DNA of 64,000 nt from Pacificibacter maritimus (GTDB lineage Bacteria > Pseudomonadota > Alphaproteobacteria > Rhodobacterales > Rhodobacteraceae): contig NZ_RKQK01000001.1 in NCBI RefSeq assembly GCF_003814915.1, forward strand, positions 450,031 to 514,030. Reading direction: 5' to 3'. Positions 1 through 64,000 of the stretch are shown one piece after another. The stretch's first letter is position 1. The number at the start of each line of letters is the position of its first letter. Position numbers and translations under genes: made by a program. Under the pieces are notes generated by a model. The model was given only the letters and a program-made list of their open reading frames with translations. It was not told the origin of the DNA and did not search any database.

Positions 1-358
1 TGCAGAAATGTTGATCGCAGGCAAGGCTGATCCGCTTTTTCTGCCCTTGATGGCGCGTTTTACAACCACGATTGAACCCACTTTGCCCCGCGAAGGCTTG
101 ATTGAAACGAAACGTCAAGTCGCAGATCAAATGGAACGATTTGCAGCGCGATTGGTCAAAACACGCGGGTTAGAACACCGCCGCGCTGTAGAATTGGCTC
201 AGGCGTTGTTTGTGGCCTTGCAAGGCGCATCTCATCTTGCAGCAGAGCGCCCCGAACATTTTGACAGCCTGCCCGATGACGTGAAAGACCTGTATTCATT
301 GACCGATTTTGACGATGCCTTTGCACGCGTTGCGCGGTTGATCCTGCGCGGGGCCTAA
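1..358 (+). CDS. C-terminal part of a probable TetR-family regulator (5' end outside window)
   Basis: The reading frame is open from the first bases of the window, so the gene begins upstream; only about the last 118 residues are present. They are predicted to be almost entirely helical, with an acidic and Leu-rich composition and no DNA-binding helix-turn-helix. This fits the ligand-binding C-terminal domain of a TetR/AcrR regulator. The family call is inference from helix content and composition, because the diagnostic N-terminal domain is missing. The gene converges on selO, 35 bp away, with only a weak hairpin between them. Confidence 0.5.
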   Translation, partial: AEMLIAGKADPLFLPLMARFTTTIEPTLPREGLIETKRQVADQMERFAARLVKTRGLEHRRAVELAQALFVALQGASHLAAERPEHFDSLPDDVKDLYSLTDFDDAFARVARLILRGA

Positions 359-393
359 AGGTGCAAGACCCGCGTGGCAATTTGGCCTTGGGT

Positions 394-1806
394 CTAGGTG
401 CCGCAAAAAGTTTGGGGCACAACCTCATCTGGGGTCGGCGCTTTTGTGAGATCAATGTCGTCTGGGGACAAAATACGCGGCTGCGATAGGGCTTTTGCCA
501 AGCGCTGTGCGGGTTTGAAATCACCTGCAATGGCCGCCTGAATGGCCTGTTCCAACCGATGCGTGCGCGGAATGATTTTAGGATTGGCCGCTTGCATCAC
601 CTCTTTGGCATCCGCCAAATCTTTGATGCGCTTTTGCCATAGGTCATGCCAGTGATCAAATTCTGTAGCATTGATAAACTGATCGCGGGCCGCGCCTGAG
701 CTTAATCCTGCAAAGACATTGGTGAAATCTACGCTTTGTTTTTCCATGAGCGTCAAAAGGCTTTGCGCCAATTCCAGATCTTGCTCTGTTGGCTGCGAAA
801 TGCCCAATTTGGCGGCAAACACCGACTTCCATGCGCTTTGAAACAGATCGGGAAACTGGTTTAAGCTTTGCGACAGCATTTCAATTGCGGCTTCCTGACT
901 GCCCAATTCTTCTTGCAACAAAGGCACAAAGCAACTGCCAAGCTGCGCCAAATTCCAGCCCGCGATGTTAGATTGTTGATCAAAAGCATAGCGCCCTTGG
1001 CGGTCGATGGATGAGAATACCGCGTTTGAGGCATATCCATCCACAAAAGCACAGGGACCGTAATCAATGGTTTCTCCTGAAACGGCCATGTTGTCGGTGT
1101 TCATAACGCCATGAACAAATCCCAGCCCCATCCATTTTGCGATCAGTTTGGCTTGGGCTGCGATGATGGCGTCATAGACATCCAGCGTGGTTTTTGCCTG
1201 TGGAAAATGCCGTCTGCGGACGTGATCAACCAAAATCCGCACAGCCTCCACATCTTGGCGCGCACTGAAATATTGAAAGGTGCCAACGCGTATGTGACTT
1301 GCGGCGACCCGTGTCACGACCCCGCCTGGATAGCTGACTTCGCGTTGCACTTTCGCGCCTGTGGCCGTGGCGGCTAGGGCGCGGGTGGTCGGCACATCCA
1401 TCGCGGCCATGAATTCTGACACGATATATTCGCGCAATACAGGCCCCAACCAATTGCGCCCGTCACCGTTGCGTGAATAGGGGGTGCGGCCTGCGCCTTT
1501 GAGTTGGATGTCGAAACGGCCGTTGCTTGTGGCAACTTCACCCAGCAAAATTGCGCGCCCGTCACCCAAACGTGGCACCCAGCCGCCAAATTGATGAGCG
1601 GCATAGACCTGCGCCAAGGGCTCTGCGCCCTCGGGAATGGAATTGCCTGCTAAAATATCGGCGCGTTCAGACCAATCAGACAGGCCCAAAGTTTTGGCCA
1701 GTTCCGCGTTGAACAGAATGATTTCGGGCTGTGGCACTGGATCGGGATCGACTTTTGAGAAAAAGCGATCGGGAAGGCGGGCATAGCTGTTGTCGAAGTC
1801 TACCAT
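394..1806 (-). CDS. selO: SelO family protein adenylyltransferase (YdiU/UPF0061)
   Basis: At 470 residues the protein has the usual length for SelO, a pseudokinase-fold enzyme known to transfer AMP to Ser/Thr/Tyr of target proteins in redox stress. Visible hallmarks are the GRTPYSRNGDGR segment around residue 105, the R-x-A-A-S-H-I-R-V-G stretch, and the HGVMNTDNM / DYGPCAF catalytic region. It ends in Cys-Gly-Thr, with Cys third from the end, which is the place of selenocysteine in human SelO. It lies 39 bp downstream of the nucleoside hydrolase on the same strand and may be co-transcribed. The physiological targets cannot be read from the sequence. Confidence 0.93.
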   Translation of the reverse strand: MVDFDNSYARLPDRFFSKVDPDPVPQPEIILFNAELAKTLGLSDWSERADILAGNSIPEGAEPLAQVYAAHQFGGWVPRLGDGRAILLGEVATSNGRFDIQLKGAGRTPYSRNGDGRNWLGPVLREYIVSEFMAAMDVPTTRALAATATGAKVQREVSYPGGVVTRVAASHIRVGTFQYFSARQDVEAVRILVDHVRRRHFPQAKTTLDVYDAIIAAQAKLIAKWMGLGFVHGVMNTDNMAVSGETIDYGPCAFVDGYASNAVFSSIDRQGRYAFDQQSNIAGWNLAQLGSCFVPLLQEELGSQEAAIEMLSQSLNQFPDLFQSAWKSVFAAKLGISQPTEQDLELAQSLLTLMEKQSVDFTNVFAGLSSGAARDQFINATEFDHWHDLWQKRIKDLADAKEVMQAANPKIIPRTHRLEQAIQAAIAGDFKPAQRLAKALSQPRILSPDDIDLTKAPTPDEVVPQTFCGT

Positions 1807-1845
1807 CGGGGCGAATGTCCTGTCGATGAAGGGGCGGGCGCGTGT

Positions 1846-2784
1846 TTAGAGCTTGGCGATTTCGCTGGTCAAAAGGTCGAAAAAGCCATCCGCATCCACA
1901 TCGCCGATAAAGGTCGCATTTGGTGCGCGATCGGTCACGCCCCACCAATCCGCCACGGTCATGCCGCGCGTTAATTCGGATTTGGTTTCGATTTCGACAT
2001 TGATAAAGCGCCCCGTGAAAAGCTCGGGTTTGATCACATAGGCGATCACGGTCGGGTCATGCAAAGGACCGCCCGCAGAGCCGTATTTTTCAATGTCAAA
2101 GCGTTCAAAGAAATCCATCCAGCCGATCACCACATCGCCCAAATGCCCCATGGCCTTAAAGGGAATGAGGCGCTCTTTGGTGACCAAGGCTTTATGGGTC
2201 ACATCCAGCGGCAAAACGGTGAGTTTTGCGCCAGATTTAAACACAATATCAGCGGCTTCTGGATCGACATAGATGTTGAATTCCGCCGCAGGTGTGATGT
2301 TGCCCACTTCGAAATAAGCGCCCCCCATCAAGACAATTTCTTGCACACGTTCAATGATATCAGGTGCGCGTTCAAAGGCCGTTGCAATATTTGTCAAAGG
2401 GCCAAGCGGGCATAAAGTGACTGTGCCGCTGGGTTCATTGCGCAGGGTTTCGATAATGAAATCAACGCCGTGTGTGTCTTGCGCTTGCAGTGTTGGTGCA
2501 GGCAGTTCGATACCGTCCAAACCTGACTCGCCATGCACATGTTCGGCTGTCACAAGTTTTTGCGCCAAGGGGCGATCACAGCCAGCAAAGACTTTGACAT
2601 CGCGGCGTCCTGCCACTTCGCAGACTTTTAAAGCGTTGGTTGTGGTCAGCGCCAAAGGCACATTGCCCGCGACAGTTGTGATCCCTAAAACATCAATCTC
2701 TGGCGATCCCAAAGCCAGCAAAATGGCCACGGCGTCATCTTGGCCAGGATCGGTGTCGATGATGATTTTACGTAACTGTGCCAT
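1846..2784 (-). CDS. Inosine-uridine type nucleoside hydrolase
   Basis: The N-terminus carries the calcium-binding signature IIDTDPGQDD of the IunH/RihA family, which cleaves ribonucleosides to free base and ribose in salvage. The central LMGGAYFEVGNITPAAEFN block and the late HDPTVIAY motif supply further metal and substrate residues. I place the start at the second Met (MAQLRK). It has AAGGA seven bases upstream, while the start seven codons earlier has no clear ribosome site. The product is then 312 residues, normal for the family. Base specificity is not predictable. It is followed by selO on the same strand. Confidence 0.92.
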   Translation of the reverse strand: MAQLRKIIIDTDPGQDDAVAILLALGSPEIDVLGITTVAGNVPLALTTTNALKVCEVAGRRDVKVFAGCDRPLAQKLVTAEHVHGESGLDGIELPAPTLQAQDTHGVDFIIETLRNEPSGTVTLCPLGPLTNIATAFERAPDIIERVQEIVLMGGAYFEVGNITPAAEFNIYVDPEAADIVFKSGAKLTVLPLDVTHKALVTKERLIPFKAMGHLGDVVIGWMDFFERFDIEKYGSAGGPLHDPTVIAYVIKPELFTGRFINVEIETKSELTRGMTVADWWGVTDRAPNATFIGDVDADGFFDLLTSEIAKL

Positions 2785-2847
2785 GGGCAATCCTTGCGTG
2801 GTCAAAGGTCGAATGGGCGTGGAAATATGCGGTGAAATATGCGGTGA

Positions 2848-3348
2848 TCAGCGGCGAATAACACGGCTGCCATTTGAGGCGCGCACGGTGATCGTTGAGA
2901 TATTTTGCAAATCGCGGTCTTGGATTGTGCGCGCGACAGTGATTTTGCGCTGCGCTTCATTGCCGATCGCTGTGACTTTGCTGGGGGCACGCAGACGGAA
3001 ATCAAGCAGTAATTCTGCGGGGTTATCTGTTTCGATGCGCACCAGTTCTGCGTCATAATAGCCTAAACTGGGCACAAGGCCCGTCGCTGTCACAATCGCG
3101 CCAGAGGCTGATTTAACGATGGAAACATCCGCCAAGCTGGGCACCAAAAGGCGCGTGTCTTGGAATTCAGGATAGCCGCGTTTGGGGGCCAAGGTTGGCA
3201 CGACCGTGACCTTTTGACCTTGCTGTGTTGCGGGCACAGCTTGGGACGGGCCGAACCAATTCACAGGGTTTAAGCGCGATGTGCCAAAGCTGGCGCATCC
3301 ACTGAGCAGCGACAGAGCCAAAGCTGTCATAATCACCTGTCGTTGCAT
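2848..3348 (-). CDS. Small lipoprotein of unknown function
   Basis: The 166-residue product starts with a short basic n-region, a hydrophobic stretch and the lipobox Leu-Ser-Gly-Cys at about residues 15-18. It should therefore be lipidated on Cys18 and exported. The mature part has a Pro/Val-rich linker, then an apparent beta-rich domain with basic residues at the end (SRVIRR). I do not recognise a named family; similar proteins without known function occur in Rhodobacterales. It diverges from sufE with a 154-bp shared upstream region, and lies 63 bp upstream of the nucleoside hydrolase on the same strand. Confidence 0.75.
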   Translation of the reverse strand: MQRQVIMTALALSLLSGCASFGTSRLNPVNWFGPSQAVPATQQGQKVTVVPTLAPKRGYPEFQDTRLLVPSLADVSIVKSASGAIVTATGLVPSLGYYDAELVRIETDNPAELLLDFRLRAPSKVTAIGNEAQRKITVARTIQDRDLQNISTITVRASNGSRVIRR

Positions 3349-3502
3349 CTTGTCTCTCCTAAAAATAACTTAACTTGGCTATCGCACTTCATATCTTTTG
3401 AAAAGGATTTGCAAGGGCAAGTCACGTGTTTTGGCGGCTCGGCGCTGGACCTAAGTCGCACAAAGGCCTATGTGAAGCATAAGATAAAATCAGGAGACCC
3501 CG

Positions 3503-3931
3503 ATGGCCAACGAGACCTTTGAAGAGCTTGCCGAGACGTTCGAATTTTTGGACGATTGGGAAGATCGCTACCGTCATGTTATCGACATGGGCAAAGCCTT
3601 TGCGCCGCTGGACGAGGCCTTTAAAGTGCCTGCGACCAAGGTTGAGGGCTGCGCCTCGCAGGTTTGGCTGGTCACATCATTTGACGGGCAGGGGCCTGAT
3701 GCGGTTTTGGGATTTCAAGGCGCATCTGATGCGATGATCGTGCAGGGGCTTATCGCTGTTTTGCACGCGCTTTACGCAGGTCTGACCGCAAAAGAGGTTG
3801 GCGAAGTTGATGCATTGGCCGAATTGGGCCGTTTGGGGTTAAACGATCACCTGTCTGCCCAGCGATCCAACGGGCTGCGGGCGATGTTGGCGCGTATTCA
3901 AGAAAACGCAGCCATCGAAGCGGCGCGTTAA
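3503..3931 (+). CDS. sufE: SufE family cysteine desulfuration protein
   Basis: This 142-residue protein matches SufE, which accepts persulfide sulfur from the cysteine desulfurase SufS for iron-sulfur cluster assembly. The active-site Cys is at residue 50 in the KVEGCASQVW motif, equivalent to Cys51 of E. coli SufE. A GAGACC stretch lies upstream of the ATG. No suf cluster genes are adjacent, so it is encoded alone, which is common in this group. Its end overlaps the convergent DUF1638 gene by 4 bp. Confidence 0.95.
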   Translation: MANETFEELAETFEFLDDWEDRYRHVIDMGKAFAPLDEAFKVPATKVEGCASQVWLVTSFDGQGPDAVLGFQGASDAMIVQGLIAVLHALYAGLTAKEVGEVDALAELGRLGLNDHLSAQRSNGLRAMLARIQENAAIEAAR

Positions 3932-4578
3932 GCGCGTTTGCCTAAGAAACCAGTCAATTCGCCATATCCTGTCTGGCGCAGATCAAACTTCAGCCCCAGC
4001 CGTGCGGCGCAGTCTTTCGCGGTTTGAACCAAAGCTGGATCATCGGTTTGCGCTAAATAGACCAGCGTTTCGTAATTTCCGAAATACATATCCCGCAGGT
4101 CGGGGTAGCGGTCTAGGCCGAGTGGTTTCCAGACAAATGCATCGAATTGGCGGGCCAGAAAGTCAGTTAGAAAAAAGCTGGTGACCTCGCCGCGCTCCAA
4201 AAACTGCGTCGTGCCGTCAAAAAAGGCGTAACAATGCGGGCTGTCGATCATTTCGACCCCCAAACGGGCGCAGACGCTTTGCAATTGCCCCCCAGTGCCG
4301 CAATCTCCGTAAGCCACAAGAATGTGGTCATAGTCATCTTTGTGTTTGTTTACAGCATCTTCGACGGCTTTGGGTATGTCATGAGGGGTGTTGTGCAAGA
4401 TCGCAGGGAGGCAGGTCAGCGTCAGATGTTCCAAACCGTTGGCATCAATAATTGCCAATATTTCGCGCGCCAAAGCCCCGCAAGCAATGACCAAAGTTTT
4501 CCCCGCGCCGACAGATGACAGGCCTTGATCGCGCAGGCTGTCATCTGTGATGTCGCGGGGTTTCAGGTCTTGTGACAC
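3928..4578 (-). CDS. DUF1638 protein, probable accessory factor of the corrinoid methyltransferase system
   Basis: The 216-residue product belongs to DUF1638. It contains the family-like segments LPAILHNTPHDIP and AYGDCGTGGQL, with Cys and His residues that could bind metal or cobalamin. It starts only 6 bp after the corrinoid protein gene and is surely co-transcribed with it. DUF1638 proteins are repeatedly found beside corrinoid proteins and methyltransferases, so a role in methyl transfer or corrinoid handling is likely. No reaction has been shown that I can cite from the sequence. There is no signal peptide, so it is cytoplasmic. Confidence 0.85.
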   Translation of the reverse strand: MSQDLKPRDITDDSLRDQGLSSVGAGKTLVIACGALAREILAIIDANGLEHLTLTCLPAILHNTPHDIPKAVEDAVNKHKDDYDHILVAYGDCGTGGQLQSVCARLGVEMIDSPHCYAFFDGTTQFLERGEVTSFFLTDFLARQFDAFVWKPLGLDRYPDLRDMYFGNYETLVYLAQTDDPALVQTAKDCAARLGLKFDLRQTGYGELTGFLGKRA

Positions 4579-4584
4579 GTTGGG

Positions 4585-5280
4585 TTAGGCTTGGTTGTGC
4601 TTGCGCAGCATAAACGACTTGGCCGTTTCAACAGCGATTGCAGCATCATCACAATAGGCATCTGCGCCGATCGCGGTGCCAAATTCTTCATTCAAAGGGG
4701 CGCCGCCCACCAATACGATGTAGTCATCGCGCTTGCCCATTTCTTTCAGTTGATCAATCACGACCTTCATATAGGGCATTGTGGTGGTCAAAAGCGCTGA
4801 CATGCCGATGATATCGCAGCCTTCATTGATGGCGGTATTGATGTAATCTTCGGCGGGGTTGTTGATGCCCAAATCGATGATTTCAAAGCCTGCGCCTTCC
4901 ATCATCATCGCAACAAGGTTTTTGCCGATGTCGTGGATATCGCCTTTGACGGTTCCAATGACCATTTTGCCCATTTTGGGCGCGCCTGTTTCCACCAAAA
5001 GCGGTTTCAAAATCGCCATGCCGCCCTTCATAGCTTGGGCCGCGCGCAGCACTTCTGGGACAAATAAAATTCCATCGCGGAAATCATCGCCAACGATCTG
5101 CATGCCCAGCACCAAAGACTTGGTCAGAATATCGTAAGGCACCCAGCCGCGTTCAAGCAAAATGCCCACGGCCTCTTCGATTTCGTCTTTCAGACCATCG
5201 TAAAGGTCATCCATCATCTGTTCGACCAATTCCGCATCATTGAGCTCAGAGAGAATTAGATCGTCGCCTTGATCAGACAT
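4585..5280 (-). CDS. Corrinoid (cobalamin-binding) methyl carrier protein
   Basis: The N-terminal 90 residues form a helical methionine-synthase B12-binding cap. The rest is a Rossmann-like cobalamin domain with the lower-ligand motif GDIHDIGKN, in which His coordinates cobalt, and the LVGGAPLN stretch near the end. The MSDQ start has AAGGAA at good spacing; an upstream TTG-type extension is unlikely. At about 231 residues it matches stand-alone corrinoid proteins of methyltransferase systems. With the homocysteine methyltransferase at 6546-7556 it probably supplies two parts of a split MetH-like methionine synthase, whose methyl-folate domain would be elsewhere. The partnership is inference from neighbourhood and domain content. 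Confidence 0.9.
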   Translation of the reverse strand: MSDQGDDLILSELNDAELVEQMMDDLYDGLKDEIEEAVGILLERGWVPYDILTKSLVLGMQIVGDDFRDGILFVPEVLRAAQAMKGGMAILKPLLVETGAPKMGKMVIGTVKGDIHDIGKNLVAMMMEGAGFEIIDLGINNPAEDYINTAINEGCDIIGMSALLTTTMPYMKVVIDQLKEMGKRDDYIVLVGGAPLNEEFGTAIGADAYCDDAAIAVETAKSFMLRKHNQA

Positions 5281-5380
5281 AATGTGTTCCTTTTGGTCCA
5301 GCACATTTCACAGCGTGCTTTTGATAAATTTGAGATAGCGCAGCCCGAGGGGCTTGGCAAATGTTCTCATTTTGTTCTAG

Positions 5381-6493
5381 ATGTTGAGTATGACATATGA
5401 TTCCACACTTCCACTGGGGCCAGCCCTGCCGCTCGGGATGAAACCCAAGGCCCGCGGATCGGCCAGCAATGCGGTCAGCCGTTTTGAACGGCTGGCGCGT
5501 GAAACTTATATCGATGGCTGGGATAGTCCTTTTGAAGACTTCAGCCCGAACACCACAACGGTGGATGAAAGGCCGCGCAAAGTGATCACGCGCAACAGCA
5601 GTCCTGACCTGCCGTTTGATCGGTCGGTCAACCCCTATCGGGGCTGCGAACACGGGTGCAGCTATTGCTTTGCGCGACCGACTCATGCCTATTTGGGGCT
5701 GTCTGCAGGGCTTGATTTCGAGACGCATCTGACACGCAAAAAGGGCGCTGCCGATGTTTTGGCGCGCGAATTGTCGGCGCGGTCTTATAGTGCGCAGCCC
5801 ATCGCGATTGGCACAAACACCGATCCCTACCAACCGATCGAAAAACGTGACCGCGTGATGCGAGATATTTTGCAAGTCTTGAGTGACCATAATCACCCAG
5901 TTTCCATCACCACCAAAGGCACTTTGATCGAACGCGATATCGACCTTTTGCGCCCCATGGCACAAAAAGGTCTGGCCCATGTGGGGATTTCTGTCACCAC
6001 TTTGGGATCGGGTCTGTCGCGTCAATTGGAACCGCGCGCCCCTGCGCCTGCACGGCGTTTGAAAACCATCCGCATGCTGAGTGACGCTGGAATCCCTGTG
6101 CGCGCCATGGTCGCCCCCGTTATTCCTGCTTTGACCGATCACGAACTCGAAGCCATTGTTGCGGCCTGCGCGCAAAACGGGGCCAAATCTGCGACCTATA
6201 TTATGTTGCGTCTGCCACTCGAAGTTGCGCCTTTGTTTCAAGACTGGCTGCACAGCCATGTGCCTGATCGGGCGGCGCGGGTGATGAAGCGCGTGCGTGA
6301 ATTGAACGGCGGCAAAGACTACAACTCTGATTTCGCCACCCGCATGAAAGGCAAGGGGGAGTGGGCTGATCTGATGGCGCAGCGTTTTGCGCTTGCGCTG
6401 AGCCGCAACAATTTGACCACGGACTTGCCACGGCTGCGCTGCGACATGTTTCGCGTGCCCGCCAAGGCTGGCGACCAATTGTCGTTGTTCTGA
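5381..6493 (+). CDS. PA0069 family radical SAM protein
   Basis: The 370-residue protein has the radical-SAM cluster motif CEHGCSYC near residue 90, just after the NPYRGCEHG block typical of the PA0069 / spore-photoproduct-lyase-like group. It continues into a TIM-barrel-like domain with TKGTLIERDIDLL and GISVTTL strands. The substrate is unknown. It is inserted between, and transcribed opposite to, two genes for homocysteine methylation. It shares a 100-bp divergent promoter region with the corrinoid gene. A second in-frame Met at residue 4 is an equally good start, as neither has a clear ribosome site. Confidence 0.9.
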   Translation: MLSMTYDSTLPLGPALPLGMKPKARGSASNAVSRFERLARETYIDGWDSPFEDFSPNTTTVDERPRKVITRNSSPDLPFDRSVNPYRGCEHGCSYCFARPTHAYLGLSAGLDFETHLTRKKGAADVLARELSARSYSAQPIAIGTNTDPYQPIEKRDRVMRDILQVLSDHNHPVSITTKGTLIERDIDLLRPMAQKGLAHVGISVTTLGSGLSRQLEPRAPAPARRLKTIRMLSDAGIPVRAMVAPVIPALTDHELEAIVAACAQNGAKSATYIMLRLPLEVAPLFQDWLHSHVPDRAARVMKRVRELNGGKDYNSDFATRMKGKGEWADLMAQRFALALSRNNLTTDLPRLRCDMFRVPAKAGDQLSLF

Positions 6494-6545
6494 CGATGCG
6501 GTGCTGCGCGACCAAGACAGGGCCATGACGCGGTTCTCCGATGCT

Positions 6546-7556
6546 TTAACGGCGACGACGCGAGGATCGATCGCGTTTTGGACCTTTGTCATCTGTGCCG
6601 TCTGAAGGCGATGAAAATCCGCCCAGTTTTTCTACGATGGCTTCCAAGGTCGGGCGCGCATTTTTAGGACGCGTTTCCAAAGCTTCGCGCATGGCACGCA
6701 GGTGTTCGGGGGTGGTGCCGCAACAGCCGCCAATGATCTGCGCGCCTGCATCGCGTGCCAGACAGGCATAATCGGCCATCAATTCTGGTGTGCCATCATA
6801 GTGGATGTGGCCTTCGTGATATTTCGGGATGCCCGCGTTGCCTTTGGCGATGATCGGACGGCCCGTTGCTTGGGCGGAAAATCCCAAAACTGTACGCAAC
6901 AAATCTGATGAGCCCACACCACAATTCGCGCCGTAAGCCACGGGCGGGTTTTCGATTTTCTCAACCAAGTTTGCCAATTCTGACGATGTGACGCCCATCA
7001 TTGTGCGCCCAGCTGTGTCGAAAGACATGGTGCCTGCCCATGGCATACCTGCCAAACGCGCGCCTTCTGCTGCGGCACGGTATTCTTCGGGGGCTGAAAT
7101 TGTTTCGATCCAAAGCACATCAGCGCCACCTGCTTTTAGACCTTCGGCTTGTTCGTGGAACATTTCGACCGCATCGGAAAATGTCAAAGTGCCAGTGGGT
7201 TCCATGATGTCGCCTGTTGGCCCAACGGAGCCTGCGACCACAACGGTGCGACCAGCTTTGTCAGCCACATTGCGACCGATTTCGGCAGCAGCTTTGTTGA
7301 GTTCATGGACACGCGATTGCGAGTCGTGCAGTTTTAATCGTGATGCATTGCCACCAAACGAATTGGTAAGAAAAATATCAGAACCAGCGTTCACCGCGCC
7401 TTCGTAAAGCTTTACGATGTTTTCAGGCTTGTCGACATTCCACAGTTCAGGGGCGTCGCCAGACTGCAACCCCATGTTAAACAAGGCTGTGCCCGTTGCG
7501 CCATCAGTTAAAAGCCAGTCACGTTCGTTAAGAAGTCGCGTCAATGCGTCTGTCAT
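6546..7556 (-). CDS. bmt: Zn-dependent homocysteine S-methyltransferase (Bmt / MetH module 1)
   Basis: The 336-residue protein has the homocysteine methyltransferase barrel beginning with LLTDGATGTALF. The zinc ligands lie in GANCGVG (about residue 209) and GGCCGTT (about residue 277). Families with this layout include betaine-homocysteine methyltransferase and the first module of cobalamin-dependent MetH. The nearby corrinoid protein favours the second role, with methyl-cobalamin as donor and methionine as product. The last 15 residues form an unusual Arg/Ser-rich tail (RDRSSRRRR) that is not part of the catalytic fold. I found no SAM, SAH or cobalamin riboswitch in the 190 bp upstream. Confidence 0.9.
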   Translation of the reverse strand: MTDALTRLLNERDWLLTDGATGTALFNMGLQSGDAPELWNVDKPENIVKLYEGAVNAGSDIFLTNSFGGNASRLKLHDSQSRVHELNKAAAEIGRNVADKAGRTVVVAGSVGPTGDIMEPTGTLTFSDAVEMFHEQAEGLKAGGADVLWIETISAPEEYRAAAEGARLAGMPWAGTMSFDTAGRTMMGVTSSELANLVEKIENPPVAYGANCGVGSSDLLRTVLGFSAQATGRPIIAKGNAGIPKYHEGHIHYDGTPELMADYACLARDAGAQIIGGCCGTTPEHLRAMREALETRPKNARPTLEAIVEKLGGFSSPSDGTDDKGPKRDRSSRRRR

Positions 7557-7745
7557 GGGTCTATCCGGTCATTTGGGCTGCGATTAAAACGCAGGCGAGA
7601 AGGGGCGCACAGCTTAGGGCGGCACCCGCATGATTTTGCAAGGGTTTGCCAGATGTAAGCCTGTGAAGCAAATTTATTCAGATCATAAAGATTATGAATT
7701 TCGCACAGCAATGACCTTGGGCAAGAAAAAGCCTCTGTGCGACGA

Positions 7746-9809
7746 CTATTTTCTGCTTTTGCGATGAAACAAGCGCAAGGTGCCATGGGTCGCAAATTTG
7801 CTGGCGCGCATTGAATTGCCACGCGGCGCACGGGGCGGGGCGGTGACGCGGCGCAAAATATCCATCGCCCCCACCACAAGGGCAAGACCGGACGGGGCGA
7901 CCATATACAAGGTTTCCCAATTCGGGCCAAAGGCGGATTTAAATTGCTTCAAGCCCTGAGCGCCTGATTTTTGCAAAAACTTCTTGCGAATAGTGGATAT
8001 AATATAGTTTGAATCCTTGCCAGCCCAAGGCACTGCGGCCAAGGACAAGCGGGGACAGCCATAGGCCGCGGCCGCTTCAATCGCTGCGACGATCAGCATT
8101 TGGATTGTGCCATCTGGTGCCTGTTGCGTGTTGCGCATCAGATCAAGGGTCATTTCAGTGCGCGTCTCGTGCAGGGTAATAAAGGCAACCAATACATCGT
8201 CTTGATAGGCCAAGAAAACGCGCTGGCAGGTGATGTAATCACGATCATAGGTCCCCATTGAAAATCCACGTTCGCCCCCCCGCAAACTGCGCCATTCTTT
8301 GGCCACGTGATCCATGTCATCCAGCGGCAACACGCGTCCGCCTTCTTTTATGCTGATCCCAGCATCTTGGGCTTTGCGCAGGACGCGGCGCAATTGGCGG
8401 CGTTTTGAGCCCTCGACCGTAAATTCGGCAGGAACAACCCATGCTTCATCTGCTGTGGGAACCACTTTCCAGCCAGATTTGCGCGCAAACCCAGCCATAC
8501 GCGCCCCGCATTTATATATGACGGGCATGCGGTATTTGGCACGCGCGGCTTGGGATAAGGCTTTCAAAACAGCGTTATATCGCGTTTTGGGCACCAAAGG
8601 GTCAGACAAAACAACCAAGGATTGGCCAATCGGGGCCGCCAGCGCTAGATGTTGACCTGATGTGGCGGTGAGCAAAGAAAAATCCCGTGTGCGCAAAAGA
8701 TTGGTTTCGGCGCGCGGGGCGGAAAACAGCTGCACTTCAAGCTGCGGAGTGAGATAGGGGGAGTCCTTCGTTTTGGTGATCTGAGCTTCTTTCGACAGGT
8801 TGCAGCGATATGGGCCAATCAAAAGGATCACGGCAGAGAGCGCCGCAGGAAACGCGTAATACACAATGCGGTATGCCACGACAGCGCCCAAAAGGGGTTC
8901 GAGAGGCACAGTGGGCAAAAGCGATGCAAGCATGGCCTCAAACGGGCCGATGCCCCCTGGCGTGGCACCGACAAGGCCCGCGCCCAAAGCAAAAAGATAG
9001 GCAGAAATCAACTGGCTGGCAGCAATATCAATTTGGGGGGGCAGCAAAATATATAACGTCGCGCCCGCAAGGATGGTGTCAATCGCGGCCAAAAGCACAA
9101 CCGTACCCATGGTGCGCAAAGATGGCCAAGGCAGGCGCGCCATGAAAGCAGGGGGAAAGACAGAAATGGCAGCCATGCCGCCCGCAAGTGCGATGGCGAG
9201 AATGGCAAGGGGTTTGACCCATGGAATATCGGGGTGCAAAAGCAAAACTGCCGCAGCAGAGACCACCGCCCAGCCTGCCAAAAACGACAAGGCGACCGCT
9301 CCAGACAGGCGCGCCGCCTGCCACAGGGTCAATTCAGGTAACATACGCCAACGGATAAGTGTGCCTGTTAAGGCGCCAAAGCCCAATGATTGCGATAAGC
9401 CGATGGCCGCAATGCCTGAACGGCGCGCAGATCGGCGTGAAATGCCTGTGCCCAGTTGCGCGTGTAAAACGCTGTCATATTTGCCCACAGCCCAAAAACT
9501 GCCAGCCGTGGCCAAACCCGCCAAAACCCATTGACGCGGCGTGACATTAGAAACGGTCGCAAGGATCGCTGAGACATCTAAATTGGCGACTTTATCCCAT
9601 AAAAGCCACGCAATGAGCAGGGTCATCGCAAGGGGAAGAACCTGTTTGATCGCAAGGGTGTTGAGGCCCGTGGATTTTTCGGGGGTGTCCTGAGGCGGTA
9701 TTTTGGCCGAGGTTTCAGGATCGGTAGATGTAATGACACTGTGGCGCATAAGGGCGATAGGGACCTTTGAGGCAGGCGCGAGGGGCGCTTTGCGGGAATT
9801 TAAGGTCAT
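7746..9809 (-). CDS. mprF: MprF-like phosphatidylglycerol aminoacyltransferase/flippase
   Basis: The 687-residue protein has about eight N-terminal membrane segments (residues 55-345) resembling the MprF flippase part. A cytoplasmic C-terminal DUF2156 domain follows, with two GNAT-like halves (motifs GFARKSGWKVV and RGGERGFSMGTYDRDY). Enzymes of this family transfer Lys or another amino acid from charged tRNA to phosphatidylglycerol, changing surface charge. It is shorter than typical MprF (about 840 residues), which points to fewer transmembrane helices. A basic tail ends the protein. The amino acid used cannot be predicted. It stands alone, with 189 bp to bmt downstream. Confidence 0.88.
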   Translation of the reverse strand: MTLNSRKAPLAPASKVPIALMRHSVITSTDPETSAKIPPQDTPEKSTGLNTLAIKQVLPLAMTLLIAWLLWDKVANLDVSAILATVSNVTPRQWVLAGLATAGSFWAVGKYDSVLHAQLGTGISRRSARRSGIAAIGLSQSLGFGALTGTLIRWRMLPELTLWQAARLSGAVALSFLAGWAVVSAAAVLLLHPDIPWVKPLAILAIALAGGMAAISVFPPAFMARLPWPSLRTMGTVVLLAAIDTILAGATLYILLPPQIDIAASQLISAYLFALGAGLVGATPGGIGPFEAMLASLLPTVPLEPLLGAVVAYRIVYYAFPAALSAVILLIGPYRCNLSKEAQITKTKDSPYLTPQLEVQLFSAPRAETNLLRTRDFSLLTATSGQHLALAAPIGQSLVVLSDPLVPKTRYNAVLKALSQAARAKYRMPVIYKCGARMAGFARKSGWKVVPTADEAWVVPAEFTVEGSKRRQLRRVLRKAQDAGISIKEGGRVLPLDDMDHVAKEWRSLRGGERGFSMGTYDRDYITCQRVFLAYQDDVLVAFITLHETRTEMTLDLMRNTQQAPDGTIQMLIVAAIEAAAAYGCPRLSLAAVPWAGKDSNYIISTIRKKFLQKSGAQGLKQFKSAFGPNWETLYMVAPSGLALVVGAMDILRRVTAPPRAPRGNSMRASKFATHGTLRLFHRKSRK

Positions 9810-9953
9810 TGTTTAGGTCCTAGGTGCCAATATAGGGTTAATTGTCGTGTTATTTGTACACTGATGGGGGGCCGCAGGGGGCAAACCTCTTGATTTGGGT
9901 AATTCCATTTGGGGCTTTTACTCATATAGAGGCCGAATGGATTTTAGAAACCT

Positions 9954-9983
9954 CTGTGCATGAAAAAGCTGTGCATGAAAAAG
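9954..9983. repeat. Two tandem copies of a 15-bp unit
   Basis: The unit ctgtgcatgaaaaag occurs twice without spacer. On the minus strand each copy contains a TTTTT run. The copy next to the DUF1476 terminator hairpin provides its U-tract, so the repeat duplicates the end of that terminator. Confidence 0.85.
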
Positions 9984-10014
9984 CCGACAAACTGCACAGG
10001 GGCAGATCGTCGGC
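9978..10014 (-). terminator. Rho-independent terminator of the DUF1476 gene
   Basis: Read on the minus strand, GCCGAC pairs with GTCGGC. A symmetrical 3/3 internal loop and a CTGC/GCAG inner stem follow, and TTTTTC comes directly after. It lies 58-94 bp past the DUF1476 stop codon and before mprF. Confidence 0.75.
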
Positions 10015-10018
10015 GGCT

Positions 10019-10054
10019 TGCGTCACAGGGCGTACGTCACAGGGCGTGCGTCAC
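10019..10054. repeat. Tandem 14-bp repeat, about 2.6 copies
   Basis: tgcgtcacagggcg, tacgtcacagggcg and tgcgtcac follow one another, with one mismatch. The repeat lies between the DUF1476 stop codon and its terminator hairpin, and therefore in the 3' UTR. No function is evident. Confidence 0.85.
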
Positions 10055-10071
10055 GATGCCTAGGCAGCGTT

Positions 10072-10374
10072 TTAGCCTTTGGCGAGCTGACCTTTGGCGA
10101 CGATCAAGCATTCAGAACGTTTTGCGCGCACAGTTGCTTCGTCAGATTTATCGCCCAAGTCTGCGACCACTTTGCGGATCACATCGTCATGGCCTGCTTC
10201 TTCGAAGTCAGATTTGATCACTTCTAAAGCATATGCATCTGCGTCTTTGCCCATCAAAGCGGCTGCCCAGTGGCCCAACAATTTATTGGCGCGCGCTTCG
10301 GCTTTGAATTGCATTTCTTCGTCATGAGCGAATTTGTTTTCGAATGCGGATTCGCGTTCATCAAATGCAGACAT
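10072..10374 (-). CDS. DUF1476 protein, F1Fo-ATPase zeta-type inhibitor
   Basis: The 100-residue helical protein starts with SAFDERESAFENKFAHDEEMQFKAEAR in pieces characteristic of DUF1476. The Paracoccus denitrificans member is the zeta subunit that blocks ATP hydrolysis by F1-ATPase through its N-terminal helix. The rest is the four-helix core with KVVADLGDKSDEATVRAKR. It is encoded divergently from purC, with a 268-bp shared upstream region in which I see no recognisable operator. This arrangement next to pur genes is common in Rhodobacterales. The ATPase role is transferred from the family. Confidence 0.9.
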   Translation of the reverse strand: MSAFDERESAFENKFAHDEEMQFKAEARANKLLGHWAAALMGKDADAYALEVIKSDFEEAGHDDVIRKVVADLGDKSDEATVRAKRSECLIVAKGQLAKG

Positions 10375-10642
10375 GGGGTATCCTCCAATATATGTTTGAT
10401 CTAGATATGACGCCCCGCGCGCTGAGCTTCAAGGGCGAATGATCTCTCCTGTGCAATATGCGGGGCGCAATCTGGGTGCAAACCCTGTGAAATGACGCTT
10501 GGTCTTTTAAATATGACGTTTCGGTTACAGAATTGAGCTTGGCGGGGGCGCTGATCTTGCTTGGGCGTCTCGCTTGCCCTAAAGAGCGGGTTAAAGAGGC
10601 TGGATGAATGATTCCCAGCCCCCATATCTGTTTGGAGATCCC

Positions 10643-11401
10643 ATGGCGCGTGGTAAAAAAATCTACGAAGGCAAAGCAAAGACACTTTATGAGGGTCCAG
10701 AGCCGGGAACATTGATCCAGTATTTCAAAGATGATGCCACCGCTTTTAATGCGGAAAAGAAAGCTATCGTGGATGGCAAAGGTGTTTTGAACAACCGTCT
10801 GTCTGAATTCTTCATGGAAGGATTGAACAGTATCGGCGTGCCGAACCACTTTATCAAACGTCTGAATATGCGTGAGCAATTGATCCGTCAGTGCGAAATC
10901 GTGCCTTTGGAAGTGATCGTGCGCAATTATGCAGCGGGCTCTATGTCCAAACGCTTGGGCATCGAAGAGGGCACACAATTGCCACGCCCTATTATCGAAT
11001 TTTCCTACAAAGACGATGATCTTGGCGATCCTTTGGTGCCTGAAGAATACATCATCGCCTTTGGTTGGGCATCGCAGCAAGAAATGGATGATATCGTCGC
11101 CCTTGCGTTGCGTGTGAACGATTACCTGTCTGGCGTTATGTACGGCGTTGGCATCAAACTGATTGATTTCAAAATCGAAATCGGTCGTGTTTTCGAAGGT
11201 GATTTCATGCGCTTGATCGTGGCGGATGAAATTTCACCCGACAGTTGCCGTTTGTGGGATATCGAGTCTGGCCAAAAACTGGACAAAGATGTGTTCCGCC
11301 GCGATCTGGGCAATTTGACCGACGCCTACACAGAAGTGGCGCGTCGTTTGGGCGTTTTGCCAACCAATGGTCCTGCTGCGGCCAATTCCGTGATTAACTA
11401 A
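10643..11401 (+). CDS. purC: Phosphoribosylaminoimidazole-succinocarboxamide synthase (SAICAR synthetase)
   Basis: PurC joins aspartate to CAIR with ATP in de novo purine synthesis. The product begins [18 protein letters not shown], the ATP-binding start of the family. It contains [20 protein letters not shown] and the late [16 protein letters not shown] block with substrate residues. I use the Met at 10643 because GGAG lies five bases before it; an in-frame Met 13 codons upstream has no ribosome site. At 252 residues the length is normal. It leads purC-purS-purQ, with short gaps of 67 and 32 bp. Confidence 0.96.
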
Positions 11402-11468
11402 AACGCGATACCCTGCGTTTATTTAAGATTTGCAAAGACTTAAACGTCGAAAGAAAGGCCCGATCGCT

Positions 11469-11699
11469 ATGAAAGCCCGTGTAAATGTAATGCTGAAAAA
11501 CGGTGTTTTGGACCCACAAGGGGCGGCCGTGCGCCACGCGCTTGGCGCGATGGGGTTCGAGGGCGTCAACGATGTGCGTCAAGGTAAAGTGATCGAATTG
11601 GATGTGGCTGATGGCACAACCGAAGAAAGCATCAAGCAAATGTGCGAAAAGCTTTTGGCCAATACGGTGATTGAAAGCTACACAATCGAGCTGGCGTAA
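11469..11699 (+). CDS. purS: Phosphoribosylformylglycinamidine synthase subunit PurS
   Basis: This 76-residue protein is the small structural subunit that joins PurL and PurQ in the multi-subunit FGAM synthase. It starts MKARVNVMLK, contains the typical GVLDPQG and VRQGKVIEL segments, and ends in a strand with ESYTIELA. The start at 11469 gives the standard family length; an upstream in-frame start would add 13 basic residues without support. It sits between purC and purQ in the same direction. PurL is not in the window. Confidence 0.95.
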   Translation: MKARVNVMLKNGVLDPQGAAVRHALGAMGFEGVNDVRQGKVIELDVADGTTEESIKQMCEKLLANTVIESYTIELA

Positions 11700-11731
11700 G
11701 CCCAACCTTTTGACGATCTAAGGAGTGCGCT

Positions 11732-12400
11732 ATGAAAGCTGCTGTTCTTGTCTTCCCTGGCTCAAACTGTGACCGCGACATGGCTGTTGCTTTGCGCAAG
11801 TCGGGGGCCGATGTCACCATGGTGTGGCACAAAGAAACGTCTTTGCCTGAGGGTTTGGATGTTGTCGGTGTTCCTGGTGGATTTTCTTACGGCGATTACC
11901 TGCGCTGTGGTGCGATTGCGGCCAATTCGCCGATCACCCGCGCTTTGAAGGCGCATGTTGAGCGCGGCGGATATGCTTTCGGCATCTGTAACGGTTTCCA
12001 AGTTTTGACCGAAGCGGGCCTATTGCCGGGCGCATTGCTACGCAACGCTGGCTTGAAATACATCTGCAAAACCACGCCTTTGGAAGTTGCGACCACCAAT
12101 AGCGCCTATACCGCCGATTACACCTTAGGTCAGACCATTGGTGTGCCAATCGCCCATCACGATGGCAATTTTACCGCCGATGAAGCGACTTTGGATCTGC
12201 TTGAGGCCGAGGATCGCGTGGCCTTCCGTTACGGTGACAATCCAAACGGCTCTGCGCGCAATATTGCGGGCATCTTGTCGGAAAACCGTCGCGTGCTTGG
12301 CATGATGCCACACCCAGAGCGCGCTTTTGAAGCGGCCCATGGCAATGAAGACGGCAAAGCGTTCTTTTCTTCCTTGGTTTCTGCTGTCGTCCCTGCCTAA
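11732..12400 (+). CDS. purQ: Phosphoribosylformylglycinamidine synthase glutaminase subunit PurQ
   Basis: PurQ hydrolyses glutamine and passes ammonia to PurL. The 222-residue class-I amidotransferase has its nucleophile Cys in [10 protein letters not shown] (about residue 89) and the His-Glu pair in [10 protein letters not shown] near the end. The N-terminus [13 protein letters not shown] is diagnostic. AAGGAG precedes the ATG. It is the last gene of the pur operon, and an intrinsic terminator follows 46 bp later. Confidence 0.96.
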
Positions 12401-12445
12401 GGCAAGGGTTTGATTTTGTTTCGGTCTTTCTAAAGACCCTTGATG

Positions 12446-12475
12446 AAGCGCTGCCTGTTTGGGGGGCGCTTTTTT
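12446..12475 (+). terminator. Rho-independent terminator after purQ
   Basis: AAGCGC pairs with GCGCTT across a 14-nt loop and runs into a TTTTTT tract. It ends the purC-purS-purQ transcript. Confidence 0.75.
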
Positions 12476-12571
12476 CATATCTGCCTTTCATAAGCTACAT
12501 TCCGCGTAAGGGGGGAGGGCGGCTGTATCTGTGCTTGAGAGCACGTCATAAGCGGCGTAAACTGCGCCTAT

Positions 12572-14341
12572 ATGCTCAGTCGAGAAACGCCTCTTCCTGC
12601 TCCTCCCCCATCCCGTATCAGCACGCTGACATGGGGAGGAAGATTTGTACTTATTGGCTATTTTCTCTTAGCGATTTCAGTGATTTGGGTGACGAACGTC
12701 TTTTTGACTGAACGCTACACTGTCCAAACGCGCAACCGCGCTGAAGTGCGCCAAGCTTTGTATTCGGGCAACCTTTTGTCAGAAATTCAGCGCAATTCCA
12801 TCGTGCCGATATTGCTGTCACGCGATCCTGTTTTGGTCAGCGCCCTCAATACCGATGACTATGCGCAAACTTCACAGCATTTGATTTCTTACATCGAAGA
12901 AATCGGCGCGGCTGCGATTTTGCTTTTGGATGAATCGGGCCGTGTGGTCGCGGCCACTGATAGGTCCTTGCTTGGAACAAACCGCCGCCAAGCCAATAGT
13001 TTTATTGATGCGCTTCGCTCGAGTGAAACGATATTTAACACCACGCAGCTGGACACGGGCGGCTATCAGTTCACTTATAGTCGCAAAATCGAAGTGGGCG
13101 GCGCGCTGGCGGGTGTTATCGTGGTGCAGGTGGATTTGGCCAAGTTTGAACAAAGCTGGGCGGGCATTTCTGATGCTGTGATCGTGGTGAACTCGCAAGA
13201 TCAGATCATTTTGTCCACCGAGCCGCGCTGGCGCTCTAAGACCGAAAGAGAAGCCCTGACGGTCACGGATGCGCCCACGGCGATTGAACGCGCGTTGCGC
13301 GTGACGACAGATTGGAACAACGATCCAGGCGAGACCTATTTGGGCGGCGAAGCTGTGATGCGGTTGGAAAATCGTATACCGTTTCGCGGCTGGCGCATGG
13401 CGTCTTTCACCACCTACAGCTCTGTGCGTGAAAAAGTGAACGGCGTTTTGGCCTTGGAAATCATGGGATTTGCCATTCTTTTGGCGGGCGTTTTTTACCT
13501 GACATCGCGGCGCGCCTTGTCGCGGGCGGGATTATTCCAACAAGAGTCGGCAGGGCTTCGCCAATTGAACGCGGCCTTGCAGCGTGAAATCGCCGAACGT
13601 AAACGGGCTGAAAAAAGCTTGGAAGTGGCCGAACAAACCTTGTTGCAATCGTCAAAGCTGGCAGTTTTGGGCGAAATGTCGGCAGCTGTATCGCATGAGT
13701 TAAACCAGCCTCTTGCTGCGATGAAAACCTATCTCGCAGGGGCCAAGCTTTTGCTGCAACGGAAACGCCCTGATGAAGCGCTGGCCTCTTTCGGGCGTAT
13801 CGACGATTTGATCGACCGCATGGGGGCGATTACGCGCCAGTTGAAATCCTATGCCCGCAAAGGCGCGGACACGTTAGAACCCATAGATATAAGGGATTGC
13901 GTGGCGTCAGCCCTGTCGATGATGGAACCGCAGTTGCGCCATTTGTCCGTTGAAATCACCCGCAGTCTGCCGATGGAACCTGTGGTGGTTCAGGGGGATC
14001 GGGTGCGGTTGGAACAGGTGCTTGTAAACCTGCTGCGCAATGCTTTTGACGCCTCGAAAAACGTGGCTGATCCGCAGATCGATATTCTGGTCTCTGGCGG
14101 GGATTACGCCTCGGTTATCGTGCGCGATAATGGCGAAGGGATTGCCGATCACGACAATCTGTTTGAGCCGTTTCACACCACCAAGGCCCCTGGCGAAGGG
14201 GTCGGTTTGGGGCTTGCGATCTCATCTGGGATCGTCAACGAATTGGGCGGACGCTTGACAGCCCGCAATTGGAGCAAAGGGGGGGCTGAATTTGAAATGA
14301 TCCTTCCTATATCTCAACAGACCGATGTTGCAGCGCAATAA
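12572..14341 (+). CDS. dctB: DctB-like membrane sensor histidine kinase
   Basis: The 589-residue kinase has a membrane helix at about residues 25-47 and a periplasmic sensor of the DctB (double PAS-like) type to about residue 285. A second helix (about 292-314) and a coiled-coil linker follow. The HisKA box SHELNQPLAAMKTYL has the phospho-acceptor His at residue 375, and the ATPase domain shows DNGEGI, FEPFHTTK and GVGLGLAIS. The Q-P-L-A-A form and overall order match DctB, which senses C4-dicarboxylates. No dicarboxylate transporter is nearby, so the true ligand is unproven. The response regulator follows 100 bp downstream. Confidence 0.88.
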   Translation: MLSRETPLPAPPPSRISTLTWGGRFVLIGYFLLAISVIWVTNVFLTERYTVQTRNRAEVRQALYSGNLLSEIQRNSIVPILLSRDPVLVSALNTDDYAQTSQHLISYIEEIGAAAILLLDESGRVVAATDRSLLGTNRRQANSFIDALRSSETIFNTTQLDTGGYQFTYSRKIEVGGALAGVIVVQVDLAKFEQSWAGISDAVIVVNSQDQIILSTEPRWRSKTEREALTVTDAPTAIERALRVTTDWNNDPGETYLGGEAVMRLENRIPFRGWRMASFTTYSSVREKVNGVLALEIMGFAILLAGVFYLTSRRALSRAGLFQQESAGLRQLNAALQREIAERKRAEKSLEVAEQTLLQSSKLAVLGEMSAAVSHELNQPLAAMKTYLAGAKLLLQRKRPDEALASFGRIDDLIDRMGAITRQLKSYARKGADTLEPIDIRDCVASALSMMEPQLRHLSVEITRSLPMEPVVVQGDRVRLEQVLVNLLRNAFDASKNVADPQIDILVSGGDYASVIVRDNGEGIADHDNLFEPFHTTKAPGEGVGLGLAISSGIVNELGGRLTARNWSKGGAEFEMILPISQQTDVAAQ

Positions 14342-14441
14342 GACAAGCGCTGCAAGATGTGGCATAAAGCAACCGCGCAAGCGGAGCTGACAGTAAGTTT
14401 ATTTGGGTGAGACCCGCAAAAGAAAGACCGAGGAGAAACTC

Positions 14442-15779
14442 ATGGCCACAGCAATGAAAATCGCGATTGTCGACGATGAGCAAGATATGCGGCAATCCAT
14501 CAGCCAGTGGTTGGCTTTGTCTGGCTTTGACACCGAAACATTTGCCAGCGCTGAAGAGGCGCTTAAAGCGCTCAGCCCCGATTATCCTGGTGCGATTATC
14601 AGCGACATCAAAATGCCGGGCATGGACGGTATGCAGTTTTTGCGCAAATTGATGAGTGTCGATTCAGGTCTACCCGTGATCATGATCACGGGGCACGGCG
14701 ATGTGCCCATGGCGGTCGAAGCCATGCGGGTTGGGGCTTTTGATTTTCTGGAAAAGCCATTTAACCCTGATCGCATGACGGAACTTGCGAAAAAGGCCAC
14801 AAATGCGCGCCGCTTGACCTTGGACAATCGTGCTTTGCGCCGCGAATTGTCTGATGGCACGGGGATCATGAAAAAGCTGATCGGCGCCTCACCTGTGATG
14901 GAACGCTTGCGCGAGGACATCTTGGATCTCGGCCAAGCCGATGGTCATGTGTTGATTGAAGGCGAAACAGGCACAGGGAAAACTTTGGTCGCCCATGCGC
15001 TGCATGCGGTTGGCGGGCGTGCCAGCAAGAAATTCGTGACGTTTTCATGTGCGGGGCGCGAAGAACATGAATTGGCCAAACGCCTGTTCGGCCCTGATCC
15101 CGACGGGCAAATCATGCCTTTGATCGAAGAAGCGCGCGGCGGTACTTTGGTGTTGGAAGACATCGAAGCCTTGCCTGTAGATCTGCAAGCGCGGCTTTTG
15201 TCGTGGATGGATGATCAAGGCACACCGCCTGAAACCCGCGTTGTGGCAATCTGTAACCTGCAAGAGCAGGGCAAAACCTGTGAGTCCACTCTGCGCCCCG
15301 ATCTGTATTTCCGCTTGGCTGCAATGAAAATCACCCTGCCGCCCCTGCGCGCGCGAGGCGAAGATATTTTGCTATTGTTCACACATTTGTCGCAGCAGTT
15401 TTCCGAAGAATATGGCTGCGACACCCGCGAAGTTTCAGCCCAAGAGGCGGCGCAATTGCTACAAGCCCCTTGGCCGGGAAATATTCGCCAATTGATCAAT
15501 GTGGCCGAACGCGCTGTGCTGCAAAACCGTCGTGGCTCTGGGTCAATCGCGTCTTTGTTGTTGTCTGAGGGTGACGACGTTGAACAGCAAACCATGACGA
15601 CTGAAGGCAAGCCGTTGAAAGAATACGTCGAAGCTTTTGAGCGGATGTTGATCGACAATACGATGCGCCGCCACAAAGGTTCTATCGTCTCTGTGATGGA
15701 AGAACTGTGTTTGCCGCGTCGGACTTTGAACGAAAAAATGGCGAAATATAGCCTGCAAAGGTCGGATTACCTTGGATAA
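14442..15779 (+). CDS. dctD: DctD-like NtrC-family response regulator lacking a GAFTGA loop
   Basis: The 445-residue regulator has a receiver domain with phospho-acceptor Asp55 (SDIKMPG). Its AAA+ domain has Walker A GETGTGKT at residue 174 and Walker B-like GGTLVLEDIE. The C-terminal Fis helix-turn-helix has the DctD-type ending RRTLNEKMAKY. Between the two Walker motifs, where sigma-54 activators carry GAFTGA, it reads LFGPDPDGQIMPLIEEA. The sigma-54 contact loop is therefore missing, and it may act on sigma-70 promoters, as NtrC of Rhodobacter capsulatus does. The start at 14442 has GAGGAGA upstream. It pairs with the kinase just before it. Confidence 0.88.
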   Translation: MATAMKIAIVDDEQDMRQSISQWLALSGFDTETFASAEEALKALSPDYPGAIISDIKMPGMDGMQFLRKLMSVDSGLPVIMITGHGDVPMAVEAMRVGAFDFLEKPFNPDRMTELAKKATNARRLTLDNRALRRELSDGTGIMKKLIGASPVMERLREDILDLGQADGHVLIEGETGTGKTLVAHALHAVGGRASKKFVTFSCAGREEHELAKRLFGPDPDGQIMPLIEEARGGTLVLEDIEALPVDLQARLLSWMDDQGTPPETRVVAICNLQEQGKTCESTLRPDLYFRLAAMKITLPPLRARGEDILLLFTHLSQQFSEEYGCDTREVSAQEAAQLLQAPWPGNIRQLINVAERAVLQNRRGSGSIASLLLSEGDDVEQQTMTTEGKPLKEYVEAFERMLIDNTMRRHKGSIVSVMEELCLPRRTLNEKMAKYSLQRSDYLG

Positions 15780-16470
15780 TAGCGATTTTCAGCCTCGCCC
15801 GCCCAAGGGGTTCCTTTTCGATATGGATGGGTTGTTGCTGGATACAGAACGGCTGGGTCTAAAACTGTTTTTGCAGATTTGCGGTGGTCTTGATATCGCG
15901 GCAGATGCGGCTGAAGCGCAGTTTTTGGACCTGATCGGCGGATCGCGCAGCGTCAATAGTGCAAAAATCGAACGGTTTTTAAAAGGGCGGTTGGACCCCG
16001 ACGGGTTTGAACGCGCATGGATCGACGGCAAAGACCAGATGTTGCAAGACAATGTGCCTTTGCGCCCCTATGTGCGCGAAGTGATTTCGGGCTTGGCGGC
16101 GCAAGGGGCAAAGATGGCTGTGGTCACATCCACCATAGGGTCTGTAGCGCGCTCCGAATTGGAAAAAGCCGACTTGCTGCGCCATTTTCAATGTGTGATC
16201 GCAGGCGATGAGGTCACTGCCAATAAACCTGATCCAGCGCCTTACCTGCAGGGCGCTGCGGCTTTGGGGTTTGATCCATCGGAATGCGCCGCATTCGAAG
16301 ACAGCGATACAGGCATCACAGCCGCCATGCGGGCAGGGTGCCAAGCGGTGCAAATCCCAGACCTACGTGCCCCTGATGTGGCTTTGCCAGATCTAGGGCA
16401 AAAGATCGCAGCAGATTTACGTCAAGCTGTCGCTCTTTTCGGATTTCAGGTTCAAACCGAAACGGTTTAG
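15772..16470 (+). CDS. HAD-superfamily phosphatase/phosphomutase (beta-PGM-like)
   Basis: The 232-residue protein has HAD motif I FDMDGLLLD (nucleophile Asp with a second Asp two residues on), motif II VTST, and motif IV EDSDTGITAAM. A helical cap lies between motifs I and II, the layout of beta-phosphoglucomutase-like sugar-phosphate phosphatases. The best start is TTG at 15772, overlapping the dctD stop by 8 bp. The first ATG falls inside motif I and would destroy it. Expression is therefore probably coupled to dctD. The substrate is unknown. A strong hairpin follows. Confidence 0.87.
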   Translation: MDNSDFQPRPPKGFLFDMDGLLLDTERLGLKLFLQICGGLDIAADAAEAQFLDLIGGSRSVNSAKIERFLKGRLDPDGFERAWIDGKDQMLQDNVPLRPYVREVISGLAAQGAKMAVVTSTIGSVARSELEKADLLRHFQCVIAGDEVTANKPDPAPYLQGAAALGFDPSECAAFEDSDTGITAAMRAGCQAVQIPDLRAPDVALPDLGQKIAADLRQAVALFGFQVQTETV

Positions 16471-16516
16471 ACAACATAGGTCACTGTGCTTCGAAGCAGG
16501 GCAAAAGCGCATGGAA

Positions 16517-16555
16517 AAACGGGGCCTTTCGTCTAAGACCCCGTTTCCCTTTTTT
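16517..16555. terminator. Bidirectional terminator between HAD gene and GDPD gene
   Basis: AAACGGGG pairs perfectly with CCCCGTTT over a 14-nt loop. TTTTTT follows on the plus strand, and a run of T appears on the minus strand. The two flanking genes are convergent. Confidence 0.85.
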
Positions 16556-16576
16556 GAACCAGATTTTGCGGCAGGC

Positions 16577-17794
16577 TTAGTTGAGACCCATGCAAGAGGC
16601 GTAGTAAGTGACCGTTGCAGGCCAATCAGAGAACACGCCCTTGACGCCAGCATCTTGTGCCAAAGCATCCAAGATTTCAAAGTAATCGCCATCTGTATTC
16701 ACAGCATCGGTGACGGATTGAAAATACCAGCCGCCACCATTTGCCAAGGGGCCAGAGCGTTCCAGCGACCAAGTGATCAAATCAAGACCCGCCTCTTTCG
16801 CGGCTTTGGCATAGTTTGACGCAACGATGTCATCGCCCTCGGCCACGACCAACATGTTCATGGACGGCGCAAGATTGTTTACACCAGCGGCTTTCAGGCT
16901 GGCGAAATCTTGGTCCCAAGTGCTTTCGTCTTGCGGGTCAAACCCGTCGATTGGTTCGACAAGGTACACGGCATTGGCGCCAAAGTCTGGTTCTGCTTTG
17001 ATCCAGTAGAGCACATCATCCAAGTCGAAAGACTGCGCAAAAACATCAGAGGCAGGGATGCCTGCGTCTTTATATTCGTTGATCAGCTTTTGGGCGTAAT
17101 CTTCTTGAGTGAAGCCATCAAAAGGCATCTCAACGCTGGGGCTTTTCAATTCAGGTGTGAATTTCGCGCCCAAGGATTTGAACAGCTCAATCGAGTCTTT
17201 ATGCGACAAAAGCGTGCCTTTTGTGGCGTAAAGGTCGGTGCGGAAGGCGGCTGTCGCATTCATATAGTCTTCGACTGTGGTTGCATCGGCATTGCCCGCA
17301 TCCATCTTGCCGTTCAAGCTGTGGTATTCAGCCAAAGTGATGTCAGATGTGCGGCATTCGACCTGCGCTTTTTCATCCCCCATTGCGGGGGAAAACGGCG
17401 TGGTGCATTTCGCGCCCAAATCTGTGGCCAAAATGTTTGTTGTGGTGTGCAAATCATTTTGCGCGTGACGGCAGACCAATTCTTTGTCTGCTGTGAAAGC
17501 CACATCACATTCCATGATGCCTGCGCCCATCAAAGCGCCAGCGCGGTTGGCTTGTTCTGTGTGTTCAGGAAACATCAAAGGCGCACCGCGGTGCGCGATG
17601 GAAAAATCTGTGCGCACAGGTTCCATAGAGGCGCAGGCTTGTAATGCGTCTTTCAGAGGGCTCTCATCCATCATCGAAATCAAATAAGCAGGGCGTGGGC
17701 CCAATTCGATGCGCGCATCGTTGCTGTCTGCAGCAAAGGCTGGATAAGTCGCAGCGCAGGTAAGCAGTGTAATTCCAAGAGGAATGCGTTTCAT
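16577..17794 (-). CDS. Periplasmic glycerophosphodiester phosphodiesterase
   Basis: The 405-residue protein has a cleavable signal peptide ending in AFA (about residue 21). A GDPD TIM barrel follows, with active-site motif [14 protein letters not shown] near residue 67 (His-Arg and Glu) and a second acidic/His site in [16 protein letters not shown]. Later strands TPELKSPS and PSMNMLV complete the barrel. Such GlpQ-like enzymes release glycerol-3-phosphate and alcohols from deacylated phospholipids in the periplasm. The length exceeds E. coli GlpQ (about 358) because of loop insertions. It is transcribed alone. Confidence 0.92.
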
Positions 17795-18463
17795 AGCGGT
17801 GTCCTGTCTAACAGATTGACGATAAGATAAGCTGCTTCATCGTAGAGCTTCATGACATTGGCACAACAAATTTTTGACCGTTTGGTAACATAGCGAAAAC
17901 TTCAACCCTCTCTATCTGCGGCGCAGGGGCAGGGTGCAAAGATTTCGAAGGGCTAACTTTTTGAGCAGGCACAACAATAACAAGCGCCGCTTTGCGCCAA
18001 ACACGCGCGGCAGTTGAAATTCAATGTTGTAAAAAATTCCCAGCGGCTCTACTGATAGGGGATGCACTGGTTTTATCCGCATTGCGAATGGAACCGTGTT
18101 TAACAGATTCGCTGCAAACAAGCGTTGGGCAGGGCACCGATACAACGGCGTGCCGCCCGCTTGCACAGCAGACCGATAGCGTCGCGGGAATGACAAAACC
18201 ACGCGACAGAGTAACGCCCAAACGCCACAACATGGCTATGGGATTTTGAATGGGTGCCGCACGGATTTGGTTAACGCCAAACTGATTGATGAGTACCAAG
18301 AAAGAAACGCGATGCAACGCGCAGAGGCAAAATTTGAGCTGAATGAGGGCGCCAGCGCCCCCGCTTTCTTGCCCGCACATGCCATCGCCCCCAACAATCA
18401 CCCTCAAATTTGCTCGCCCACCTTAAACAGGGACGGGCCAATTGCGGGTGTTGAAAGATTACA
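17795..18463. other. 669-bp intergenic region between GDPD gene and rne
   Basis: No convincing coding region is present. It holds the divergent GDPD promoter and a long leader of rne. Apart from the hairpin at 18324-18415, it contains an imperfect hairpin around 18128-18161 (GGCAC/GTGCC core). RNase E genes often have long 5' UTRs through which the enzyme controls its own mRNA, so a regulatory leader is the likely use. Confidence 0.5.
18324..18415 (+). promoter_or_regulatory. Structured rne 5' leader (long-range stem enclosing a tetraloop hairpin)
   Basis: GAGGCAAAATTTGAG near the start is complementary, with two single-base bulges, to CTCAAATTTGCTC at 18403-18415, which closes a large stem. 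Inside it GGGCG/CGCCC with a CCAG loop forms a compact hairpin (18347-18360). The element ends 48 bp before the rne start codon. By analogy with autoregulated RNase E leaders it may be an RNase E target; that is inference. Confidence 0.55.
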
Positions 18464-21400
18464 ATGGCTAAAAAGATGCTTATCGATGCCACCCACGCGG
18501 AAGAAACACGCGTAGTAGTGGTAGATGGAAACAAAGTTGAGGAATTTGACTTTGAATCCGAAAACAAACGCCAGCTAGCTGGCAATATATACCTCGCACG
18601 CGTCACGCGGGTTGAACCTTCGCTACAAGCGGCCTTTATCGATTACGGTGGAAACCGCCACGGCTTCTTGGCGTTTTCAGAAATTCACCCCGATTATTAC
18701 CAGATTCCCATCGCTGACCGCGAAGCTTTGCTGGCCGAAGAATTGGCCGATGCCAAAGCGCAAGAAGAAGAAGACGAAAAGCCAAAACGCAGCCGCCGTC
18801 GTGGACGCTCACGCTCACGCAGCCAAGCTGAAGACACGAAATCAACAGATGCTGTGGCCACTGCTGAAGCGGAAATCGACAGCGCGGCTGATGAAGCTTC
18901 GACGCCTGAAGCGACTGTTTCGGGCATGGATGTCGTTGAACCTGAAAGCAGCCCTGCGGATGCCCTGATCGAAGAGGCGCAAAGCGATACGTCTTCTGAG
19001 GCGGCTATTGCGGCGGACCCTGTTGCGGCTGAGGAAGCTGAAGCGCCATCTGAGACACCAAAAGTCGCGGAAGACGCTGCAAAAGCGGAGGACGTTCAGT
19101 CAGATAGCACCGAGTCTGATGAAGCAAAAATCACAGATGACCAGCCTGCTGATGATCAAGGTGATCAAGGTGACGCGGTAGACTCAAATGATGACGACGC
19201 GAATGACGACGATGATGACGACGACGATGATGAGGCCGAAACGGCCGCAGAAAAAGACGACAGCATCGAAAACGTCGCTGATGATGACAGCCAAGAAGAT
19301 ATTCGTCCGCGCCGCAAACCACGTGCGCGCCGCTACAAGATTCAAGAAGTTATCAAAGTCCGCCAAATCCTATTGATCCAAGTGGTCAAAGAAGAGCGCG
19401 GCAACAAAGGCGCGGCCCTGACCACTTACCTGTCTTTGGCGGGTCGTTACTGTGTTTTGATGCCAAATACCGCACGCGGTGGTGGCATTTCACGCAAGAT
19501 CACCAATATCGCTGACCGCAAAAAGCTAAAAGAAATCGCCACAGAAATGGATGTGCCACAAGGCGCAGGCCTGATCGTGCGCACAGCGGGCGCGCAGCGC
19601 ACCAAGACCGAAATCAAACGCGATTACGATTACTTGAAACGTATGTGGGAACAGATCCGCGAATTGACGCTGAAATCTGTGGCCCCTGCGAAGATCTATG
19701 AAGAAGGCGACCTGATCAAACGCTCTATCCGTGATCTCTATTCAAAAGAGATCGACGAGGTGATTGTCGAAGGTGATGCGGGCTACCGCACCGCCAAAGA
19801 CTTTATGCGGATGATCATGCCGACCCATGCGAAAAACGTCACGAACTACCGTGAAAACTTGCCTTTGTTTGCCCGCTATCAAGTGGAAAGCTACCTTGGG
19901 TCCATGTTCAACCCGACCGTTCAGTTGAAATCTGGCGGCTATGTTGTGATCGAAGTGACCGAGGCTTTGGTCTCTGTGGATGTGAACTCTGGTCGTTCGA
20001 CCAAAGAGGGTTCAATCGAAGACACAGCTTTGAAAACCAACTTGGAAGCGGCCGAAGAAGTGGCACGCCAAGCGCGTTTGCGTGACCTTGCAGGCTTGAT
20101 CGTGATCGACTTTATCGACATGGAAGAGCGCCGCAACAACACGGCCGTTGAAAAGCGTCTCAAAGACAAGCTGAAAACAGATCGCGCCCGCATCCAAGTG
20201 GGTCGTATTTCTGGCTTTGGCCTGTTGGAAATGTCGCGCCAACGTCTGCGTCCGGGTATGCTCGAGGCCACAACTCAGCCTTGTCACCACTGTCACGGCA
20301 CGGGTCTGATCCGTTCTGACGACAATATGGCCTTGACCATTTTGCGCCAGCTCGAAGAAGAAGGCACCCGTCGTCGGTCGCGCGAAGTCTTGTTGAAAGC
20401 GCCCGTTGCGATCATCAACTACTTGGTGAATATGAAGCGCGAAAAGATTGCTCAGATCGAAGCACGCTACGGCATGGCCGTGCGTATGGAAGCTGACATG
20501 CATATGATTTCGCCTGATTTTACCATCGAAAAATTCAAAACCGCCACGCGTGTGATCCAAGAGGTGCAATCCAATGTTGTCTCAGCCTCGGCTGCGATGA
20601 TGGATGAAATGGATGCGGAAGCTGATGCAGCAGCGATTGCAGCAGCAACCTCTGAGGTGACTGAAGATCAGTCCACTGACAGCCCTGCACCCACATCTGA
20701 CGAGGGCGAAGAGCAGCCTAAAAAGCGTCGTCGTCGTCGCCGTCGTCGTCGCAAGTCTAGCGATCAGAATGAAGGGCAAGACAACGGGTCAGAAGAAAAC
20801 GGGTCAGAAGAAAACGCGCCCAAGGATGCGGCTGACGCCACTGAGGATGCGTCAGACAAACCCGCCGAGGCGGCTGAGACAGGCGAAACTGAGGGGGATA
20901 CAACCGCAGAAAAGCCCAAGCGCACGCGTACCCGCAGGTCACGTAGCAGCCGCAAAACGGCAGCCGCTGATGTCAGCGAAACCGATGCATCCGAGACAGC
21001 ACCAGCCGATGCGGTGACTGGCGAGGCTTCTGAGGTGGCTTCTGACGTGGCAGAAACACCTGAACCTGTCGCTGAAAAGCCAAAGCGCACACGCACGCGT
21101 CGCAAAAAGTCTGAGGTTGCGCCAACAGATGGGCCGACAGATGCGCCAGCCGAAAGCGCGACGGATGACGCTGCACCAACTGAGGTTGCGGATGATGCTG
21201 TGGCCGAAAAGCCCAAACGCAAACGCCGCAAAAAGGCCGATGTTGAAGCTGTAGCGGCCGAAGCGGCTGAGGCAGAACAGCCAAAGCCCAAGCGCAAGCG
21301 CCGCACAAAAGCTGAAATCGAGGCTGATAAAGCAGCGAAAGCAGCCGCAGCCGCGCAGGCTGAAACGCCAAAAGACATAAGCGTTGAACCAGCGCCTGCC

Positions 21401-21580
21401 GCAACTCAAGTTGAAGCAAGTGCTGACGTTGCAGTCAAAGAGGCGCCCAAAGTTGAAGCGCCGAAAGCCGAAGCACAGGTCGATACACCAGAGCCTGAGA
21501 TCGCAACAGCGCAAGCCTCCACGGCACAGCCAGAGGCACCAGCAAAACCCAAACGCAAAGGGTGGTGGAGCTTAAGCTAA
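18464..21580 (+). CDS. rne: Ribonuclease E
   Basis: The 1038-residue endoribonuclease cleaves single-stranded AU-rich RNA and scaffolds the degradosome. The S1 domain begins at residue 35 and is interrupted from about residue 95 to 285 by an insertion with an SRSRSR patch and a very acidic Asp/Glu run. It then resumes at RARRYKIQEVIKV. The catalytic DNase I-like part has VDVNSG and VIDFIDM aspartates, and the Zn-link is CHHCHGTG (Cys607, Cys610). The last 330 residues are low-complexity, with Arg-rich blocks such as KKRRRRRRRRRK and repeated KPKRTRTRR that should bind RNA. It ends in KPKRKGWWS. Similar insertions occur in alphaproteobacterial RNase E. Confidence 0.96.
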   Translation: MAKKMLIDATHAEETRVVVVDGNKVEEFDFESENKRQLAGNIYLARVTRVEPSLQAAFIDYGGNRHGFLAFSEIHPDYYQIPIADREALLAEELADAKAQEEEDEKPKRSRRRGRSRSRSQAEDTKSTDAVATAEAEIDSAADEASTPEATVSGMDVVEPESSPADALIEEAQSDTSSEAAIAADPVAAEEAEAPSETPKVAEDAAKAEDVQSDSTESDEAKITDDQPADDQGDQGDAVDSNDDDANDDDDDDDDDEAETAAEKDDSIENVADDDSQEDIRPRRKPRARRYKIQEVIKVRQILLIQVVKEERGNKGAALTTYLSLAGRYCVLMPNTARGGGISRKITNIADRKKLKEIATEMDVPQGAGLIVRTAGAQRTKTEIKRDYDYLKRMWEQIRELTLKSVAPAKIYEEGDLIKRSIRDLYSKEIDEVIVEGDAGYRTAKDFMRMIMPTHAKNVTNYRENLPLFARYQVESYLGSMFNPTVQLKSGGYVVIEVTEALVSVDVNSGRSTKEGSIEDTALKTNLEAAEEVARQARLRDLAGLIVIDFIDMEERRNNTAVEKRLKDKLKTDRARIQVGRISGFGLLEMSRQRLRPGMLEATTQPCHHCHGTGLIRSDDNMALTILRQLEEEGTRRRSREVLLKAPVAIINYLVNMKREKIAQIEARYGMAVRMEADMHMISPDFTIEKFKTATRVIQEVQSNVVSASAAMMDEMDAEADAAAIAAATSEVTEDQSTDSPAPTSDEGEEQPKKRRRRRRRRRKSSDQNEGQDNGSEENGSEENAPKDAADATEDASDKPAEAAETGETEGDTTAEKPKRTRTRRSRSSRKTAAADVSETDASETAPADAVTGEASEVASDVAETPEPVAEKPKRTRTRRKKSEVAPTDGPTDAPAESATDDAAPTEVADDAVAEKPKRKRRKKADVEAVAAEAAEAEQPKPKRKRRTKAEIEADKAAKAAAAAQAETPKDISVEPAPAATQVEASADVAVKEAPKVEAPKAEAQVDTPEPEIATAQASTAQPEAPAKPKRKGWWSLS

Positions 21581-21605
21581 GCTTTCATCCCGTTTCAAAG
21601 ATTGA

Positions 21606-21646
21606 AAAGGCGGTTCCTAAATCCTTAGGGATCGCCTTTTTGTTTT
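21606..21646 (+). terminator. Strong rho-independent terminator after rne
   Basis: A 15-bp stem (AAAGGCGGTTCCTAA with TTAGGGATCGCCTTT, two G-U pairs) with a 4-nt loop is followed by TTTTTGTTTT. Confidence 0.9.
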
Positions 21647-21756
21647 ATCTGTCACGGGCCGGCCCCGCGATTGTTACGCGGCAACCACATGAAAGTGACC
21701 GCGTGTTTGCCCTGCGCGACTTTCCAATAGGGCAGGTTTCATGGCATGAGTTTCAT

Positions 21757-22506
21757 ATGTTTGGAATCGACCTCTTTGATGCGACTTTGCTGCCTGCCAT
21801 GCTGATTGCCTTGGCAGCAGGTATGGCGTCTTTTATCAGTCCCTGTGTCTTGCCGATTGTGCCGCCTTATTTGGCCTATATGTCGGGTATTTCCATGAGC
21901 GAATTGACGGATGAGCGCGGAAGCCGCAAGGCCATTTTTCCTGCTTTGATGTTTGTGCTGGGCCTGTCCACCGTCTTTTTGCTTTTGGGATTTACTGCAT
22001 CGTTTTTGGGCAGTTTTTTCTTGCAAAATCAGGTGCTTTTAAGTCGTATTTCAGGTGTGGTGATTGTCATACTCGGCCTGCATTTTCTATCGGTCTTCCG
22101 CATTCCTATTCTTGACCGAGAGGCGCGATTGGATGCGGGCGATAAGGGCGGTAGTGCCTTTGGCGCTTATGTCTTGGGGTTGGCCTTTGCCTTTGGTTGG
22201 ACACCCTGTATCGGCCCTCAACTTGGCGCGATCTTGTCGATTGCGGCCACGGACGGATCGGTTGGGCGGGGCACGACTTTGTTGGGGGTCTATGCCATCG
22301 GTTTGGGGGTGCCTTTCTTGCTCTCTGCCATTTTCATCACGCGCGCTGTGACCGTGATGAACCGTTTGAAGCGCCACATGGGATTGATCGAAAAAATCAT
22401 GGGTGCCTTGCTGGTTTTCGTCGGTTTGATGCTTTTGACGGGCGCATTTTCGCGCCTGAGCTACTGGTTGTTGGAAAGTTTTCCAGCCCTTGCAACCGTC
22501 GGCTAG
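21757..22506 (+). CDS. ccdA: CcdA family cytochrome c biogenesis / thiol-disulfide membrane protein
   Basis: The 249-residue protein has six predicted membrane helices and the paired redox cysteines in ISPCVLPIVPP (helix 1) and GWTPCIGPQLG (helix 4). These define CcdA, which carries reducing equivalents from cytoplasmic thioredoxin to periplasmic apocytochrome c or other thiols. I start at 21757 because the in-frame extension upstream would run through the rne terminator and has no family similarity. No cytochrome c maturation genes are adjacent in this window. Confidence 0.9.
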   Translation: MFGIDLFDATLLPAMLIALAAGMASFISPCVLPIVPPYLAYMSGISMSELTDERGSRKAIFPALMFVLGLSTVFLLLGFTASFLGSFFLQNQVLLSRISGVVIVILGLHFLSVFRIPILDREARLDAGDKGGSAFGAYVLGLAFAFGWTPCIGPQLGAILSIAATDGSVGRGTTLLGVYAIGLGVPFLLSAIFITRAVTVMNRLKRHMGLIEKIMGALLVFVGLMLLTGAFSRLSYWLLESFPALATVG

Positions 22507-22566
22507 GTCACTAGGACTTGCGCAGCTGCAAAGGTCGCGTACTCTAGGGCAAAAGACCGCCAGCGG

Positions 22567-23811
22567 ATGGATGAAATGACCAGTGACAAGAGTGATGCAG
22601 TGACGCGGCGCCGTGTGTTCTACATTCCGGGCTATGATCCTATTCCGCCGCGCCGTTACCGCGAATTATACCGTAAAGAAGGCGCGAAACAGGCCGAGGT
22701 TTCTGGCTATGACTTAACACTCAGCCCAAAGTCAGGACCGCGTTTTGGCTGGCAGGTGGTTAGTCAGATCGACGGGCAAGACTGCCATAGCGAAATTGAT
22801 GTATTGGTCTGGTCTGACATTGTGCAATCCAGCATGGATGCAGGGATTTTCCAGACCTATTTGATCTTACTGCGCACTGCGTGGATCTACATTTCGACAG
22901 GGGCTTTGCGCGGGTTGATGAAACTGCGCCGTGGGCCTGTATTGGCAGCACTTTATCCTGTTGCGATCTTACTGGTGCAGCTTTTTATCGCTGTTTTGCT
23001 GGCTTGGGGGCTATTTGCACTGCTGGGATTGATATCCCAAACGCTCGTGTTTCAGGGCATTTCAGGTCTAGCGGCGCTGGCTTTGGGCTATGGTGTTTTA
23101 CGCTGGTTTAAAAAGAAAGACGGCAAGTTTTTCGCCTATTACCTAATGCATGACTACGGGTTTTCCGCCCGATGGCGCGGGGCAGAGCCGCCTGAGTTAT
23201 TGGAAAGATTAAAAGAGTTTCAAACTGATATTGCCCAAGCTTTGACCGAAGACTGGGACGAGGTCTTGGTCGTCGGCCATTCTTCTGGCGCGCATTTAGG
23301 GGTGTCGGTTTTGGCTGATTTGATCCGTTCGGGTGAGGTGCCAGAACACAGATCTGATCGGGGGCCAAAGCTGGCGTTTCTCACCCTTGGTCAAGTGGTG
23401 CCGATGGTCAGCTTTTTGCCCGAAGCCAAGCGTCTGCGCCGTGATTTGGCTTTTTTAAGCGCGCGTAACGACCTGTTTTGGCTGGATGTTTCTGCGCCTG
23501 GCGATCCTTGTTCTTTTGCGCTTTGCGATCCGATCAAAGTATCGGGCGTAGCGCCTATCGATCAAAAGTGGCCTTTGGTGATTTCTGCCGCCTTCACCCA
23601 AAGTCTTTCGCCTGAAGTCTGGGCCAAATTAAAGCGTCGTTTTTTCCGTCTGCATTTTCAATACCTTTGCGCCTTTGATCGTCCGATGGGCTATGATTAT
23701 TTTAAAATTACGGCTGGAAATCAATATCTTGCAAGTGCATTTAAAGGTTATGCGCCAACGCCAAGCCGCATTGATACCCCCGCCAATCCCCATAAAGAGA
23801 TGGCCGAATGA
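22567..23811 (+). CDS. Membrane-anchored alpha/beta hydrolase-like protein
   Basis: The 414-residue protein has an N-terminal soluble part starting RRRVFYIPGYDPIPPRRYR, with an oxyanion-type first strand. Two membrane helices follow at about residues 128-175. The C-terminal part has a nucleophile elbow VVGHSSGAHLG with Ser near residue 241. The order suggests an esterase or lipase fold split by a membrane hairpin. I do not know its substrate. It overlaps the P450 gene by 4 bp (ATGA), so the two are translationally coupled and may act on the same lipid-like compound. A second Met at residue 4 is an alternative start. Confidence 0.75.
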   Translation: MDEMTSDKSDAVTRRRVFYIPGYDPIPPRRYRELYRKEGAKQAEVSGYDLTLSPKSGPRFGWQVVSQIDGQDCHSEIDVLVWSDIVQSSMDAGIFQTYLILLRTAWIYISTGALRGLMKLRRGPVLAALYPVAILLVQLFIAVLLAWGLFALLGLISQTLVFQGISGLAALALGYGVLRWFKKKDGKFFAYYLMHDYGFSARWRGAEPPELLERLKEFQTDIAQALTEDWDEVLVVGHSSGAHLGVSVLADLIRSGEVPEHRSDRGPKLAFLTLGQVVPMVSFLPEAKRLRRDLAFLSARNDLFWLDVSAPGDPCSFALCDPIKVSGVAPIDQKWPLVISAAFTQSLSPEVWAKLKRRFFRLHFQYLCAFDRPMGYDYFKITAGNQYLASAFKGYAPTPSRIDTPANPHKEMAE

Positions 23812-25175
23812 TTGCCCCCAAACCAAAATCGCGGCCTGATAAAACCAGTCTGCGCGGCTATGTGAAACTGTTTCGCAAAGACATTTTATCGGCGCAGCCT
23901 GCCAAATTATACCGCGCTTGGATGGCCGAATTTCGCACGCCATTTTTCAGGTCATATCTGGTCAATCAACCTGATTTGATCAAGCGGGTGCTAAATGAGC
24001 GCCCAATGGATTTTCCAAAATCCGCACGTATCGCCGAAGGTTTGATCCCTTTGCTGGGGGAAGGATCGGTGTTTTTGACCAATGGCGAGGCGTGGAAGCG
24101 CCAGCGCCGCATCATTGATCCCGCGTTCGAGGGCGGGCGTTTGCGCGACACATTCGATGCTATGGTGGCGTCTGGGCAGATGGCCGTGGCGCGCCTTGAC
24201 GCTGCAGCAGGGCCAAAAGCTGCGCCGATTGATTTGGAACCCCATACATCGCATGCGGCCGCAGATGTGATTTTTCGCACATTATTTTCAATCCCGATTG
24301 AGCATGAAATTGCGCGCGATGTATTTGCGCAATTCCAAGATCACCAGCGCGAACAGCCGATTTTGAACATCGCGGCTTTCATCCCATTGCCCAAATGGAT
24401 GCCGCGGTTTCACAGCAAGCGCACCAAGCAGACGGCCAAAAGCATTCGCGCCTTGATCCGTAAATTGACCGAAGATCGGATGCGCGAGATCAAGGCTGGG
24501 ACTGCGCCGAATGATTTGGCGACGAAAATCATGACCACGCCTGACCCAGAAACAGGGCAGGTGTTCTCAGCTGAGGAAATGGTCGATCAAGTGGCGATTT
24601 TCTTTTTGGCGGGGCATGAAACATCAGCCTCTGCGCTGGCTTGGGGCTTGTGGCTTTTGGCGGCCAACCCCGATGCGCAAGCGCGCGTGGCAGCAGAAGG
24701 CGCTGCCTTGGGGGATGCCCCGCAGTTTTCCGACCTCTCCAAGCTGCGTTACACAAAAGACGTGTTTCGCGAGACCCTGCGGCTCTATCCGCCTGTGCCG
24801 ATGATGGTGCGTGAAACCACATGCCCAGAACATTTTCGCGCGCGCGACATTCCCAAAGGCAGTCAGATCGTGCTGTCGCCTTGGCATGTGCAGCGCCACG
24901 AACGGTTTTGGGATGATCCCGATGTGTTTGATCCTGAGCGCTTTAAAACCGAGAACGGCAAACAATGCCTGCGCGATGCCTATATTCCCTTTTCGTCAGG
25001 ACCACGTGTTTGCACAGGGGCGGGCTTTGCCATGGTCGAAGGGCCGTTGATTTTGGCCATGATTGCGGCCAAATATCAGATGCGTGTCGTCGATGAGAAA
25101 CGCCCTGTGCCCGTTGCACATTTAACCGTAAGATCACGGGATGGAATTTGGCTGCAATTGGAAAAACGCGCTTAG
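23808..25175 (+). CDS. Cytochrome P450
   Basis: The 455-residue protein has all P450 signatures. These are the I-helix AGHETSA for oxygen activation, the K-helix ETLRLYPPVP (ExxR), the PERF-type DPERFKTEN, and the haem-binding loop FSSGPRVCTGAG with ligand Cys402. There is no signal or membrane anchor, so it is a soluble bacterial monooxygenase needing separate redox partners, none of which are adjacent. It resembles long-chain/fatty-acid-type P450s more than the short camphor type, but the substrate is not predictable. It is coupled to the upstream membrane hydrolase. Confidence 0.95.
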   Translation: MIAPKPKSRPDKTSLRGYVKLFRKDILSAQPAKLYRAWMAEFRTPFFRSYLVNQPDLIKRVLNERPMDFPKSARIAEGLIPLLGEGSVFLTNGEAWKRQRRIIDPAFEGGRLRDTFDAMVASGQMAVARLDAAAGPKAAPIDLEPHTSHAAADVIFRTLFSIPIEHEIARDVFAQFQDHQREQPILNIAAFIPLPKWMPRFHSKRTKQTAKSIRALIRKLTEDRMREIKAGTAPNDLATKIMTTPDPETGQVFSAEEMVDQVAIFFLAGHETSASALAWGLWLLAANPDAQARVAAEGAALGDAPQFSDLSKLRYTKDVFRETLRLYPPVPMMVRETTCPEHFRARDIPKGSQIVLSPWHVQRHERFWDDPDVFDPERFKTENGKQCLRDAYIPFSSGPRVCTGAGFAMVEGPLILAMIAAKYQMRVVDEKRPVPVAHLTVRSRDGIWLQLEKRA

Positions 25176-25321
25176 GATTTCGTTTGCGCTGTCTTATCGT
25201 TTGTTCTGATAGGGCTTTGATTTGCGAAACAACGTCCTTGAATGGTCTCACAAGGCTTGAGTGTGGGGAACCTTCGTTCTACACATCGGTCTAAACAAGA
25301 ATTTAAAAGGAGCGCCCAGAC

Positions 25322-26353
25322 ATGCGCGTGAACCAAGATCTCATCGACACAATCGGCAACACGCCATTGATCCGCTTGAAAGGCCCGTCTGAGGCCACAG
25401 GCTGTGAGATTTTGGGCAAGGCCGAGTTCATGAACCCAGGCCAATCCGTGAAAGATCGCGCTGCGCTTTACATCATCAAAGATGCGATGGCCAAAGGTCT
25501 GTTGAAACCTGGCGGTACGATTGTCGAAGGCACCGCAGGCAACACAGGCATCGGTCTTGCGCTTGTGGGCTCTGCTTTGGGGTTTCGCACGGTGATCGTG
25601 ATCCCTGAGACGCAAAGCCAAGAGAAAAAAGACATGCTGCGCTTGGCAGGGGCCGAGCTGGTGCAAGTGCCAGCCGCGCCTTACAAGAACCCAAACAACT
25701 ACGTGCGCTATTCAGGTCGCTTGGCCGAACAGCTTGCCCGCGAAACCAATGAGGGTGTGATCTGGGCCAACCAGTTTGACAATGTGGCCAATCGCCAAGC
25801 CCATATCGAAACCACTGGCCCTGAGATTTGGGATCAAACAGACGGAAAAGTCGACGGCTTTATCTGTGCTGTAGGTTCTGGCGGCACAATGGCGGGTGTT
25901 GGCATGGCCTTGCAGCCCAAAGGTGTCAAGATCGGTCTGGCCGATCCTATGGGGGCTGCGCTTCACAGCTATTACACCACGGGCGAATTGAAATCGGAAG
26001 GCGGGTCGATCACAGAAGGGATCGGGCAGGGCCGTATCACGGCCAACCTAGAGGGGTTTAAACCCGATATGTCTTTCCAAGTGCCCGACGAAGAAGCGCT
26101 GCCAGTTGTCTTTGATCTTTTGGAACACGAGGGTCTGTGCCTCGGTGGATCATCAGGTGTGAACGTGGCGGGAGCAATGAAAATGGCACGCGAAATGGGG
26201 CCTGGTCATACGATCGTCACCATTTTGTGTGATTACGGCACGCGCTACCAATCCAAATTGTTCAATCCTGAATTCTTGAAAGAAAAGGGATTGCCAGTGC
26301 CAAAATGGCTCGACAGTGGCCCCCGCCCTCTGCCTGACGTCTACGAGGTATAA
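25322..26353 (+). CDS. cysK: Cysteine synthase A (O-acetylserine sulfhydrylase)
   Basis: The 343-residue PLP enzyme has NPGQSVKDRAA with the PLP lysine at residue 44. It also has the phosphate-binding-like EGTAGNTGIGLA, GSGGTMAGVG for the cofactor phosphate, and a GGSSGVNVAGA strand near the end. It makes cysteine from O-acetylserine and sulfide. AAAAGGAG precedes the ATG. It is slightly longer than E. coli CysK through the C-terminal extension. The stop codon overlaps the start of the channel gene by one base. Confidence 0.93.
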   Translation: MRVNQDLIDTIGNTPLIRLKGPSEATGCEILGKAEFMNPGQSVKDRAALYIIKDAMAKGLLKPGGTIVEGTAGNTGIGLALVGSALGFRTVIVIPETQSQEKKDMLRLAGAELVQVPAAPYKNPNNYVRYSGRLAEQLARETNEGVIWANQFDNVANRQAHIETTGPEIWDQTDGKVDGFICAVGSGGTMAGVGMALQPKGVKIGLADPMGAALHSYYTTGELKSEGGSITEGIGQGRITANLEGFKPDMSFQVPDEEALPVVFDLLEHEGLCLGGSSGVNVAGAMKMAREMGPGHTIVTILCDYGTRYQSKLFNPEFLKEKGLPVPKWLDSGPRPLPDVYEV

Positions 26354-28818
26354 TGCGCCAATTTTTTCTGACTTTTTGTCTTGTCCTGTCCCTATGTTTG
26401 CCACTGTCAGCATGGGGGCAAGATGCTGGCGCGCCTGATTATAAAGCTTGGGAAGACATCGCCAGTGCCACCGAACAATCCTTGCAAGATGGCGCACCTG
26501 ATGATGCCGCATTAGAAAATGTTCGCAGTGATTTGGTTGAGTGGCGGTCGCAGTTCTTGGGGGCTCAATCTGCCAATTCGGCCCGTATCGATACATTGCG
26601 CGCGCAGATTTCCAGCCTTGGCCCCGAACCTGCCGAGGGTGAAGAAGAGCCTGAAAACATTGCAGAGCGTCGCAAGGAATTGGCCACGCAGTTGGAACTT
26701 GCTTTGGCGCCTGTGCGCAATGCCGAAGAGTCCTTTACACGCGCTGATGGTTTGATCGGCGAAATTGACCGTATTTTGATCGCACGCCAAACCGATGCCT
26801 TGATGGAATTGGGGCCAACCCCCTTGAATCCTGTCGACTGGCCGCAAGCGATTGCTGATCTGACCCAAACAGGGCTGACCGCTTGGTATGTGGTGATCGA
26901 AAACACCCGCGACCCCCGTGCGCAGGCCACGTTAAAAGCAAATGCCGCCACTATTTTCGGGCTGATCTTATTGGGCCTATTGCTTTTGGTGCGCGGGCGG
27001 TCTGTGTCGCTTTTTGTGACGGGCAAGATTAAATCATGGGTGCGCGGCAAAGCGGGGCGCGCGGTCTCTGATTTTATCAGCTCTATCGGTCAGGTTATTT
27101 TGCCCACCGCTGGACTTTTCGCACTGACAGAAGCGGCAAAGGTATCGGGGCTCTTGGGGGAACGCGGTGTCGCGATATTCGATGCGCTGCCCACCATCGG
27201 CCTGTGTTATTTCATTGCGCGCTGGCTGTCTGGCCAAGCTCTGTTTGACAGCGAAACATCCGATGCGGTCTTTGATTTGACCCCATTGCAAACCCGCGAA
27301 GCCAGTGGGCATTTGGGCTTTATGGCCGTGATGTATGGTATCAATCTTTTGCTGGCGAAACTTGCGGTGATAGATGGCTATGCGCCTGAAACTTTGAATG
27401 TTTTGCGCTATCCTTTGGTGGTGATCTCAGCCCTATCCTTGTTTCGTTTGGCGCTGATATTTGCCGCTGTTGATCGCGCACAGCAAGACGACGTAGACGT
27501 GATTGACGGCTCAAGCCCTACGTTTGGCTTTGTTACCTTGGTGACCAACACGGCCGTTAAAATCATGCGCGTGGCCGCGCCTTTGGCCATTATCTTGGGC
27601 GCTATTGGCTATATGTCAGCAGCCTCTGGGATCGTGTTTCCCTTTGTTTTGACGCTGTGGCTTTTGGCGCTTTTGCTGGTTTTATCGCGCTTTGTCTCTG
27701 ATCTTTACAATGCCATCGCGCGGAATGAAGACGGCCAAACTGACGGGTTGATCCCTGTTTTGGTGTCCATTGTTTTGGTGGCCTGTTCCTTGCCGATTTT
27801 TGCGCTCATCTGGGGCGCGCGCGTTGAGCAGTTGTGGGAAATCTGGGCCCGCGTCAAACAAGGTGTGCCTTTGGGCGATGCGCAACTGTCGATCACCAAT
27901 GTTCTGACTTTCTTGATCGTTTTCGCCATTGGCTTTGGCATGACGCGGCTTTTGAAAACGGCTTTGTCCTCGACCATTTTGCCCAAAACCAAAATCGATA
28001 AAGGCGGTCAAACCGCCATCGTGTCGGGCACGGGCTATGTTGGCATTTTCTTGGCGGCCATCTTTGCCATCATGGCCGCTGGGATTGATCTATCGGCCTT
28101 GGCACTTGTTGCGGGCGCGCTTTCTGTTGGGATCGGTTTTGGTCTGCAAAACATTGTTCAGAACTTTGTCTCAGGTATCATCTTGTTGATCGAACGCCCC
28201 GTGTCAGAAGGGGATTGGATCGAAGTGGGGGGGCAAATGGGCTTTGTGCGCAATATTTCCGTGCGCTCCACGCGGGTTGAAACCTTTGACCGTACTGATG
28301 TGATTGTCCCCAACGCTGACCTGATTTCCAACTCAGTCACCAACTACACGCGCGGCAATTCTTTGGGGCGTGTGACGCTGAAAGTGGGCGTGGCTTACGG
28401 CACAGATACACGTAAGGTCGAAGGCCTGTTACGGGACATTATCTCTGCACAACCTGGTGTGGTAAAGTCGATTGATCCGCAGGTCTTGTTCATGGGCTTT
28501 GGCGCGGACGCGCTTGATTTCGAAGTCCGCGCGATCTTGTATGACGTGAAAACATTGCTGAAAGTGACCAGCGATGTGAACCACGAAATCGCACAGAAAT
28601 TCAGCGCTGAAGGCATTGAGATTCCCTTTGCTCAGCGCGATATCTGGTTGCGAAACCCCGAAGCCTTGCGCGGTGATACACCGCCCAAAGCGCCAAGTCA
28701 GCCACAAGAAAAAACCGCCCCTGAAATCACTTCACAAGACAACCAAGCAGAGATCCCGATTGAAGATCAGATCACCGTGGATGTGCCCGAAGTTGATGCC
28801 GATGGAGACATGACATGA
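26353..28818 (+). CDS. MscS-family mechanosensitive channel with N-terminal DUF3772 domain
   Basis: The 821-residue protein has a signal peptide ending near AWG (residue 22) and a periplasmic helical DUF3772 region. About ten membrane segments lie between residues 195 and 620. The MscS pore and beta domain has GIGFGLQNIVQNFVSG as the pore helix and ERPVSEGDWIEVG after it. An acidic C-terminal tail rich in Pro/Gln ends the protein. Large MscK/DUF3772-type channels protect against hypo-osmotic shock. It starts at the cysK stop (TAATG) and ends overlapping alaX by 4 bp, so the three genes form one unit. Confidence 0.93.
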   Translation: MRQFFLTFCLVLSLCLPLSAWGQDAGAPDYKAWEDIASATEQSLQDGAPDDAALENVRSDLVEWRSQFLGAQSANSARIDTLRAQISSLGPEPAEGEEEPENIAERRKELATQLELALAPVRNAEESFTRADGLIGEIDRILIARQTDALMELGPTPLNPVDWPQAIADLTQTGLTAWYVVIENTRDPRAQATLKANAATIFGLILLGLLLLVRGRSVSLFVTGKIKSWVRGKAGRAVSDFISSIGQVILPTAGLFALTEAAKVSGLLGERGVAIFDALPTIGLCYFIARWLSGQALFDSETSDAVFDLTPLQTREASGHLGFMAVMYGINLLLAKLAVIDGYAPETLNVLRYPLVVISALSLFRLALIFAAVDRAQQDDVDVIDGSSPTFGFVTLVTNTAVKIMRVAAPLAIILGAIGYMSAASGIVFPFVLTLWLLALLLVLSRFVSDLYNAIARNEDGQTDGLIPVLVSIVLVACSLPIFALIWGARVEQLWEIWARVKQGVPLGDAQLSITNVLTFLIVFAIGFGMTRLLKTALSSTILPKTKIDKGGQTAIVSGTGYVGIFLAAIFAIMAAGIDLSALALVAGALSVGIGFGLQNIVQNFVSGIILLIERPVSEGDWIEVGGQMGFVRNISVRSTRVETFDRTDVIVPNADLISNSVTNYTRGNSLGRVTLKVGVAYGTDTRKVEGLLRDIISAQPGVVKSIDPQVLFMGFGADALDFEVRAILYDVKTLLKVTSDVNHEIAQKFSAEGIEIPFAQRDIWLRNPEALRGDTPPKAPSQPQEKTAPEITSQDNQAEIPIEDQITVDVPEVDADGDMT

Positions 28819-29531
28819 CCCAAGCCCTGTTTCGCGACGATGCCTATACCCAAGACGCAAATGGGGTGATCACCGCACATACGCCTGAGGGTGGCTTGAT
28901 TTTGGATGCGTCGATTTTCTATCCCACGGGCGGCGGTCAACCTGGCGATAGCGGGCGTTTGGAATGGGCAGGCGGTGCGATTAGTATCGCCACTGCGCTC
29001 AAAGGCGATGGAGATGATATCATCCTTGTCCCCTCAGAACCCGCGGCCTTGCCCGCTGTTGGCACGCAAGTCGTGCAGCGCCTTGATTGGGGCCGCCGTC
29101 ATAGACACATGCGTATTCACACCGCCTTGCACCTCTTGTCTGTGGTTATCCCTATGCCAGTAACAGGCGGCTCTATCGGGGCCGATAAGGGCCGATTGGA
29201 TTTTGCCATGGATACGCCACCAGAAGATAAACAAGCGCTGGAAGAGGCTTTAAATGCGCTGATTGAGCAGGATTTGCCGGTGACCGATCAATGGATTTCA
29301 GACGAAGTCCTTTTGGCCGATCCTTCCATCGTCAAAACCATGTCCGTCATGCCGCCGATGGGGCAGGGCCGAGTGCGTTTGGTGCGAATTGGGGATGATG
29401 TGACGCAGGTTGATTTGCAACCCTGCGGTGGCACTCATGTGGCACGCACATCTGAAATTGGCCGTATCCGCTTTGGCAAGATCGAGAAAAAGGGGCGTAT
29501 GAACCGCCGCGTTGCCATTCATTTGGACTAA
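28815..29531 (+). CDS. alaX: AlaX-type alanyl-tRNA editing protein
   Basis: The 238-residue protein is a free-standing version of the alanyl-tRNA synthetase editing domain, which hydrolyses mischarged Ser- or Gly-tRNA(Ala). Zinc ligands are in HTALHLL (about residue 100) and CGGTHVARTSEIG (about residue 200). The N-terminal part has the GGGQPGDSG motif of the adjoining beta-barrel. It overlaps the channel gene by ATGA and is the last gene of the cysK unit. A tRNA-Ser gene lies 104 bp downstream. That is probably coincidence, although serine is the misacylated amino acid this family removes. Confidence 0.92.
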   Translation: MTQALFRDDAYTQDANGVITAHTPEGGLILDASIFYPTGGGQPGDSGRLEWAGGAISIATALKGDGDDIILVPSEPAALPAVGTQVVQRLDWGRRHRHMRIHTALHLLSVVIPMPVTGGSIGADKGRLDFAMDTPPEDKQALEEALNALIEQDLPVTDQWISDEVLLADPSIVKTMSVMPPMGQGRVRLVRIGDDVTQVDLQPCGGTHVARTSEIGRIRFGKIEKKGRMNRRVAIHLD

Positions 29532-29635
29532 GATAGGTCTTTTTGAGCCCACAAATCGCAAGCTGCGGAAAATATTCATTTTGTCGCGTTTGAGGGCTTG
29601 TTCCCGTCAAAACACTTCGTTAGAAACCCGCCAAC

Positions 29636-29725
29636 GGACAGGTGGCCGAGTGGTCGAAGGCGCACGCCTGGAAAGTGTGTAGGCGGGAGACCGTCTCCAG
29701 GGTTCGAATCCCTGTCTGTCCGCCA
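29636..29725 (+). tRNA. tRNA-Ser (anticodon GGA)
   Basis: A 90-nt class II tRNA with encoded CCA. The acceptor GGACAGG pairs with TCTGTCC, the D arm contains GGCCGAGTGGTCGAAGGC, and the anticodon stem CACGC/GTGTG has loop CTGGAAA. A long variable arm (GGCGGGAGACCGTC region) and a T arm CAGGG-TTCGAAT-CCCTG complete it. It reads UCC/UCU codons. A weak stem-loop (AGACA ... TGTCTTT) 6-45 bp downstream may end the transcript. Confidence 0.96.
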
Positions 29726-30265
29726 CTTACCCTTTAGACATTTGCTGTAATTTCCCTCTCGGGTGTCTTTATTGACGACCCGATGCAAGTGTTTGCGCTA
29801 TGGATCTGGGGGCTCACAGGCATTTGGAGTATTCCGTTTGGCGCGCGGGGAAGGCCAGATTTGCATGCTCAGCGCAGAATGTCTTAGCTGAATTGCCCCT
29901 AGCATTACATGTGGTGAAAGGCGCGGCAGGAAACTGCGGCAGGGGCACAAATGATGCGCGTCGGAAACTGGGGTGTTGGGCTTTGAAATAGGCGTGAGTA
30001 ACAGCTTTGTGAATGGATCTGGTGTATTTCCTGAGTGTTTTAATAGGATTACGGATTGCCAGTAAAAAAGATGAAGACTATGGTCCGTCACGCCAGCTAA
30101 ACGCAAGCCTTACAGTCTAAACAAAATACAGTTCCACCACGCTTGCGATAGCAATTTAACAGGTTTCACTCAGGTCGTTTGGTAATGATTGCCGTGGTGG
30201 AACTGTCGTTTTTTCTTGGTTTTCGTGTGGGTTACAGGACTTAAACTCAACGGAGCCTCCCTCTC
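29726..30265. other. 540-bp intergenic region upstream of the TonB-dependent receptor
   Basis: No credible protein gene is seen. It holds the tRNA 3' end, the presumed receptor promoter and, near its end, a long inverted repeat followed by T residues (30128-30214). The region could encode a small RNA or a regulated leader. I found no cobalamin box or classical Fur box in it. Confidence 0.5.
30128..30214 (+). terminator. Long inverted repeat with U-tract in front of the TonB receptor gene
   Basis: ACAGTTCCACCACG (30128-30141) and CGTGGTGGAACTGT (30193-30206) are perfect 14-bp complements. GCAAT/ATTGC can extend the stem past a bulge. The right arm is followed by CGTTTTTTC. It ends 51 bp before the receptor start codon. 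It has terminator form, so it may end an upstream small RNA or act as an attenuator of the receptor. Confidence 0.6.
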
Positions 30266-32296
30266 ATGGCCAGATTATCGACAGTTCTTTACACAACGCT
30301 TTTGACCACACTTCCCGTCGCGCTTTTGGCGCAGGATATGACCTTTGATGAAGATGTCATGATGCTGGATGAAATCACAGTTTCAACCGCCTCAGGTATT
30401 GCCACGACAGTGCAAGACGCGCCTGCTTCGATCACGGTGATCGATCAAGAGATGTTAGCACAAGAGGGCGCGCGCGATCTCAATGACGTCTTGCGCCAAG
30501 TGCCTGGTTTGAACCTGACACGGGGCAATGATGGCACATCAAGTGTGTCTTTTCGTGGCATTTCATCCAACCGCACCCTGACGCTTGTTGATGGCAAACG
30601 GGTGAGCACGGGCAAAAGCTTTGCGCGGCATTATCAAGGTGACTTGAATGTTGTGCCAATTGACGCAATCGAACGTGTTGAAATTGTACGAGGGCCGATG
30701 TCGACGCTTTACGGGTCAGATGCCATGGGCGGGGTGATCAATATCATCACCAAAGAGGCACCTGGCGTTTGGTCTGGCTCTGTCTCCACGAATTTCGGCT
30801 TTGGCGAAGAGGCCACAACGGGCGATAGCCGTCAGGTTTCAGGCTATCTCAGCGGTCCTTTGAGCGAGACTGTGGATGTGGAACTTTGGGCTAAAAAATC
30901 CGAACGCGACGCGCCTGATGCTTTTACTTACACTGATGAAAACGATGTAGATCAAGAGGTCTACGGGTCTGAGGGATCAAACTCCGACGAGCTTGGCGCA
31001 AGGCTGAGCTGGCGCCCCAACGGCGAAATCGAATGGGGGCTTGAGGCGACCGCAGGACATGAAAACTATCTGGCTGCCGACGGGGGCGATGACACGACCA
31101 AGATCACCCGCGATAGTGTTGCATTAACCAATGAATGGCTGCTGGGGAACGGCAGTCTGTCCAGCTATTTGCGCAAAGAAACATCTTCAAATGCGGCATG
31201 GTCGGGGACCGAATGGAATGATCCGATCGAATATGACACGCTGACATTCGAGACAAGATTCAGCGCGGAAACGGCTGTGAATGGCCGCAGCTTGGCTTAT
31301 ACTTTGGGCGGCACATTGGCCAAAGATGAACTTGTAGACCCTGCGACCAACCGTGATGGCGCTTTGATCGCGGGCGAGGTTGTCACAGGCGCGCTTTATG
31401 CAGAAGGGCGCTATGATATTTCTGATCGCCTGACTGTGACGGGCGGTTTGCGCTATGATCACCACGAAAACTTTGGCGACCATTTCACGCCACGCCTTTA
31501 CGCCAATTACGATTTGGGCAGCGGTTACATGTTGAAAGCAGGCTATGCGCAGGCTTTTGTCGCCCCCGATTTGCGGACTTTGAATCCCGATTACAAAATG
31601 TCGTCGCGGGGCAATGGCTGTAAACCTTATCCTGGCCCCTGTGTGATTTACGGCAACCCCGATATCGAACCTGAAACCTCAGACAATTACGAAATCGGCG
31701 TGAACTACCAAGGCGGTGTGTTGGATTGGGAACTGACAGCCTTTTACAACGATATCACCAATATGATCGGCGCACGCAAAACAGGTGAAACCGATGCAGG
31801 CAGTGGATTTGATGTCTTCGAGCGCACCAATCTGGAAAGCGGGACGACTGCAGGGATCGAAGGTGGTCTATCGTGGGAGGTCTCTGACACTCTAACATGG
31901 ACCAATTCCTTCACCTTTTTGGCGAAATCCGAATTCCGCTACGAAGGATTGGATCATGCCTTCCCCATGGCCACAACGCCGAAACTGAACATCACGACAG
32001 GTGCCAATTGGCGCGCCACGGACCGTTTTTCACTCTCGGGCAGCGCGACCTATGTGGGCAAACAGGTCGGCTATATCACCGAAGGCGAGCTTAGCGATGA
32101 AGAAGCACAGGCCGTCCCAGCAGGTCAAAACAGCGATCCATATGTTTTGGTCGATGTTGCTGCCTCATTTAACCTCACGGACAATGCAAAATTAAACCTC
32201 GGGATCGACAATCTATTCGACCAACAACCTGCAGATGACACATCTTACCGTGAAAATGGGCGTCTGTTTTCAATCGGCCTGACGACCACATTCTGA
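30266..32296 (+). CDS. TonB-dependent outer-membrane receptor (siderophore-type)
   Basis: The 676-residue protein has a signal peptide ending ALLAQ (about residue 23) and a TonB-box-like DEITVSTASG. The plug domain has QDAPASITVIDQEML, VRQVPGLNLTRG-type strands and RGPMSTLYGSDAMGGVINI. A 22-strand barrel follows, with IEPETSDNYEIGVNY and the final GRLFSIGLTTTF ending in Phe. A loop Cys pair (GCKPYPGPC) resembles catecholate siderophore receptors of the FepA/CirA group. The ligand is therefore probably an iron chelate, but this is inference. It converges on tonB, and the shared locus suggests the exbB-exbD-exbD-tonB proteins energise it. Confidence 0.93.
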   Translation: MARLSTVLYTTLLTTLPVALLAQDMTFDEDVMMLDEITVSTASGIATTVQDAPASITVIDQEMLAQEGARDLNDVLRQVPGLNLTRGNDGTSSVSFRGISSNRTLTLVDGKRVSTGKSFARHYQGDLNVVPIDAIERVEIVRGPMSTLYGSDAMGGVINIITKEAPGVWSGSVSTNFGFGEEATTGDSRQVSGYLSGPLSETVDVELWAKKSERDAPDAFTYTDENDVDQEVYGSEGSNSDELGARLSWRPNGEIEWGLEATAGHENYLAADGGDDTTKITRDSVALTNEWLLGNGSLSSYLRKETSSNAAWSGTEWNDPIEYDTLTFETRFSAETAVNGRSLAYTLGGTLAKDELVDPATNRDGALIAGEVVTGALYAEGRYDISDRLTVTGGLRYDHHENFGDHFTPRLYANYDLGSGYMLKAGYAQAFVAPDLRTLNPDYKMSSRGNGCKPYPGPCVIYGNPDIEPETSDNYEIGVNYQGGVLDWELTAFYNDITNMIGARKTGETDAGSGFDVFERTNLESGTTAGIEGGLSWEVSDTLTWTNSFTFLAKSEFRYEGLDHAFPMATTPKLNITTGANWRATDRFSLSGSATYVGKQVGYITEGELSDEEAQAVPAGQNSDPYVLVDVAASFNLTDNAKLNLGIDNLFDQQPADDTSYRENGRLFSIGLTTTF

Positions 32297-32359
32297 TCCG
32301 ATCGCTATATCAATCATAGCTCAGGCGTAGATCATCCTTTGCGCCTGAACACATAAAAT

Positions 32360-32397
32360 AAACGCGGCAGGCTTTGATCTTGCCGCGTTTTGCGTTT
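32360..32397. terminator. Bidirectional terminator between receptor and tonB
   Basis: AAACGCGGCA and TGCCGCGTTT form a perfect 10-bp stem with an 11-nt loop. TTTTGCGTTT follows on the plus strand and TTTATTTTAT on the minus strand. The 269-bp gap otherwise holds nothing recognisable. Confidence 0.85.
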
Positions 32398-32565
32398 GGG
32401 CCATGGATAGGCAAATAGGTCAAACTGCTGCACTCAGGGGTCTTAAATGCAGGGCAACTGGGCCTGTGACACTTGAGTTTTCGACAGGCAAAATCCAAAT
32501 CCTAACAATTTGGGGCAAAAGCGGGGGCAGGGTGCCACCACCCGCAGTCCAAAATGTAAGACGCT

Positions 32566-33420
32566 TTATTGAAAAGCAATCGGCAAGTTAAATGTATAGC
32601 TTGCCTCTGTCAGGCCTTTGGGGGCTGAAGGCATTTTGCCTGCGCGTGATACAGCTTGCAAAGCGGCGTCATCCAATGCGGCAATGCCTGATGATCCGCT
32701 CACTTGGGCCGCTGTAATTGTCCCTGAGCGCGCCACTGTGATGCGCAGGGTTGTGCGACCTGTCTTGGAGGCCCCATGTGGCGCGCGCTTTTTGCGATTG
32801 ATCCGTGACCGAATTTGCGCGCCCCATTGAGCCATCAGGCTTGCCTGTTGCGATTTACTGAGGCTTGCGGCCGATGATTTTCCCGCTGTGCCAGCCGCTT
32901 GCCCGCCACCGCTGCCAGATGCCTTTTGTGCGTTTTGCCCCTGTGATGCTTTGCCTGTCTGGGTTGCATCAGGGGCGCTTGGCGCAGATTTGACGACGGG
33001 TTTCGGTTTTACAGCGGGTTTCGGCTTTGGTCTGGCTTTTGGCGCGATTTTCGGAACAGGTTGCGGCGCAGGTGCATCAACCACAGGGGGTTGGGGCGTG
33101 GACGTGGTCATATCAGGCAAAGCCACAGCCGCCGATTGGGACGGGGCCAGATCGGGCATCGCAGTTGGCGTCACCACAGGTGCTGCGTCTTGTGGTGGCG
33201 CAATCTGCGAAAGCGGCGCAACTGTTTGCGTCACTTCTACGGGTTTTTCCCAATCTGCGACCATCTGTTCGATCTGTGCGTTCGCAGCCTGCAAGCTCAT
33301 CAAAGACGCGCCTTCATTACCTGCTGCTTCGGCCCCGTCGGTCGGCGCTTTGGTCAAAAATCCTAAGTGCAATGCGACGGCAAGACCGCCAAAGATTAAA
33401 GGTTCAAAAACACGTTTCAT
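32566..33420 (-). CDS. tonB: Energy transducer TonB
   Basis: The 284-residue protein has a single N-terminal membrane anchor (about residues 8-24). A long Pro/Ala/Lys-rich spacer follows, with PKP repeats (about 85-155) that span the periplasm. The C-terminal TonB domain has GRTTLRITVARSGTITAAQV and ends in YTFNLPIAF. It transmits proton-motive force from ExbB/ExbD to outer-membrane receptors. Its ATG overlaps the exbD stop by 4 bp. The convergent receptor gene nearby is the natural client. Confidence 0.92.
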   Translation of the reverse strand: MKRVFEPLIFGGLAVALHLGFLTKAPTDGAEAAGNEGASLMSLQAANAQIEQMVADWEKPVEVTQTVAPLSQIAPPQDAAPVVTPTAMPDLAPSQSAAVALPDMTTSTPQPPVVDAPAPQPVPKIAPKARPKPKPAVKPKPVVKSAPSAPDATQTGKASQGQNAQKASGSGGGQAAGTAGKSSAASLSKSQQASLMAQWGAQIRSRINRKKRAPHGASKTGRTTLRITVARSGTITAAQVSGSSGIAALDDAALQAVSRAGKMPSAPKGLTEASYTFNLPIAFQ

Positions 33421-33821
33421 TTTGCTGCGACCACCAAAGATACATTGCTTAATCCTGCCGCGGCGAGAGATTTCAAAACCGCAGCGACACGTGCAGCACT
33501 TGTCTGGGCATCTGCGCGCAGTTGTGGGGCAAAGGCTGTTGTCTCTGTCTGGCCTGCGACTGCGGCTGCGAATGCCGCCAAAGCGGCTTCATCCATGTGG
33601 TCTTCAAACCCAAGCACGCCGTCTTTTGAGACATACAGAATTGGCGTGCTTTGCGCGTTGTCTTGGGCCTGCCCTAAAGGCGGGCTGACCTCAAAGGGTT
33701 CAGGGGTGACAAGCGTTGATGTCATGAGGAAAAAGATCAGCAGCAAAAACACCACATTGATCATTGGCACAATGGATTCAGCACGGGGCTTTTGCGGGGA
33801 AGGCGCGAAGTTCATAGTCAT
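33417..33821 (-). CDS. exbD: ExbD/TolR family biopolymer transport protein (second copy)
   Basis: The 134-residue protein has a single membrane helix (about residues 18-38, PMINVVFLLLIFFLMTS). Just before it lies the proton-path region SIVPMIN, though the usual Asp appears here as Asn at that place. A small periplasmic domain follows. ExbD works with ExbB to energise TonB. It overlaps both neighbours by 4 bp. The upstream copy keeps the expected Asp (PMIDVVF), so this one may be a structural rather than proton-carrying partner. Confidence 0.9.
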   Translation of the reverse strand: MTMNFAPSPQKPRAESIVPMINVVFLLLIFFLMTSTLVTPEPFEVSPPLGQAQDNAQSTPILYVSKDGVLGFEDHMDEAALAAFAAAVAGQTETTAFAPQLRADAQTSAARVAAVLKSLAAAGLSNVSLVVAAK

Positions 33822-34198
33822 TCAATCAGCACAATATTGGTATAATCCGCTGCTGCCAAAGCTTCGTGCACGGAAATGACATGCTGTAAATTGGCGTCCT
33901 CAAGGCCGCGCAACACGATCGCATCTGACGGATTTTCTGTAAGTTTTGCAAGCTCTTGGATGATCTGCGCTAGGCTCATAGGGGTCTTGTTGAGGCGCAG
34001 TTCGTTGGGGGTGACATCTATCAGGCGTGGTGCGCCCGTATATGTCCCGCCGCCCCCCGCCAAAGGCAAGGGAATAACCATGTCTGTGCCAAAACGTGAG
34101 GCCAGCATGAAAAACACCAGCAGTAAAAACACCACATCGATCATTGGCGTAAGGCTTGGCCTGCGGCGGGGTCTTTCGGTGAAACCAAGATCCATCAC
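33818..34198 (-). CDS. exbD: ExbD/TolR family biopolymer transport protein (first copy)
   Basis: The 126-residue protein has the canonical LTPMIDVVFLLLVFFML helix, with the membrane Asp at about residue 21 that carries protons in ExbD/TolR. A short periplasmic domain ends in DYTNIVLIE. Together with the second ExbD-like protein it probably forms a mixed pair in one ExbB pentamer, as proposed for systems with two ExbD genes. It overlaps exbB and the second exbD by 4 bp each. Confidence 0.92.
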   Translation of the reverse strand: MMDLGFTERPRRRPSLTPMIDVVFLLLVFFMLASRFGTDMVIPLPLAGGGGTYTGAPRLIDVTPNELRLNKTPMSLAQIIQELAKLTENPSDAIVLRGLEDANLQHVISVHEALAAADYTNIVLIE

Positions 34199-35145
34199 TC
34201 AGCTGCCATTTTTGCTTGGGCTTCAGTCTGCGCAGGTTGCGGCAGATCAGCGATGAAAATGCGGGCCGATAGATCTTCTAAATCTGCACGCAGAGCGTTG
34301 ATGATGGCCTCAAACCACGTCAATGCAGCTGATGCGGGGATGGCCACGGCCATACCTGCGGCTGTGGTCAGCAAAGCTTCCCAAATACCGCCAGCCAAGA
34401 GGGCAGGATCTGCTTGGCTGCCCGCCGCTTGCAGCGCTTGAAAGGCAGAAATCATGCCCAAAACTGTGCCGAGCAGACCCAACAGGGGCGCAATCGTTGC
34501 GATCAATTCTAAGGCGCGCAGCCCTGATGAGGCTTGTCCCAACAGACCTTTCGCGACCCGTGTGGTTTCTTCGCGGGCGTTTTCATCTGATAGGTTCATG
34601 CGCGCCTTTAGGGCTGCTGTGGTCAGCTGTGCGCGAAAACTGCGGCGGCGTGATACGAGATCAATCGCGCCTTGCACTTCGCCCTTTTCCCACAGCGCAA
34701 CGGCCTGCACTGACGTGTTACGCGACCATGCGCCGATCAGGATAAAACGCCATGTTTTCCATAAGATAAGCGCCACTGTTGCAACAGATAAAGCGGTGAT
34801 GGCCCAAATAGATGGACCGCCTTGCCGTAAAAAATCCACAGCGCGATTTTTGGCTGGCGTCACTGTGTTTTCTGCGGTTTCAGTCGCTTCGACGTCAGCG
34901 GGGCGCGTTTCAGAACCTGTAGCTGTAACTGTATCTATAGCTGGCGGCGCGGGGCTGACGGACTGCGCTGTGGTCGTGGCAGTTTGCTCTGTGGGGGCAT
35001 CTTTGAGTGCAGTGCTCTGTCCACCATCTTGCCCATGGGCCGTCTGCGCGCCTGAAAGCATTTGAAAGGCGGCCAGTGTCAAAACCAAAGCGAAGCTGGC
35101 TGAAGCTTTTCGAACTGTGGCGGTAAATGTATATGGGGATGTCAT
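34195..35145 (-). CDS. exbB: ExbB/TolQ family proton channel protein with periplasmic extension
   Basis: The 316-residue protein starts with a probable signal peptide (LVLTLAAFQMLSGAQTAHG) and a Thr/Ala-rich periplasmic segment to about residue 105. The MotA/TolQ/ExbB core has helices near 112-130, 220-245 and 262-282, with the family motif GLLGTVLGMISAFQAL and GMAVAIPASAAL. It forms the inner-membrane proton channel with ExbD. It is the first gene of the exbB-exbD-exbD-tonB operon, where all junctions are 4-bp overlaps. AAAGG lies nine bases before the start. Two palindromes lie in its promoter region. Confidence 0.92.
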   Translation of the reverse strand: MTSPYTFTATVRKASASFALVLTLAAFQMLSGAQTAHGQDGGQSTALKDAPTEQTATTTAQSVSPAPPAIDTVTATGSETRPADVEATETAENTVTPAKNRAVDFLRQGGPSIWAITALSVATVALILWKTWRFILIGAWSRNTSVQAVALWEKGEVQGAIDLVSRRRSFRAQLTTAALKARMNLSDENAREETTRVAKGLLGQASSGLRALELIATIAPLLGLLGTVLGMISAFQALQAAGSQADPALLAGGIWEALLTTAAGMAVAIPASAALTWFEAIINALRADLEDLSARIFIADLPQPAQTEAQAKMAAE

Positions 35146-35159
35146 CGCGCTAAGCCTTT

Positions 35160-35180
35160 GTCGAAGAATAATATTTCGAC
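35160..35180 (-). promoter_or_regulatory. Palindrome next to the exbB start
   Basis: GTCGAA and TTCGAC are inverted around an AT-rich 9-bp centre, 15 bp upstream of the exbB ATG. The position fits a repressor operator or leader site. The sequence does not match the Irr or RirA consensus as I know them. Confidence 0.45.
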
Positions 35181-35204
35181 TGTGCTATGAATGTCGATTA
35201 ATTT

Positions 35205-35222
35205 TGTCAAGTATATCTTGAC
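35205..35222 (-). promoter_or_regulatory. Palindrome overlapping a -35-like TTGACA for the exbB operon
   Basis: GTCAAG-TATAT-CTTGAC is a perfect 6-bp inverted repeat. On the minus strand its right arm forms TTGACA, a consensus -35 hexamer about 60 bp before the exbB start. The matching -10 is weak. This is where a regulator would block the operon promoter. Confidence 0.5.
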
Positions 35223-35418
35223 TGATTTAGTAGGGATAAGGGCTCTATACGCCACCGCTCACAGCTTTGTGTTCATGCGTGCGACTTTTGACAGAAGTCC
35301 TCGGGGCGTCGTTGCCCGTGTTTCACGACAACAGCCCGAGCAACGCATTGTGTCATGCGTGCGCGAAAGAAATTTTCCCAGCCTTCAGGACAGGATGAAA
35401 ATTGGATCCAAATAGGTG

Positions 35419-35461
35419 TAAAAACGGCCTGTCGTCGTAATTTTTCGACGAAACACAGCCG
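35419..35461 (-). terminator. Rho-independent terminator of the fds operon
   Basis: Read on the minus strand, CGGC-TGT-CGTCG pairs with CGACG-ACA-GCCG, with small bulges, and is followed by TTTTTA. It lies about 105 bp past the fdsD stop. The 420-bp gap between fdsD and exbB contains this terminator and the exbB promoter palindromes. Confidence 0.75.
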
Positions 35462-35565
35462 ATTTTCAGGCGCGGCGCAGGGCGTTGTGATGGCGCTTTA
35501 GGCCGCGCATACTACGCGGCGCGATGTTAGATCTGTCCAAAGGGAAAACGCAGTCTTGGACGCGC

Positions 35566-35772
35566 TTAGGCCATCATCTTAGTCGCCGCGATGACTTCTG
35601 GGTCCAATCCCGCCCCGCCATCTGCAACATAGTCGCGCAATTGTTGCCGCATGCGCGGTTCCCAAAAATCAGTGATATGTTCGAGTGTTTTCACCGCAGG
35701 ATCAATGCCAGGTTGTGTTCTGAAAAACGCGGCGATTTGGTTGCCCATTCTGATCATTTTATCAGGTGCCAT
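35566..35772 (-). CDS. fdsD: Formate dehydrogenase subunit delta
   Basis: The 68-residue protein starts MAPDKMIRMGNQIAAFF, a signature of FdsD, the small subunit needed for a fully active NAD-dependent molybdenum formate dehydrogenase. The Met at 35772 is used because the frame upstream lies inside fdhD and has no family similarity. It overlaps the end of fdhD by 11 bp and is the last gene of fdsGBA-fdhD-fdsD. Confidence 0.88.
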   Translation of the reverse strand: MAPDKMIRMGNQIAAFFRTQPGIDPAVKTLEHITDFWEPRMRQQLRDYVADGGAGLDPEVIAATKMMA

Positions 35773-36583
35773 CAGGGGTGTCCTCTTTGATACGAGTGGG
35801 ATGAGAATAGATGTCAAAGCCGCCTTGGCGCGCAAAAGCGGCAAGGGTAATGCGCGCGCTTTGCGCCACGCGGACAGCTTGCGCGGTGGGGGCGGAAACG
35901 GCAATCAGGGCAGGGACGCCCGCAAGGGCGCATTTTTGCACCAGATCGACAGAAATCCGCGAGGTCATCACGACAGCGCCAGATGTCGGGTCGATGCCCC
36001 CGCGCAGCAAAGCCCCGATCAGCTTGTCGAGCGCATTGTGGCGGCCCACGTCTTCGCGTGCCAAAATGATGCCCTGCGCGGGAACAAGAAACCCCGCCGC
36101 ATGGGTGGCATGTGTTTGGTCGTGTAGGTTCTGATGGGATCGCAAATCATCAGTCGCGCTTGCCACTTCGGCGCGGGTGATGCGAAACGCGTCAAGATCA
36201 AGCTGCGGCAAGTCGCGCATCGCCTGCTCTATGCTGTCAATACCGCACAGCCCGCAGCCCACTGGGCCCGCCATGCTGCGCCGTCTGGCGGCAAGCATTT
36301 CGGCGCGGTCCTCCGCCAACCACATCTGGACTTCGATCCCTTGGTCATGTGAGACCACTTCGATGTTTTCGATCTGGCTGAATTCGGTGATCGCCCCTTC
36401 GGTCAGCGCAAACCCGTAAGCGAAATCTTCAATATTGCAAGGCGTTGCCATCATCACAGCTTGGGTGGAGCCATTGAAAACGATGGCGACTGGTGTTTCT
36501 TCGGGCAAGGTCCGATGAATTTCCAGCGCGCCATCCTTTTGGTGTGACCAGCCCAAAGTGCTGACTGTCGGGGCAATTTTCAC
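35762..36583 (-). CDS. fdhD: FdhD/FdsC sulfurtransferase for formate dehydrogenase cofactor
   Basis: FdhD transfers sulfur from a cysteine desulfurase to the molybdenum bis-MGD cofactor before insertion into formate dehydrogenase. The protein has GCGLCGIDSIEQ, the Cys-x-x-Cys loop of the family, near residue 110. It also has REDVGRHNALDKLIGAL and TSRISVDLVQKCA. I prefer a GTG start at 36583, four bases after the fdsA stop, which gives about 273 residues. An alternative start at 36637 would overlap fdsA by 50 bp. In Rhodobacter capsulatus the equivalent gene is called fdsC. Confidence 0.9.
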   Translation of the reverse strand: MKIAPTVSTLGWSHQKDGALEIHRTLPEETPVAIVFNGSTQAVMMATPCNIEDFAYGFALTEGAITEFSQIENIEVVSHDQGIEVQMWLAEDRAEMLAARRRSMAGPVGCGLCGIDSIEQAMRDLPQLDLDAFRITRAEVASATDDLRSHQNLHDQTHATHAAGFLVPAQGIILAREDVGRHNALDKLIGALLRGGIDPTSGAVVMTSRISVDLVQKCALAGVPALIAVSAPTAQAVRVAQSARITLAAFARQGGFDIYSHPTRIKEDTPDGT

Positions 36584-36587
36584 GGCC

Positions 36588-39482
36588 TTATTCCGCAGCG
36601 GAGACAATGCGGCGCGCTTTTGACGCTTGGGCTGCATAGTCTTCTTGCCAGTCTGTCGGCCCGTTTGAGGGGCTGATCTGCACCGCTGTCACCTTGTATT
36701 CTGGGCAATTGGTGGCCCAATCCGAGTAATCGGTTGTGATGACATTGGCCTGCGTATCGGGGTGGTGGAAGGTGGTATAGACCACGCCTGGGCTGACGCG
36801 ATCCGTCACAGTGGCGCGCAGTGTAGTTTCACCCGACCGCGAGGCAAGTTTGACCCAATCGCCATCCTTCAGCCCACGATTTTCGGCATCATGTGGATGG
36901 ATTTCCAGCAGATCTTCCTCATGCCAGACCACATTGTCGGTGCGGCGTGTTTGCGCGCCGACGTTATACTGCGACAAGATGCGCCCTGTGGTCAGCAAAA
37001 GCGGAAAGCGCGGGCCAGTTTTCTCGTCGGTGGCCACATATTCGGTGACGATGAAGCGCCCTTTGCCGCGCACAAAGCCGTCGACATGCATCAGCGGCGT
37101 GCCGTCTGGGTGGTCTTCGTTACACGGCCATTGCACGCTGCCTTTTTCTTCCAAAAGTGCATAATCAACACCTGCAAAACTTGGGGTTGTGGCGGCGATT
37201 TCTTCCATGATTTCAGCAGGATGTGTGTAGGTCCAGTCTGCGCCCATAGCATTGGCCAAAAGCTGGGTCACTTCCCAATCCGCATAGCCATTGCGCGGCG
37301 CCATCACTTTGCGCACGCGGTTTATGCGGCGCTCGGCATTGGTGAATGTGCCGTCTTTTTCCAAGAAGGTCGAACCAGGCAAGAAAACATGCGCGTAATT
37401 CGCTGTTTCATTTAAGAACAGGTCATGCACGATCACGCAGTCCATCGCGGCCAAACCTGCGGCGACATGTTTGGTATCTGGGTCAGATTGTAAGATGTCT
37501 TCGCCTTGGCAATACAATCCTTTAAAGGTGCCATGCACGGCTGCATCCAGCATATTGGGAATGCGCAGGCCAGGTTCTGGATCGATATCGACCCCCCATG
37601 CTTCTTTAAACAGGTCGCGGACCTCGGGGTTTTTGACATGACGATAGCCTGGCAACTCGTGCGGGAAGGACCCCATATCACAAGAGCCTTGCACGTTGTT
37701 TTGACCGCGCAACGGGTTCACGCCCACGCCTTTGCGGCCAATATTGCCTGTGAGCATCGCCAAATTGGCAATGGCCATAACAGTAGTTGAGCCTTGCGAA
37801 TGTTCTGTGACGCCGAGCCCGTAATAGATCGCGCCATTGCCACCTGCGGCAAATGTGCGCGCGGCGGCGCGCAGATCGGATGCGGGCACACCTGTCAGCA
37901 TTTCGTTTGCTTCAGGGCTATGACGGGGATCGCTGACAAATTCGGCATAGGTTTGGAATTCGTCCCAATCGCAGCGCTCGCGGATAAACGCCTCATCCAT
38001 CAAGCCTTCTGTGACGATCACATGGGCCAGTGCCGTGACGACCGCCACGTTTGTGCCTGGACGCAGGGGGAGGTGGTGGGCGGCTTCGATATGCGCCGAT
38101 TTCACCAGATCAATCCTGCGCGGATCAATGACGATCAGCTTTGCCCCAGCGCGCAGGCGTTTTTTCAGACGGCTGGCAAAAACAGGGTGCCCGTCGGTGG
38201 GGTTGGCGCCGATCACGACAACCACATCTGTATGCTCGACTGAATCGAAATCCTGCGTGCCCGCAGAGGTGCCAAAGGTCTGGCCAAGCCCGTAGCCCGT
38301 GGGCGAATGGCAGACCCGCGCACAGGTGTCGGTGTTGTTATTGCCAAACACCGCACGGGTGAGTTTTTGCACCAAAAAGGTTTCTTCATTGGTGCAGCGG
38401 CTTGATGTGATGACGCCGATTGATTTCTTGCCGTAGGTGTCTTGCAGGCCGCGCATCCGTTTGGCCGCGAAACTCAACGCCTCGTCCCATGACACTTCGC
38501 GCCACGGGTCTTCGATCTTGTCGCGGATCATCGGATTGAGAATGCGATCTTTGTGGCTGGCATAGCCGTAGGCAAAGCGCCCTTTGACGCAAGAATGACC
38601 GCGGTTGGCCTTGCCGTGCTTGTAGGGCACCATGCGCACCAATTGATCGCCCTGCATTTCCGCCTTGAACGAACAGCCAACGCCGCAATAGGCGCAGGTG
38701 GTCACAACGGATTTATCTGGCGTGCCCATTTCAATAATCGATTTTTCTTGCAGCGTGGCCGTTGGGCAGGCCTGAACACAGGCCCCGCAAGATACACAGT
38801 CAGAGGTCAGGAAACTGTCGTCCGCTGCACCCGCAGAAACGCGACTGTCAAACCCGCGTCCAGATATGGTCAAAGCAAATGTGCCTTGGACCTCTTCACA
38901 GGCGCGCACACAGCGGTTGCAGACGATACATTTTGACGGATCATAGGTGAAATAGGGATTGCTGTCGTCTTTGGCAATCCATTCGGGATTGGCTTCGCCA
39001 GAGGTGTTGCGCGTGGCAAAGTGGTTTGCCAACTCTTTGTTTTCAGGGGCTTTGTAACGCACATCGCGCAGGCCAACTGCGCCCGCCATATCTTGCAATT
39101 CGCAATCGCCATTGGCCGAACATGTCAGACAATCCAGCGGGTGATCCGAGATATACAACTCCATCACGCCTTTGCGAATTTTGCGGACCTTTTCGGATTG
39201 GGTGCGCACGACCATGCCTTCGGCAACGGGGGTGGTGCAAGAGGCAGGAACACCGCGGCGTCCTTCGATTTCAACGGCGCAGAGGCGACATGATCCAAAG
39301 GCTTCAAGATTGTCAGAGGCGCAGAGTTTCGGCACTTTGATGCCTGCCTCTGCGGCCGCGCGCATGACACTGGTGCCCTCGGGCACGGTCACGTCAAAAC
39401 CGTCGATGATCAAGGATACTGGCGCGCCCTCTTTGGCGGGGGTGCCCATGTCAGTGTCGTCGGGAATGATGAAATCTTTCAT
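36588..39482 (-). CDS. fdsA: NAD-dependent formate dehydrogenase alpha subunit (Mo-bis-MGD)
   Basis: The 964-residue catalytic subunit has an N-terminal [2Fe-2S] ferredoxin domain (CASDNLEAFGSCRLC), a His/Cys cluster segment and two [4Fe-4S] motifs (CIVCNRCVRAC, CVSCGACVQAC). A Cys motif CAYCGVGC before the molybdenum domain follows. The Mo ligand is Cys391 in GRVCHSPT-like context, close to Cys386 of the R. capsulatus enzyme, so no selenocysteine is used. There is no Tat signal, so the enzyme is cytoplasmic. It oxidises formate to CO2 and passes electrons to FdsB for NADH formation. It overlaps fdsB by 4 bp. Confidence 0.96.
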   Translation of the reverse strand: MKDFIIPDDTDMGTPAKEGAPVSLIIDGFDVTVPEGTSVMRAAAEAGIKVPKLCASDNLEAFGSCRLCAVEIEGRRGVPASCTTPVAEGMVVRTQSEKVRKIRKGVMELYISDHPLDCLTCSANGDCELQDMAGAVGLRDVRYKAPENKELANHFATRNTSGEANPEWIAKDDSNPYFTYDPSKCIVCNRCVRACEEVQGTFALTISGRGFDSRVSAGAADDSFLTSDCVSCGACVQACPTATLQEKSIIEMGTPDKSVVTTCAYCGVGCSFKAEMQGDQLVRMVPYKHGKANRGHSCVKGRFAYGYASHKDRILNPMIRDKIEDPWREVSWDEALSFAAKRMRGLQDTYGKKSIGVITSSRCTNEETFLVQKLTRAVFGNNNTDTCARVCHSPTGYGLGQTFGTSAGTQDFDSVEHTDVVVVIGANPTDGHPVFASRLKKRLRAGAKLIVIDPRRIDLVKSAHIEAAHHLPLRPGTNVAVVTALAHVIVTEGLMDEAFIRERCDWDEFQTYAEFVSDPRHSPEANEMLTGVPASDLRAAARTFAAGGNGAIYYGLGVTEHSQGSTTVMAIANLAMLTGNIGRKGVGVNPLRGQNNVQGSCDMGSFPHELPGYRHVKNPEVRDLFKEAWGVDIDPEPGLRIPNMLDAAVHGTFKGLYCQGEDILQSDPDTKHVAAGLAAMDCVIVHDLFLNETANYAHVFLPGSTFLEKDGTFTNAERRINRVRKVMAPRNGYADWEVTQLLANAMGADWTYTHPAEIMEEIAATTPSFAGVDYALLEEKGSVQWPCNEDHPDGTPLMHVDGFVRGKGRFIVTEYVATDEKTGPRFPLLLTTGRILSQYNVGAQTRRTDNVVWHEEDLLEIHPHDAENRGLKDGDWVKLASRSGETTLRATVTDRVSPGVVYTTFHHPDTQANVITTDYSDWATNCPEYKVTAVQISPSNGPTDWQEDYAAQASKARRIVSAAE

Positions 39483-40999
39483 TCGGCAGCCTCCTTGGTC
39501 TGAGAAAACGCGTCAGGGAAATGGGTCACGGCAGACATGACGGGCAAGGGGGTGAACCCGCCCAGCGCACATAAAGACCCGTCTTTCATGGTTTCGCAAA
39601 GGTCCGCCAGCAAGGGCAAAGCCTCCATGTCGCCTTGGGCAATTCTATCAATCGTTTCGACACCGCGCACAGCGCCGATGCGGCAAGGCGTGCATTTTCC
39701 GCAGCTTTCCACCGCGCAAAATTCCATCGCAAACCGTGCCATGCCCAGCATATCGGTCGTATCATCAAAGACGACCAGCCCCGCGTGACCGAGCAGCCCG
39801 CCTTGGCTGTCGAGTTCTTCATAGCCGAGTTTGGCATCGAATTTCGACACGGGCAGGTAGCTGCCCAAAGGTCCGCCGATCTGCACCGCTTTCACAGGAC
39901 GCCCAGACAAAGTGCCGCCGCCCAGATCATTCACCACCTCATCAAGGCCAATGCCAAAGGCGGTTTCAAACAATCCACCGCGTGCGACATTGCCCGCGAT
40001 CTGTAAGGTCACAGTGCCGCGCGACCGCCCCAAGCCGAAATCTGCATAGTGCTGCGCGCCCTTTTCGAAAATGACAGGGACCGTGGCCAGACTGATCACG
40101 TTGTTCACCACAGTGGGGCGGCCTAGAAATCCTTCTAGGGCGGGCAGGGGTGGTTTGGCGCGCACAACACCGCGCTTGCCTTCGAGTGAATTGAGCAGAG
40201 ATGTTTCTTCGCCGCAGACATAAGCGCCAGCGCCCATGCGAATTTCCATATCAAAAGCACGACCCGCGCCAAGCACATCAGCCCCAAGCACACCAGCTTT
40301 GCGGGCGATATCAACGGCTTTGCGCATCACGTTGATGGCGTCAGGATATTCAGAGCGCAGGTAAACATAGCCTTTGGTCGCCCCAACACCCAGCCCCGCG
40401 ATGGCCATGCCTTCGATCAGGGTAAAAGGGTCGCCTTCCATGATCATACGGTCGGCAAAGGTGCCGCTGTCGCCCTCATCGGCGTTGCAAACGATGTATT
40501 TTTGCGGCGCGTCCGCATCATGGACTGTTTGCCATTTGATCCCTGTGGGAAAGCCCGCGCCACCACGCCCGCGCAGACCTGAGGCTTTGACCTCATCGGT
40601 GATTTCTTGGCCTGTCAGGGATAAGGCGCGTTTCAAACCCGCCAGACCGCCGTGGGCCTGATAGTCGTCCAGCGACAGCGGGTCTATGATACCAACACGG
40701 GCAAAGGTCAGCCGTGTTTGGCGTTTCATCCAATCAAGCGCCTCGACGGGGCCGAGGGCTTTGTCACTGCTGCCATCCAAAATGGCGGCTGCATCGGCGG
40801 GTGTGGCAGGGCCAAAGCCGTGACGCACACCGTCAATTTCGACCTCGACCAAAGGTTCAAGCCAGATCATGCCGCGCGTTCCCGTACGGGTGATGTCGAT
40901 CTCGATGCCTTTGTCTTTTGCGACCGCAAGCAGGGCCTCTACGACCTCATCTGCGCCAACGGCTTTGGCTGCGCTATCCATAGGGACGGTGATTTTCAT
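39479..40999 (-). CDS. fdsB: Formate dehydrogenase beta subunit (FMN/NADH module)
   Basis: The 506-residue protein is homologous to complex I NuoF with an N-terminal thioredoxin-like domain. It shows the NADH/FMN glycine-rich RGRGGAGFPTGIKW (about residue 145), NADEGDSGTFADR, the AYVCGEETSLL stretch and the C-terminal cluster motif ESCGKCTPCRIG. It receives electrons from FdsA and reduces NAD+. It overlaps both neighbours by 4 bp, giving a tightly coupled fdsG-fdsB-fdsA block. Confidence 0.96.
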   Translation of the reverse strand: MKITVPMDSAAKAVGADEVVEALLAVAKDKGIEIDITRTGTRGMIWLEPLVEVEIDGVRHGFGPATPADAAAILDGSSDKALGPVEALDWMKRQTRLTFARVGIIDPLSLDDYQAHGGLAGLKRALSLTGQEITDEVKASGLRGRGGAGFPTGIKWQTVHDADAPQKYIVCNADEGDSGTFADRMIMEGDPFTLIEGMAIAGLGVGATKGYVYLRSEYPDAINVMRKAVDIARKAGVLGADVLGAGRAFDMEIRMGAGAYVCGEETSLLNSLEGKRGVVRAKPPLPALEGFLGRPTVVNNVISLATVPVIFEKGAQHYADFGLGRSRGTVTLQIAGNVARGGLFETAFGIGLDEVVNDLGGGTLSGRPVKAVQIGGPLGSYLPVSKFDAKLGYEELDSQGGLLGHAGLVVFDDTTDMLGMARFAMEFCAVESCGKCTPCRIGAVRGVETIDRIAQGDMEALPLLADLCETMKDGSLCALGGFTPLPVMSAVTHFPDAFSQTKEAAE

Positions 41000-41472
41000 G
41001 CGCCAGCCTCCGAAATGATGCTGTCCATGCGCGTGTCATCCACGCGGCCAATGACCTTATCGCCGATCATGACCGCTGGCGCACAGGCGCATAGGCCAAG
41101 GCAATACACAGGCTCAATTGTGACCGCGCCATTGGGCGTTGTGCCGTGCCAATCCAGCCCAAGTTTGGCCAGCGTTTTTTCGGCCAAAGCTTTACCGCCC
41201 ACAGACTGACAGGCTTCTGCGCGGCAGATTTTCAATACATGGCGCCCTTGTGGGGCTGTTTGGAAATCGTGATAAAAGCTGATCACCCCATGCAATTCAG
41301 CGCGGGTGATGTTCAATGCCTCGGCAATCGGGGCATGTGCTTGGGACGGGACAAAGCCAAACGCGTCTTGCAAGGCGTGCAAAATCGGCAGCAACGGTCC
41401 CTCTAAGTCTGTGTGGCTGCTGATGATGCGGCCTATTTGGGCGCTATCAATAGTGGCTTCGGGCGTTGGCAT
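40996..41472 (-). CDS. fdsG: Formate dehydrogenase gamma subunit (NuoE-like)
   Basis: The 158-residue protein matches NuoE-type [2Fe-2S] subunits. It has a helical N-terminus with LLPILHALQDAFGFVP, then a thioredoxin-like fold with cluster cysteines in CRAEACQSVGG and CLGLCACAPA. Its cluster sits near FMN of FdsB. It is the first structural gene of the fds operon, 87 bp behind the LysR gene on the same strand. Confidence 0.95.
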   Translation of the reverse strand: MPTPEATIDSAQIGRIISSHTDLEGPLLPILHALQDAFGFVPSQAHAPIAEALNITRAELHGVISFYHDFQTAPQGRHVLKICRAEACQSVGGKALAEKTLAKLGLDWHGTTPNGAVTIEPVYCLGLCACAPAVMIGDKVIGRVDDTRMDSIISEAGA

Positions 41473-41559
41473 TTTGTCTCCTCCTGATCTTAATTATTTG
41501 AAACACTTAGAGCTTTGCAGATCAATAATGCTTTTGCGTTGGGTGATCGCGTTTCTCGA

Positions 41560-42447
41560 TCAATCGGGTTTTGTCAGGATTTTGGCCTCGGTCAGCAAGG
41601 CAGCAAGAACGGGTGATCGCGGATCTCTATGGGGAAGAACCAAGCCCACGGGATGCTTTGACACGCTTCCTTCAAGTTGCACCAGCGCCAGATTTTTGCC
41701 GACAGTTAGAAATTCTGCCATGTCCTTTGGCAAGATCGTCATGCAATTGCCCGCCGCGACATTGGCCACCAAGGCGATCGTCGAATTGGATTCGATACAG
41801 GGCCGCGCAGTGACACCGTTTTGGGCCAAAAGCTGGTCGATGATGCGACGGTTTTGCATATCGGGCGTCAGCAAGGCCAAAGGTGCATCGTTTAGGTCGG
41901 CCCATTTCATATGGGTGTTTTGGGCAAAGGGAGAGGATTGCGCACAGACAACCGTATAGCTTTCTTCGTACAAAGGCGCTGTATCGACCCTGCCCATGGG
42001 TTCGTTCTCAAGATAAGAAATGCCCGCATCGACTTCAAAATCATCCAACATCTGAAGGATTTCGCGGGATGTGCGGGACAATAGCGTGAACCTGACGTTG
42101 GGGTGCTTGTTTGAAAACGCAGAACACAGTCGCGCCGCCCATGTTTGTGCGGTCGGGATCACCGCGATGCGCACCTCGCCTGAGAGGCCTTTGTGTCCCA
42201 TGCGCATTTCATCGCGCAAATGCTTTGTGTCCCGCAAAATCCGTTTTGCCCATGTCAGCGCAGATTGCCCTTCGGGTGTCAGGCCGCCATAGCGCGATCC
42301 ACGGTGCACCAGTTGCACGCCAAGCTGATCTTCAAGCTGTTTGATACCGCCAGACAGGGTGGGCTGTGCAATATTCAAGCTCTCAGCGGCGCGACCAAAG
42401 TGGCCTTCACGCGCAAGCGCTACGAACATTTCAAGCTTGTCTAACAT
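41560..42447 (-). CDS. LysR-family regulator, probable activator of fds genes
   Basis: The 295-residue protein has an N-terminal winged helix (EMFVALAREGHFGRAAESLNIAQPTLSGGIKQLE) with the usual LysR length. The effector domain has two alpha/beta lobes (FTLLSRTSREI ... ISYLENEP). It lies directly in front of fdsG in the same direction, not divergent as is typical of LysR pairs, so it may be transcribed with the operon or have its own promoter. Formate-responsive LysR proteins (FdsR) are known to control fds operons, which makes formate or a formate-derived signal the likely effector. This is inference from position. Confidence 0.88.
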   Translation of the reverse strand: MLDKLEMFVALAREGHFGRAAESLNIAQPTLSGGIKQLEDQLGVQLVHRGSRYGGLTPEGQSALTWAKRILRDTKHLRDEMRMGHKGLSGEVRIAVIPTAQTWAARLCSAFSNKHPNVRFTLLSRTSREILQMLDDFEVDAGISYLENEPMGRVDTAPLYEESYTVVCAQSSPFAQNTHMKWADLNDAPLALLTPDMQNRRIIDQLLAQNGVTARPCIESNSTIALVANVAAGNCMTILPKDMAEFLTVGKNLALVQLEGSVSKHPVGLVLPHRDPRSPVLAALLTEAKILTKPD

Positions 42448-42497
42448 GATTTGGCTTTCCTACGGTTTATGACCCTTCAAACAAAGATCCCGATGAC

Positions 42498-42535
42498 GAG
42501 ATAAAGAGCGGGGGCAGTACGCGCCACCCCCGCTC
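42498..42535 (-). terminator. Rho-independent terminator after the OFA transporter gene
   Basis: GAGCGGGGG and CCCCCGCTC form a perfect 9-bp stem with a 12-nt loop. On the minus strand it is followed by TTTATC. It separates the transporter gene from the LysR-fds operon. Confidence 0.85.
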
Positions 42536-42543
42536 GGTGTTCT

Positions 42544-44265
42544 CTATTCCCCAGGAACGGCTTGCATGTCTGGTTCTTCATGGTGGTGGTGTGCTTTTAC
42601 AGGGCGCATCCACAGGTTCGCAAAGAATGCCACCACCAAAAGCGCCGCCATACAGTACATCGTTGTATTGTATAGAGATGGTGTCGGGTCAATGGTACCG
42701 CCTGGGGCGATTTCCATCAATCGGGCAATTGTGACAGTTTTGGCCGCGACCAATTGATCAAGCTGCGCGAGGGGCGCTCCGAATTTTTCCGCAAAGGCTG
42801 CGGGATCAACTTTCGCAGACAGGTCTTGGATCGCGGCTGTCACCGACATTTGGCGCAGAGATGTAATCGCCAATGGTCCCAGCACACCTGCAAGCGACCA
42901 AGCCGTCAGCAAACGCCCATGAATGCCGCCTACATGCATGGTGCCAAACATATCCGCGAGATATGCTGGAATGGTGGCAAAGCCGCCGCCATACATCGAG
43001 AAAATGATCATCGTCGCGACGTAGAAACCGATCAGATAGATGATCGAAGGGTTGGTTGCCACAGCAGAGGCAAAGAAGGGGATCGAGAGATACAATAAGG
43101 TGCCCAGAACGAAAAAGCACATGTAAGTCGCTTTGCGTCCGATATAGTCCGAGGTTGACGCCCAAAAGAAACGCCCGACCATATTAAAGACTGAAATCAT
43201 CAAAACATAAGTTGAGGCGAAAGCGGCAGTGGCGACAAGCGGCATGACCGAGCCAAAGATTTCCGACATCATGGTTTTGGCCACCCCGATCACGCCGATA
43301 CCCGCGGTCACATTCAGGCACAGCATAAGCCAAAGCTGCCAGAACTGCGGTGTTTTGAGGGCTTGATCAATATGCACGCTGTTTTGCGACACCATGCCAG
43401 AGGTCACTGTTTTGGGTTCCCATCCTTCAGGTTTCCAGTCTGGTGCAGGCACACGGTATTGAAAGGCCGCGAGCACCATAACGATGAAATAGACAATACC
43501 GAGCGTCAAAAACGTTTGCGATGCGCCCGTGTCGCCTGTGCCGATCACATATAATCCAGCTTGCCCGCCAAAATCTGCGGCTTGTGCGGCTGAGGCGATC
43601 ACAACTTCGACTTGACCCGCTGCGGTTTCGGCAAAAACCCGACCGTTTTCGACAACAGTTGTCACTGCATCTTGCGCGCCAAGAAATTCAGGGGCTTTTG
43701 CATAAAGGCCAAGCAACCAGCCCTTGATGGGCGCCGCAATCATCGCGCCGCCGCCAAAGCCCATGATCGCCATACCTGTCGCCATACCGCGCCGATCAGG
43801 GAACCAGCGCAAAAGCGTGGACACAGGCGAGACATATCCAAGGCCCAAACCGCAGCCGCCAAAGACCCCGTAGCCCAGATAGACCATCCAAAGTTGATGA
43901 GATGAGATGCCGATTGACCCTAAAACAAAGCCGCCGCCCCACAGGAAGGCTGCAACAACGCCCACCATGCGGGGGCCGACCTCTTCTAGCCATTTGCCTG
44001 CGAAAGCCGCAGCAAGGCCCAAGCATACGATGGCAACAGAAAAGATCCAGACGACGGAACTGAGGCTCCAGTCATCAGCGCTGGCGGACACAACGCCGAG
44101 TTCGCGTGTCAAAGCCAGATTGAAGACAGACCACGCATAGACCGACCCGATACACAGGTGGATGGCGATGGATGCTGGCGGCACGCGCCAACGATTATAG
44201 CCGGGCTCGGCAATGATGTGACTTTTGTGTAAAAAAGCGAGCGGACCGCTTGCGGTGTTTTTCAT
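42544..44265 (-). CDS. OFA-family MFS transporter (oxalate/formate antiporter-like)
   Basis: The 573-residue protein has 12 predicted membrane helices. The family opening RWRVPPASIAIHLCIGSVYAWSVFN and the MFS loop GMATGMAIMGFGGGAMI are visible. An extra loop of about 65 residues follows helix 6, and a His-rich C-terminus has KAHHHHEEPD. OFA carriers exchange oxalate, formate or related small carboxylates. Next to the fds operon, formate uptake is a reasonable role, but OFA members also take other monocarboxylates. GGAGG precedes the ATG. An 8-bp direct repeat lies 55-72 bp upstream of the start. Confidence 0.9.
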   Translation of the reverse strand: MKNTASGPLAFLHKSHIIAEPGYNRWRVPPASIAIHLCIGSVYAWSVFNLALTRELGVVSASADDWSLSSVVWIFSVAIVCLGLAAAFAGKWLEEVGPRMVGVVAAFLWGGGFVLGSIGISSHQLWMVYLGYGVFGGCGLGLGYVSPVSTLLRWFPDRRGMATGMAIMGFGGGAMIAAPIKGWLLGLYAKAPEFLGAQDAVTTVVENGRVFAETAAGQVEVVIASAAQAADFGGQAGLYVIGTGDTGASQTFLTLGIVYFIVMVLAAFQYRVPAPDWKPEGWEPKTVTSGMVSQNSVHIDQALKTPQFWQLWLMLCLNVTAGIGVIGVAKTMMSEIFGSVMPLVATAAFASTYVLMISVFNMVGRFFWASTSDYIGRKATYMCFFVLGTLLYLSIPFFASAVATNPSIIYLIGFYVATMIIFSMYGGGFATIPAYLADMFGTMHVGGIHGRLLTAWSLAGVLGPLAITSLRQMSVTAAIQDLSAKVDPAAFAEKFGAPLAQLDQLVAAKTVTIARLMEIAPGGTIDPTPSLYNTTMYCMAALLVVAFFANLWMRPVKAHHHHEEPDMQAVPGE

Positions 44266-44319
44266 GGATTTTCCTCCCTAGAGCACACTGACTGCAAGCT
44301 CCTCCTAAGTTTGCGCAGC

Positions 44320-44337
44320 GGCATGCATTGGCATGCA
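44320..44337 (-). promoter_or_regulatory. Direct repeat / palindromic GCATGC pair upstream of the OFA gene
   Basis: GGCATGCA occurs twice with a 2-bp spacer (start to start 10 bp, about one helical turn). Each copy contains the palindrome GCATGC. The position upstream of the OFA gene suits a protein-binding site; the regulator is unknown. Confidence 0.4.
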
Positions 44338-44455
44338 GGGTAAGGAAAGACAGATTGGGGGAAGGGCTGTCAACTTATTTAGTGTTATATATCAATAGCT
44401 TGTATGGAATTTATGTCCGTATATGTGGTCCGAGTTGTACCTTTGTGGGCTGTTT

Positions 44456-44502
44456 TGTCCCGTATCGCACCCGCGATGCGGCTGATCTGGGACATTTTGT
44501 CC
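44456..44502. other. Two mutually exclusive stem-loops between the OFA gene and the kinase gene
   Basis: TGTCCC, GTATCGC/GCGATGC (loop ACCC) and GGGACA form a two-helix structure. The GGACA arm can instead pair with TGTCC only three bases further on. No T-tract follows on either strand, so it is not a plain terminator. It ends 18 bp after the kinase stop and lies about 190-240 bp upstream of the OFA start. Confidence 0.4.
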
Positions 44503-44520
44503 AAATAGAGCATTTTGAAC

Positions 44521-46467
44521 TTATTTTCCCACAGGCAAGAAAACTGTGAAGGTACTGCCTTGGCCTAGGGTGGACTCTACAGCAATGCGCCCACCGATAC
44601 GACTCACAAGCTGTTGACTGATGGACAGGCCCAAGCCCGTGCCTTGTGCTTGTTTTGTTGTATAGAAGGGATCAAAAATGCGGCGGCGTATATCGGGCGC
44701 AATCCCTGTGCCCGTGTCAGTGACACAAATCATGACACCGCCCGCGCAGTCACGGGTTGCGATGCTTAACTTGCCGCCAGCGGGCATTGCATGGACCGCA
44801 TTCAAGATCAGATTGACAACAACCTGCTGCAGCTCTGTGCGTGACATCTTTACTTGCAAAGCGCTATCGGCTGACAGAGTGCTTGTGATGCCAGCACTGG
44901 TGATTTGATGTTGCGTCAGCACGATGCAGTCTTGCACCACTTCGGACGGGTTGATCAGGTTTTCTGACCCTGAATATTCCTCTGGGCGGGCGAACTGCAA
45001 CAATTTCGATACGATCACCCCGATGCGGTACAGTTGATCGTCTATCAGGCGAAATTCATAATCCACTTCATTCGCTTTGTCCCCCAAGGTGCTGCGCGCA
45101 AGGTCGAGATTACCTTGGATCACAGCCACAGGATTGTTGATTTCATGGGCAACAGACGCCGTGATTTCGCCCACGGCGGCCAGTTTTTCCGACATGATCA
45201 GCCGCTCGGTGGTGCGTTCCAGCCGATGATTGGCTTGGCGCAGATCGCGGGTGCGGTCTTCGACCTTGGTCTCAAGGCTCTTGGCCCAGTCGCGCAATTC
45301 GCGGTCCCGCTCTTGCAGTTGATCCAAGAGATCATCGAAATGGCCAGCGACCTGCGCAATTTCGCCGCCGTCTTTTGGCGGGTTATTCCGCGCTGTCATA
45401 TCGCCCGCTTCGACCCGTGCGATGGTCTTGGTCATGCCCTCCAACGGGCGAAAAATATGCGAGGCCCAGCGCAAAAACAGCGGTACTGATAAAAGCGCGA
45501 TCAGGATAAAGGCCGCGACAAGCAAAATGATAGATGTGGTTTTGGCTTGGCGAAACGGTGTTTCCAAAAAACCGACATAGAGCATGCCAACACGGTTTCC
45601 AAAGCTGTCTACAATCGGCTCATATGCGGAAATATACCAATCATCGACCACAAAGGCGCGGTCCAGCCAAGTTTGACCTTTGTCCAAAACAAGCGCGCGC
45701 ACCTCAGCCGAGACGCGCGTGCCAAGGGCGCGCTGGTTTTCAAACAGACGCACATTGGTTGAGATGCGCACGTCATCCAAAAACAGCGTGGCGGTGCCTT
45801 GGCTGCCCTCTGGCAGGCTTTGTTCGCGGTATACCAGCGCGTTGATCGTATCGATGAATTCAAGATTGCGGTTTAGCAAAACCCCGCCCACCAGTGCGGC
45901 CCGCGTGCCATCGGGCAAGGCCAACGGCGCGGCAGATTGAATGATCATGCCGCGGGTTTCTTGGGTGCGATCCGTGGGGGCTGCGGCGCGGGTTGGCATC
46001 AAGGGGATTTCTGCACGCGCGGCAAGTCCCGATGAGAGCGCATCCAGTTCGCTGCTGTCCAAAACATCAACCGCGCTGTGCCATTGGCCGTCTAAAGCTG
46101 AGGCGATGACGGGCAGGCGCCTTTGCGCGGGCGTGTCTGTCGCGATGCGCAAAAAATCAAGGCCAAGGCGCAGGCGTTCTTGGTCTAGGAATGCGGCTTG
46201 TGTTTTGGATGTCAGAGCCTTTTCAAGATCGACCGACCGCGCGACAGCATCAATGCGTTCGCCCGACATTTCAATAAGTCTTGCCAGATATTGGTCGGCG
46301 ATAATCAGGTCGCCGTTGACTTTGTTCACCAGCAAATCGTCGACTTTGCCTTCCCAACGCCACAGCGTGCTGCCCAAAAGCACAGGCAGCAAAACCAGCA
46401 TCGGCAAAAGCGCGATCACCAGCAATCGCACGCGTACAGAGCGCAAAAGATCCAAGGCGCGTGACAT
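44521..46467 (-). CDS. Membrane sensor histidine kinase, partner of the adjacent NtrC-type regulator
   Basis: The 648-residue kinase has a membrane helix at about residues 14-33 and a large periplasmic Cache-like sensor to about residue 315. A second helix (LLVAAFILIALLSVPLFL) and a HAMP segment (FRPLEGMTKTIARVEAGDM) follow. After a coiled coil comes the HisKA box SVAHEINNPVAVIQG with His441, and the ATPase domain has NLILNAVHAM, DTGTGI and GTGLGLSIS. It follows the regulator by 3 bp on the same strand. The pair diverges from a TRAP transporter, so it probably senses that transporter's substrate. The ligand is unknown. Confidence 0.9.
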   Translation of the reverse strand: MSRALDLLRSVRVRLLVIALLPMLVLLPVLLGSTLWRWEGKVDDLLVNKVNGDLIIADQYLARLIEMSGERIDAVARSVDLEKALTSKTQAAFLDQERLRLGLDFLRIATDTPAQRRLPVIASALDGQWHSAVDVLDSSELDALSSGLAARAEIPLMPTRAAAPTDRTQETRGMIIQSAAPLALPDGTRAALVGGVLLNRNLEFIDTINALVYREQSLPEGSQGTATLFLDDVRISTNVRLFENQRALGTRVSAEVRALVLDKGQTWLDRAFVVDDWYISAYEPIVDSFGNRVGMLYVGFLETPFRQAKTTSIILLVAAFILIALLSVPLFLRWASHIFRPLEGMTKTIARVEAGDMTARNNPPKDGGEIAQVAGHFDDLLDQLQERDRELRDWAKSLETKVEDRTRDLRQANHRLERTTERLIMSEKLAAVGEITASVAHEINNPVAVIQGNLDLARSTLGDKANEVDYEFRLIDDQLYRIGVIVSKLLQFARPEEYSGSENLINPSEVVQDCIVLTQHQITSAGITSTLSADSALQVKMSRTELQQVVVNLILNAVHAMPAGGKLSIATRDCAGGVMICVTDTGTGIAPDIRRRIFDPFYTTKQAQGTGLGLSISQQLVSRIGGRIAVESTLGQGSTFTVFLPVGK

Positions 46468-46470
46468 GGC

Positions 46471-47820
46471 CTATATGCCCCAAGCGGCGCATTTGCGATC
46501 AATCGTCTTGCGCGAAATGCCAAGCTGACGCGCGGCCTCTGATCTGTTGCCGTTCAGCGCCTCAAGGGCACCCAGTATCGCGCGCCGTTCTGTTTCTTCC
46601 AGCGGTGTGATTTTGCACATGGGTTCTGATGGGTCCAAGCTTTCGATCGGATATCGCCCGAAAATCAATGATCTTTCGACAAAATTATGCAGTTCGCGGA
46701 TGTTGCCAGGCCAGTCATAGCGCAGCAGTGCCGCACGCACGGTCGAAGACATTTCGAGCTGCGGTAAATTAAGCGCCGCAGAGATTTCTGTTTGAAACAG
46801 ATCTGCTAAATCCAACAGATCCGTGTCACGTTCTTTCAAAGGGGGCATGGGCAGTTCGACGACATTGATGCGAAACAAAAGATCTTCGCGAAACGCGCCT
46901 TTTGCCACCGCTTGGGTCAGGGATTTGGTGGTGGAAATCACAAAACGCAAATCCAACTGCACATCGCGGGTGGTGCCTATGGGGCGGATGATGCCGTTTT
47001 CCAAGACACGTAAAAGCGCAGTCTGCGCATTGGCGCTCAGTTCGGTGACATCATCCAAAAACACAGTCCCGCCCGAAGCTGAAGCCAGCAGTCCTTCGCG
47101 TTCTGTTTGCGCGCTGGGAAAAGCCCCCGCCGCATGACCAAACAATTCATATTCGATCATGTCTGAGGGAATTGCGCCGCATTGAATCGACACAAAAGGG
47201 GCGTTGGCGCGCGGTGAATGGTTGTGGATGTGGCGTGCGGCGACTTCTTTGCCCGACCCACATGCGCCTGTGATCAAAATGGGTGTCGACAGGGGCGCGA
47301 CGCGTTCTAGCGTCTCACGCAGGTCAGAAATAATCGCCGATTTTCCGATCAATTCTCGACGGCGGTTTCCAGCAGAGGCCGTTTCAAGTTCGCGTTTGAG
47401 CAGAAAGTTTTCGCGCTTGAGTTTTGCGACATCCAAACTGCGCCGTAGGGCATTCATAATCTGGTTTGATCGGAATGGCTTTATCAGAAAATCCGAAACG
47501 CCCGCCCGCATCGCATCAATCGCGGTTTGCAGATCGGCATAGGCGGTGATCATAATGATATCGGTGATACCACCTTTGTCACGCTGGGTCTGAAGCCATT
47601 CAAGCCCTTTTTGGCCAGGCATAATGTTATCGAGCACCATCACATCATATTGTTTTTGCGATAACAGCTTTTCGGCAGTTTGTGCATCGGGGGCTTCATC
47701 GACCCTTGCGCAAATGGGTTTAAGCGTTTTGACCAGAAAGTGCCGCATGCCGGGTTCGTCATCTACAATTAAAATGCGGGCGGTCTTTAACGGCTCGTTT
47801 TCTTCAACCTCAGTTTGCAT
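46471..47820 (-). CDS. NtrC-family response regulator with altered GAFTGA motif
   Basis: The 449-residue protein has a receiver with acceptor Asp64 (VLDNIMPG). Its AAA+ domain has Walker A GACGSGKE and Walker B GGTVFLDDV, with an R-finger region LLFRINVVELP. A Fis-type helix-turn-helix ends the protein (NRSEAARQLGISRKTIDRK). In place of GAFTGA it has GAFPSA, a change in the loop that contacts sigma-54. It is therefore either a divergent sigma-54 activator or works with another sigma factor. It is divergent from the TRAP operon, which it likely controls together with the downstream kinase. Confidence 0.9.
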   Translation of the reverse strand: MQTEVEENEPLKTARILIVDDEPGMRHFLVKTLKPICARVDEAPDAQTAEKLLSQKQYDVMVLDNIMPGQKGLEWLQTQRDKGGITDIIMITAYADLQTAIDAMRAGVSDFLIKPFRSNQIMNALRRSLDVAKLKRENFLLKRELETASAGNRRRELIGKSAIISDLRETLERVAPLSTPILITGACGSGKEVAARHIHNHSPRANAPFVSIQCGAIPSDMIEYELFGHAAGAFPSAQTEREGLLASASGGTVFLDDVTELSANAQTALLRVLENGIIRPIGTTRDVQLDLRFVISTTKSLTQAVAKGAFREDLLFRINVVELPMPPLKERDTDLLDLADLFQTEISAALNLPQLEMSSTVRAALLRYDWPGNIRELHNFVERSLIFGRYPIESLDPSEPMCKITPLEETERRAILGALEALNGNRSEAARQLGISRKTIDRKCAAWGI

Positions 47821-48073
47821 TTGGTGCCTCCCAACACGTTTACGCTGATGAGTATGTCTTTTATGGTGTTAGAAACAACTGCATCTTTGCCCAAGGGCTG
47901 TGCGGCAAGTGACGCAAGGTCAAAGACAACCGCATCAGGCAGGCATATGCGAAATGTTGTGCCCCCTAAAACGTCACGACAGGCGAGATAAAGCGAAGCC
48001 TTGATTGGATAGAAGATCACCTGTTGAATGCGGAGTAAATAGGGGGAAGACTCTAACTGGGACGCAAGAAATT

Positions 48074-48092
48074 AATTCTTGTATACAGAATT
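48074..48092 (+). promoter_or_regulatory. Palindromic operator candidate upstream of the TRAP operon
   Basis: AATTC-TTGTATACA-GAATT is centred on TGTATACA and lies 78-96 bp before the dctP start. The core resembles operators of FadR/GntR-type repressors (TTGTATACAA). The 349-bp region between the response regulator and dctP otherwise shows no gene. I found no -24/-12 sigma-54 promoter in it. Confidence 0.5.
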
Positions 48093-48169
48093 GTTGACCT
48101 GAAGTGCAGTAAGGGCAACCATGCAGCATTGCCGACTTGTGGAGAATCGGCTCACTAAGGGAGGAAACT

Positions 48170-49156
48170 ATGAAAAAGAATTTGATGATGACGGCCGCAA
48201 TGGCCCTGTCCATGGGACTGGGATCAATGGCACAGGCGGAAGAATTGCGCTTGTCTCACCAATGGTCGACCAGTGATATTCGTCACCAAGTCGCACAGAT
48301 GGTCGCCGATGGCGTCGCAGCTGCTGACGTGGATTTGGACATTAAAATCTTTGGTTCCAGTTCGCTTTTTAAGGCCCGCGAACAGTATCGCCCACTCAGC
48401 CGTGGTTTGCTTGATATGACTGTTTTGCCGCTCAGCTATGCAGGCGGTCAGCAACCTGCCTTCAACCTAACCTTGATGCCTGGCCTTGTGCGCAATCACG
48501 ATCACGCAGCGCGTCTGAGCGCCTCACCGTTCATGAAAGAACTTGAAGCGCGCATGGCCGACGATGATGTCATGGTCTTGGTTCATGGCTATCTGGCGGG
48601 CGGTTTTGTTGGGGCTGACGGCTGTATCACTTCGCCTGATGATGTCGAAGGTCTACAGATCCGCGCGGCGGGCAAAGCCTTTGAACAGATGCTGGCGGGG
48701 GCAGGGGCTTCGATCACATCTATGTCCTCATCTGAGATCTATAGCGCGATGCAAACGGGCATTTTGAACGCGGCCAATACGTCTTCATCGTCATTTGTAT
48801 CCTATCGGATTTACGAACAAGCAGCCTGTTATACCCCCGCAGGCGATGTGGCGCTTTGGTTCATGTATCAGCCGCTTTTGATGAACAAGTCGACATTTGA
48901 AGGCCTAAACGAAGACCAACAAGACGCACTTTTGGCCGCAGCGGCCGAAGCGCAGGCCTTTTACCTAGAAGAAGCAAAGTTGGAAGATGCTGCCTCTGAA
49001 CAGGTCTTCCGTGATGCTGGTGTTGAAATCGCGCGCATGTCGCCAGAAGATTTCGAAGCATGGCGCGCTTTGGCACAAGAGACATCCTATAAGGCATTTG
49101 TCGAAGACCTGCCTGACGGTCAAGCGCTGCTCGATATGGCCCTTGCTGTCGAATGA
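48170..49156 (+). CDS. dctP: TRAP transporter solute-binding protein
   Basis: The 328-residue periplasmic protein has a signal peptide (MTAAMALSMGLGSMAQA, cut after about residue 23) and the DctP fold. Typical stretches are LRLSHQWS near the N-terminus, KIFGSSSLFKAREQYRPLSRG, and GLQIRAAGKAFEQMLAGAGAS. The last contains the Arg that binds the substrate carboxylate in most DctP proteins. The ligand is thus probably an organic acid; its identity is unknown. GGAGG lies before the Met at 48170, and an earlier in-frame Met is not used. It is the first gene of a complete dctP-dctQ-dctM operon. Confidence 0.93.
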   Translation: MKKNLMMTAAMALSMGLGSMAQAEELRLSHQWSTSDIRHQVAQMVADGVAAADVDLDIKIFGSSSLFKAREQYRPLSRGLLDMTVLPLSYAGGQQPAFNLTLMPGLVRNHDHAARLSASPFMKELEARMADDDVMVLVHGYLAGGFVGADGCITSPDDVEGLQIRAAGKAFEQMLAGAGASITSMSSSEIYSAMQTGILNAANTSSSSFVSYRIYEQAACYTPAGDVALWFMYQPLLMNKSTFEGLNEDQQDALLAAAAEAQAFYLEEAKLEDAASEQVFRDAGVEIARMSPEDFEAWRALAQETSYKAFVEDLPDGQALLDMALAVE

Positions 49157-49225
49157 TCAATGAGGGCGGCTTGGCAGATCAGCCAGCCGCCCCAACTTCG
49201 TAAAAATTCTGAAAGGATTGCTCAT

Positions 49226-49774
49226 ATGGCAACCAAAAATTCAGCGGGTGTCGCGCAGACGGGCGGCAATCCGTTTTTGCACGCAGTTGCCGCGATTTCG
49301 ACATTGGCAGGCTGGTGTTCCGCCGCAATGATCGTGGCCGCTGTCGCTATTACATGCCAAATGATTTTCATCCGATTTGTGCTTAACGGGTCAACGATTT
49401 GGCAAACAGAGGCCGTGATTTATCTGGCGATCGCATCAACATTGATTGGTTTGGCCTATGTGCAAAGATTGCGCGGCCATGTGAATGTCGATCTTGTGCC
49501 TCTGCTTTTGCCTGCGCGTGGGCGCTATATTCTATGTGTGATCACCCTAACGTTGTCTATCGTGATGGTGGGGGTTTTGTTGTTCCACGGCTATGAATAC
49601 TGGCACCTTACATTTGAACGAAACTGGAAATCGGATACGGTTTGGGGCGTAAGATTGTGGATACCCTACCTTGCTTTGCCAGTCGGTTTTGCGCTGCTTA
49701 TGCTGCAACTTATCGCGGATCTTGTCGCAGTCGTCCTTAAAATCGATAAACCTTTTGGCTTGGAGGACTTATAA
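49226..49774 (+). CDS. dctQ: TRAP transporter small permease
   Basis: The 182-residue protein has four membrane helices (about residues 28-52, 62-80, 100-122, 145-170) and the family FIRFVLNGSTIWQTEAVIYL region after the first helix. It pairs with DctM and scaffolds it. The start at 49226 has GAAAGGA upstream; an earlier in-frame ATG overlaps the dctP end and lacks support. Its stop codon overlaps the dctM ATG (TAATG). Confidence 0.9.
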   Translation: MATKNSAGVAQTGGNPFLHAVAAISTLAGWCSAAMIVAAVAITCQMIFIRFVLNGSTIWQTEAVIYLAIASTLIGLAYVQRLRGHVNVDLVPLLLPARGRYILCVITLTLSIVMVGVLLFHGYEYWHLTFERNWKSDTVWGVRLWIPYLALPVGFALLMLQLIADLVAVVLKIDKPFGLEDL

Positions 49775-51090
49775 TGGATCCGCTTTTGCTTGGCGCATTT
49801 GTCGCTATTTCTACCATTCTTGTGTTGTTCTCTGGGGTCTCTGTTGCCATCGGTTTGGTGATTGTTTCCGCAGGCTTTTTGCTGATCTTCGACGGTGCGC
49901 GGTCCTTAGAGCTTTTGCCTGAAATTCTGTTTGGAAAGCTCGATAACTTTGCGCTGCTTGCGATCCCGATGTTTATCATCATGGGCTCGTCGATTGCATC
50001 AACGCGCGCGGGCGCAGACCTATATGAGGCGCTGGAACGCTGGTTGACCCGTGTGCCAGGAGGTTTGGTGATTTCAAATCTGGGCGCCTGCGCATTGTTT
50101 GCGGCCATGTCTGGGTCCAGTCCTGCGACCTGTGCTGCGATCGGTAAAATGGGCATCCCTGAGATGCGCAAACGCGGTTATCCTGACGGTGTCGCGGCGG
50201 GGTCCATCGCGGCAGGTGGCACTTTGGGGATTTTGATCCCACCTTCTGTGACGATGATCGTCTACGGTATCGCCACTGAGACCTCGATTGGGCGTTTGTT
50301 TTTGGCTGGTGTTATGCCAGGTCTATTGCTTGTTGCGCTGTTTATGGCGTGGTCTTTGTATTCCACTTGGAAATCTGGCGACAAACAGCTTTTGAACGTT
50401 GGCAGCTACAGCTGGAAAGAAAAGTTCGAAATTCTGCCCAGAGTTTTGCCTTTCCTCGCCATCATCGTTGGGGTGCTTTACGCCATGTACGGCGGTATCG
50501 CGACCCCTTCGGAAACTGCGGCTGTTGGGGCTTTGCTGTGTCTTTTGATTGCGATGGTCATCTATAAGCTTTGGAACCCGAAAGACCTATGGGTTGTGCT
50601 GCGCGACAGCACCAAAGAAAGCGTTATGATCTTGTTTATCATCGCAGCGGCAGGGGTGTTTTCATACATGCTGTCAAGCCTGTTCATCACCCAAGCCATT
50701 GCCGAATGGATCGGCACGCTGGATGTAAACCGTTGGATTCTAATGTGCTTTGTCATGTTGTTCTTGCTGGTTGCTGGGTTTTTCCTACCCCCAGTTGCTG
50801 TGATTTTGATGGCCGCGCCGATCTTGCTGCCGATCATTACTGCCGCTGGCTTTGATCCCATTTGGTTCGCTGTGGTTTTGACCATCAACATGGAAATCGG
50901 CCTGATCTCGCCGCCTGTGGGGCTGAACCTATATGTGATCAACGGCATCGCGCCTGATATTTCGCTTAAGACCATCCTCAAGGGATCTATGCCCTTTGTG
51001 GCTTGTATGGTCATCGCGATCGTCTTGCTGTGTTTTTTCCCGAGCATTGCGACATGGCTTCCTGATGTGGTTATGGGCGCTGCCATCTAA
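49774..51090 (+). CDS. dctM: TRAP transporter large permease
   Basis: The 438-residue membrane protein has 12-13 helices and DctM hallmarks. These include the GSSIASTRAGADLYEALERWLTR-type N-terminal region, SGSSPATCAAIGKMGIPEMRKRGYP, GGTLGILIPPSVTMIVYGI, and the late INMEIGLISPPVGLNLYVI. It is the sodium-coupled transport subunit working with DctP and DctQ. It is the last gene of the operon; a hairpin follows 18 bp later. Confidence 0.95.
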   Translation: MDPLLLGAFVAISTILVLFSGVSVAIGLVIVSAGFLLIFDGARSLELLPEILFGKLDNFALLAIPMFIIMGSSIASTRAGADLYEALERWLTRVPGGLVISNLGACALFAAMSGSSPATCAAIGKMGIPEMRKRGYPDGVAAGSIAAGGTLGILIPPSVTMIVYGIATETSIGRLFLAGVMPGLLLVALFMAWSLYSTWKSGDKQLLNVGSYSWKEKFEILPRVLPFLAIIVGVLYAMYGGIATPSETAAVGALLCLLIAMVIYKLWNPKDLWVVLRDSTKESVMILFIIAAAGVFSYMLSSLFITQAIAEWIGTLDVNRWILMCFVMLFLLVAGFFLPPVAVILMAAPILLPIITAAGFDPIWFAVVLTINMEIGLISPPVGLNLYVINGIAPDISLKTILKGSMPFVACMVIAIVLLCFFPSIATWLPDVVMGAAI

Positions 51091-51108
51091 GGCGCTTTCG
51101 AAAAAAAT

Positions 51109-51133
51109 GGGCGTTCCCAAACAGGGGGCGCCC
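51109..51133. terminator. Hairpin after the TRAP operon
   Basis: GGGCGTTCCC and GGGGGCGCCC pair over 10 bp (two G-U) around AAACA. The strong A-run lies on the 5' side, so the clear U-tract appears only on the minus strand; the plus-strand tail is GTGTAAACATTTC. It may work as a weak terminator for dctM or as a block to antisense reading. Confidence 0.45.
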
Positions 51134-51267
51134 GTGTAAACATTTCTGCTAGCACTATCCCCCTGTCATCTGGCACGCACGGCGTTTCCTGTCGCATAAA
51201 GTGTTGGAAATCATACAAAACCCAGATCAATGATTGACCTCGTCTCGCAGAGATCAATAGTGAGACT

Positions 51268-52281
51268 ATGGAAAATAATATATCTAAATTCGGCGAAATG
51301 CCTGACGGCGAAACCGTTCATTGCATTGCTTTGTCAGGCGGTGGCTTGAAGGCGCGCATCCTAACCTATGGGGCCACGGTTCAAGATTTGCGACTGGAGG
51401 GTGTGGACCATCCTTTGGTCTTGGGGGCGCCGACACTTGCGCCCTATTTTGGGCCTTTCACCTATTTCGGCGCCTTGGTAGGGCGGTTTGCCAATCGCAT
51501 CGCACAGGGGCGGTTTTCCCTTGATGGCACTGACTATCAGATCACACGAAAAACGGGCGACATACAGGCCTTGCATGGAGGTGAGACGGGCACGGGGCAG
51601 CGCAATTGGACCATCGCAGATGTTTCGACCTCGCATGTTTGCCTGCGTCTTGTTTTGGCGGATGGAGATATGGGATTTCCAGGTGAATTGACTGTTTTAT
51701 GCGATATCCGATTAACGCAGGCAGGGGGGCTGAGTTTTGATATCTCGGCCACGACCACCCAAGCCACGCCCTGTTCCTTTGCCCATCACAGCTATTTCAA
51801 CCTTGATGATAGCCCAGAGATTTCGGATCACAGCTTACAGGTGGATGCCGCGCATTACCTGCCTGTGGATGATGGTCAAATCCCCACTGGCGAAATCAAA
51901 CCTGTGGCTGGGACAAAGTTCGATTTTCAAACCGCTGAGACCATCGGCCAGCGCGGTCTTGATCACAATTTTTGCCTGACGACCAAGCCTGTGCCCAGAA
52001 AAACCATTCGTGATGTTGCCATTTTGACGGGCAAAACCTCGGGTGTGTCCATGCGGGTCGCAACGGATCAGCCTGGCTTGCAAGTCTATGATGCCGCAGG
52101 GTTTCCCAAGTCAGGCCTTTCTGGCTTAGAGGGGCGCCGTTACGGACCATTCGCGGGGCTGGCGCTCGAAACACAGGCTTGGCCCGATGCGCCCAATCAC
52201 CCGCAGTTTCCAAATGCGGTTTTGCGCAGCGATGAAACATATCGTCATCATGTCAGCTATCACTTTAGCAAAGCGCGCTAA
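51268..52281 (+). CDS. galM: Aldose 1-epimerase (galactose mutarotase)
   Basis: The 337-residue protein has the GalM beta-sandwich. It shows YGATVQDLRL, the GRFANRIAQGRFSLDG strand with substrate Arg, LHGGETG, AHHSYFNLD with the catalytic His, and late ALETQAWPDAPNHPQFPN with the catalytic Glu. It interconverts alpha and beta anomers of galactose and other aldoses. It has no signal peptide. It faces the halogenase-GH4 operon convergently and fits the galactoside locus. Two copies of AGATCAAT 27 bp apart lie just upstream (51224, 51251) and could be regulator half-sites. Confidence 0.93.
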   Translation: MENNISKFGEMPDGETVHCIALSGGGLKARILTYGATVQDLRLEGVDHPLVLGAPTLAPYFGPFTYFGALVGRFANRIAQGRFSLDGTDYQITRKTGDIQALHGGETGTGQRNWTIADVSTSHVCLRLVLADGDMGFPGELTVLCDIRLTQAGGLSFDISATTTQATPCSFAHHSYFNLDDSPEISDHSLQVDAAHYLPVDDGQIPTGEIKPVAGTKFDFQTAETIGQRGLDHNFCLTTKPVPRKTIRDVAILTGKTSGVSMRVATDQPGLQVYDAAGFPKSGLSGLEGRRYGPFAGLALETQAWPDAPNHPQFPNAVLRSDETYRHHVSYHFSKAR

Positions 52282-52337
52282 GCTGTCATCTATGGCTGTC
52301 TTGGCCTGTGAGAACGGGCGGATTGTCGGCGCCCGAT

Positions 52338-53870
52338 CTAAAGCTGGGTTAAATATGCACGGTGCCCAAGGGCGCGCAGGGCCGCTGATTTAAATTCGCG
52401 GTCAAGCTGCATAAGGGTTTTGCGCGCCTGCGCTTTAAGGCGGGGATGGTTTGCGAAGACCTGTTTGGCACAGGCCGCGGGCAACTTCCCAAGCCCCGCC
52501 AAAACAGGGGCGTAAAGCTGTTCTTCCACATGTGGCAGGTTGCCTGCGAAGGGTTGGAAGTCAGCGCGGGTGACCGGATGGGCCTGCCAATGGCGCAGCT
52601 GCGCCTGTGTCTGGCCTGTAAGACCGCTGTGGGTCATATCGGTCCAAAACGCTGTATCGGTTCTTCCGCCTGCGTAGTGTAAATTGATAAATTGTGCAAA
52701 ATCATTAACTTGTCTGGCGACTGTCATGTTATACTTGATGCGCGCCTGTGCCGCTTTCGGGCCCAATAGGGTATCGAATGAGAGGCGGGTCAAGATCAAG
52801 GTTTGCACCAAACTGCCATGAATTGATGTGGCTTCCAGCGGTTCAAGAAAGCTTTGCGCCAAGCCGATCGCGACACAGTTGTTGACCCATGCGTGGTTCA
52901 ATCTGCCTGGCTCGATTGACAAAACCCCACGGGGTTCAATCGGTTTGCCAAGCTTTGTTTCAATCTCGGCCTGTGCCGCGTCTGGAGTTATATGGGCATC
53001 GCTGAAAACATAGCCGCAGCCCATGCGGTCTTGGACAGGGATAGCCCAGATCCAGCCTGCATCCACGGCCTGCGCTGTGGTGTATGGGGCGATGTCTTTG
53101 TTTGGGTCGTGCTCCATCCAAAAGGGCATGGCGCGATTGAGCGGCAGAAACTTTCCGTAAGAGGTCCAGCCCGCTTGCAATTCGCCGATAATAGCCCGCC
53201 GAAAGCCTGTGCAATCGATAACAAAATCGACGGGCAAGGCCGCACCATCTGTCATGATCAAATCCGTTATATTCCCTGTGCTGGAGGCACGTTTTAGCCC
53301 TGCGACTTGCGCGCGTATGTGGTCAATGTTCTTGGCTTTGCGTGCCAAGAAAGCGCCAAGGCGCGCTTGGTCGAAATGATATGCGTGGTGAAAAGGGCTC
53401 AGCGCAATCGGGTCACCAGTAGCACTGCGCGCAAAGGGGGATTTACGCGCGCGCATCAAAGCGGTGAACAGATGCGCGTCAGCCAGTGATTTTCCTGAAG
53501 CGATGCGGGCGTGGTGCAACCAGTTTGCTGGCAGGCCCGCAGGGACAGGGCCGAGCGCATTGGGATCATCAATAGGCCCAAAGAAGTGCTTTCCACCTGC
53601 GCGCCAGCCTTTGTGATGGATGCCAAATTTAAATGTGGCTCCCGTTTCGCGCAAAAATTCACTTTCATCTATACCAAGATCCAAGAGAACTTGGCGAAAC
53701 ACCGATGTCGATCCTTCGCCCACCCCCACGGTCGGGATGTCGGGTGCTTCAATGACCGAAAACCGAATGGTTTGTCCCGCCTTTTCGGCGGCCCGCTTTA
53801 AAACGAGGGCCGCCAACCAACCTGCGGTGCCGCCCCCGACGATTGCGATGTGTTTAGCGTTTTTGTCCAT
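52338..53870 (-). CDS. Flavin-dependent (tryptophan-type) halogenase
   Basis: The 510-residue protein has the FAD-binding GGGTAGW at the N-terminus and the PTVGVGEGSTSVF stretch. A Lys lies in GATFKFGI, at the place of the catalytic lysine of PrnA/RebH. The WIWAIPVQDR motif (W-x-W-x-I-P) and FLEPLEATSIHG, with the active-site Glu, are also present. Family enzymes chlorinate or brominate indoles, pyrroles or phenols using FADH2 and halide. The start at 53870 avoids an upstream extension without a ribosome site. It follows the GH4 gene by 16 bp and is clearly in the same operon, an unexpected companion for sugar genes. No flavin reductase is adjacent. Confidence 0.9.
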   Translation of the reverse strand: MDKNAKHIAIVGGGTAGWLAALVLKRAAEKAGQTIRFSVIEAPDIPTVGVGEGSTSVFRQVLLDLGIDESEFLRETGATFKFGIHHKGWRAGGKHFFGPIDDPNALGPVPAGLPANWLHHARIASGKSLADAHLFTALMRARKSPFARSATGDPIALSPFHHAYHFDQARLGAFLARKAKNIDHIRAQVAGLKRASSTGNITDLIMTDGAALPVDFVIDCTGFRRAIIGELQAGWTSYGKFLPLNRAMPFWMEHDPNKDIAPYTTAQAVDAGWIWAIPVQDRMGCGYVFSDAHITPDAAQAEIETKLGKPIEPRGVLSIEPGRLNHAWVNNCVAIGLAQSFLEPLEATSIHGSLVQTLILTRLSFDTLLGPKAAQARIKYNMTVARQVNDFAQFINLHYAGGRTDTAFWTDMTHSGLTGQTQAQLRHWQAHPVTRADFQPFAGNLPHVEEQLYAPVLAGLGKLPAACAKQVFANHPRLKAQARKTLMQLDREFKSAALRALGHRAYLTQL

Positions 53871-53886
53871 GGGCAAAGTTAGCAAA

Positions 53887-55245
53887 TCATTTGGACACTT
53901 GCGCCCATTTTGGCAACCAATCGCCATGAGCTTGGCGCAGACGGTCCACCATAGCCCAGATTTGATCCAGATCGAGTTCTGCGCCTGTGTGCGGATCCAT
54001 CATGGCGGCGTGATAGATGTACTGAGGGTCTTGCGTCATCAGCGCTTCGACCACGAGCCCTTGCACGGTGACGTTGGATTGCATGATCGCTGTGAGCTGC
54101 GGGGGCAGGGTGCCGACGGCCGTGGGCTGCACGCCATTGGCATCGACCAAACAGGGCACTTCGACAGCACAGCCTTGGGGGAGATTGTCGATCAAACCGA
54201 AGTTTGGCACATTGCCATAGATCACAGAGGGCGTGCCAGTCCAGATCGAGTTCACAATCTCTGAGGCGTATTCGTGGCTTTCTTTGATTTCAATCGTGTC
54301 GGATGTGTTCAACCTTTCGCGTTCTTCTTCCCAATTCGCGATCTGTTCGACACAACGCTTTGGATATTCATCCAGCGGAATTTGGAACTTTTCGAGTATG
54401 TCTTCGCGGCCCTCTTTGATGAACCACGGCGTGTATTCCGCAAAGTGTTCAGAGCTTTCGGTCAAGAAATATCCAACCTTGGTCATCATCTCATATCGCA
54501 CGATGTTCGGGCAACGCGGGTTGTGATCGTTTGGCTTTGGTAGGGTGCCATTGGCATAGCCCGCCAAAAGATCAGGGTAGAGATCACGGTAACTGCCATC
54601 AGGCAGTCTTTGCTCGAATTTTAGCATAAAGGCGATGTGATTGATGCCTGCGCATTCGTAGCGAATGTTACTCACTGGAATGTCCAGATCATGCGCCAGT
54701 TCTTTTGCTGTACCTTGAACAGAATGACATAGGCCAACCTGTTTGATGGTTGGATATTTGCGTGCAATCGCCCATGTGTTGATCGCCATTGGGTTGACGT
54801 ATTGCATCAGGGTTGCCTCAGGGCAGAGCTCTAGCATATCCTCACAGATCGACCACAAATGTTGCACAGTGCGCAGCCCGCGCATAATGCCGCCGACACC
54901 CAAAGTGTCAGCAATGGTTTGGTTCAGCCCAAATTCTTTTGGCACCTCAAAGTCGGTTTTCGTACAGGGATCAAAGCCTCCAATTTGAAAGGCGACAAAA
55001 ACGAAATCAGCCCCATCGAGTGCCTCACGTTGATTGGTATGGGGGGTAATCTTTGCACCAACACCCAAGGTCGAAACCATTTTTTCTGCAACGGCTTGCG
55101 ATTCTGATAAGCGGGTTTCATTGATATCCATCAAGGCAATATGCGCTTGTGTAAGCGCGTCACGTTGCAAAATGTCGCCCACAATGTTGCGCATAAATAC
55201 GGTGGAGCCAGCGCCGATAAAGGCAATTTTCGGTGAATGGGTCAT
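53887..55245 (-). CDS. GH4 family alpha-galactosidase/alpha-glucosidase
   Basis: The 452-residue enzyme belongs to glycoside hydrolase family 4, which uses NAD+ and Mn2+ in an oxidation-elimination mechanism. Visible motifs are the NAD-binding IAFIGAGSTVFMRN, the metal-binding GLCHSVQGTAKEL (Cys-His) and CAGINHIAFM, with a further His in the later MMDPHTGAELDLD. It lies with the MelA/AglA subgroup, so alpha-galactosides such as melibiose or raffinose are likely substrates in the cytoplasm. AAGGA precedes the ATG. It begins an operon with the halogenase. A copy of the shared 14-bp box lies 79 bp upstream. Confidence 0.9.
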   Translation of the reverse strand: MTHSPKIAFIGAGSTVFMRNIVGDILQRDALTQAHIALMDINETRLSESQAVAEKMVSTLGVGAKITPHTNQREALDGADFVFVAFQIGGFDPCTKTDFEVPKEFGLNQTIADTLGVGGIMRGLRTVQHLWSICEDMLELCPEATLMQYVNPMAINTWAIARKYPTIKQVGLCHSVQGTAKELAHDLDIPVSNIRYECAGINHIAFMLKFEQRLPDGSYRDLYPDLLAGYANGTLPKPNDHNPRCPNIVRYEMMTKVGYFLTESSEHFAEYTPWFIKEGREDILEKFQIPLDEYPKRCVEQIANWEEERERLNTSDTIEIKESHEYASEIVNSIWTGTPSVIYGNVPNFGLIDNLPQGCAVEVPCLVDANGVQPTAVGTLPPQLTAIMQSNVTVQGLVVEALMTQDPQYIYHAAMMDPHTGAELDLDQIWAMVDRLRQAHGDWLPKWAQVSK

Positions 55246-55324
55246 CAAGTTTATTCCTTAAGAAGTCTTCTATTCTACTTTACGCAAGACTGCGTGCTGG
55301 CGCGTTTCGCTTTGGTCGCAAATG

Positions 55325-55338
55325 TTCCGGAAAATCAC
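55325..55338 (-). promoter_or_regulatory. Shared 14-bp box upstream of the GH4 operon
   Basis: GTGATTTTCCGGAA on the minus strand is identical to the box upstream of the ABC binding-protein gene (61284-61297). It lies at nearly the same distance from its start codon (79 versus 84 bp). Here it overlaps the stop codon of the ABC ATPase gene, showing that the GH4-halogenase unit probably has its own promoter. Confidence 0.6.
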
Positions 55339-56945
55339 GCTAAGACGTTAAAGGCTGCATCAACCAGTCGGCGCGTGTAGGGCGTTTGGGGATCGGTTAA
55401 AACCTGCTCTGTCGGGCCTGTTTCAACCACTTTCCCATGCTGCATCACGATCACATTGTGACACAGGGCACGCACCACTTTTAGGTCGTGGCTGATAAAG
55501 ACATAGCTGAGATCGCGCTTGCGTCTGAGGTCGCGCAACAGGTCAATGATCTGGGCTTGGATCGACAAATCCAGTGCTGATGTCGGTTCATCTAGCAAGA
55601 TAAATTCGGGTGATAAAACAATCGCGCGGGCGATCGCCAAGCGCTGTCTTTGCCCACCAGAAAACTCATGCGCAAAGCGATCCAGCGCCGAATGGGGCAT
55701 ATGCACATCGTCTAATGCTTGGCGCAATAAGGCGTCGCGCTCCGCAGAGTTGCCGCCTATATTGTTGACAATTAATCCTTCTTCCAAAATCTGGCGAATG
55801 ATCATGCGCGGGTTTAGCGAGGAAAACGGGTCTTGAAACACCACCTGCATCCGCGTGCGGTAGGGCTGTAACTCTTTGCGCGATAAGTGATCAACGCGGT
55901 CGCCTTGAAAGGTTATTTCACCCTTTTGATAATGCCCCAGTCGGATCATCGCCATGCCCAACGTGGTTTTCCCAGATCCGCTTTCGCCGACAATACCTAA
56001 GGTTTCTCCCTTGTGGATCGTGGCTGATATATTGTCGACCGCTTTGAGTTCTTTCAGTTTTGGATTGAAAAAACCACCAGATTTCAGCAAGAAACTGATC
56101 GACATATCGCTACACGATAAAACGGGTTCAGCAGTTTCGGGCAGGGGGTCGGGATGCCCTTTGGGGTCTGAATTGATCAAATGTTGGGTGTAGGGATGTC
56201 GCGGATTGTCAAACACCTCTTGTGTGTCGCCACGTTCAACAACCTCGCCTTGGCGCATGACCACAACCTTGTCTGACACTTTGGACACCACGGTCAAATC
56301 ATGGGTGATCAAGATAACGGCCATGCCATGTTTTTTCTGCAGGTCTTTGAGCAAGGATAAGATCTCGGCCTGCACCGTCACATCCAAGGCTGTCGTCGGC
56401 TCATCCGCAATCAAAAGATCTGGGGTATTGGCCAAGGCCATGGCAATCATCACGCGCTGGCGTTGTCCGCCTGACATTTCATGCGGATATTGACTAAATC
56501 GCGTTTCAGGGTCAGGCAATTGCACCTCGTCAAGCAGGCGTATGACTTCGCGTTTAAGATCGGCTTTGCTTATTTTACGGTGCGCCGTAATGATTTCGCC
56601 GACCTGATCGCCGATTTTATAAACAGGGTTCAGACTGGTCAGCGGTTCTTGAAAAATCATCGCGATGCGCCGCCCGCGGATGTCTTGCAATTGCAGATCT
56701 GACCATTCGGAAATGTCATCCCCGTCAAACAAGATTTTGGTGTCCTCACCGACACGCGCATTTGACGCCAACATCCCCATAATAGCGCGTGCTGTCACGG
56801 ATTTTCCCGATCCACTTTCGCCCACCACGGCCAAGGTTTCGCCCCTTGCGACACTGAAACTGACGTTTTTCACCGCATCAATTTGACCCGCCACTGTGTG
56901 GAAAGAAATTTTGGCGTTTTCAACGCTTAAAATAGGATCAGTCAT
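55335..56945 (-). CDS. Fused double ATPase of a peptide-type ABC importer (DppD-DppF fusion)
   Basis: The 536-residue protein contains two complete ABC ATPase domains. The first has Walker A GESGSGKS near residue 43, signature [12 protein letters not shown] and Walker B LLIADEP. The second has [20 protein letters not shown] and FILLDEP. This is the YejF/fused DppDF architecture of the peptide/nickel/opine family, several members of which import oligosaccharides. It powers the two permeases encoded just upstream, and its ATG at 56945 overlaps the permease end by 8 bp. It is the last gene of the ABC operon. Confidence 0.93.
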
Positions 56946-58083
56946 GTGAATAAGGGTCCATTGCATCGCGCAGGCCATCGCCAAGTGCGTTAAAGGCCAG
57001 AACAGAAAGAATAATCATGCCAACGGGGGCCAAAAGCCACGGCGCTGAGGCCAGCGATTGAAAGTCGCGCACGGCGTTGAGCATCACCCCCCAAGAGACC
57101 ATGGGCTGTTGAATGCCGACCCCCAAGAAAGATAAAAAGCTTTCGAGCAAGATCACTTCGGGCAGAACATAAGTGGCCCAAACAATGATATGCGATGACA
57201 TGTTGGGAATGATGTGACGCCCGATGATACGTTTATCGCTGGCCCCAACCGCCACGGCGGCGCGCACAAATTCGACCGACCGAATAGCGATCACCTTGCC
57301 GCGCAATTCGCGCGCCAGATCGGCCCATTTCAGCACAACAACAATGGCCGCAAACATCACGAAGGTCAGCATAGGATCGGCGCGTCGCGGCAAGACCGCA
57401 ACCAAAGCAAGGTATAAGGGCAGGTCGGGAAAGGATTTCACAAATTCGATCACACGTTGAATGACCGTATCCGTACGCCCACCCAAGTAACCAGAGGTGA
57501 CGCCCACAAGCGTTCCGATCACACAGGCCATGCCCATGACAATCATGCCCATCAACAGCGTGATACGGCTGCCGTATAACATGCGGCTAAACACATCGCG
57601 CCCAAGCCCATCAGTGCCCAAAAAATGCACGGGCGCACCCTTCGCACCGCCGATGAAATGGGTGGTGAAATTCATACCTAAAAACTGATACTCTGGGCCC
57701 TGCACAAACAGCGCCAAATCAACCCGTTTTTCAGGGCTTGGTTGAAAGGTGATCTCATAGGTTACAGGGTGCATTTCTTCGGCAAAGCCTAAGACATAGG
57801 GGCGCGTCAGGCCGCCATCTTGGGCAATAAAACGCGGCATTTGCGGTGGCGTGTAGATTGCAGAGCGGTCTTTGGTTGCGGGTGTATAGGGCGCAAGAAA
57901 AGGCGCACAAAGGGCTGTGAAAATAATGGCACAACAGATGATTGCGCCGATGACGCCCGTTCGATTACGCGCAAATCTTTTGCGCACCAATTGCCAATAT
58001 GACAGGGAGGGCCCTGTGGCGACTTCTGCATTCATTTCGAAATCATGAGCATGCGAAGCGGGATCGGTGATGTGATCTGACAT
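56938..58083 (-). CDS. ABC transporter permease (DppC/YejE-like)
   Basis: The 381-residue permease has a cytoplasmic start and a helix at about residues 40-62. A long periplasmic insertion follows to about residue 150, as in YejE-type proteins. Five helices carry the EAA loop ARELRGKVIAIRSVEFVRAAVAVGASDKRI that docks the ATPase. It forms the channel with the DppB-like permease encoded 11 bp upstream. Its end overlaps the ATPase gene start. Confidence 0.92.
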   Translation of the reverse strand: MSDHITDPASHAHDFEMNAEVATGPSLSYWQLVRKRFARNRTGVIGAIICCAIIFTALCAPFLAPYTPATKDRSAIYTPPQMPRFIAQDGGLTRPYVLGFAEEMHPVTYEITFQPSPEKRVDLALFVQGPEYQFLGMNFTTHFIGGAKGAPVHFLGTDGLGRDVFSRMLYGSRITLLMGMIVMGMACVIGTLVGVTSGYLGGRTDTVIQRVIEFVKSFPDLPLYLALVAVLPRRADPMLTFVMFAAIVVVLKWADLARELRGKVIAIRSVEFVRAAVAVGASDKRIIGRHIIPNMSSHIIVWATYVLPEVILLESFLSFLGVGIQQPMVSWGVMLNAVRDFQSLASAPWLLAPVGMIILSVLAFNALGDGLRDAMDPYSHD

Positions 58084-58094
58084 ATGGATGCTCC

Positions 58095-59117
58095 TTAAAA
58101 TGTGGCTTTGCGCACGCGTGGGTCAAGCAGGGCCAGCGCGATATCAGCCAGCAGATTGCCAACCACCATCAAGACAGCCACCAGCAAGAAAATCGCGGCA
58201 ACAACATACATATCGCGTTCACCAACAGAGTTGATGATCAGCGGACCAAGCGTGGGAATGCCCAAAACGATGGCGATCTCAAGTTCGCCTTTGATCATGT
58301 AATCAAAGCGTGCACCCATGTTCATAATCACAGGATGCAGCGCATTTGGCACAGCGTGTTTGTACAAGATTTTGCGCCGAGACAGACCTTTGGCACGGGC
58401 TGTTTCGATATATTGCGCGTTCATGACATCCAGCAAATTGCCGCGCATCATGCGGGTCGTATAGGCTTGACCTGCCCAGATCGAAATCAACAAAATGGGC
58501 CAGACATGCAAAAATAAGTCCCACAACTTGGCAAATGACATGCCCTCTTGTACTTGGAATTCCGCTGAATAGAGCGCACCCAAATAGGGTGAATGCCAAA
58601 CAAAAGCTATAAAATACAATAGGATAAGAGCGATAACAAATTTAGGGATCACGATGCCGATGAAAGCAACAAAAGTGGCAAGCTTATCGCCCCATTTGTA
58701 TTGATTGGTGGCCGCATAGATGCCCAGAAAAACGCCAATCGCCTGCCCGACAACCAAAGTCACCAAAGCGATACCGATAGAGCGCCACAGGCGCAGGCCG
58801 ATCACATCGGCCACAGGGCGCGATTGCGAAAAGGATTGACCAAAATCGCCGCTGATGACGATGTTTTTGATCCATAGCCAGTATTGCACATACAAAGGTT
58901 GATCGAGACCAAGCTGGGATCGCAATTCCATCGCGCGCGGCATCAAGCTTTCACGGGTTTGACCTGTTTGAGCCATGGTGATGCCCAACCAACGATCAAC
59001 ATAATCGCCTGGAACCGCATTGATAATTAGAAATGTCGCAATGGAAATCCCGATCAAAAGAGGGATCGTCACAACGATACGGCGTAGAATAAAGAGGACA
59101 AACCTCATTCGAGCCAC
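58095..59117 (-). CDS. ABC transporter permease (DppB/YejB-like)
   Basis: The 340-residue permease has an N-terminal helix (FILRRIVVTIPLLIGISIATFLIIN), a periplasmic loop, and five more helices. The EAA docking loop is RGNLLDVMNAQYIETARAKGLSRRKILYKHAVPNAL in outline. It is encoded 69 bp downstream of the solute-binding protein and 11 bp upstream of the partner permease, so the order is binding protein, B permease, C permease, ATPase. Confidence 0.92.
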   Translation of the reverse strand: MARMRFVLFILRRIVVTIPLLIGISIATFLIINAVPGDYVDRWLGITMAQTGQTRESLMPRAMELRSQLGLDQPLYVQYWLWIKNIVISGDFGQSFSQSRPVADVIGLRLWRSIGIALVTLVVGQAIGVFLGIYAATNQYKWGDKLATFVAFIGIVIPKFVIALILLYFIAFVWHSPYLGALYSAEFQVQEGMSFAKLWDLFLHVWPILLISIWAGQAYTTRMMRGNLLDVMNAQYIETARAKGLSRRKILYKHAVPNALHPVIMNMGARFDYMIKGELEIAIVLGIPTLGPLIINSVGERDMYVVAAIFLLVAVLMVVGNLLADIALALLDPRVRKATF

Positions 59118-59186
59118 CTTTGATTATAAAGTGAAGTGTCTAAAAGGCGCGGCAGTTTAATGGCCGCCGCGCCCATTCCTGTCGCT

Positions 59187-61199
59187 TTAGTATTCAGCAA
59201 CAGTTCCCGGGAGGATTTCATCAACCTGTAGATCACTGGGCGTCCACAGGCGTTCGCGCATCACGCTGTCTTCAGCCCATTCATACATGAACACAGGGGT
59301 TCCAGGATGCGCATTGCGCACACGCTTATTGACGAGCAAAGCCGCAGGAACCTGAACCGTGCCGACGTAGTAGACGTTTTCGGTCATAAGTTTTTGCATG
59401 TCTTTGGCCAATTGCGCGCGTTCTGTTGCATCATTGCTGGCGTTGAACTTATTGTATGCTGTTTCCAATTCCACCTCAAAATCAAGGCGTTCGCCACCTT
59501 TGTTGAAGTGCGGGCAATTGGTGCCAGCGGGGAAGCTTTCACAGGCTTCACGTGTTGGCAAAATCACCGGCAAACGTGTGATCATCGCAGTATATGTGCC
59601 GCCAGTTCGATTTGTGTCCAAAGAGGTGCCGTCGCCCGTACGGGTTTGCAGACGAATGCCAACTTCTTCCAGTTGAGAGGCCACAGCTTCAAGCTGTTTC
59701 ACATCCGCATTGCGTTCGCCTTCGACCATGACGTCGATAATGATGTCATCGCCACCATTTGGCAGGTTGCGAATGCCATTGCCATCGGTGTCTGCCAGAC
59801 CAAGCCCATCCAGCAATGTGGCGGCTTTGGATTGATCGTAAGCTTGAAACACAGATGACTCGGCATCGTAATAGGGCGAACCTGTCGCAAAGCCTGCCAC
59901 GTAAGGATAGGCGAATGGACCACGGGCCACAGATTGACCGATTGCATCACGATCTAGCGCATGTGACATCGCCACACGGAAGTCTTTTTCGCGGAAAAGG
60001 CTGCGCAGGGCCAGTTCGAAATCGTCTTCTGCGGCTGTTGTGTCAAAATTGAACATCAAACGCCATGACAAAACACGCGGACCGAAGTTGGCCACAACGG
60101 GGCTGTCTTCGTCTTGCGATTGTTTCAAAGCCTCCACAAAGTTACCGGGATCTTCCATGTTGGAAAAGTCGCCCGTGCCTGCAACAGCCTGCGTTGTGCG
60201 GTCGCTCCAAGTGGATAATTTGAAGTGCATTTCGTTATAATAGGGCAGCTGTTGACCGCTTTCATCCACCTTAAAATAATATGGATTGCGACGCATGATC
60301 ACCAATTCATCGGGGCGGTGTACTGTTGGAACCCATGCGCCCAAAACAACCGCTGGCGTTTCGTCATTTGGCATGGAGCCTGTGTAGCTCTCATATGTTG
60401 CCGCATCGTTGTAAGACGGGTGGTTGGATTTCAAAATATGGCTTGGGCCAGGGCAGCCTTGGATATAGGCCAGACCTTCAAGCACGTTTTCACTTTGCGG
60501 TTCAGCGAAGGTGAATTTGAACGTGTAATCGTCGATCACTTCCATTGTGGTGCCAGTGCCGCCAAAGGAATCCGCTGGCATACGTGAGGCGACGTTTTCG
60601 TTTTGAACGTTGTCCTCCCACCAAAAGCGCACGTCTTCGACATCAAAAGCATCACCATCAGACCATTTTACGCCCTGCATCAAATGCATCGTGACAGTTT
60701 TGCGATCTTCGCTCCACTCCCATGACTGCGCGAGGTTCGGTAGCGGGCCTGTTTGTTCTTCGGCTTTCACCTGCCAACGTGGGCCTTGGCGCACAAGGCA
60801 TTCTTGCATCGCCATATTGATGCCACCCCAGCCTTGGTGCTGACCTGCCATCCAGTTCCAGCCTTCAGGACGACCACCGATCACATGGCGAAACACGCCG
60901 CCATATTCACCAATACCATCTGACATGGCACCCGTTTTCATAATGATCGGCTCTTTGGGTAAACGATCTGCAACCGCAGGCAATTTCCCAGCCTCAACCA
61001 GCTCTGTCAGGAATGGTGCCTCTGAATAGCTATCAAGCGCGCCGTAATCGAAAATATCTGCTTTACCTATCAGGTCGTAGTCTAATCCTGATAGGCTTTT
61101 TTCGACAGGCATCATATCTGCGAAAGCAGGTGCGACGATGGCTGATAGCAGTGCAGTTGCCCCCATCAAGCCGCAAGTGCTTTTGAGTTTCTTATACAT
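59187..61199 (-). CDS. Peptide-family ABC solute-binding protein, probable oligosaccharide binder
   Basis: The 670-residue protein has a signal peptide (STCGLMGATALLSAIVAPAFA) and the SBP_bac_5 fold. The fold shows LAQSWEWSEDRKTVTMHLMQGVKWSDGD and FREKDFRVAMSHALDRDAIGQ. It is larger than peptide binders such as DppA (about 535) and close in size to sugar-binding members such as AgpA of rhizobia, which carry alpha-galactosides. The start at 61199 follows GGAGGAGACAAT; the longer upstream frame is not used. The glycosidases on both sides support an alpha- or beta-galactoside ligand. It is the first gene of the ABC operon and has an activator-type promoter. Confidence 0.9.
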   Translation of the reverse strand: MYKKLKSTCGLMGATALLSAIVAPAFADMMPVEKSLSGLDYDLIGKADIFDYGALDSYSEAPFLTELVEAGKLPAVADRLPKEPIIMKTGAMSDGIGEYGGVFRHVIGGRPEGWNWMAGQHQGWGGINMAMQECLVRQGPRWQVKAEEQTGPLPNLAQSWEWSEDRKTVTMHLMQGVKWSDGDAFDVEDVRFWWEDNVQNENVASRMPADSFGGTGTTMEVIDDYTFKFTFAEPQSENVLEGLAYIQGCPGPSHILKSNHPSYNDAATYESYTGSMPNDETPAVVLGAWVPTVHRPDELVIMRRNPYYFKVDESGQQLPYYNEMHFKLSTWSDRTTQAVAGTGDFSNMEDPGNFVEALKQSQDEDSPVVANFGPRVLSWRLMFNFDTTAAEDDFELALRSLFREKDFRVAMSHALDRDAIGQSVARGPFAYPYVAGFATGSPYYDAESSVFQAYDQSKAATLLDGLGLADTDGNGIRNLPNGGDDIIIDVMVEGERNADVKQLEAVASQLEEVGIRLQTRTGDGTSLDTNRTGGTYTAMITRLPVILPTREACESFPAGTNCPHFNKGGERLDFEVELETAYNKFNASNDATERAQLAKDMQKLMTENVYYVGTVQVPAALLVNKRVRNAHPGTPVFMYEWAEDSVMRERLWTPSDLQVDEILPGTVAEY

Positions 61200-61220
61200 A
61201 TTGTCTCCTCCCATGACACA

Positions 61221-61226
61221 ATTATA
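61221..61226 (-). promoter_or_regulatory. -10 hexamer of the ABC operon promoter
   Basis: A perfect TATAAT on the minus strand lies 22 bp before the start codon. The corresponding -35 position reads GCAAAC, far from consensus. This is typical of a promoter needing an activator bound at the upstream 14-bp box. Confidence 0.55.
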
Positions 61227-61283
61227 TGTGGATCCATTCAATCGTTTGCCGCGATGTCTGTCTTCCGAGTTTACGGGGATGCT

Positions 61284-61297
61284 TTCCGGAAAATCAC
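61284..61297 (-). promoter_or_regulatory. Shared 14-bp box upstream of the ABC operon
   Basis: GTGATTTTCCGGAA on the minus strand lies 84 bp before the binding-protein start and about 35 bp upstream of the -35 position. It is identical to the box at 55325-55338. The divergent AraC-family gene begins 94 bp away, and its product is the natural candidate to bind here. Confidence 0.65.
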
Positions 61298-61390
61298 TGT
61301 GAGCTTGCTTTGCAAGGTTGAAAGTCACTAGGATTGTGGCAGGCGCCGCAGAGGTGACATTTTTGGCGTAGTTCTTGAAAAGGGTTTGAT

Positions 61391-62254
61391 ATGTCAGCAG
61401 AATTTTCAGGCAAAGCCTTGGTCGATGTCGTATCATACGGGGAAAACGTATTTTTAGAACATCACCAACCCGAAGGCACATCAGATCCCTATCATACGCA
61501 CCCGTCGATCGAAATAAACTACCTGCGTGGGTGCGACATGACCTATTCGTTTTCTGGCGAAGAGGTGACCATTGTGCGCGACCGTTTATGTGTATTCTGG
61601 GCGGCCTATCCGCACCGCCCTGTTTCGGTGACGGGCAAGGGCACGATCACCAATGCTTATGTGTCTTTAAAACAGTTTTTGGATTGGCCTTTGTCAACCA
61701 AATTTGTCGATCAGGTGCTATCAGGGGCGCTGCTTTGCGCCAAAACGGAAAAGAATTATGACCAGTCTTTGATGTCGCGTTGGGCACGTGAGGCAGGGGA
61801 AATGGATCCGCACTGGCAACGTTTGCACCGCCAAGAAATTCATGCGCGTGTGGCGCGTTTGGATTTGGAAGGATGGGATGTCATCGCCAATCCACGGTCA
61901 GCCACGCGCCATAGTGGGATGGGCGGCAATGCCGTGACACATTTTGACAAAATGCTGCGCTTTATCGCCCATAACGCGTTTGATCCGATATCAGTGCAAG
62001 ATGTGGCGGAGTCTGCGGGAATTTCGCGCAATTACGCGATTGAACTGTTCCGAAAAATGCTGGGCGTGACGGTGAAAGCCTATATCATCGATCTTAGAAT
62101 TCACCACGCAAAGATGATGTTGGCGGATACAAACGAAAAAATTCTGTCGGTGGCATTTGACTGTGGCTTCACCTCTTTGTCGTCATTTTATGAGGCTTTC
62201 AGCAAATCTTGTGGGCAGTCGCCCGCAGCCTACCGCCGCGAGCGTCAAGGTTAA
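61391..62254 (+). CDS. AraC-family transcriptional regulator of the galactoside locus
   Basis: The 287-residue protein has an N-terminal cupin-like sugar-sensing domain (THPSIEINYLRGC, with a His cluster). The C-terminal double helix-turn-helix holds ISVQDVAESAGISRNYAIELFRKMLG and ILSVAFDCGFTSLSSFYEAFSKSCGQSPAAYRRER. It is divergent from the ABC importer operon and ends 6 bp before the GH42 gene. It likely activates importer and glycosidase operons when the sugar is present. Two copies of one 14-bp box upstream of those operons are candidate sites. Confidence 0.92.
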   Translation: MSAEFSGKALVDVVSYGENVFLEHHQPEGTSDPYHTHPSIEINYLRGCDMTYSFSGEEVTIVRDRLCVFWAAYPHRPVSVTGKGTITNAYVSLKQFLDWPLSTKFVDQVLSGALLCAKTEKNYDQSLMSRWAREAGEMDPHWQRLHRQEIHARVARLDLEGWDVIANPRSATRHSGMGGNAVTHFDKMLRFIAHNAFDPISVQDVAESAGISRNYAIELFRKMLGVTVKAYIIDLRIHHAKMMLADTNEKILSVAFDCGFTSLSSFYEAFSKSCGQSPAAYRRERQG

Positions 62255-62260
62255 ATAGAC

Positions 62261-64000
62261 TTAGGGTTTAAGATCAAGGCGCAGCACACCCGCTGCAGGT
62301 AGGATGCCAAACTCGGTCTCAACGGGTGCGTTTGTGTGATTAAACCAGAAGTCTTCGGTCGCAGTGCGCCGCGTGCGAATGCCATCGGGCAGGGCGCGGA
62401 TCTCGAGGCCTGCGCGCGCGCAGAGCACAGCGATCACCCTGTCGAGCCCTTCCTGATCCAACCAAGCCCCGCAATAAAACAGACGGTCAGAACCGACCAA
62501 AACAGGTGTTTCGCCGCTGGTTAGGACAGCTTTTGCCGTGCCTTCCAATTCTTCGCGGTACAATATCACTTGACCACCGCCCTCTATCGCGATCGGGCAA
62601 TCTGGGCGCAGGCTTTCGACCCGCGCGACTGTGATGTCCAAGTTTGGCACATTTGGCGGTAAGGGTGTTGGCACTTCAAAGTCCCGCGTACGCGCGCCTG
62701 TACGTGGGCCAAGTTGCACCACAGCATCGCTTGCGCAAAGTGCTTTGGTCAAATCTGTGTCCATGTGCATCAGGCCTGGCGCCAGAACAAGCTTATATCC
62801 TGAAAATTCCCGAGTGGAGGCGGGGAGGATATCCACGCTCAACCCCGCTCGGCGCAGCGCGCGGTAGTGTTGAAACACAAGCTCAAAATAATCCAACTCT
62901 GCCCCATGGGGTTGCACGGACCATGCCCAAGCAGCGTCATAATCAAAGATCAACGCAATGGGGGCTTGTACGGGTTGCACATCAGGGGCTTTTGCCAATT
63001 CGGCGGCGACTTGTGCCACTTCTTGCATCGCGGGCGCATCTTGGTAATCCGAGCGCTGTAGCCCTGCGTGCATCTGTTCTTGGGCGAAATGGGCCTGGCG
63101 CCAACGGAAATAACACACGGCCTCTGCGCCATGTGCAAAGGCTTCCCAACTCCAAAGACGCACCATGCCAGAAAGGGGCGCAGGGTTATAGGGGGCCCAG
63201 TTCACAGGACCAGGCTGCTGTTCCATAATCCACCACCGCCCACGGCCGACTGCGCGGTACAGATCATGATGAAAGGCCTGAAAATCAGGATCGCCTTGAC
63301 GCGCAAAGGCACGTTTATGGGCTGGCTCAGCCGTGACGCGATCCTCTAGAAAGCCCAAAGGATAACTGTCCCATGTGGCGATTTCCATATCTTCGTTCAG
63401 TTTGAAATGATCGAAATCGGTCGTGCGTCCCATGTAGTTATGCGACACAGGCGCAGATGAATGGGCTTTGATTGCTTCCACTTGCATTTGATTAAAAGCA
63501 ACAACTTGATCTGAGCTGAACCGATGAAAGGCCATGGAATGGGCGAAATTGGGTACAGTGACAGTCAAATTCGGTAAGTCAATTTCATCAAATGACTGGT
63601 AGTTCATGGACCAAAACACATTGCCCCAAGCCGCGTTCAACGCTTCAATCGAGGCGTAGCGTTCACTGAGCCATCGTTGAAATGCGCCGCGGGCCGCATC
63701 TGAATAGGATATGGTTGTGTCGTGGCAGCCATATTCATTATCTGTTTGCCATGCGCCCACATATGGGTTTTGTCCATAGCGTTTTGCCATCAATCGTGTG
63801 ATACGCTGACTTTCTTTGCGGTAACCTAAGTGAGAAAAGCAATAGTGGCGTCTGGATCCAAATTTGCGTGGGCGTCCTTCGGCATCAAGGGCCAACATAT
63901 CGGGGTGGCGGTCTAGCATCCAACGCGGCGGGGTGGCGGTTGGCGTGCCTAGCACAACTTTTAAACCCGCGCGGCCCAAGGTTTCAATCGCACGGTCTAA
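62261..64000 (-). CDS. GH42 beta-galactosidase (5' end outside window)
   Basis: The frame stays open to the window edge, so about 580 C-terminal residues are present and the N-terminal part of the barrel is cut off. The catalytic acid/base Glu is in WQTDNEYG and the nucleophile Glu in WWIMEQQPGP, both typical of GH42. A trimerisation/glutaminase-like domain (IALIFDYDAAWAW ... LVLAPGLM) and a C-terminal beta domain follow. No signal is visible. It should hydrolyse beta-galactosides or related arabinosides imported by the adjacent ABC system. Confidence 0.93.
   Translation of the reverse strand, partial: LDRAIETLGRAGLKVVLGTPTATPPRWMLDRHPDMLALDAEGRPRKFGSRRHYCFSHLGYRKESQRITRLMAKRYGQNPYVGAWQTDNEYGCHDTTISYSDAARGAFQRWLSERYASIEALNAAWGNVFWSMNYQSFDEIDLPNLTVTVPNFAHSMAFHRFSSDQVVAFNQMQVEAIKAHSSAPVSHNYMGRTTDFDHFKLNEDMEIATWDSYPLGFLEDRVTAEPAHKRAFARQGDPDFQAFHHDLYRAVGRGRWWIMEQQPGPVNWAPYNPAPLSGMVRLWSWEAFAHGAEAVCYFRWRQAHFAQEQMHAGLQRSDYQDAPAMQEVAQVAAELAKAPDVQPVQAPIALIFDYDAAWAWSVQPHGAELDYFELVFQHYRALRRAGLSVDILPASTREFSGYKLVLAPGLMHMDTDLTKALCASDAVVQLGPRTGARTRDFEVPTPLPPNVPNLDITVARVESLRPDCPIAIEGGGQVILYREELEGTAKAVLTSGETPVLVGSDRLFYCGAWLDQEGLDRVIAVLCARAGLEIRALPDGIRTRRTATEDFWFNHTNAPVETEFGILPAAGVLRLDLKP

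Follow-up and report, generated by a model that had tools for sequence, protein, structure and literature searches.

The agp operon of Sinorhizobium meliloti, in the available part of PMC4254191, is a system for melibiose and raffinose, sugars with no aromatic part; it is needed for the assimilation of both, and induction of the melA promoter depends on the regulator AgpT. In Rhizobium, too, a transporter of alpha-galactosides goes by the name Agp (PMC3333776, accessible sections). Among flavin halogenases, BrvH of Brevundimonas brominates indole weakly and slowly, refuses tryptophan and has an unknown natural substrate, as described in the accessible text of PMC5945002. One survey places 83 of 103 genome-found flavin halogenases outside biosynthetic clusters, according to the portion of PMC8269204 available.

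In the window, by which we mean the entire 64-kb stretch of Pacificibacter maritimus DNA under analysis, a minus-strand run leads from a periplasmic binding protein of the SBP_bac_5 type by profile (59187..61199; AgpA-like, its start picked by eye at the signal-peptide Met) through two ABC permeases, B (58095..59117) and C (56938..58083), each with homologues in place at the related loci described below, and the double ATPase of an Opp/Dpp-type ABC importer (55335..56945, assigned by profiles) to a GH4 glycosidase (53887..55245; PF02056, PF11975) and, as the last gene, an FAD-dependent halogenase (52338..53870). The halogenase lies downstream of GH4 on the same strand with a spacing of 16 nt (53870 versus 53887), just as the initial annotation had given it. 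A TTG stands one codon ahead of the GH4 ATG at 55245, and an in-frame ATG at 53927, upstream of the halogenase, would overlap GH4 if it were used as the start. Against the NCBIfam alpha-galactosidase model PRK15076, the GH4 protein scores 665 bits (cut-off 486), and it is predicted to be of the alpha-galactosidase (MelA) type; a second GH4 type, found at some of the related loci, likewise exceeds the cut-off with 565 bits, and the model therefore cannot separate the two. Divergent from the importer, on the plus strand, lies an AraC-family regulator (61391..62254) that is MelR-like in that its best NCBIfam model is PRK10371, at 188 bits, below the cut-off of 253. With an SBP_bac_5 protein, two permeases, an ATPase and GH4 in one run, plus an AraC gene, the operon matches an agp-type importer set, with predicted uptake of alpha-galactosides.

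The flanks carry further sugar genes. A GH42 beta-galactosidase (62261..64000, minus strand; profile match from position 57) is cut by the window end and continues in the adjoining stretch, L172, and to its right follow lactonase, KDPGal aldolase, DgoK and SDR genes, a galactose pathway. A dehydratase remnant lies at L172:3902-4653 (about 67.4-68.1 kb in window numbering), where the query matched at its two ends only, residues 11-82 and 421-581. On the other side, an aldose 1-epimerase of the galactose mutarotase type (51268..52281, plus strand, assigned by profiles) is convergent with the halogenase, and the gap between them (52282..52337) holds a G+C hairpin, weak when its folding is compared with shuffles (-16.2 kcal/mol, z -1.64, 14 of 200 shuffles as good), that possibly forms the end of both convergent transcripts. 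The initial annotation had described a locus otherwise devoted to sugar import and hydrolysis, and the GH42, the MelR-like AraC gene, the SBP_bac_5 importer and the mutarotase agree with it. Far from the operon, a P450-like ORF that looks complete by eye occupies 23808-25175.

The halogenase is a protein of 510 residues read from an ATG at 53870 to a stop at 52338. Pfam Trp_halogenase (PF04820) covers residues 8-468 in a single stretch (E 1.4e-101), and the profile score of 341 bits stands against a cut-off of 21. The catalytic Lys (K81) and Glu (E346) are intact, together with the flavin motif GGGTAGW (GxGxxG) and the tunnel motif WxWxIP; E346 is present in 30/30 aligned clade members and K81 in 29/30, the exception, L101, having a disturbed reading frame there. 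The AlphaFold model (pLDDT 92.5) points in the same direction, with solved flavin halogenases as its best Foldseek matches. A complete halogenase with both catalytic residues had been claimed at the outset, along with the absence of a nearby flavin reductase, and both statements hold: a profile search found no PF01613 flavin reductase within the 64-kb window, which rules out one hidden in the operon, and the three in the genome are on other contigs (C2 and C3) than the window (C1). At another locus, L062, the gene between the halogenase and the second GH4 was considered as a flavin reductase and proved to be an AraC regulator; the ORF at the same place in L083 is of the same kind by eye. A profile search of the whole genome gave one PF04820 match, the halogenase itself. 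In the 20 of 24 close halogenase pairs having dS under 1.5, dN/dS is 0.07-0.29, of the same order as for GH4, ATPase and permease, and by this measure the halogenase is under purifying selection.

We considered how far the association with GH4 extends. A profile search of 394 family genomes gave 19 halogenases of at least 466 bits in 18 genomes, our own included, with the next family halogenase at 249 bits. A scan of named genomes with the clade alignment, its patterns taken from the clade itself, contributed the best 80 of 532 relatives, among which the E-value steps from 2e-123 to 1e-75 between L105 and L106. Neighborhoods were taken for the 18 foreign family clade matches and for 16 of the weaker family matches. 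After removal of 8 duplicate loci, the family search and the best 80 of 532 yield 52 distinct clade loci listed, a count that keeps L101, L102, L103 and the partial member L107; these four and L046 are omitted from the halogenase tree and residue comparison on account of frame trouble, partial sequence or breakage. L046, a broken clade copy, was one of 52 other halogenases taken, hence 51 compared. In the tree of 99 rows (48 clade, 51 others), built by a quick method with SH-aLRT as support and no bootstrap, a single branch (SH-aLRT 100) separates the clade from all other rows. Its members are 39-72% identical and spread over several orders. Nearest to it in the tree among the matches listed, on a long branch, are L106 and L108, which share one contig of a Prosthecobacter MAG; L106 has five halogenase matches consecutively, from 4837 to 11643.

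GH4 is found in the stretch of 50 of the 52 clade loci listed, and in 47 of the 52 it is the immediate same-strand neighbor of the halogenase, whereas an adjacent GH4 accompanies 0/51 of the other halogenases listed, L034 having one 8.6 kb off on the other strand. The two loci with no GH4 in the stretch are L050, where it lies on a separate contig from the halogenase, and L102, in which the contig begins beside the gene; in L051 the distance is 7.0 kb, and in L076 and L079 GH4 is 1.3 and 0.2 kb away on the opposite strand. Where GH4 lies directly upstream, a start codon is possible at -4 to +20 nt in 40/48 loci, and on a plasmid of Sulfitobacter mediterraneus M342 the ATPase, GH4, halogenase and second GH4 are annotated with 4-nt overlaps. 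All four importer parts (binding protein, two permeases, ATPase) occur in 36/52 listed clade stretches, many contigs being too short for a verdict and a few stretches including parts of a second transporter; the second GH4 type is present at 26 of the 52 and galactose-pathway or GH42 genes at 8. In L104 (uncultured alphaproteobacterium, isolate AG-457-D17), a PhyH-family dioxygenase (7698-8435) sits between two GH4 genes beside the halogenase, and a second PhyH lies at 20043-20867. The initial placement of the halogenase in a galactoside operon is thus strongly supported, and the GH4 pair, proposed for a search in relatives, is conserved and common to the clade. Calling this coupling unusual was wrong in one sense, since within the clade it is the rule, and a tie to algal carbohydrates is not supported: by record titles, among the matches listed, the clade spans pond and lake MAGs, Mesorhizobium and Tabrizicola. 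A marine-only bromination is likewise unsupported, given the pond and lake samples among these records. Chance neighborhood is ruled out by the clade-wide GH4 adjacency, the co-occurrence with the importer and the single clade branch.

Within the family, GH4 of this kind is present in 91/394 genomes and an AgpA-like binding protein in 20/394, both including all 18 halogenase genomes; the further two with a binding protein, G094 and G311, carry the importer and GH4 but no clade halogenase. Fisher tests that treat genomes as independent, ignoring kinship, give p = 9e-13 for GH4 and 3e-29 for the binding protein with the halogenase. In this family, where 20 genomes have the binding protein and 91 have GH4, the presence of the importer is thus a better guide to the halogenase than that of GH4. 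From 19 genomes, chosen by identity and contig size, we inspected 19 halogenase-free GH4 stretches (L151-L159, L161-L170): an AgpA-like binding protein is found in two (L156, L157), and the remaining 17 gave no binding-protein match, several having the galactose pathway instead. L152, among the 17, is the second GH4 of a halogenase genome, G351. In G165, a single draft genome, the halogenase (L050) is on a separate contig, and importer and GH4 are retained (L160, the agp set). The neighbors of L050 (SDR, arginase-family, ureidoglycolate-lyase-like, class IV aminotransferase, PmbA and inositol monophosphatase genes) gave no clear lead to a substrate. In G314 (L046), likewise a single draft, the halogenase is in pieces, GH4 is open and, within the stretch, the importer is reduced to two ATPase fragments on the other strand. 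Two binding-protein lineages, only some 45% alike, occur with the halogenase, an argument against a solute common to all, and the halogenase's co-occurrence inside the operon is partly common inheritance. G260, of the same genus as our source, gave no match for any of the three, halogenase, GH4 and binding protein, under the cut-offs applied, and presence of the complete set therefore varies between members of this genus.

The GH4 tree, midpoint-rooted only and with 30/99 inner branches weak, places halogenase-free agp operons (Rhizobium, Sinorhizobium, G094, G311, G165) among or next to halogenase-bearing ones, with 13 label changes for the halogenase-linked set. A halogenase-specific GH4 type is ruled out by this mixing, and the kind of GH4 therefore does not predict a halogenase. 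Within the first GH4 type, the lineage that branches off deepest (L097, L099, L104, L105) is halogenase-bearing. These relationships suggest that the halogenase may be ancestral to the operon, with later losses; loss in rhizobia is plausible because the plasmid-borne operons of S. meliloti B399 (L171) and Rhizobium sp. N621 (L150), both agp sets without halogenase, nest among halogenase-bearing ones.

The substrate pocket sets the clade apart. G98-P99-I100 is found in 30/30 aligned clade members, at the place where 5/5 solved Trp-halogenases printed have H-P-F. G98 and I100 occupy 48/48 clade rows, versus H 29, N 20, S 2 and F 49, I 2 in the 51 others. In PrnA, the His and Phe of this motif (H101 and F103) hold the indole ring. 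Because G98 and I100 replace them, free tryptophan is an unlikely substrate on this comparison, and a more polar or bulkier one is possible. BrvH keeps H-P-F and yet refuses tryptophan, so that substrate choice cannot be read from this motif by itself. Residues almost invariant in the clade but different in the other halogenases (48 versus 51 rows) include H86, G98, I100, D102, H133, N245, P249, F250, D291, Q387, H447 and P455, with H86, D102, H133, D291 and H447 as clade-specific polar residues. The clade has neither the aromatic clamp (His and Phe) of Trp-halogenases proper nor their location in a biosynthetic cluster, the setting in the window and at most clade loci being a sugar operon.

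We tentatively favor, with confidence somewhat short of even, a reading in which the gene, a standing member of the agp operon, codes for an active halogenase that is co-expressed with alpha-galactoside import and acts on a compound brought in by the importer. Two observations speak for a substrate entering by this route: the halogenase goes with the importer even in G165, where it sits off the operon, and in G314 halogenase and importer are both in pieces with GH4 open. The AraC/MelR-like regulator would turn on importer, GH4 and halogenase together upon encountering an alpha-galactoside, a joint control suggested by gene order and by the S. meliloti AgpT/melA precedent. An unlinked flavin reductase would supply FADH2, the halogenase would make hypohalous acid held on K81, and an electron-rich part of the imported compound would be halogenated, most probably once GH4 has cleaved off the galactose. 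Halogenation of the aglycone after GH4 cleavage is possible, and the product might be a halogenated aglycone that is detoxified, retained or bioactive. Counting against an import-linked substrate are the sister agp operons without a halogenase (Rhizobium, Sinorhizobium, G094, G311), from which it follows that the sugar side works without it, the lack of a flavin reductase linked to the halogenase, and the melibiose and raffinose handled by S. meliloti agp, neither of which has an aromatic moiety (PMC4254191).

Import and halogenation might instead share a promoter and nothing else, alpha-galactosides signaling a plant or algal host and the halogenase modifying a widespread small aromatic, for instance indole or a phenol, for signaling or competition. 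The halogenase's place at the end of the run would suit this proposal, as would the plain sugars served by the S. meliloti agp importer (PMC4254191, available part) and the weak bromination of indole, not tryptophan, by the near solved relative BrvH (PMC5945002, accessible text). We nonetheless take this main rival to be a possibility on the unlikely side: the link is to importer and GH4 and persists in G165 with the genes on different contigs, the indole-holding PrnA pocket motif is replaced throughout the clade rows, and no indole or phenol gene was seen beside the halogenase with mainly sugar-locus queries and a few Pfam scans. Simple carriage of a neutral gene caught in the operon by linkage would account for agp operons without a halogenase, but it is barely credible alongside purifying selection like that on GH4, ATPase and permease, retention across several orders at such divergence, and a halogenase kept off the operon in G165.

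Flavoproteins of the QhpG/GoxB type modify protein residues, and the protein might be a halogenase-fold flavoprotein that performs no halogenation in the cell and oxidizes or hydroxylates a sugar-derived enol or a protein residue. NCBIfam matches to GoxB, QhpG and LodB, weak and far below their cut-offs, lean this way, as do the clade-specific polar residues, but retention of the Lys, Glu, WxWxIP and flavin motif, and best fold matches that are halogenases, make it distinctly unlikely. The redox mechanism of GH4 yields an enol or keto form of the sugar, and such a carbohydrate could itself be the target, giving a halogenated sugar or rendering a reactive by-product harmless. A halogenase beside or between GH4 genes, and a pocket in which Gly and Ile stand in for the aromatic motif and polar residues are newly conserved, would accord with this, yet known flavin halogenases take electron-rich, mostly aromatic substrates (PMC7336383, available part), and neither the GH4 and galactose-pathway loci without an agp importer nor the Rhizobium agp operons have a halogenase; we regard it as very improbable. 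That the native substrate is a glycoside or sugar intermediate, the enzyme being an ancestral part of agp catabolism later lost by rhizobia and halogenation belonging to primary metabolism, is also improbable.

The open-access literature searched, with subscription papers and most preprints outside it, gave no earlier description of the halogenase-GH4 pair, and the word 'halogenase' is absent from the available portions of PMC4052901 and PMC2996990; NCBI annotation does place the genes side by side on the M342 plasmid. As far as searched, enzyme family and operon are each known and their union in one clade is undescribed. A whole halogenase clade goes with a single small sugar operon whose importer, glycosidase and regulator can be recognized, a link that narrows the substrate search to importer ligands and GH4-released compounds and suggests a halogenase job outside antibiotic making. 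Such a tie would also connect halogen chemistry with everyday carbon metabolism, in Rhodobacterales and Devosia as well as in other bacteria.

Among known systems, Rhodobacteraceae loci of GH4 with the galactose pathway (L155, L164, L168) share the GH4 family and galactose genes, and their stretches have no match to the AgpA-like binding protein or the halogenase. The importer and GH4 compare with S. meliloti B399, where L171, an unannotated record taken as the agp/mel operon (agpT, melA, agpA) from homology and gene order, is 44% identical to the window in binding protein, 45-46% in permeases, 58% in ATPase and 70% in GH4. It differs in having a second GH4 ahead of the binding protein, no halogenase match and, unlike for the other operon genes, no match to the window's AraC regulator. 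PrnA, RebH, PyrH and AbeH are 28-30% identical to the halogenase and carry H-P-F where the clade, which is without a biosynthetic cluster, has G-P-I. BrvH (6frl), the best single-sequence match and top Foldseek row, is about 30% identical and shares the catalytic motifs, with HPF in place of the clade's GPI; it belongs to the orphan flavin halogenases, as does Xcc4156.
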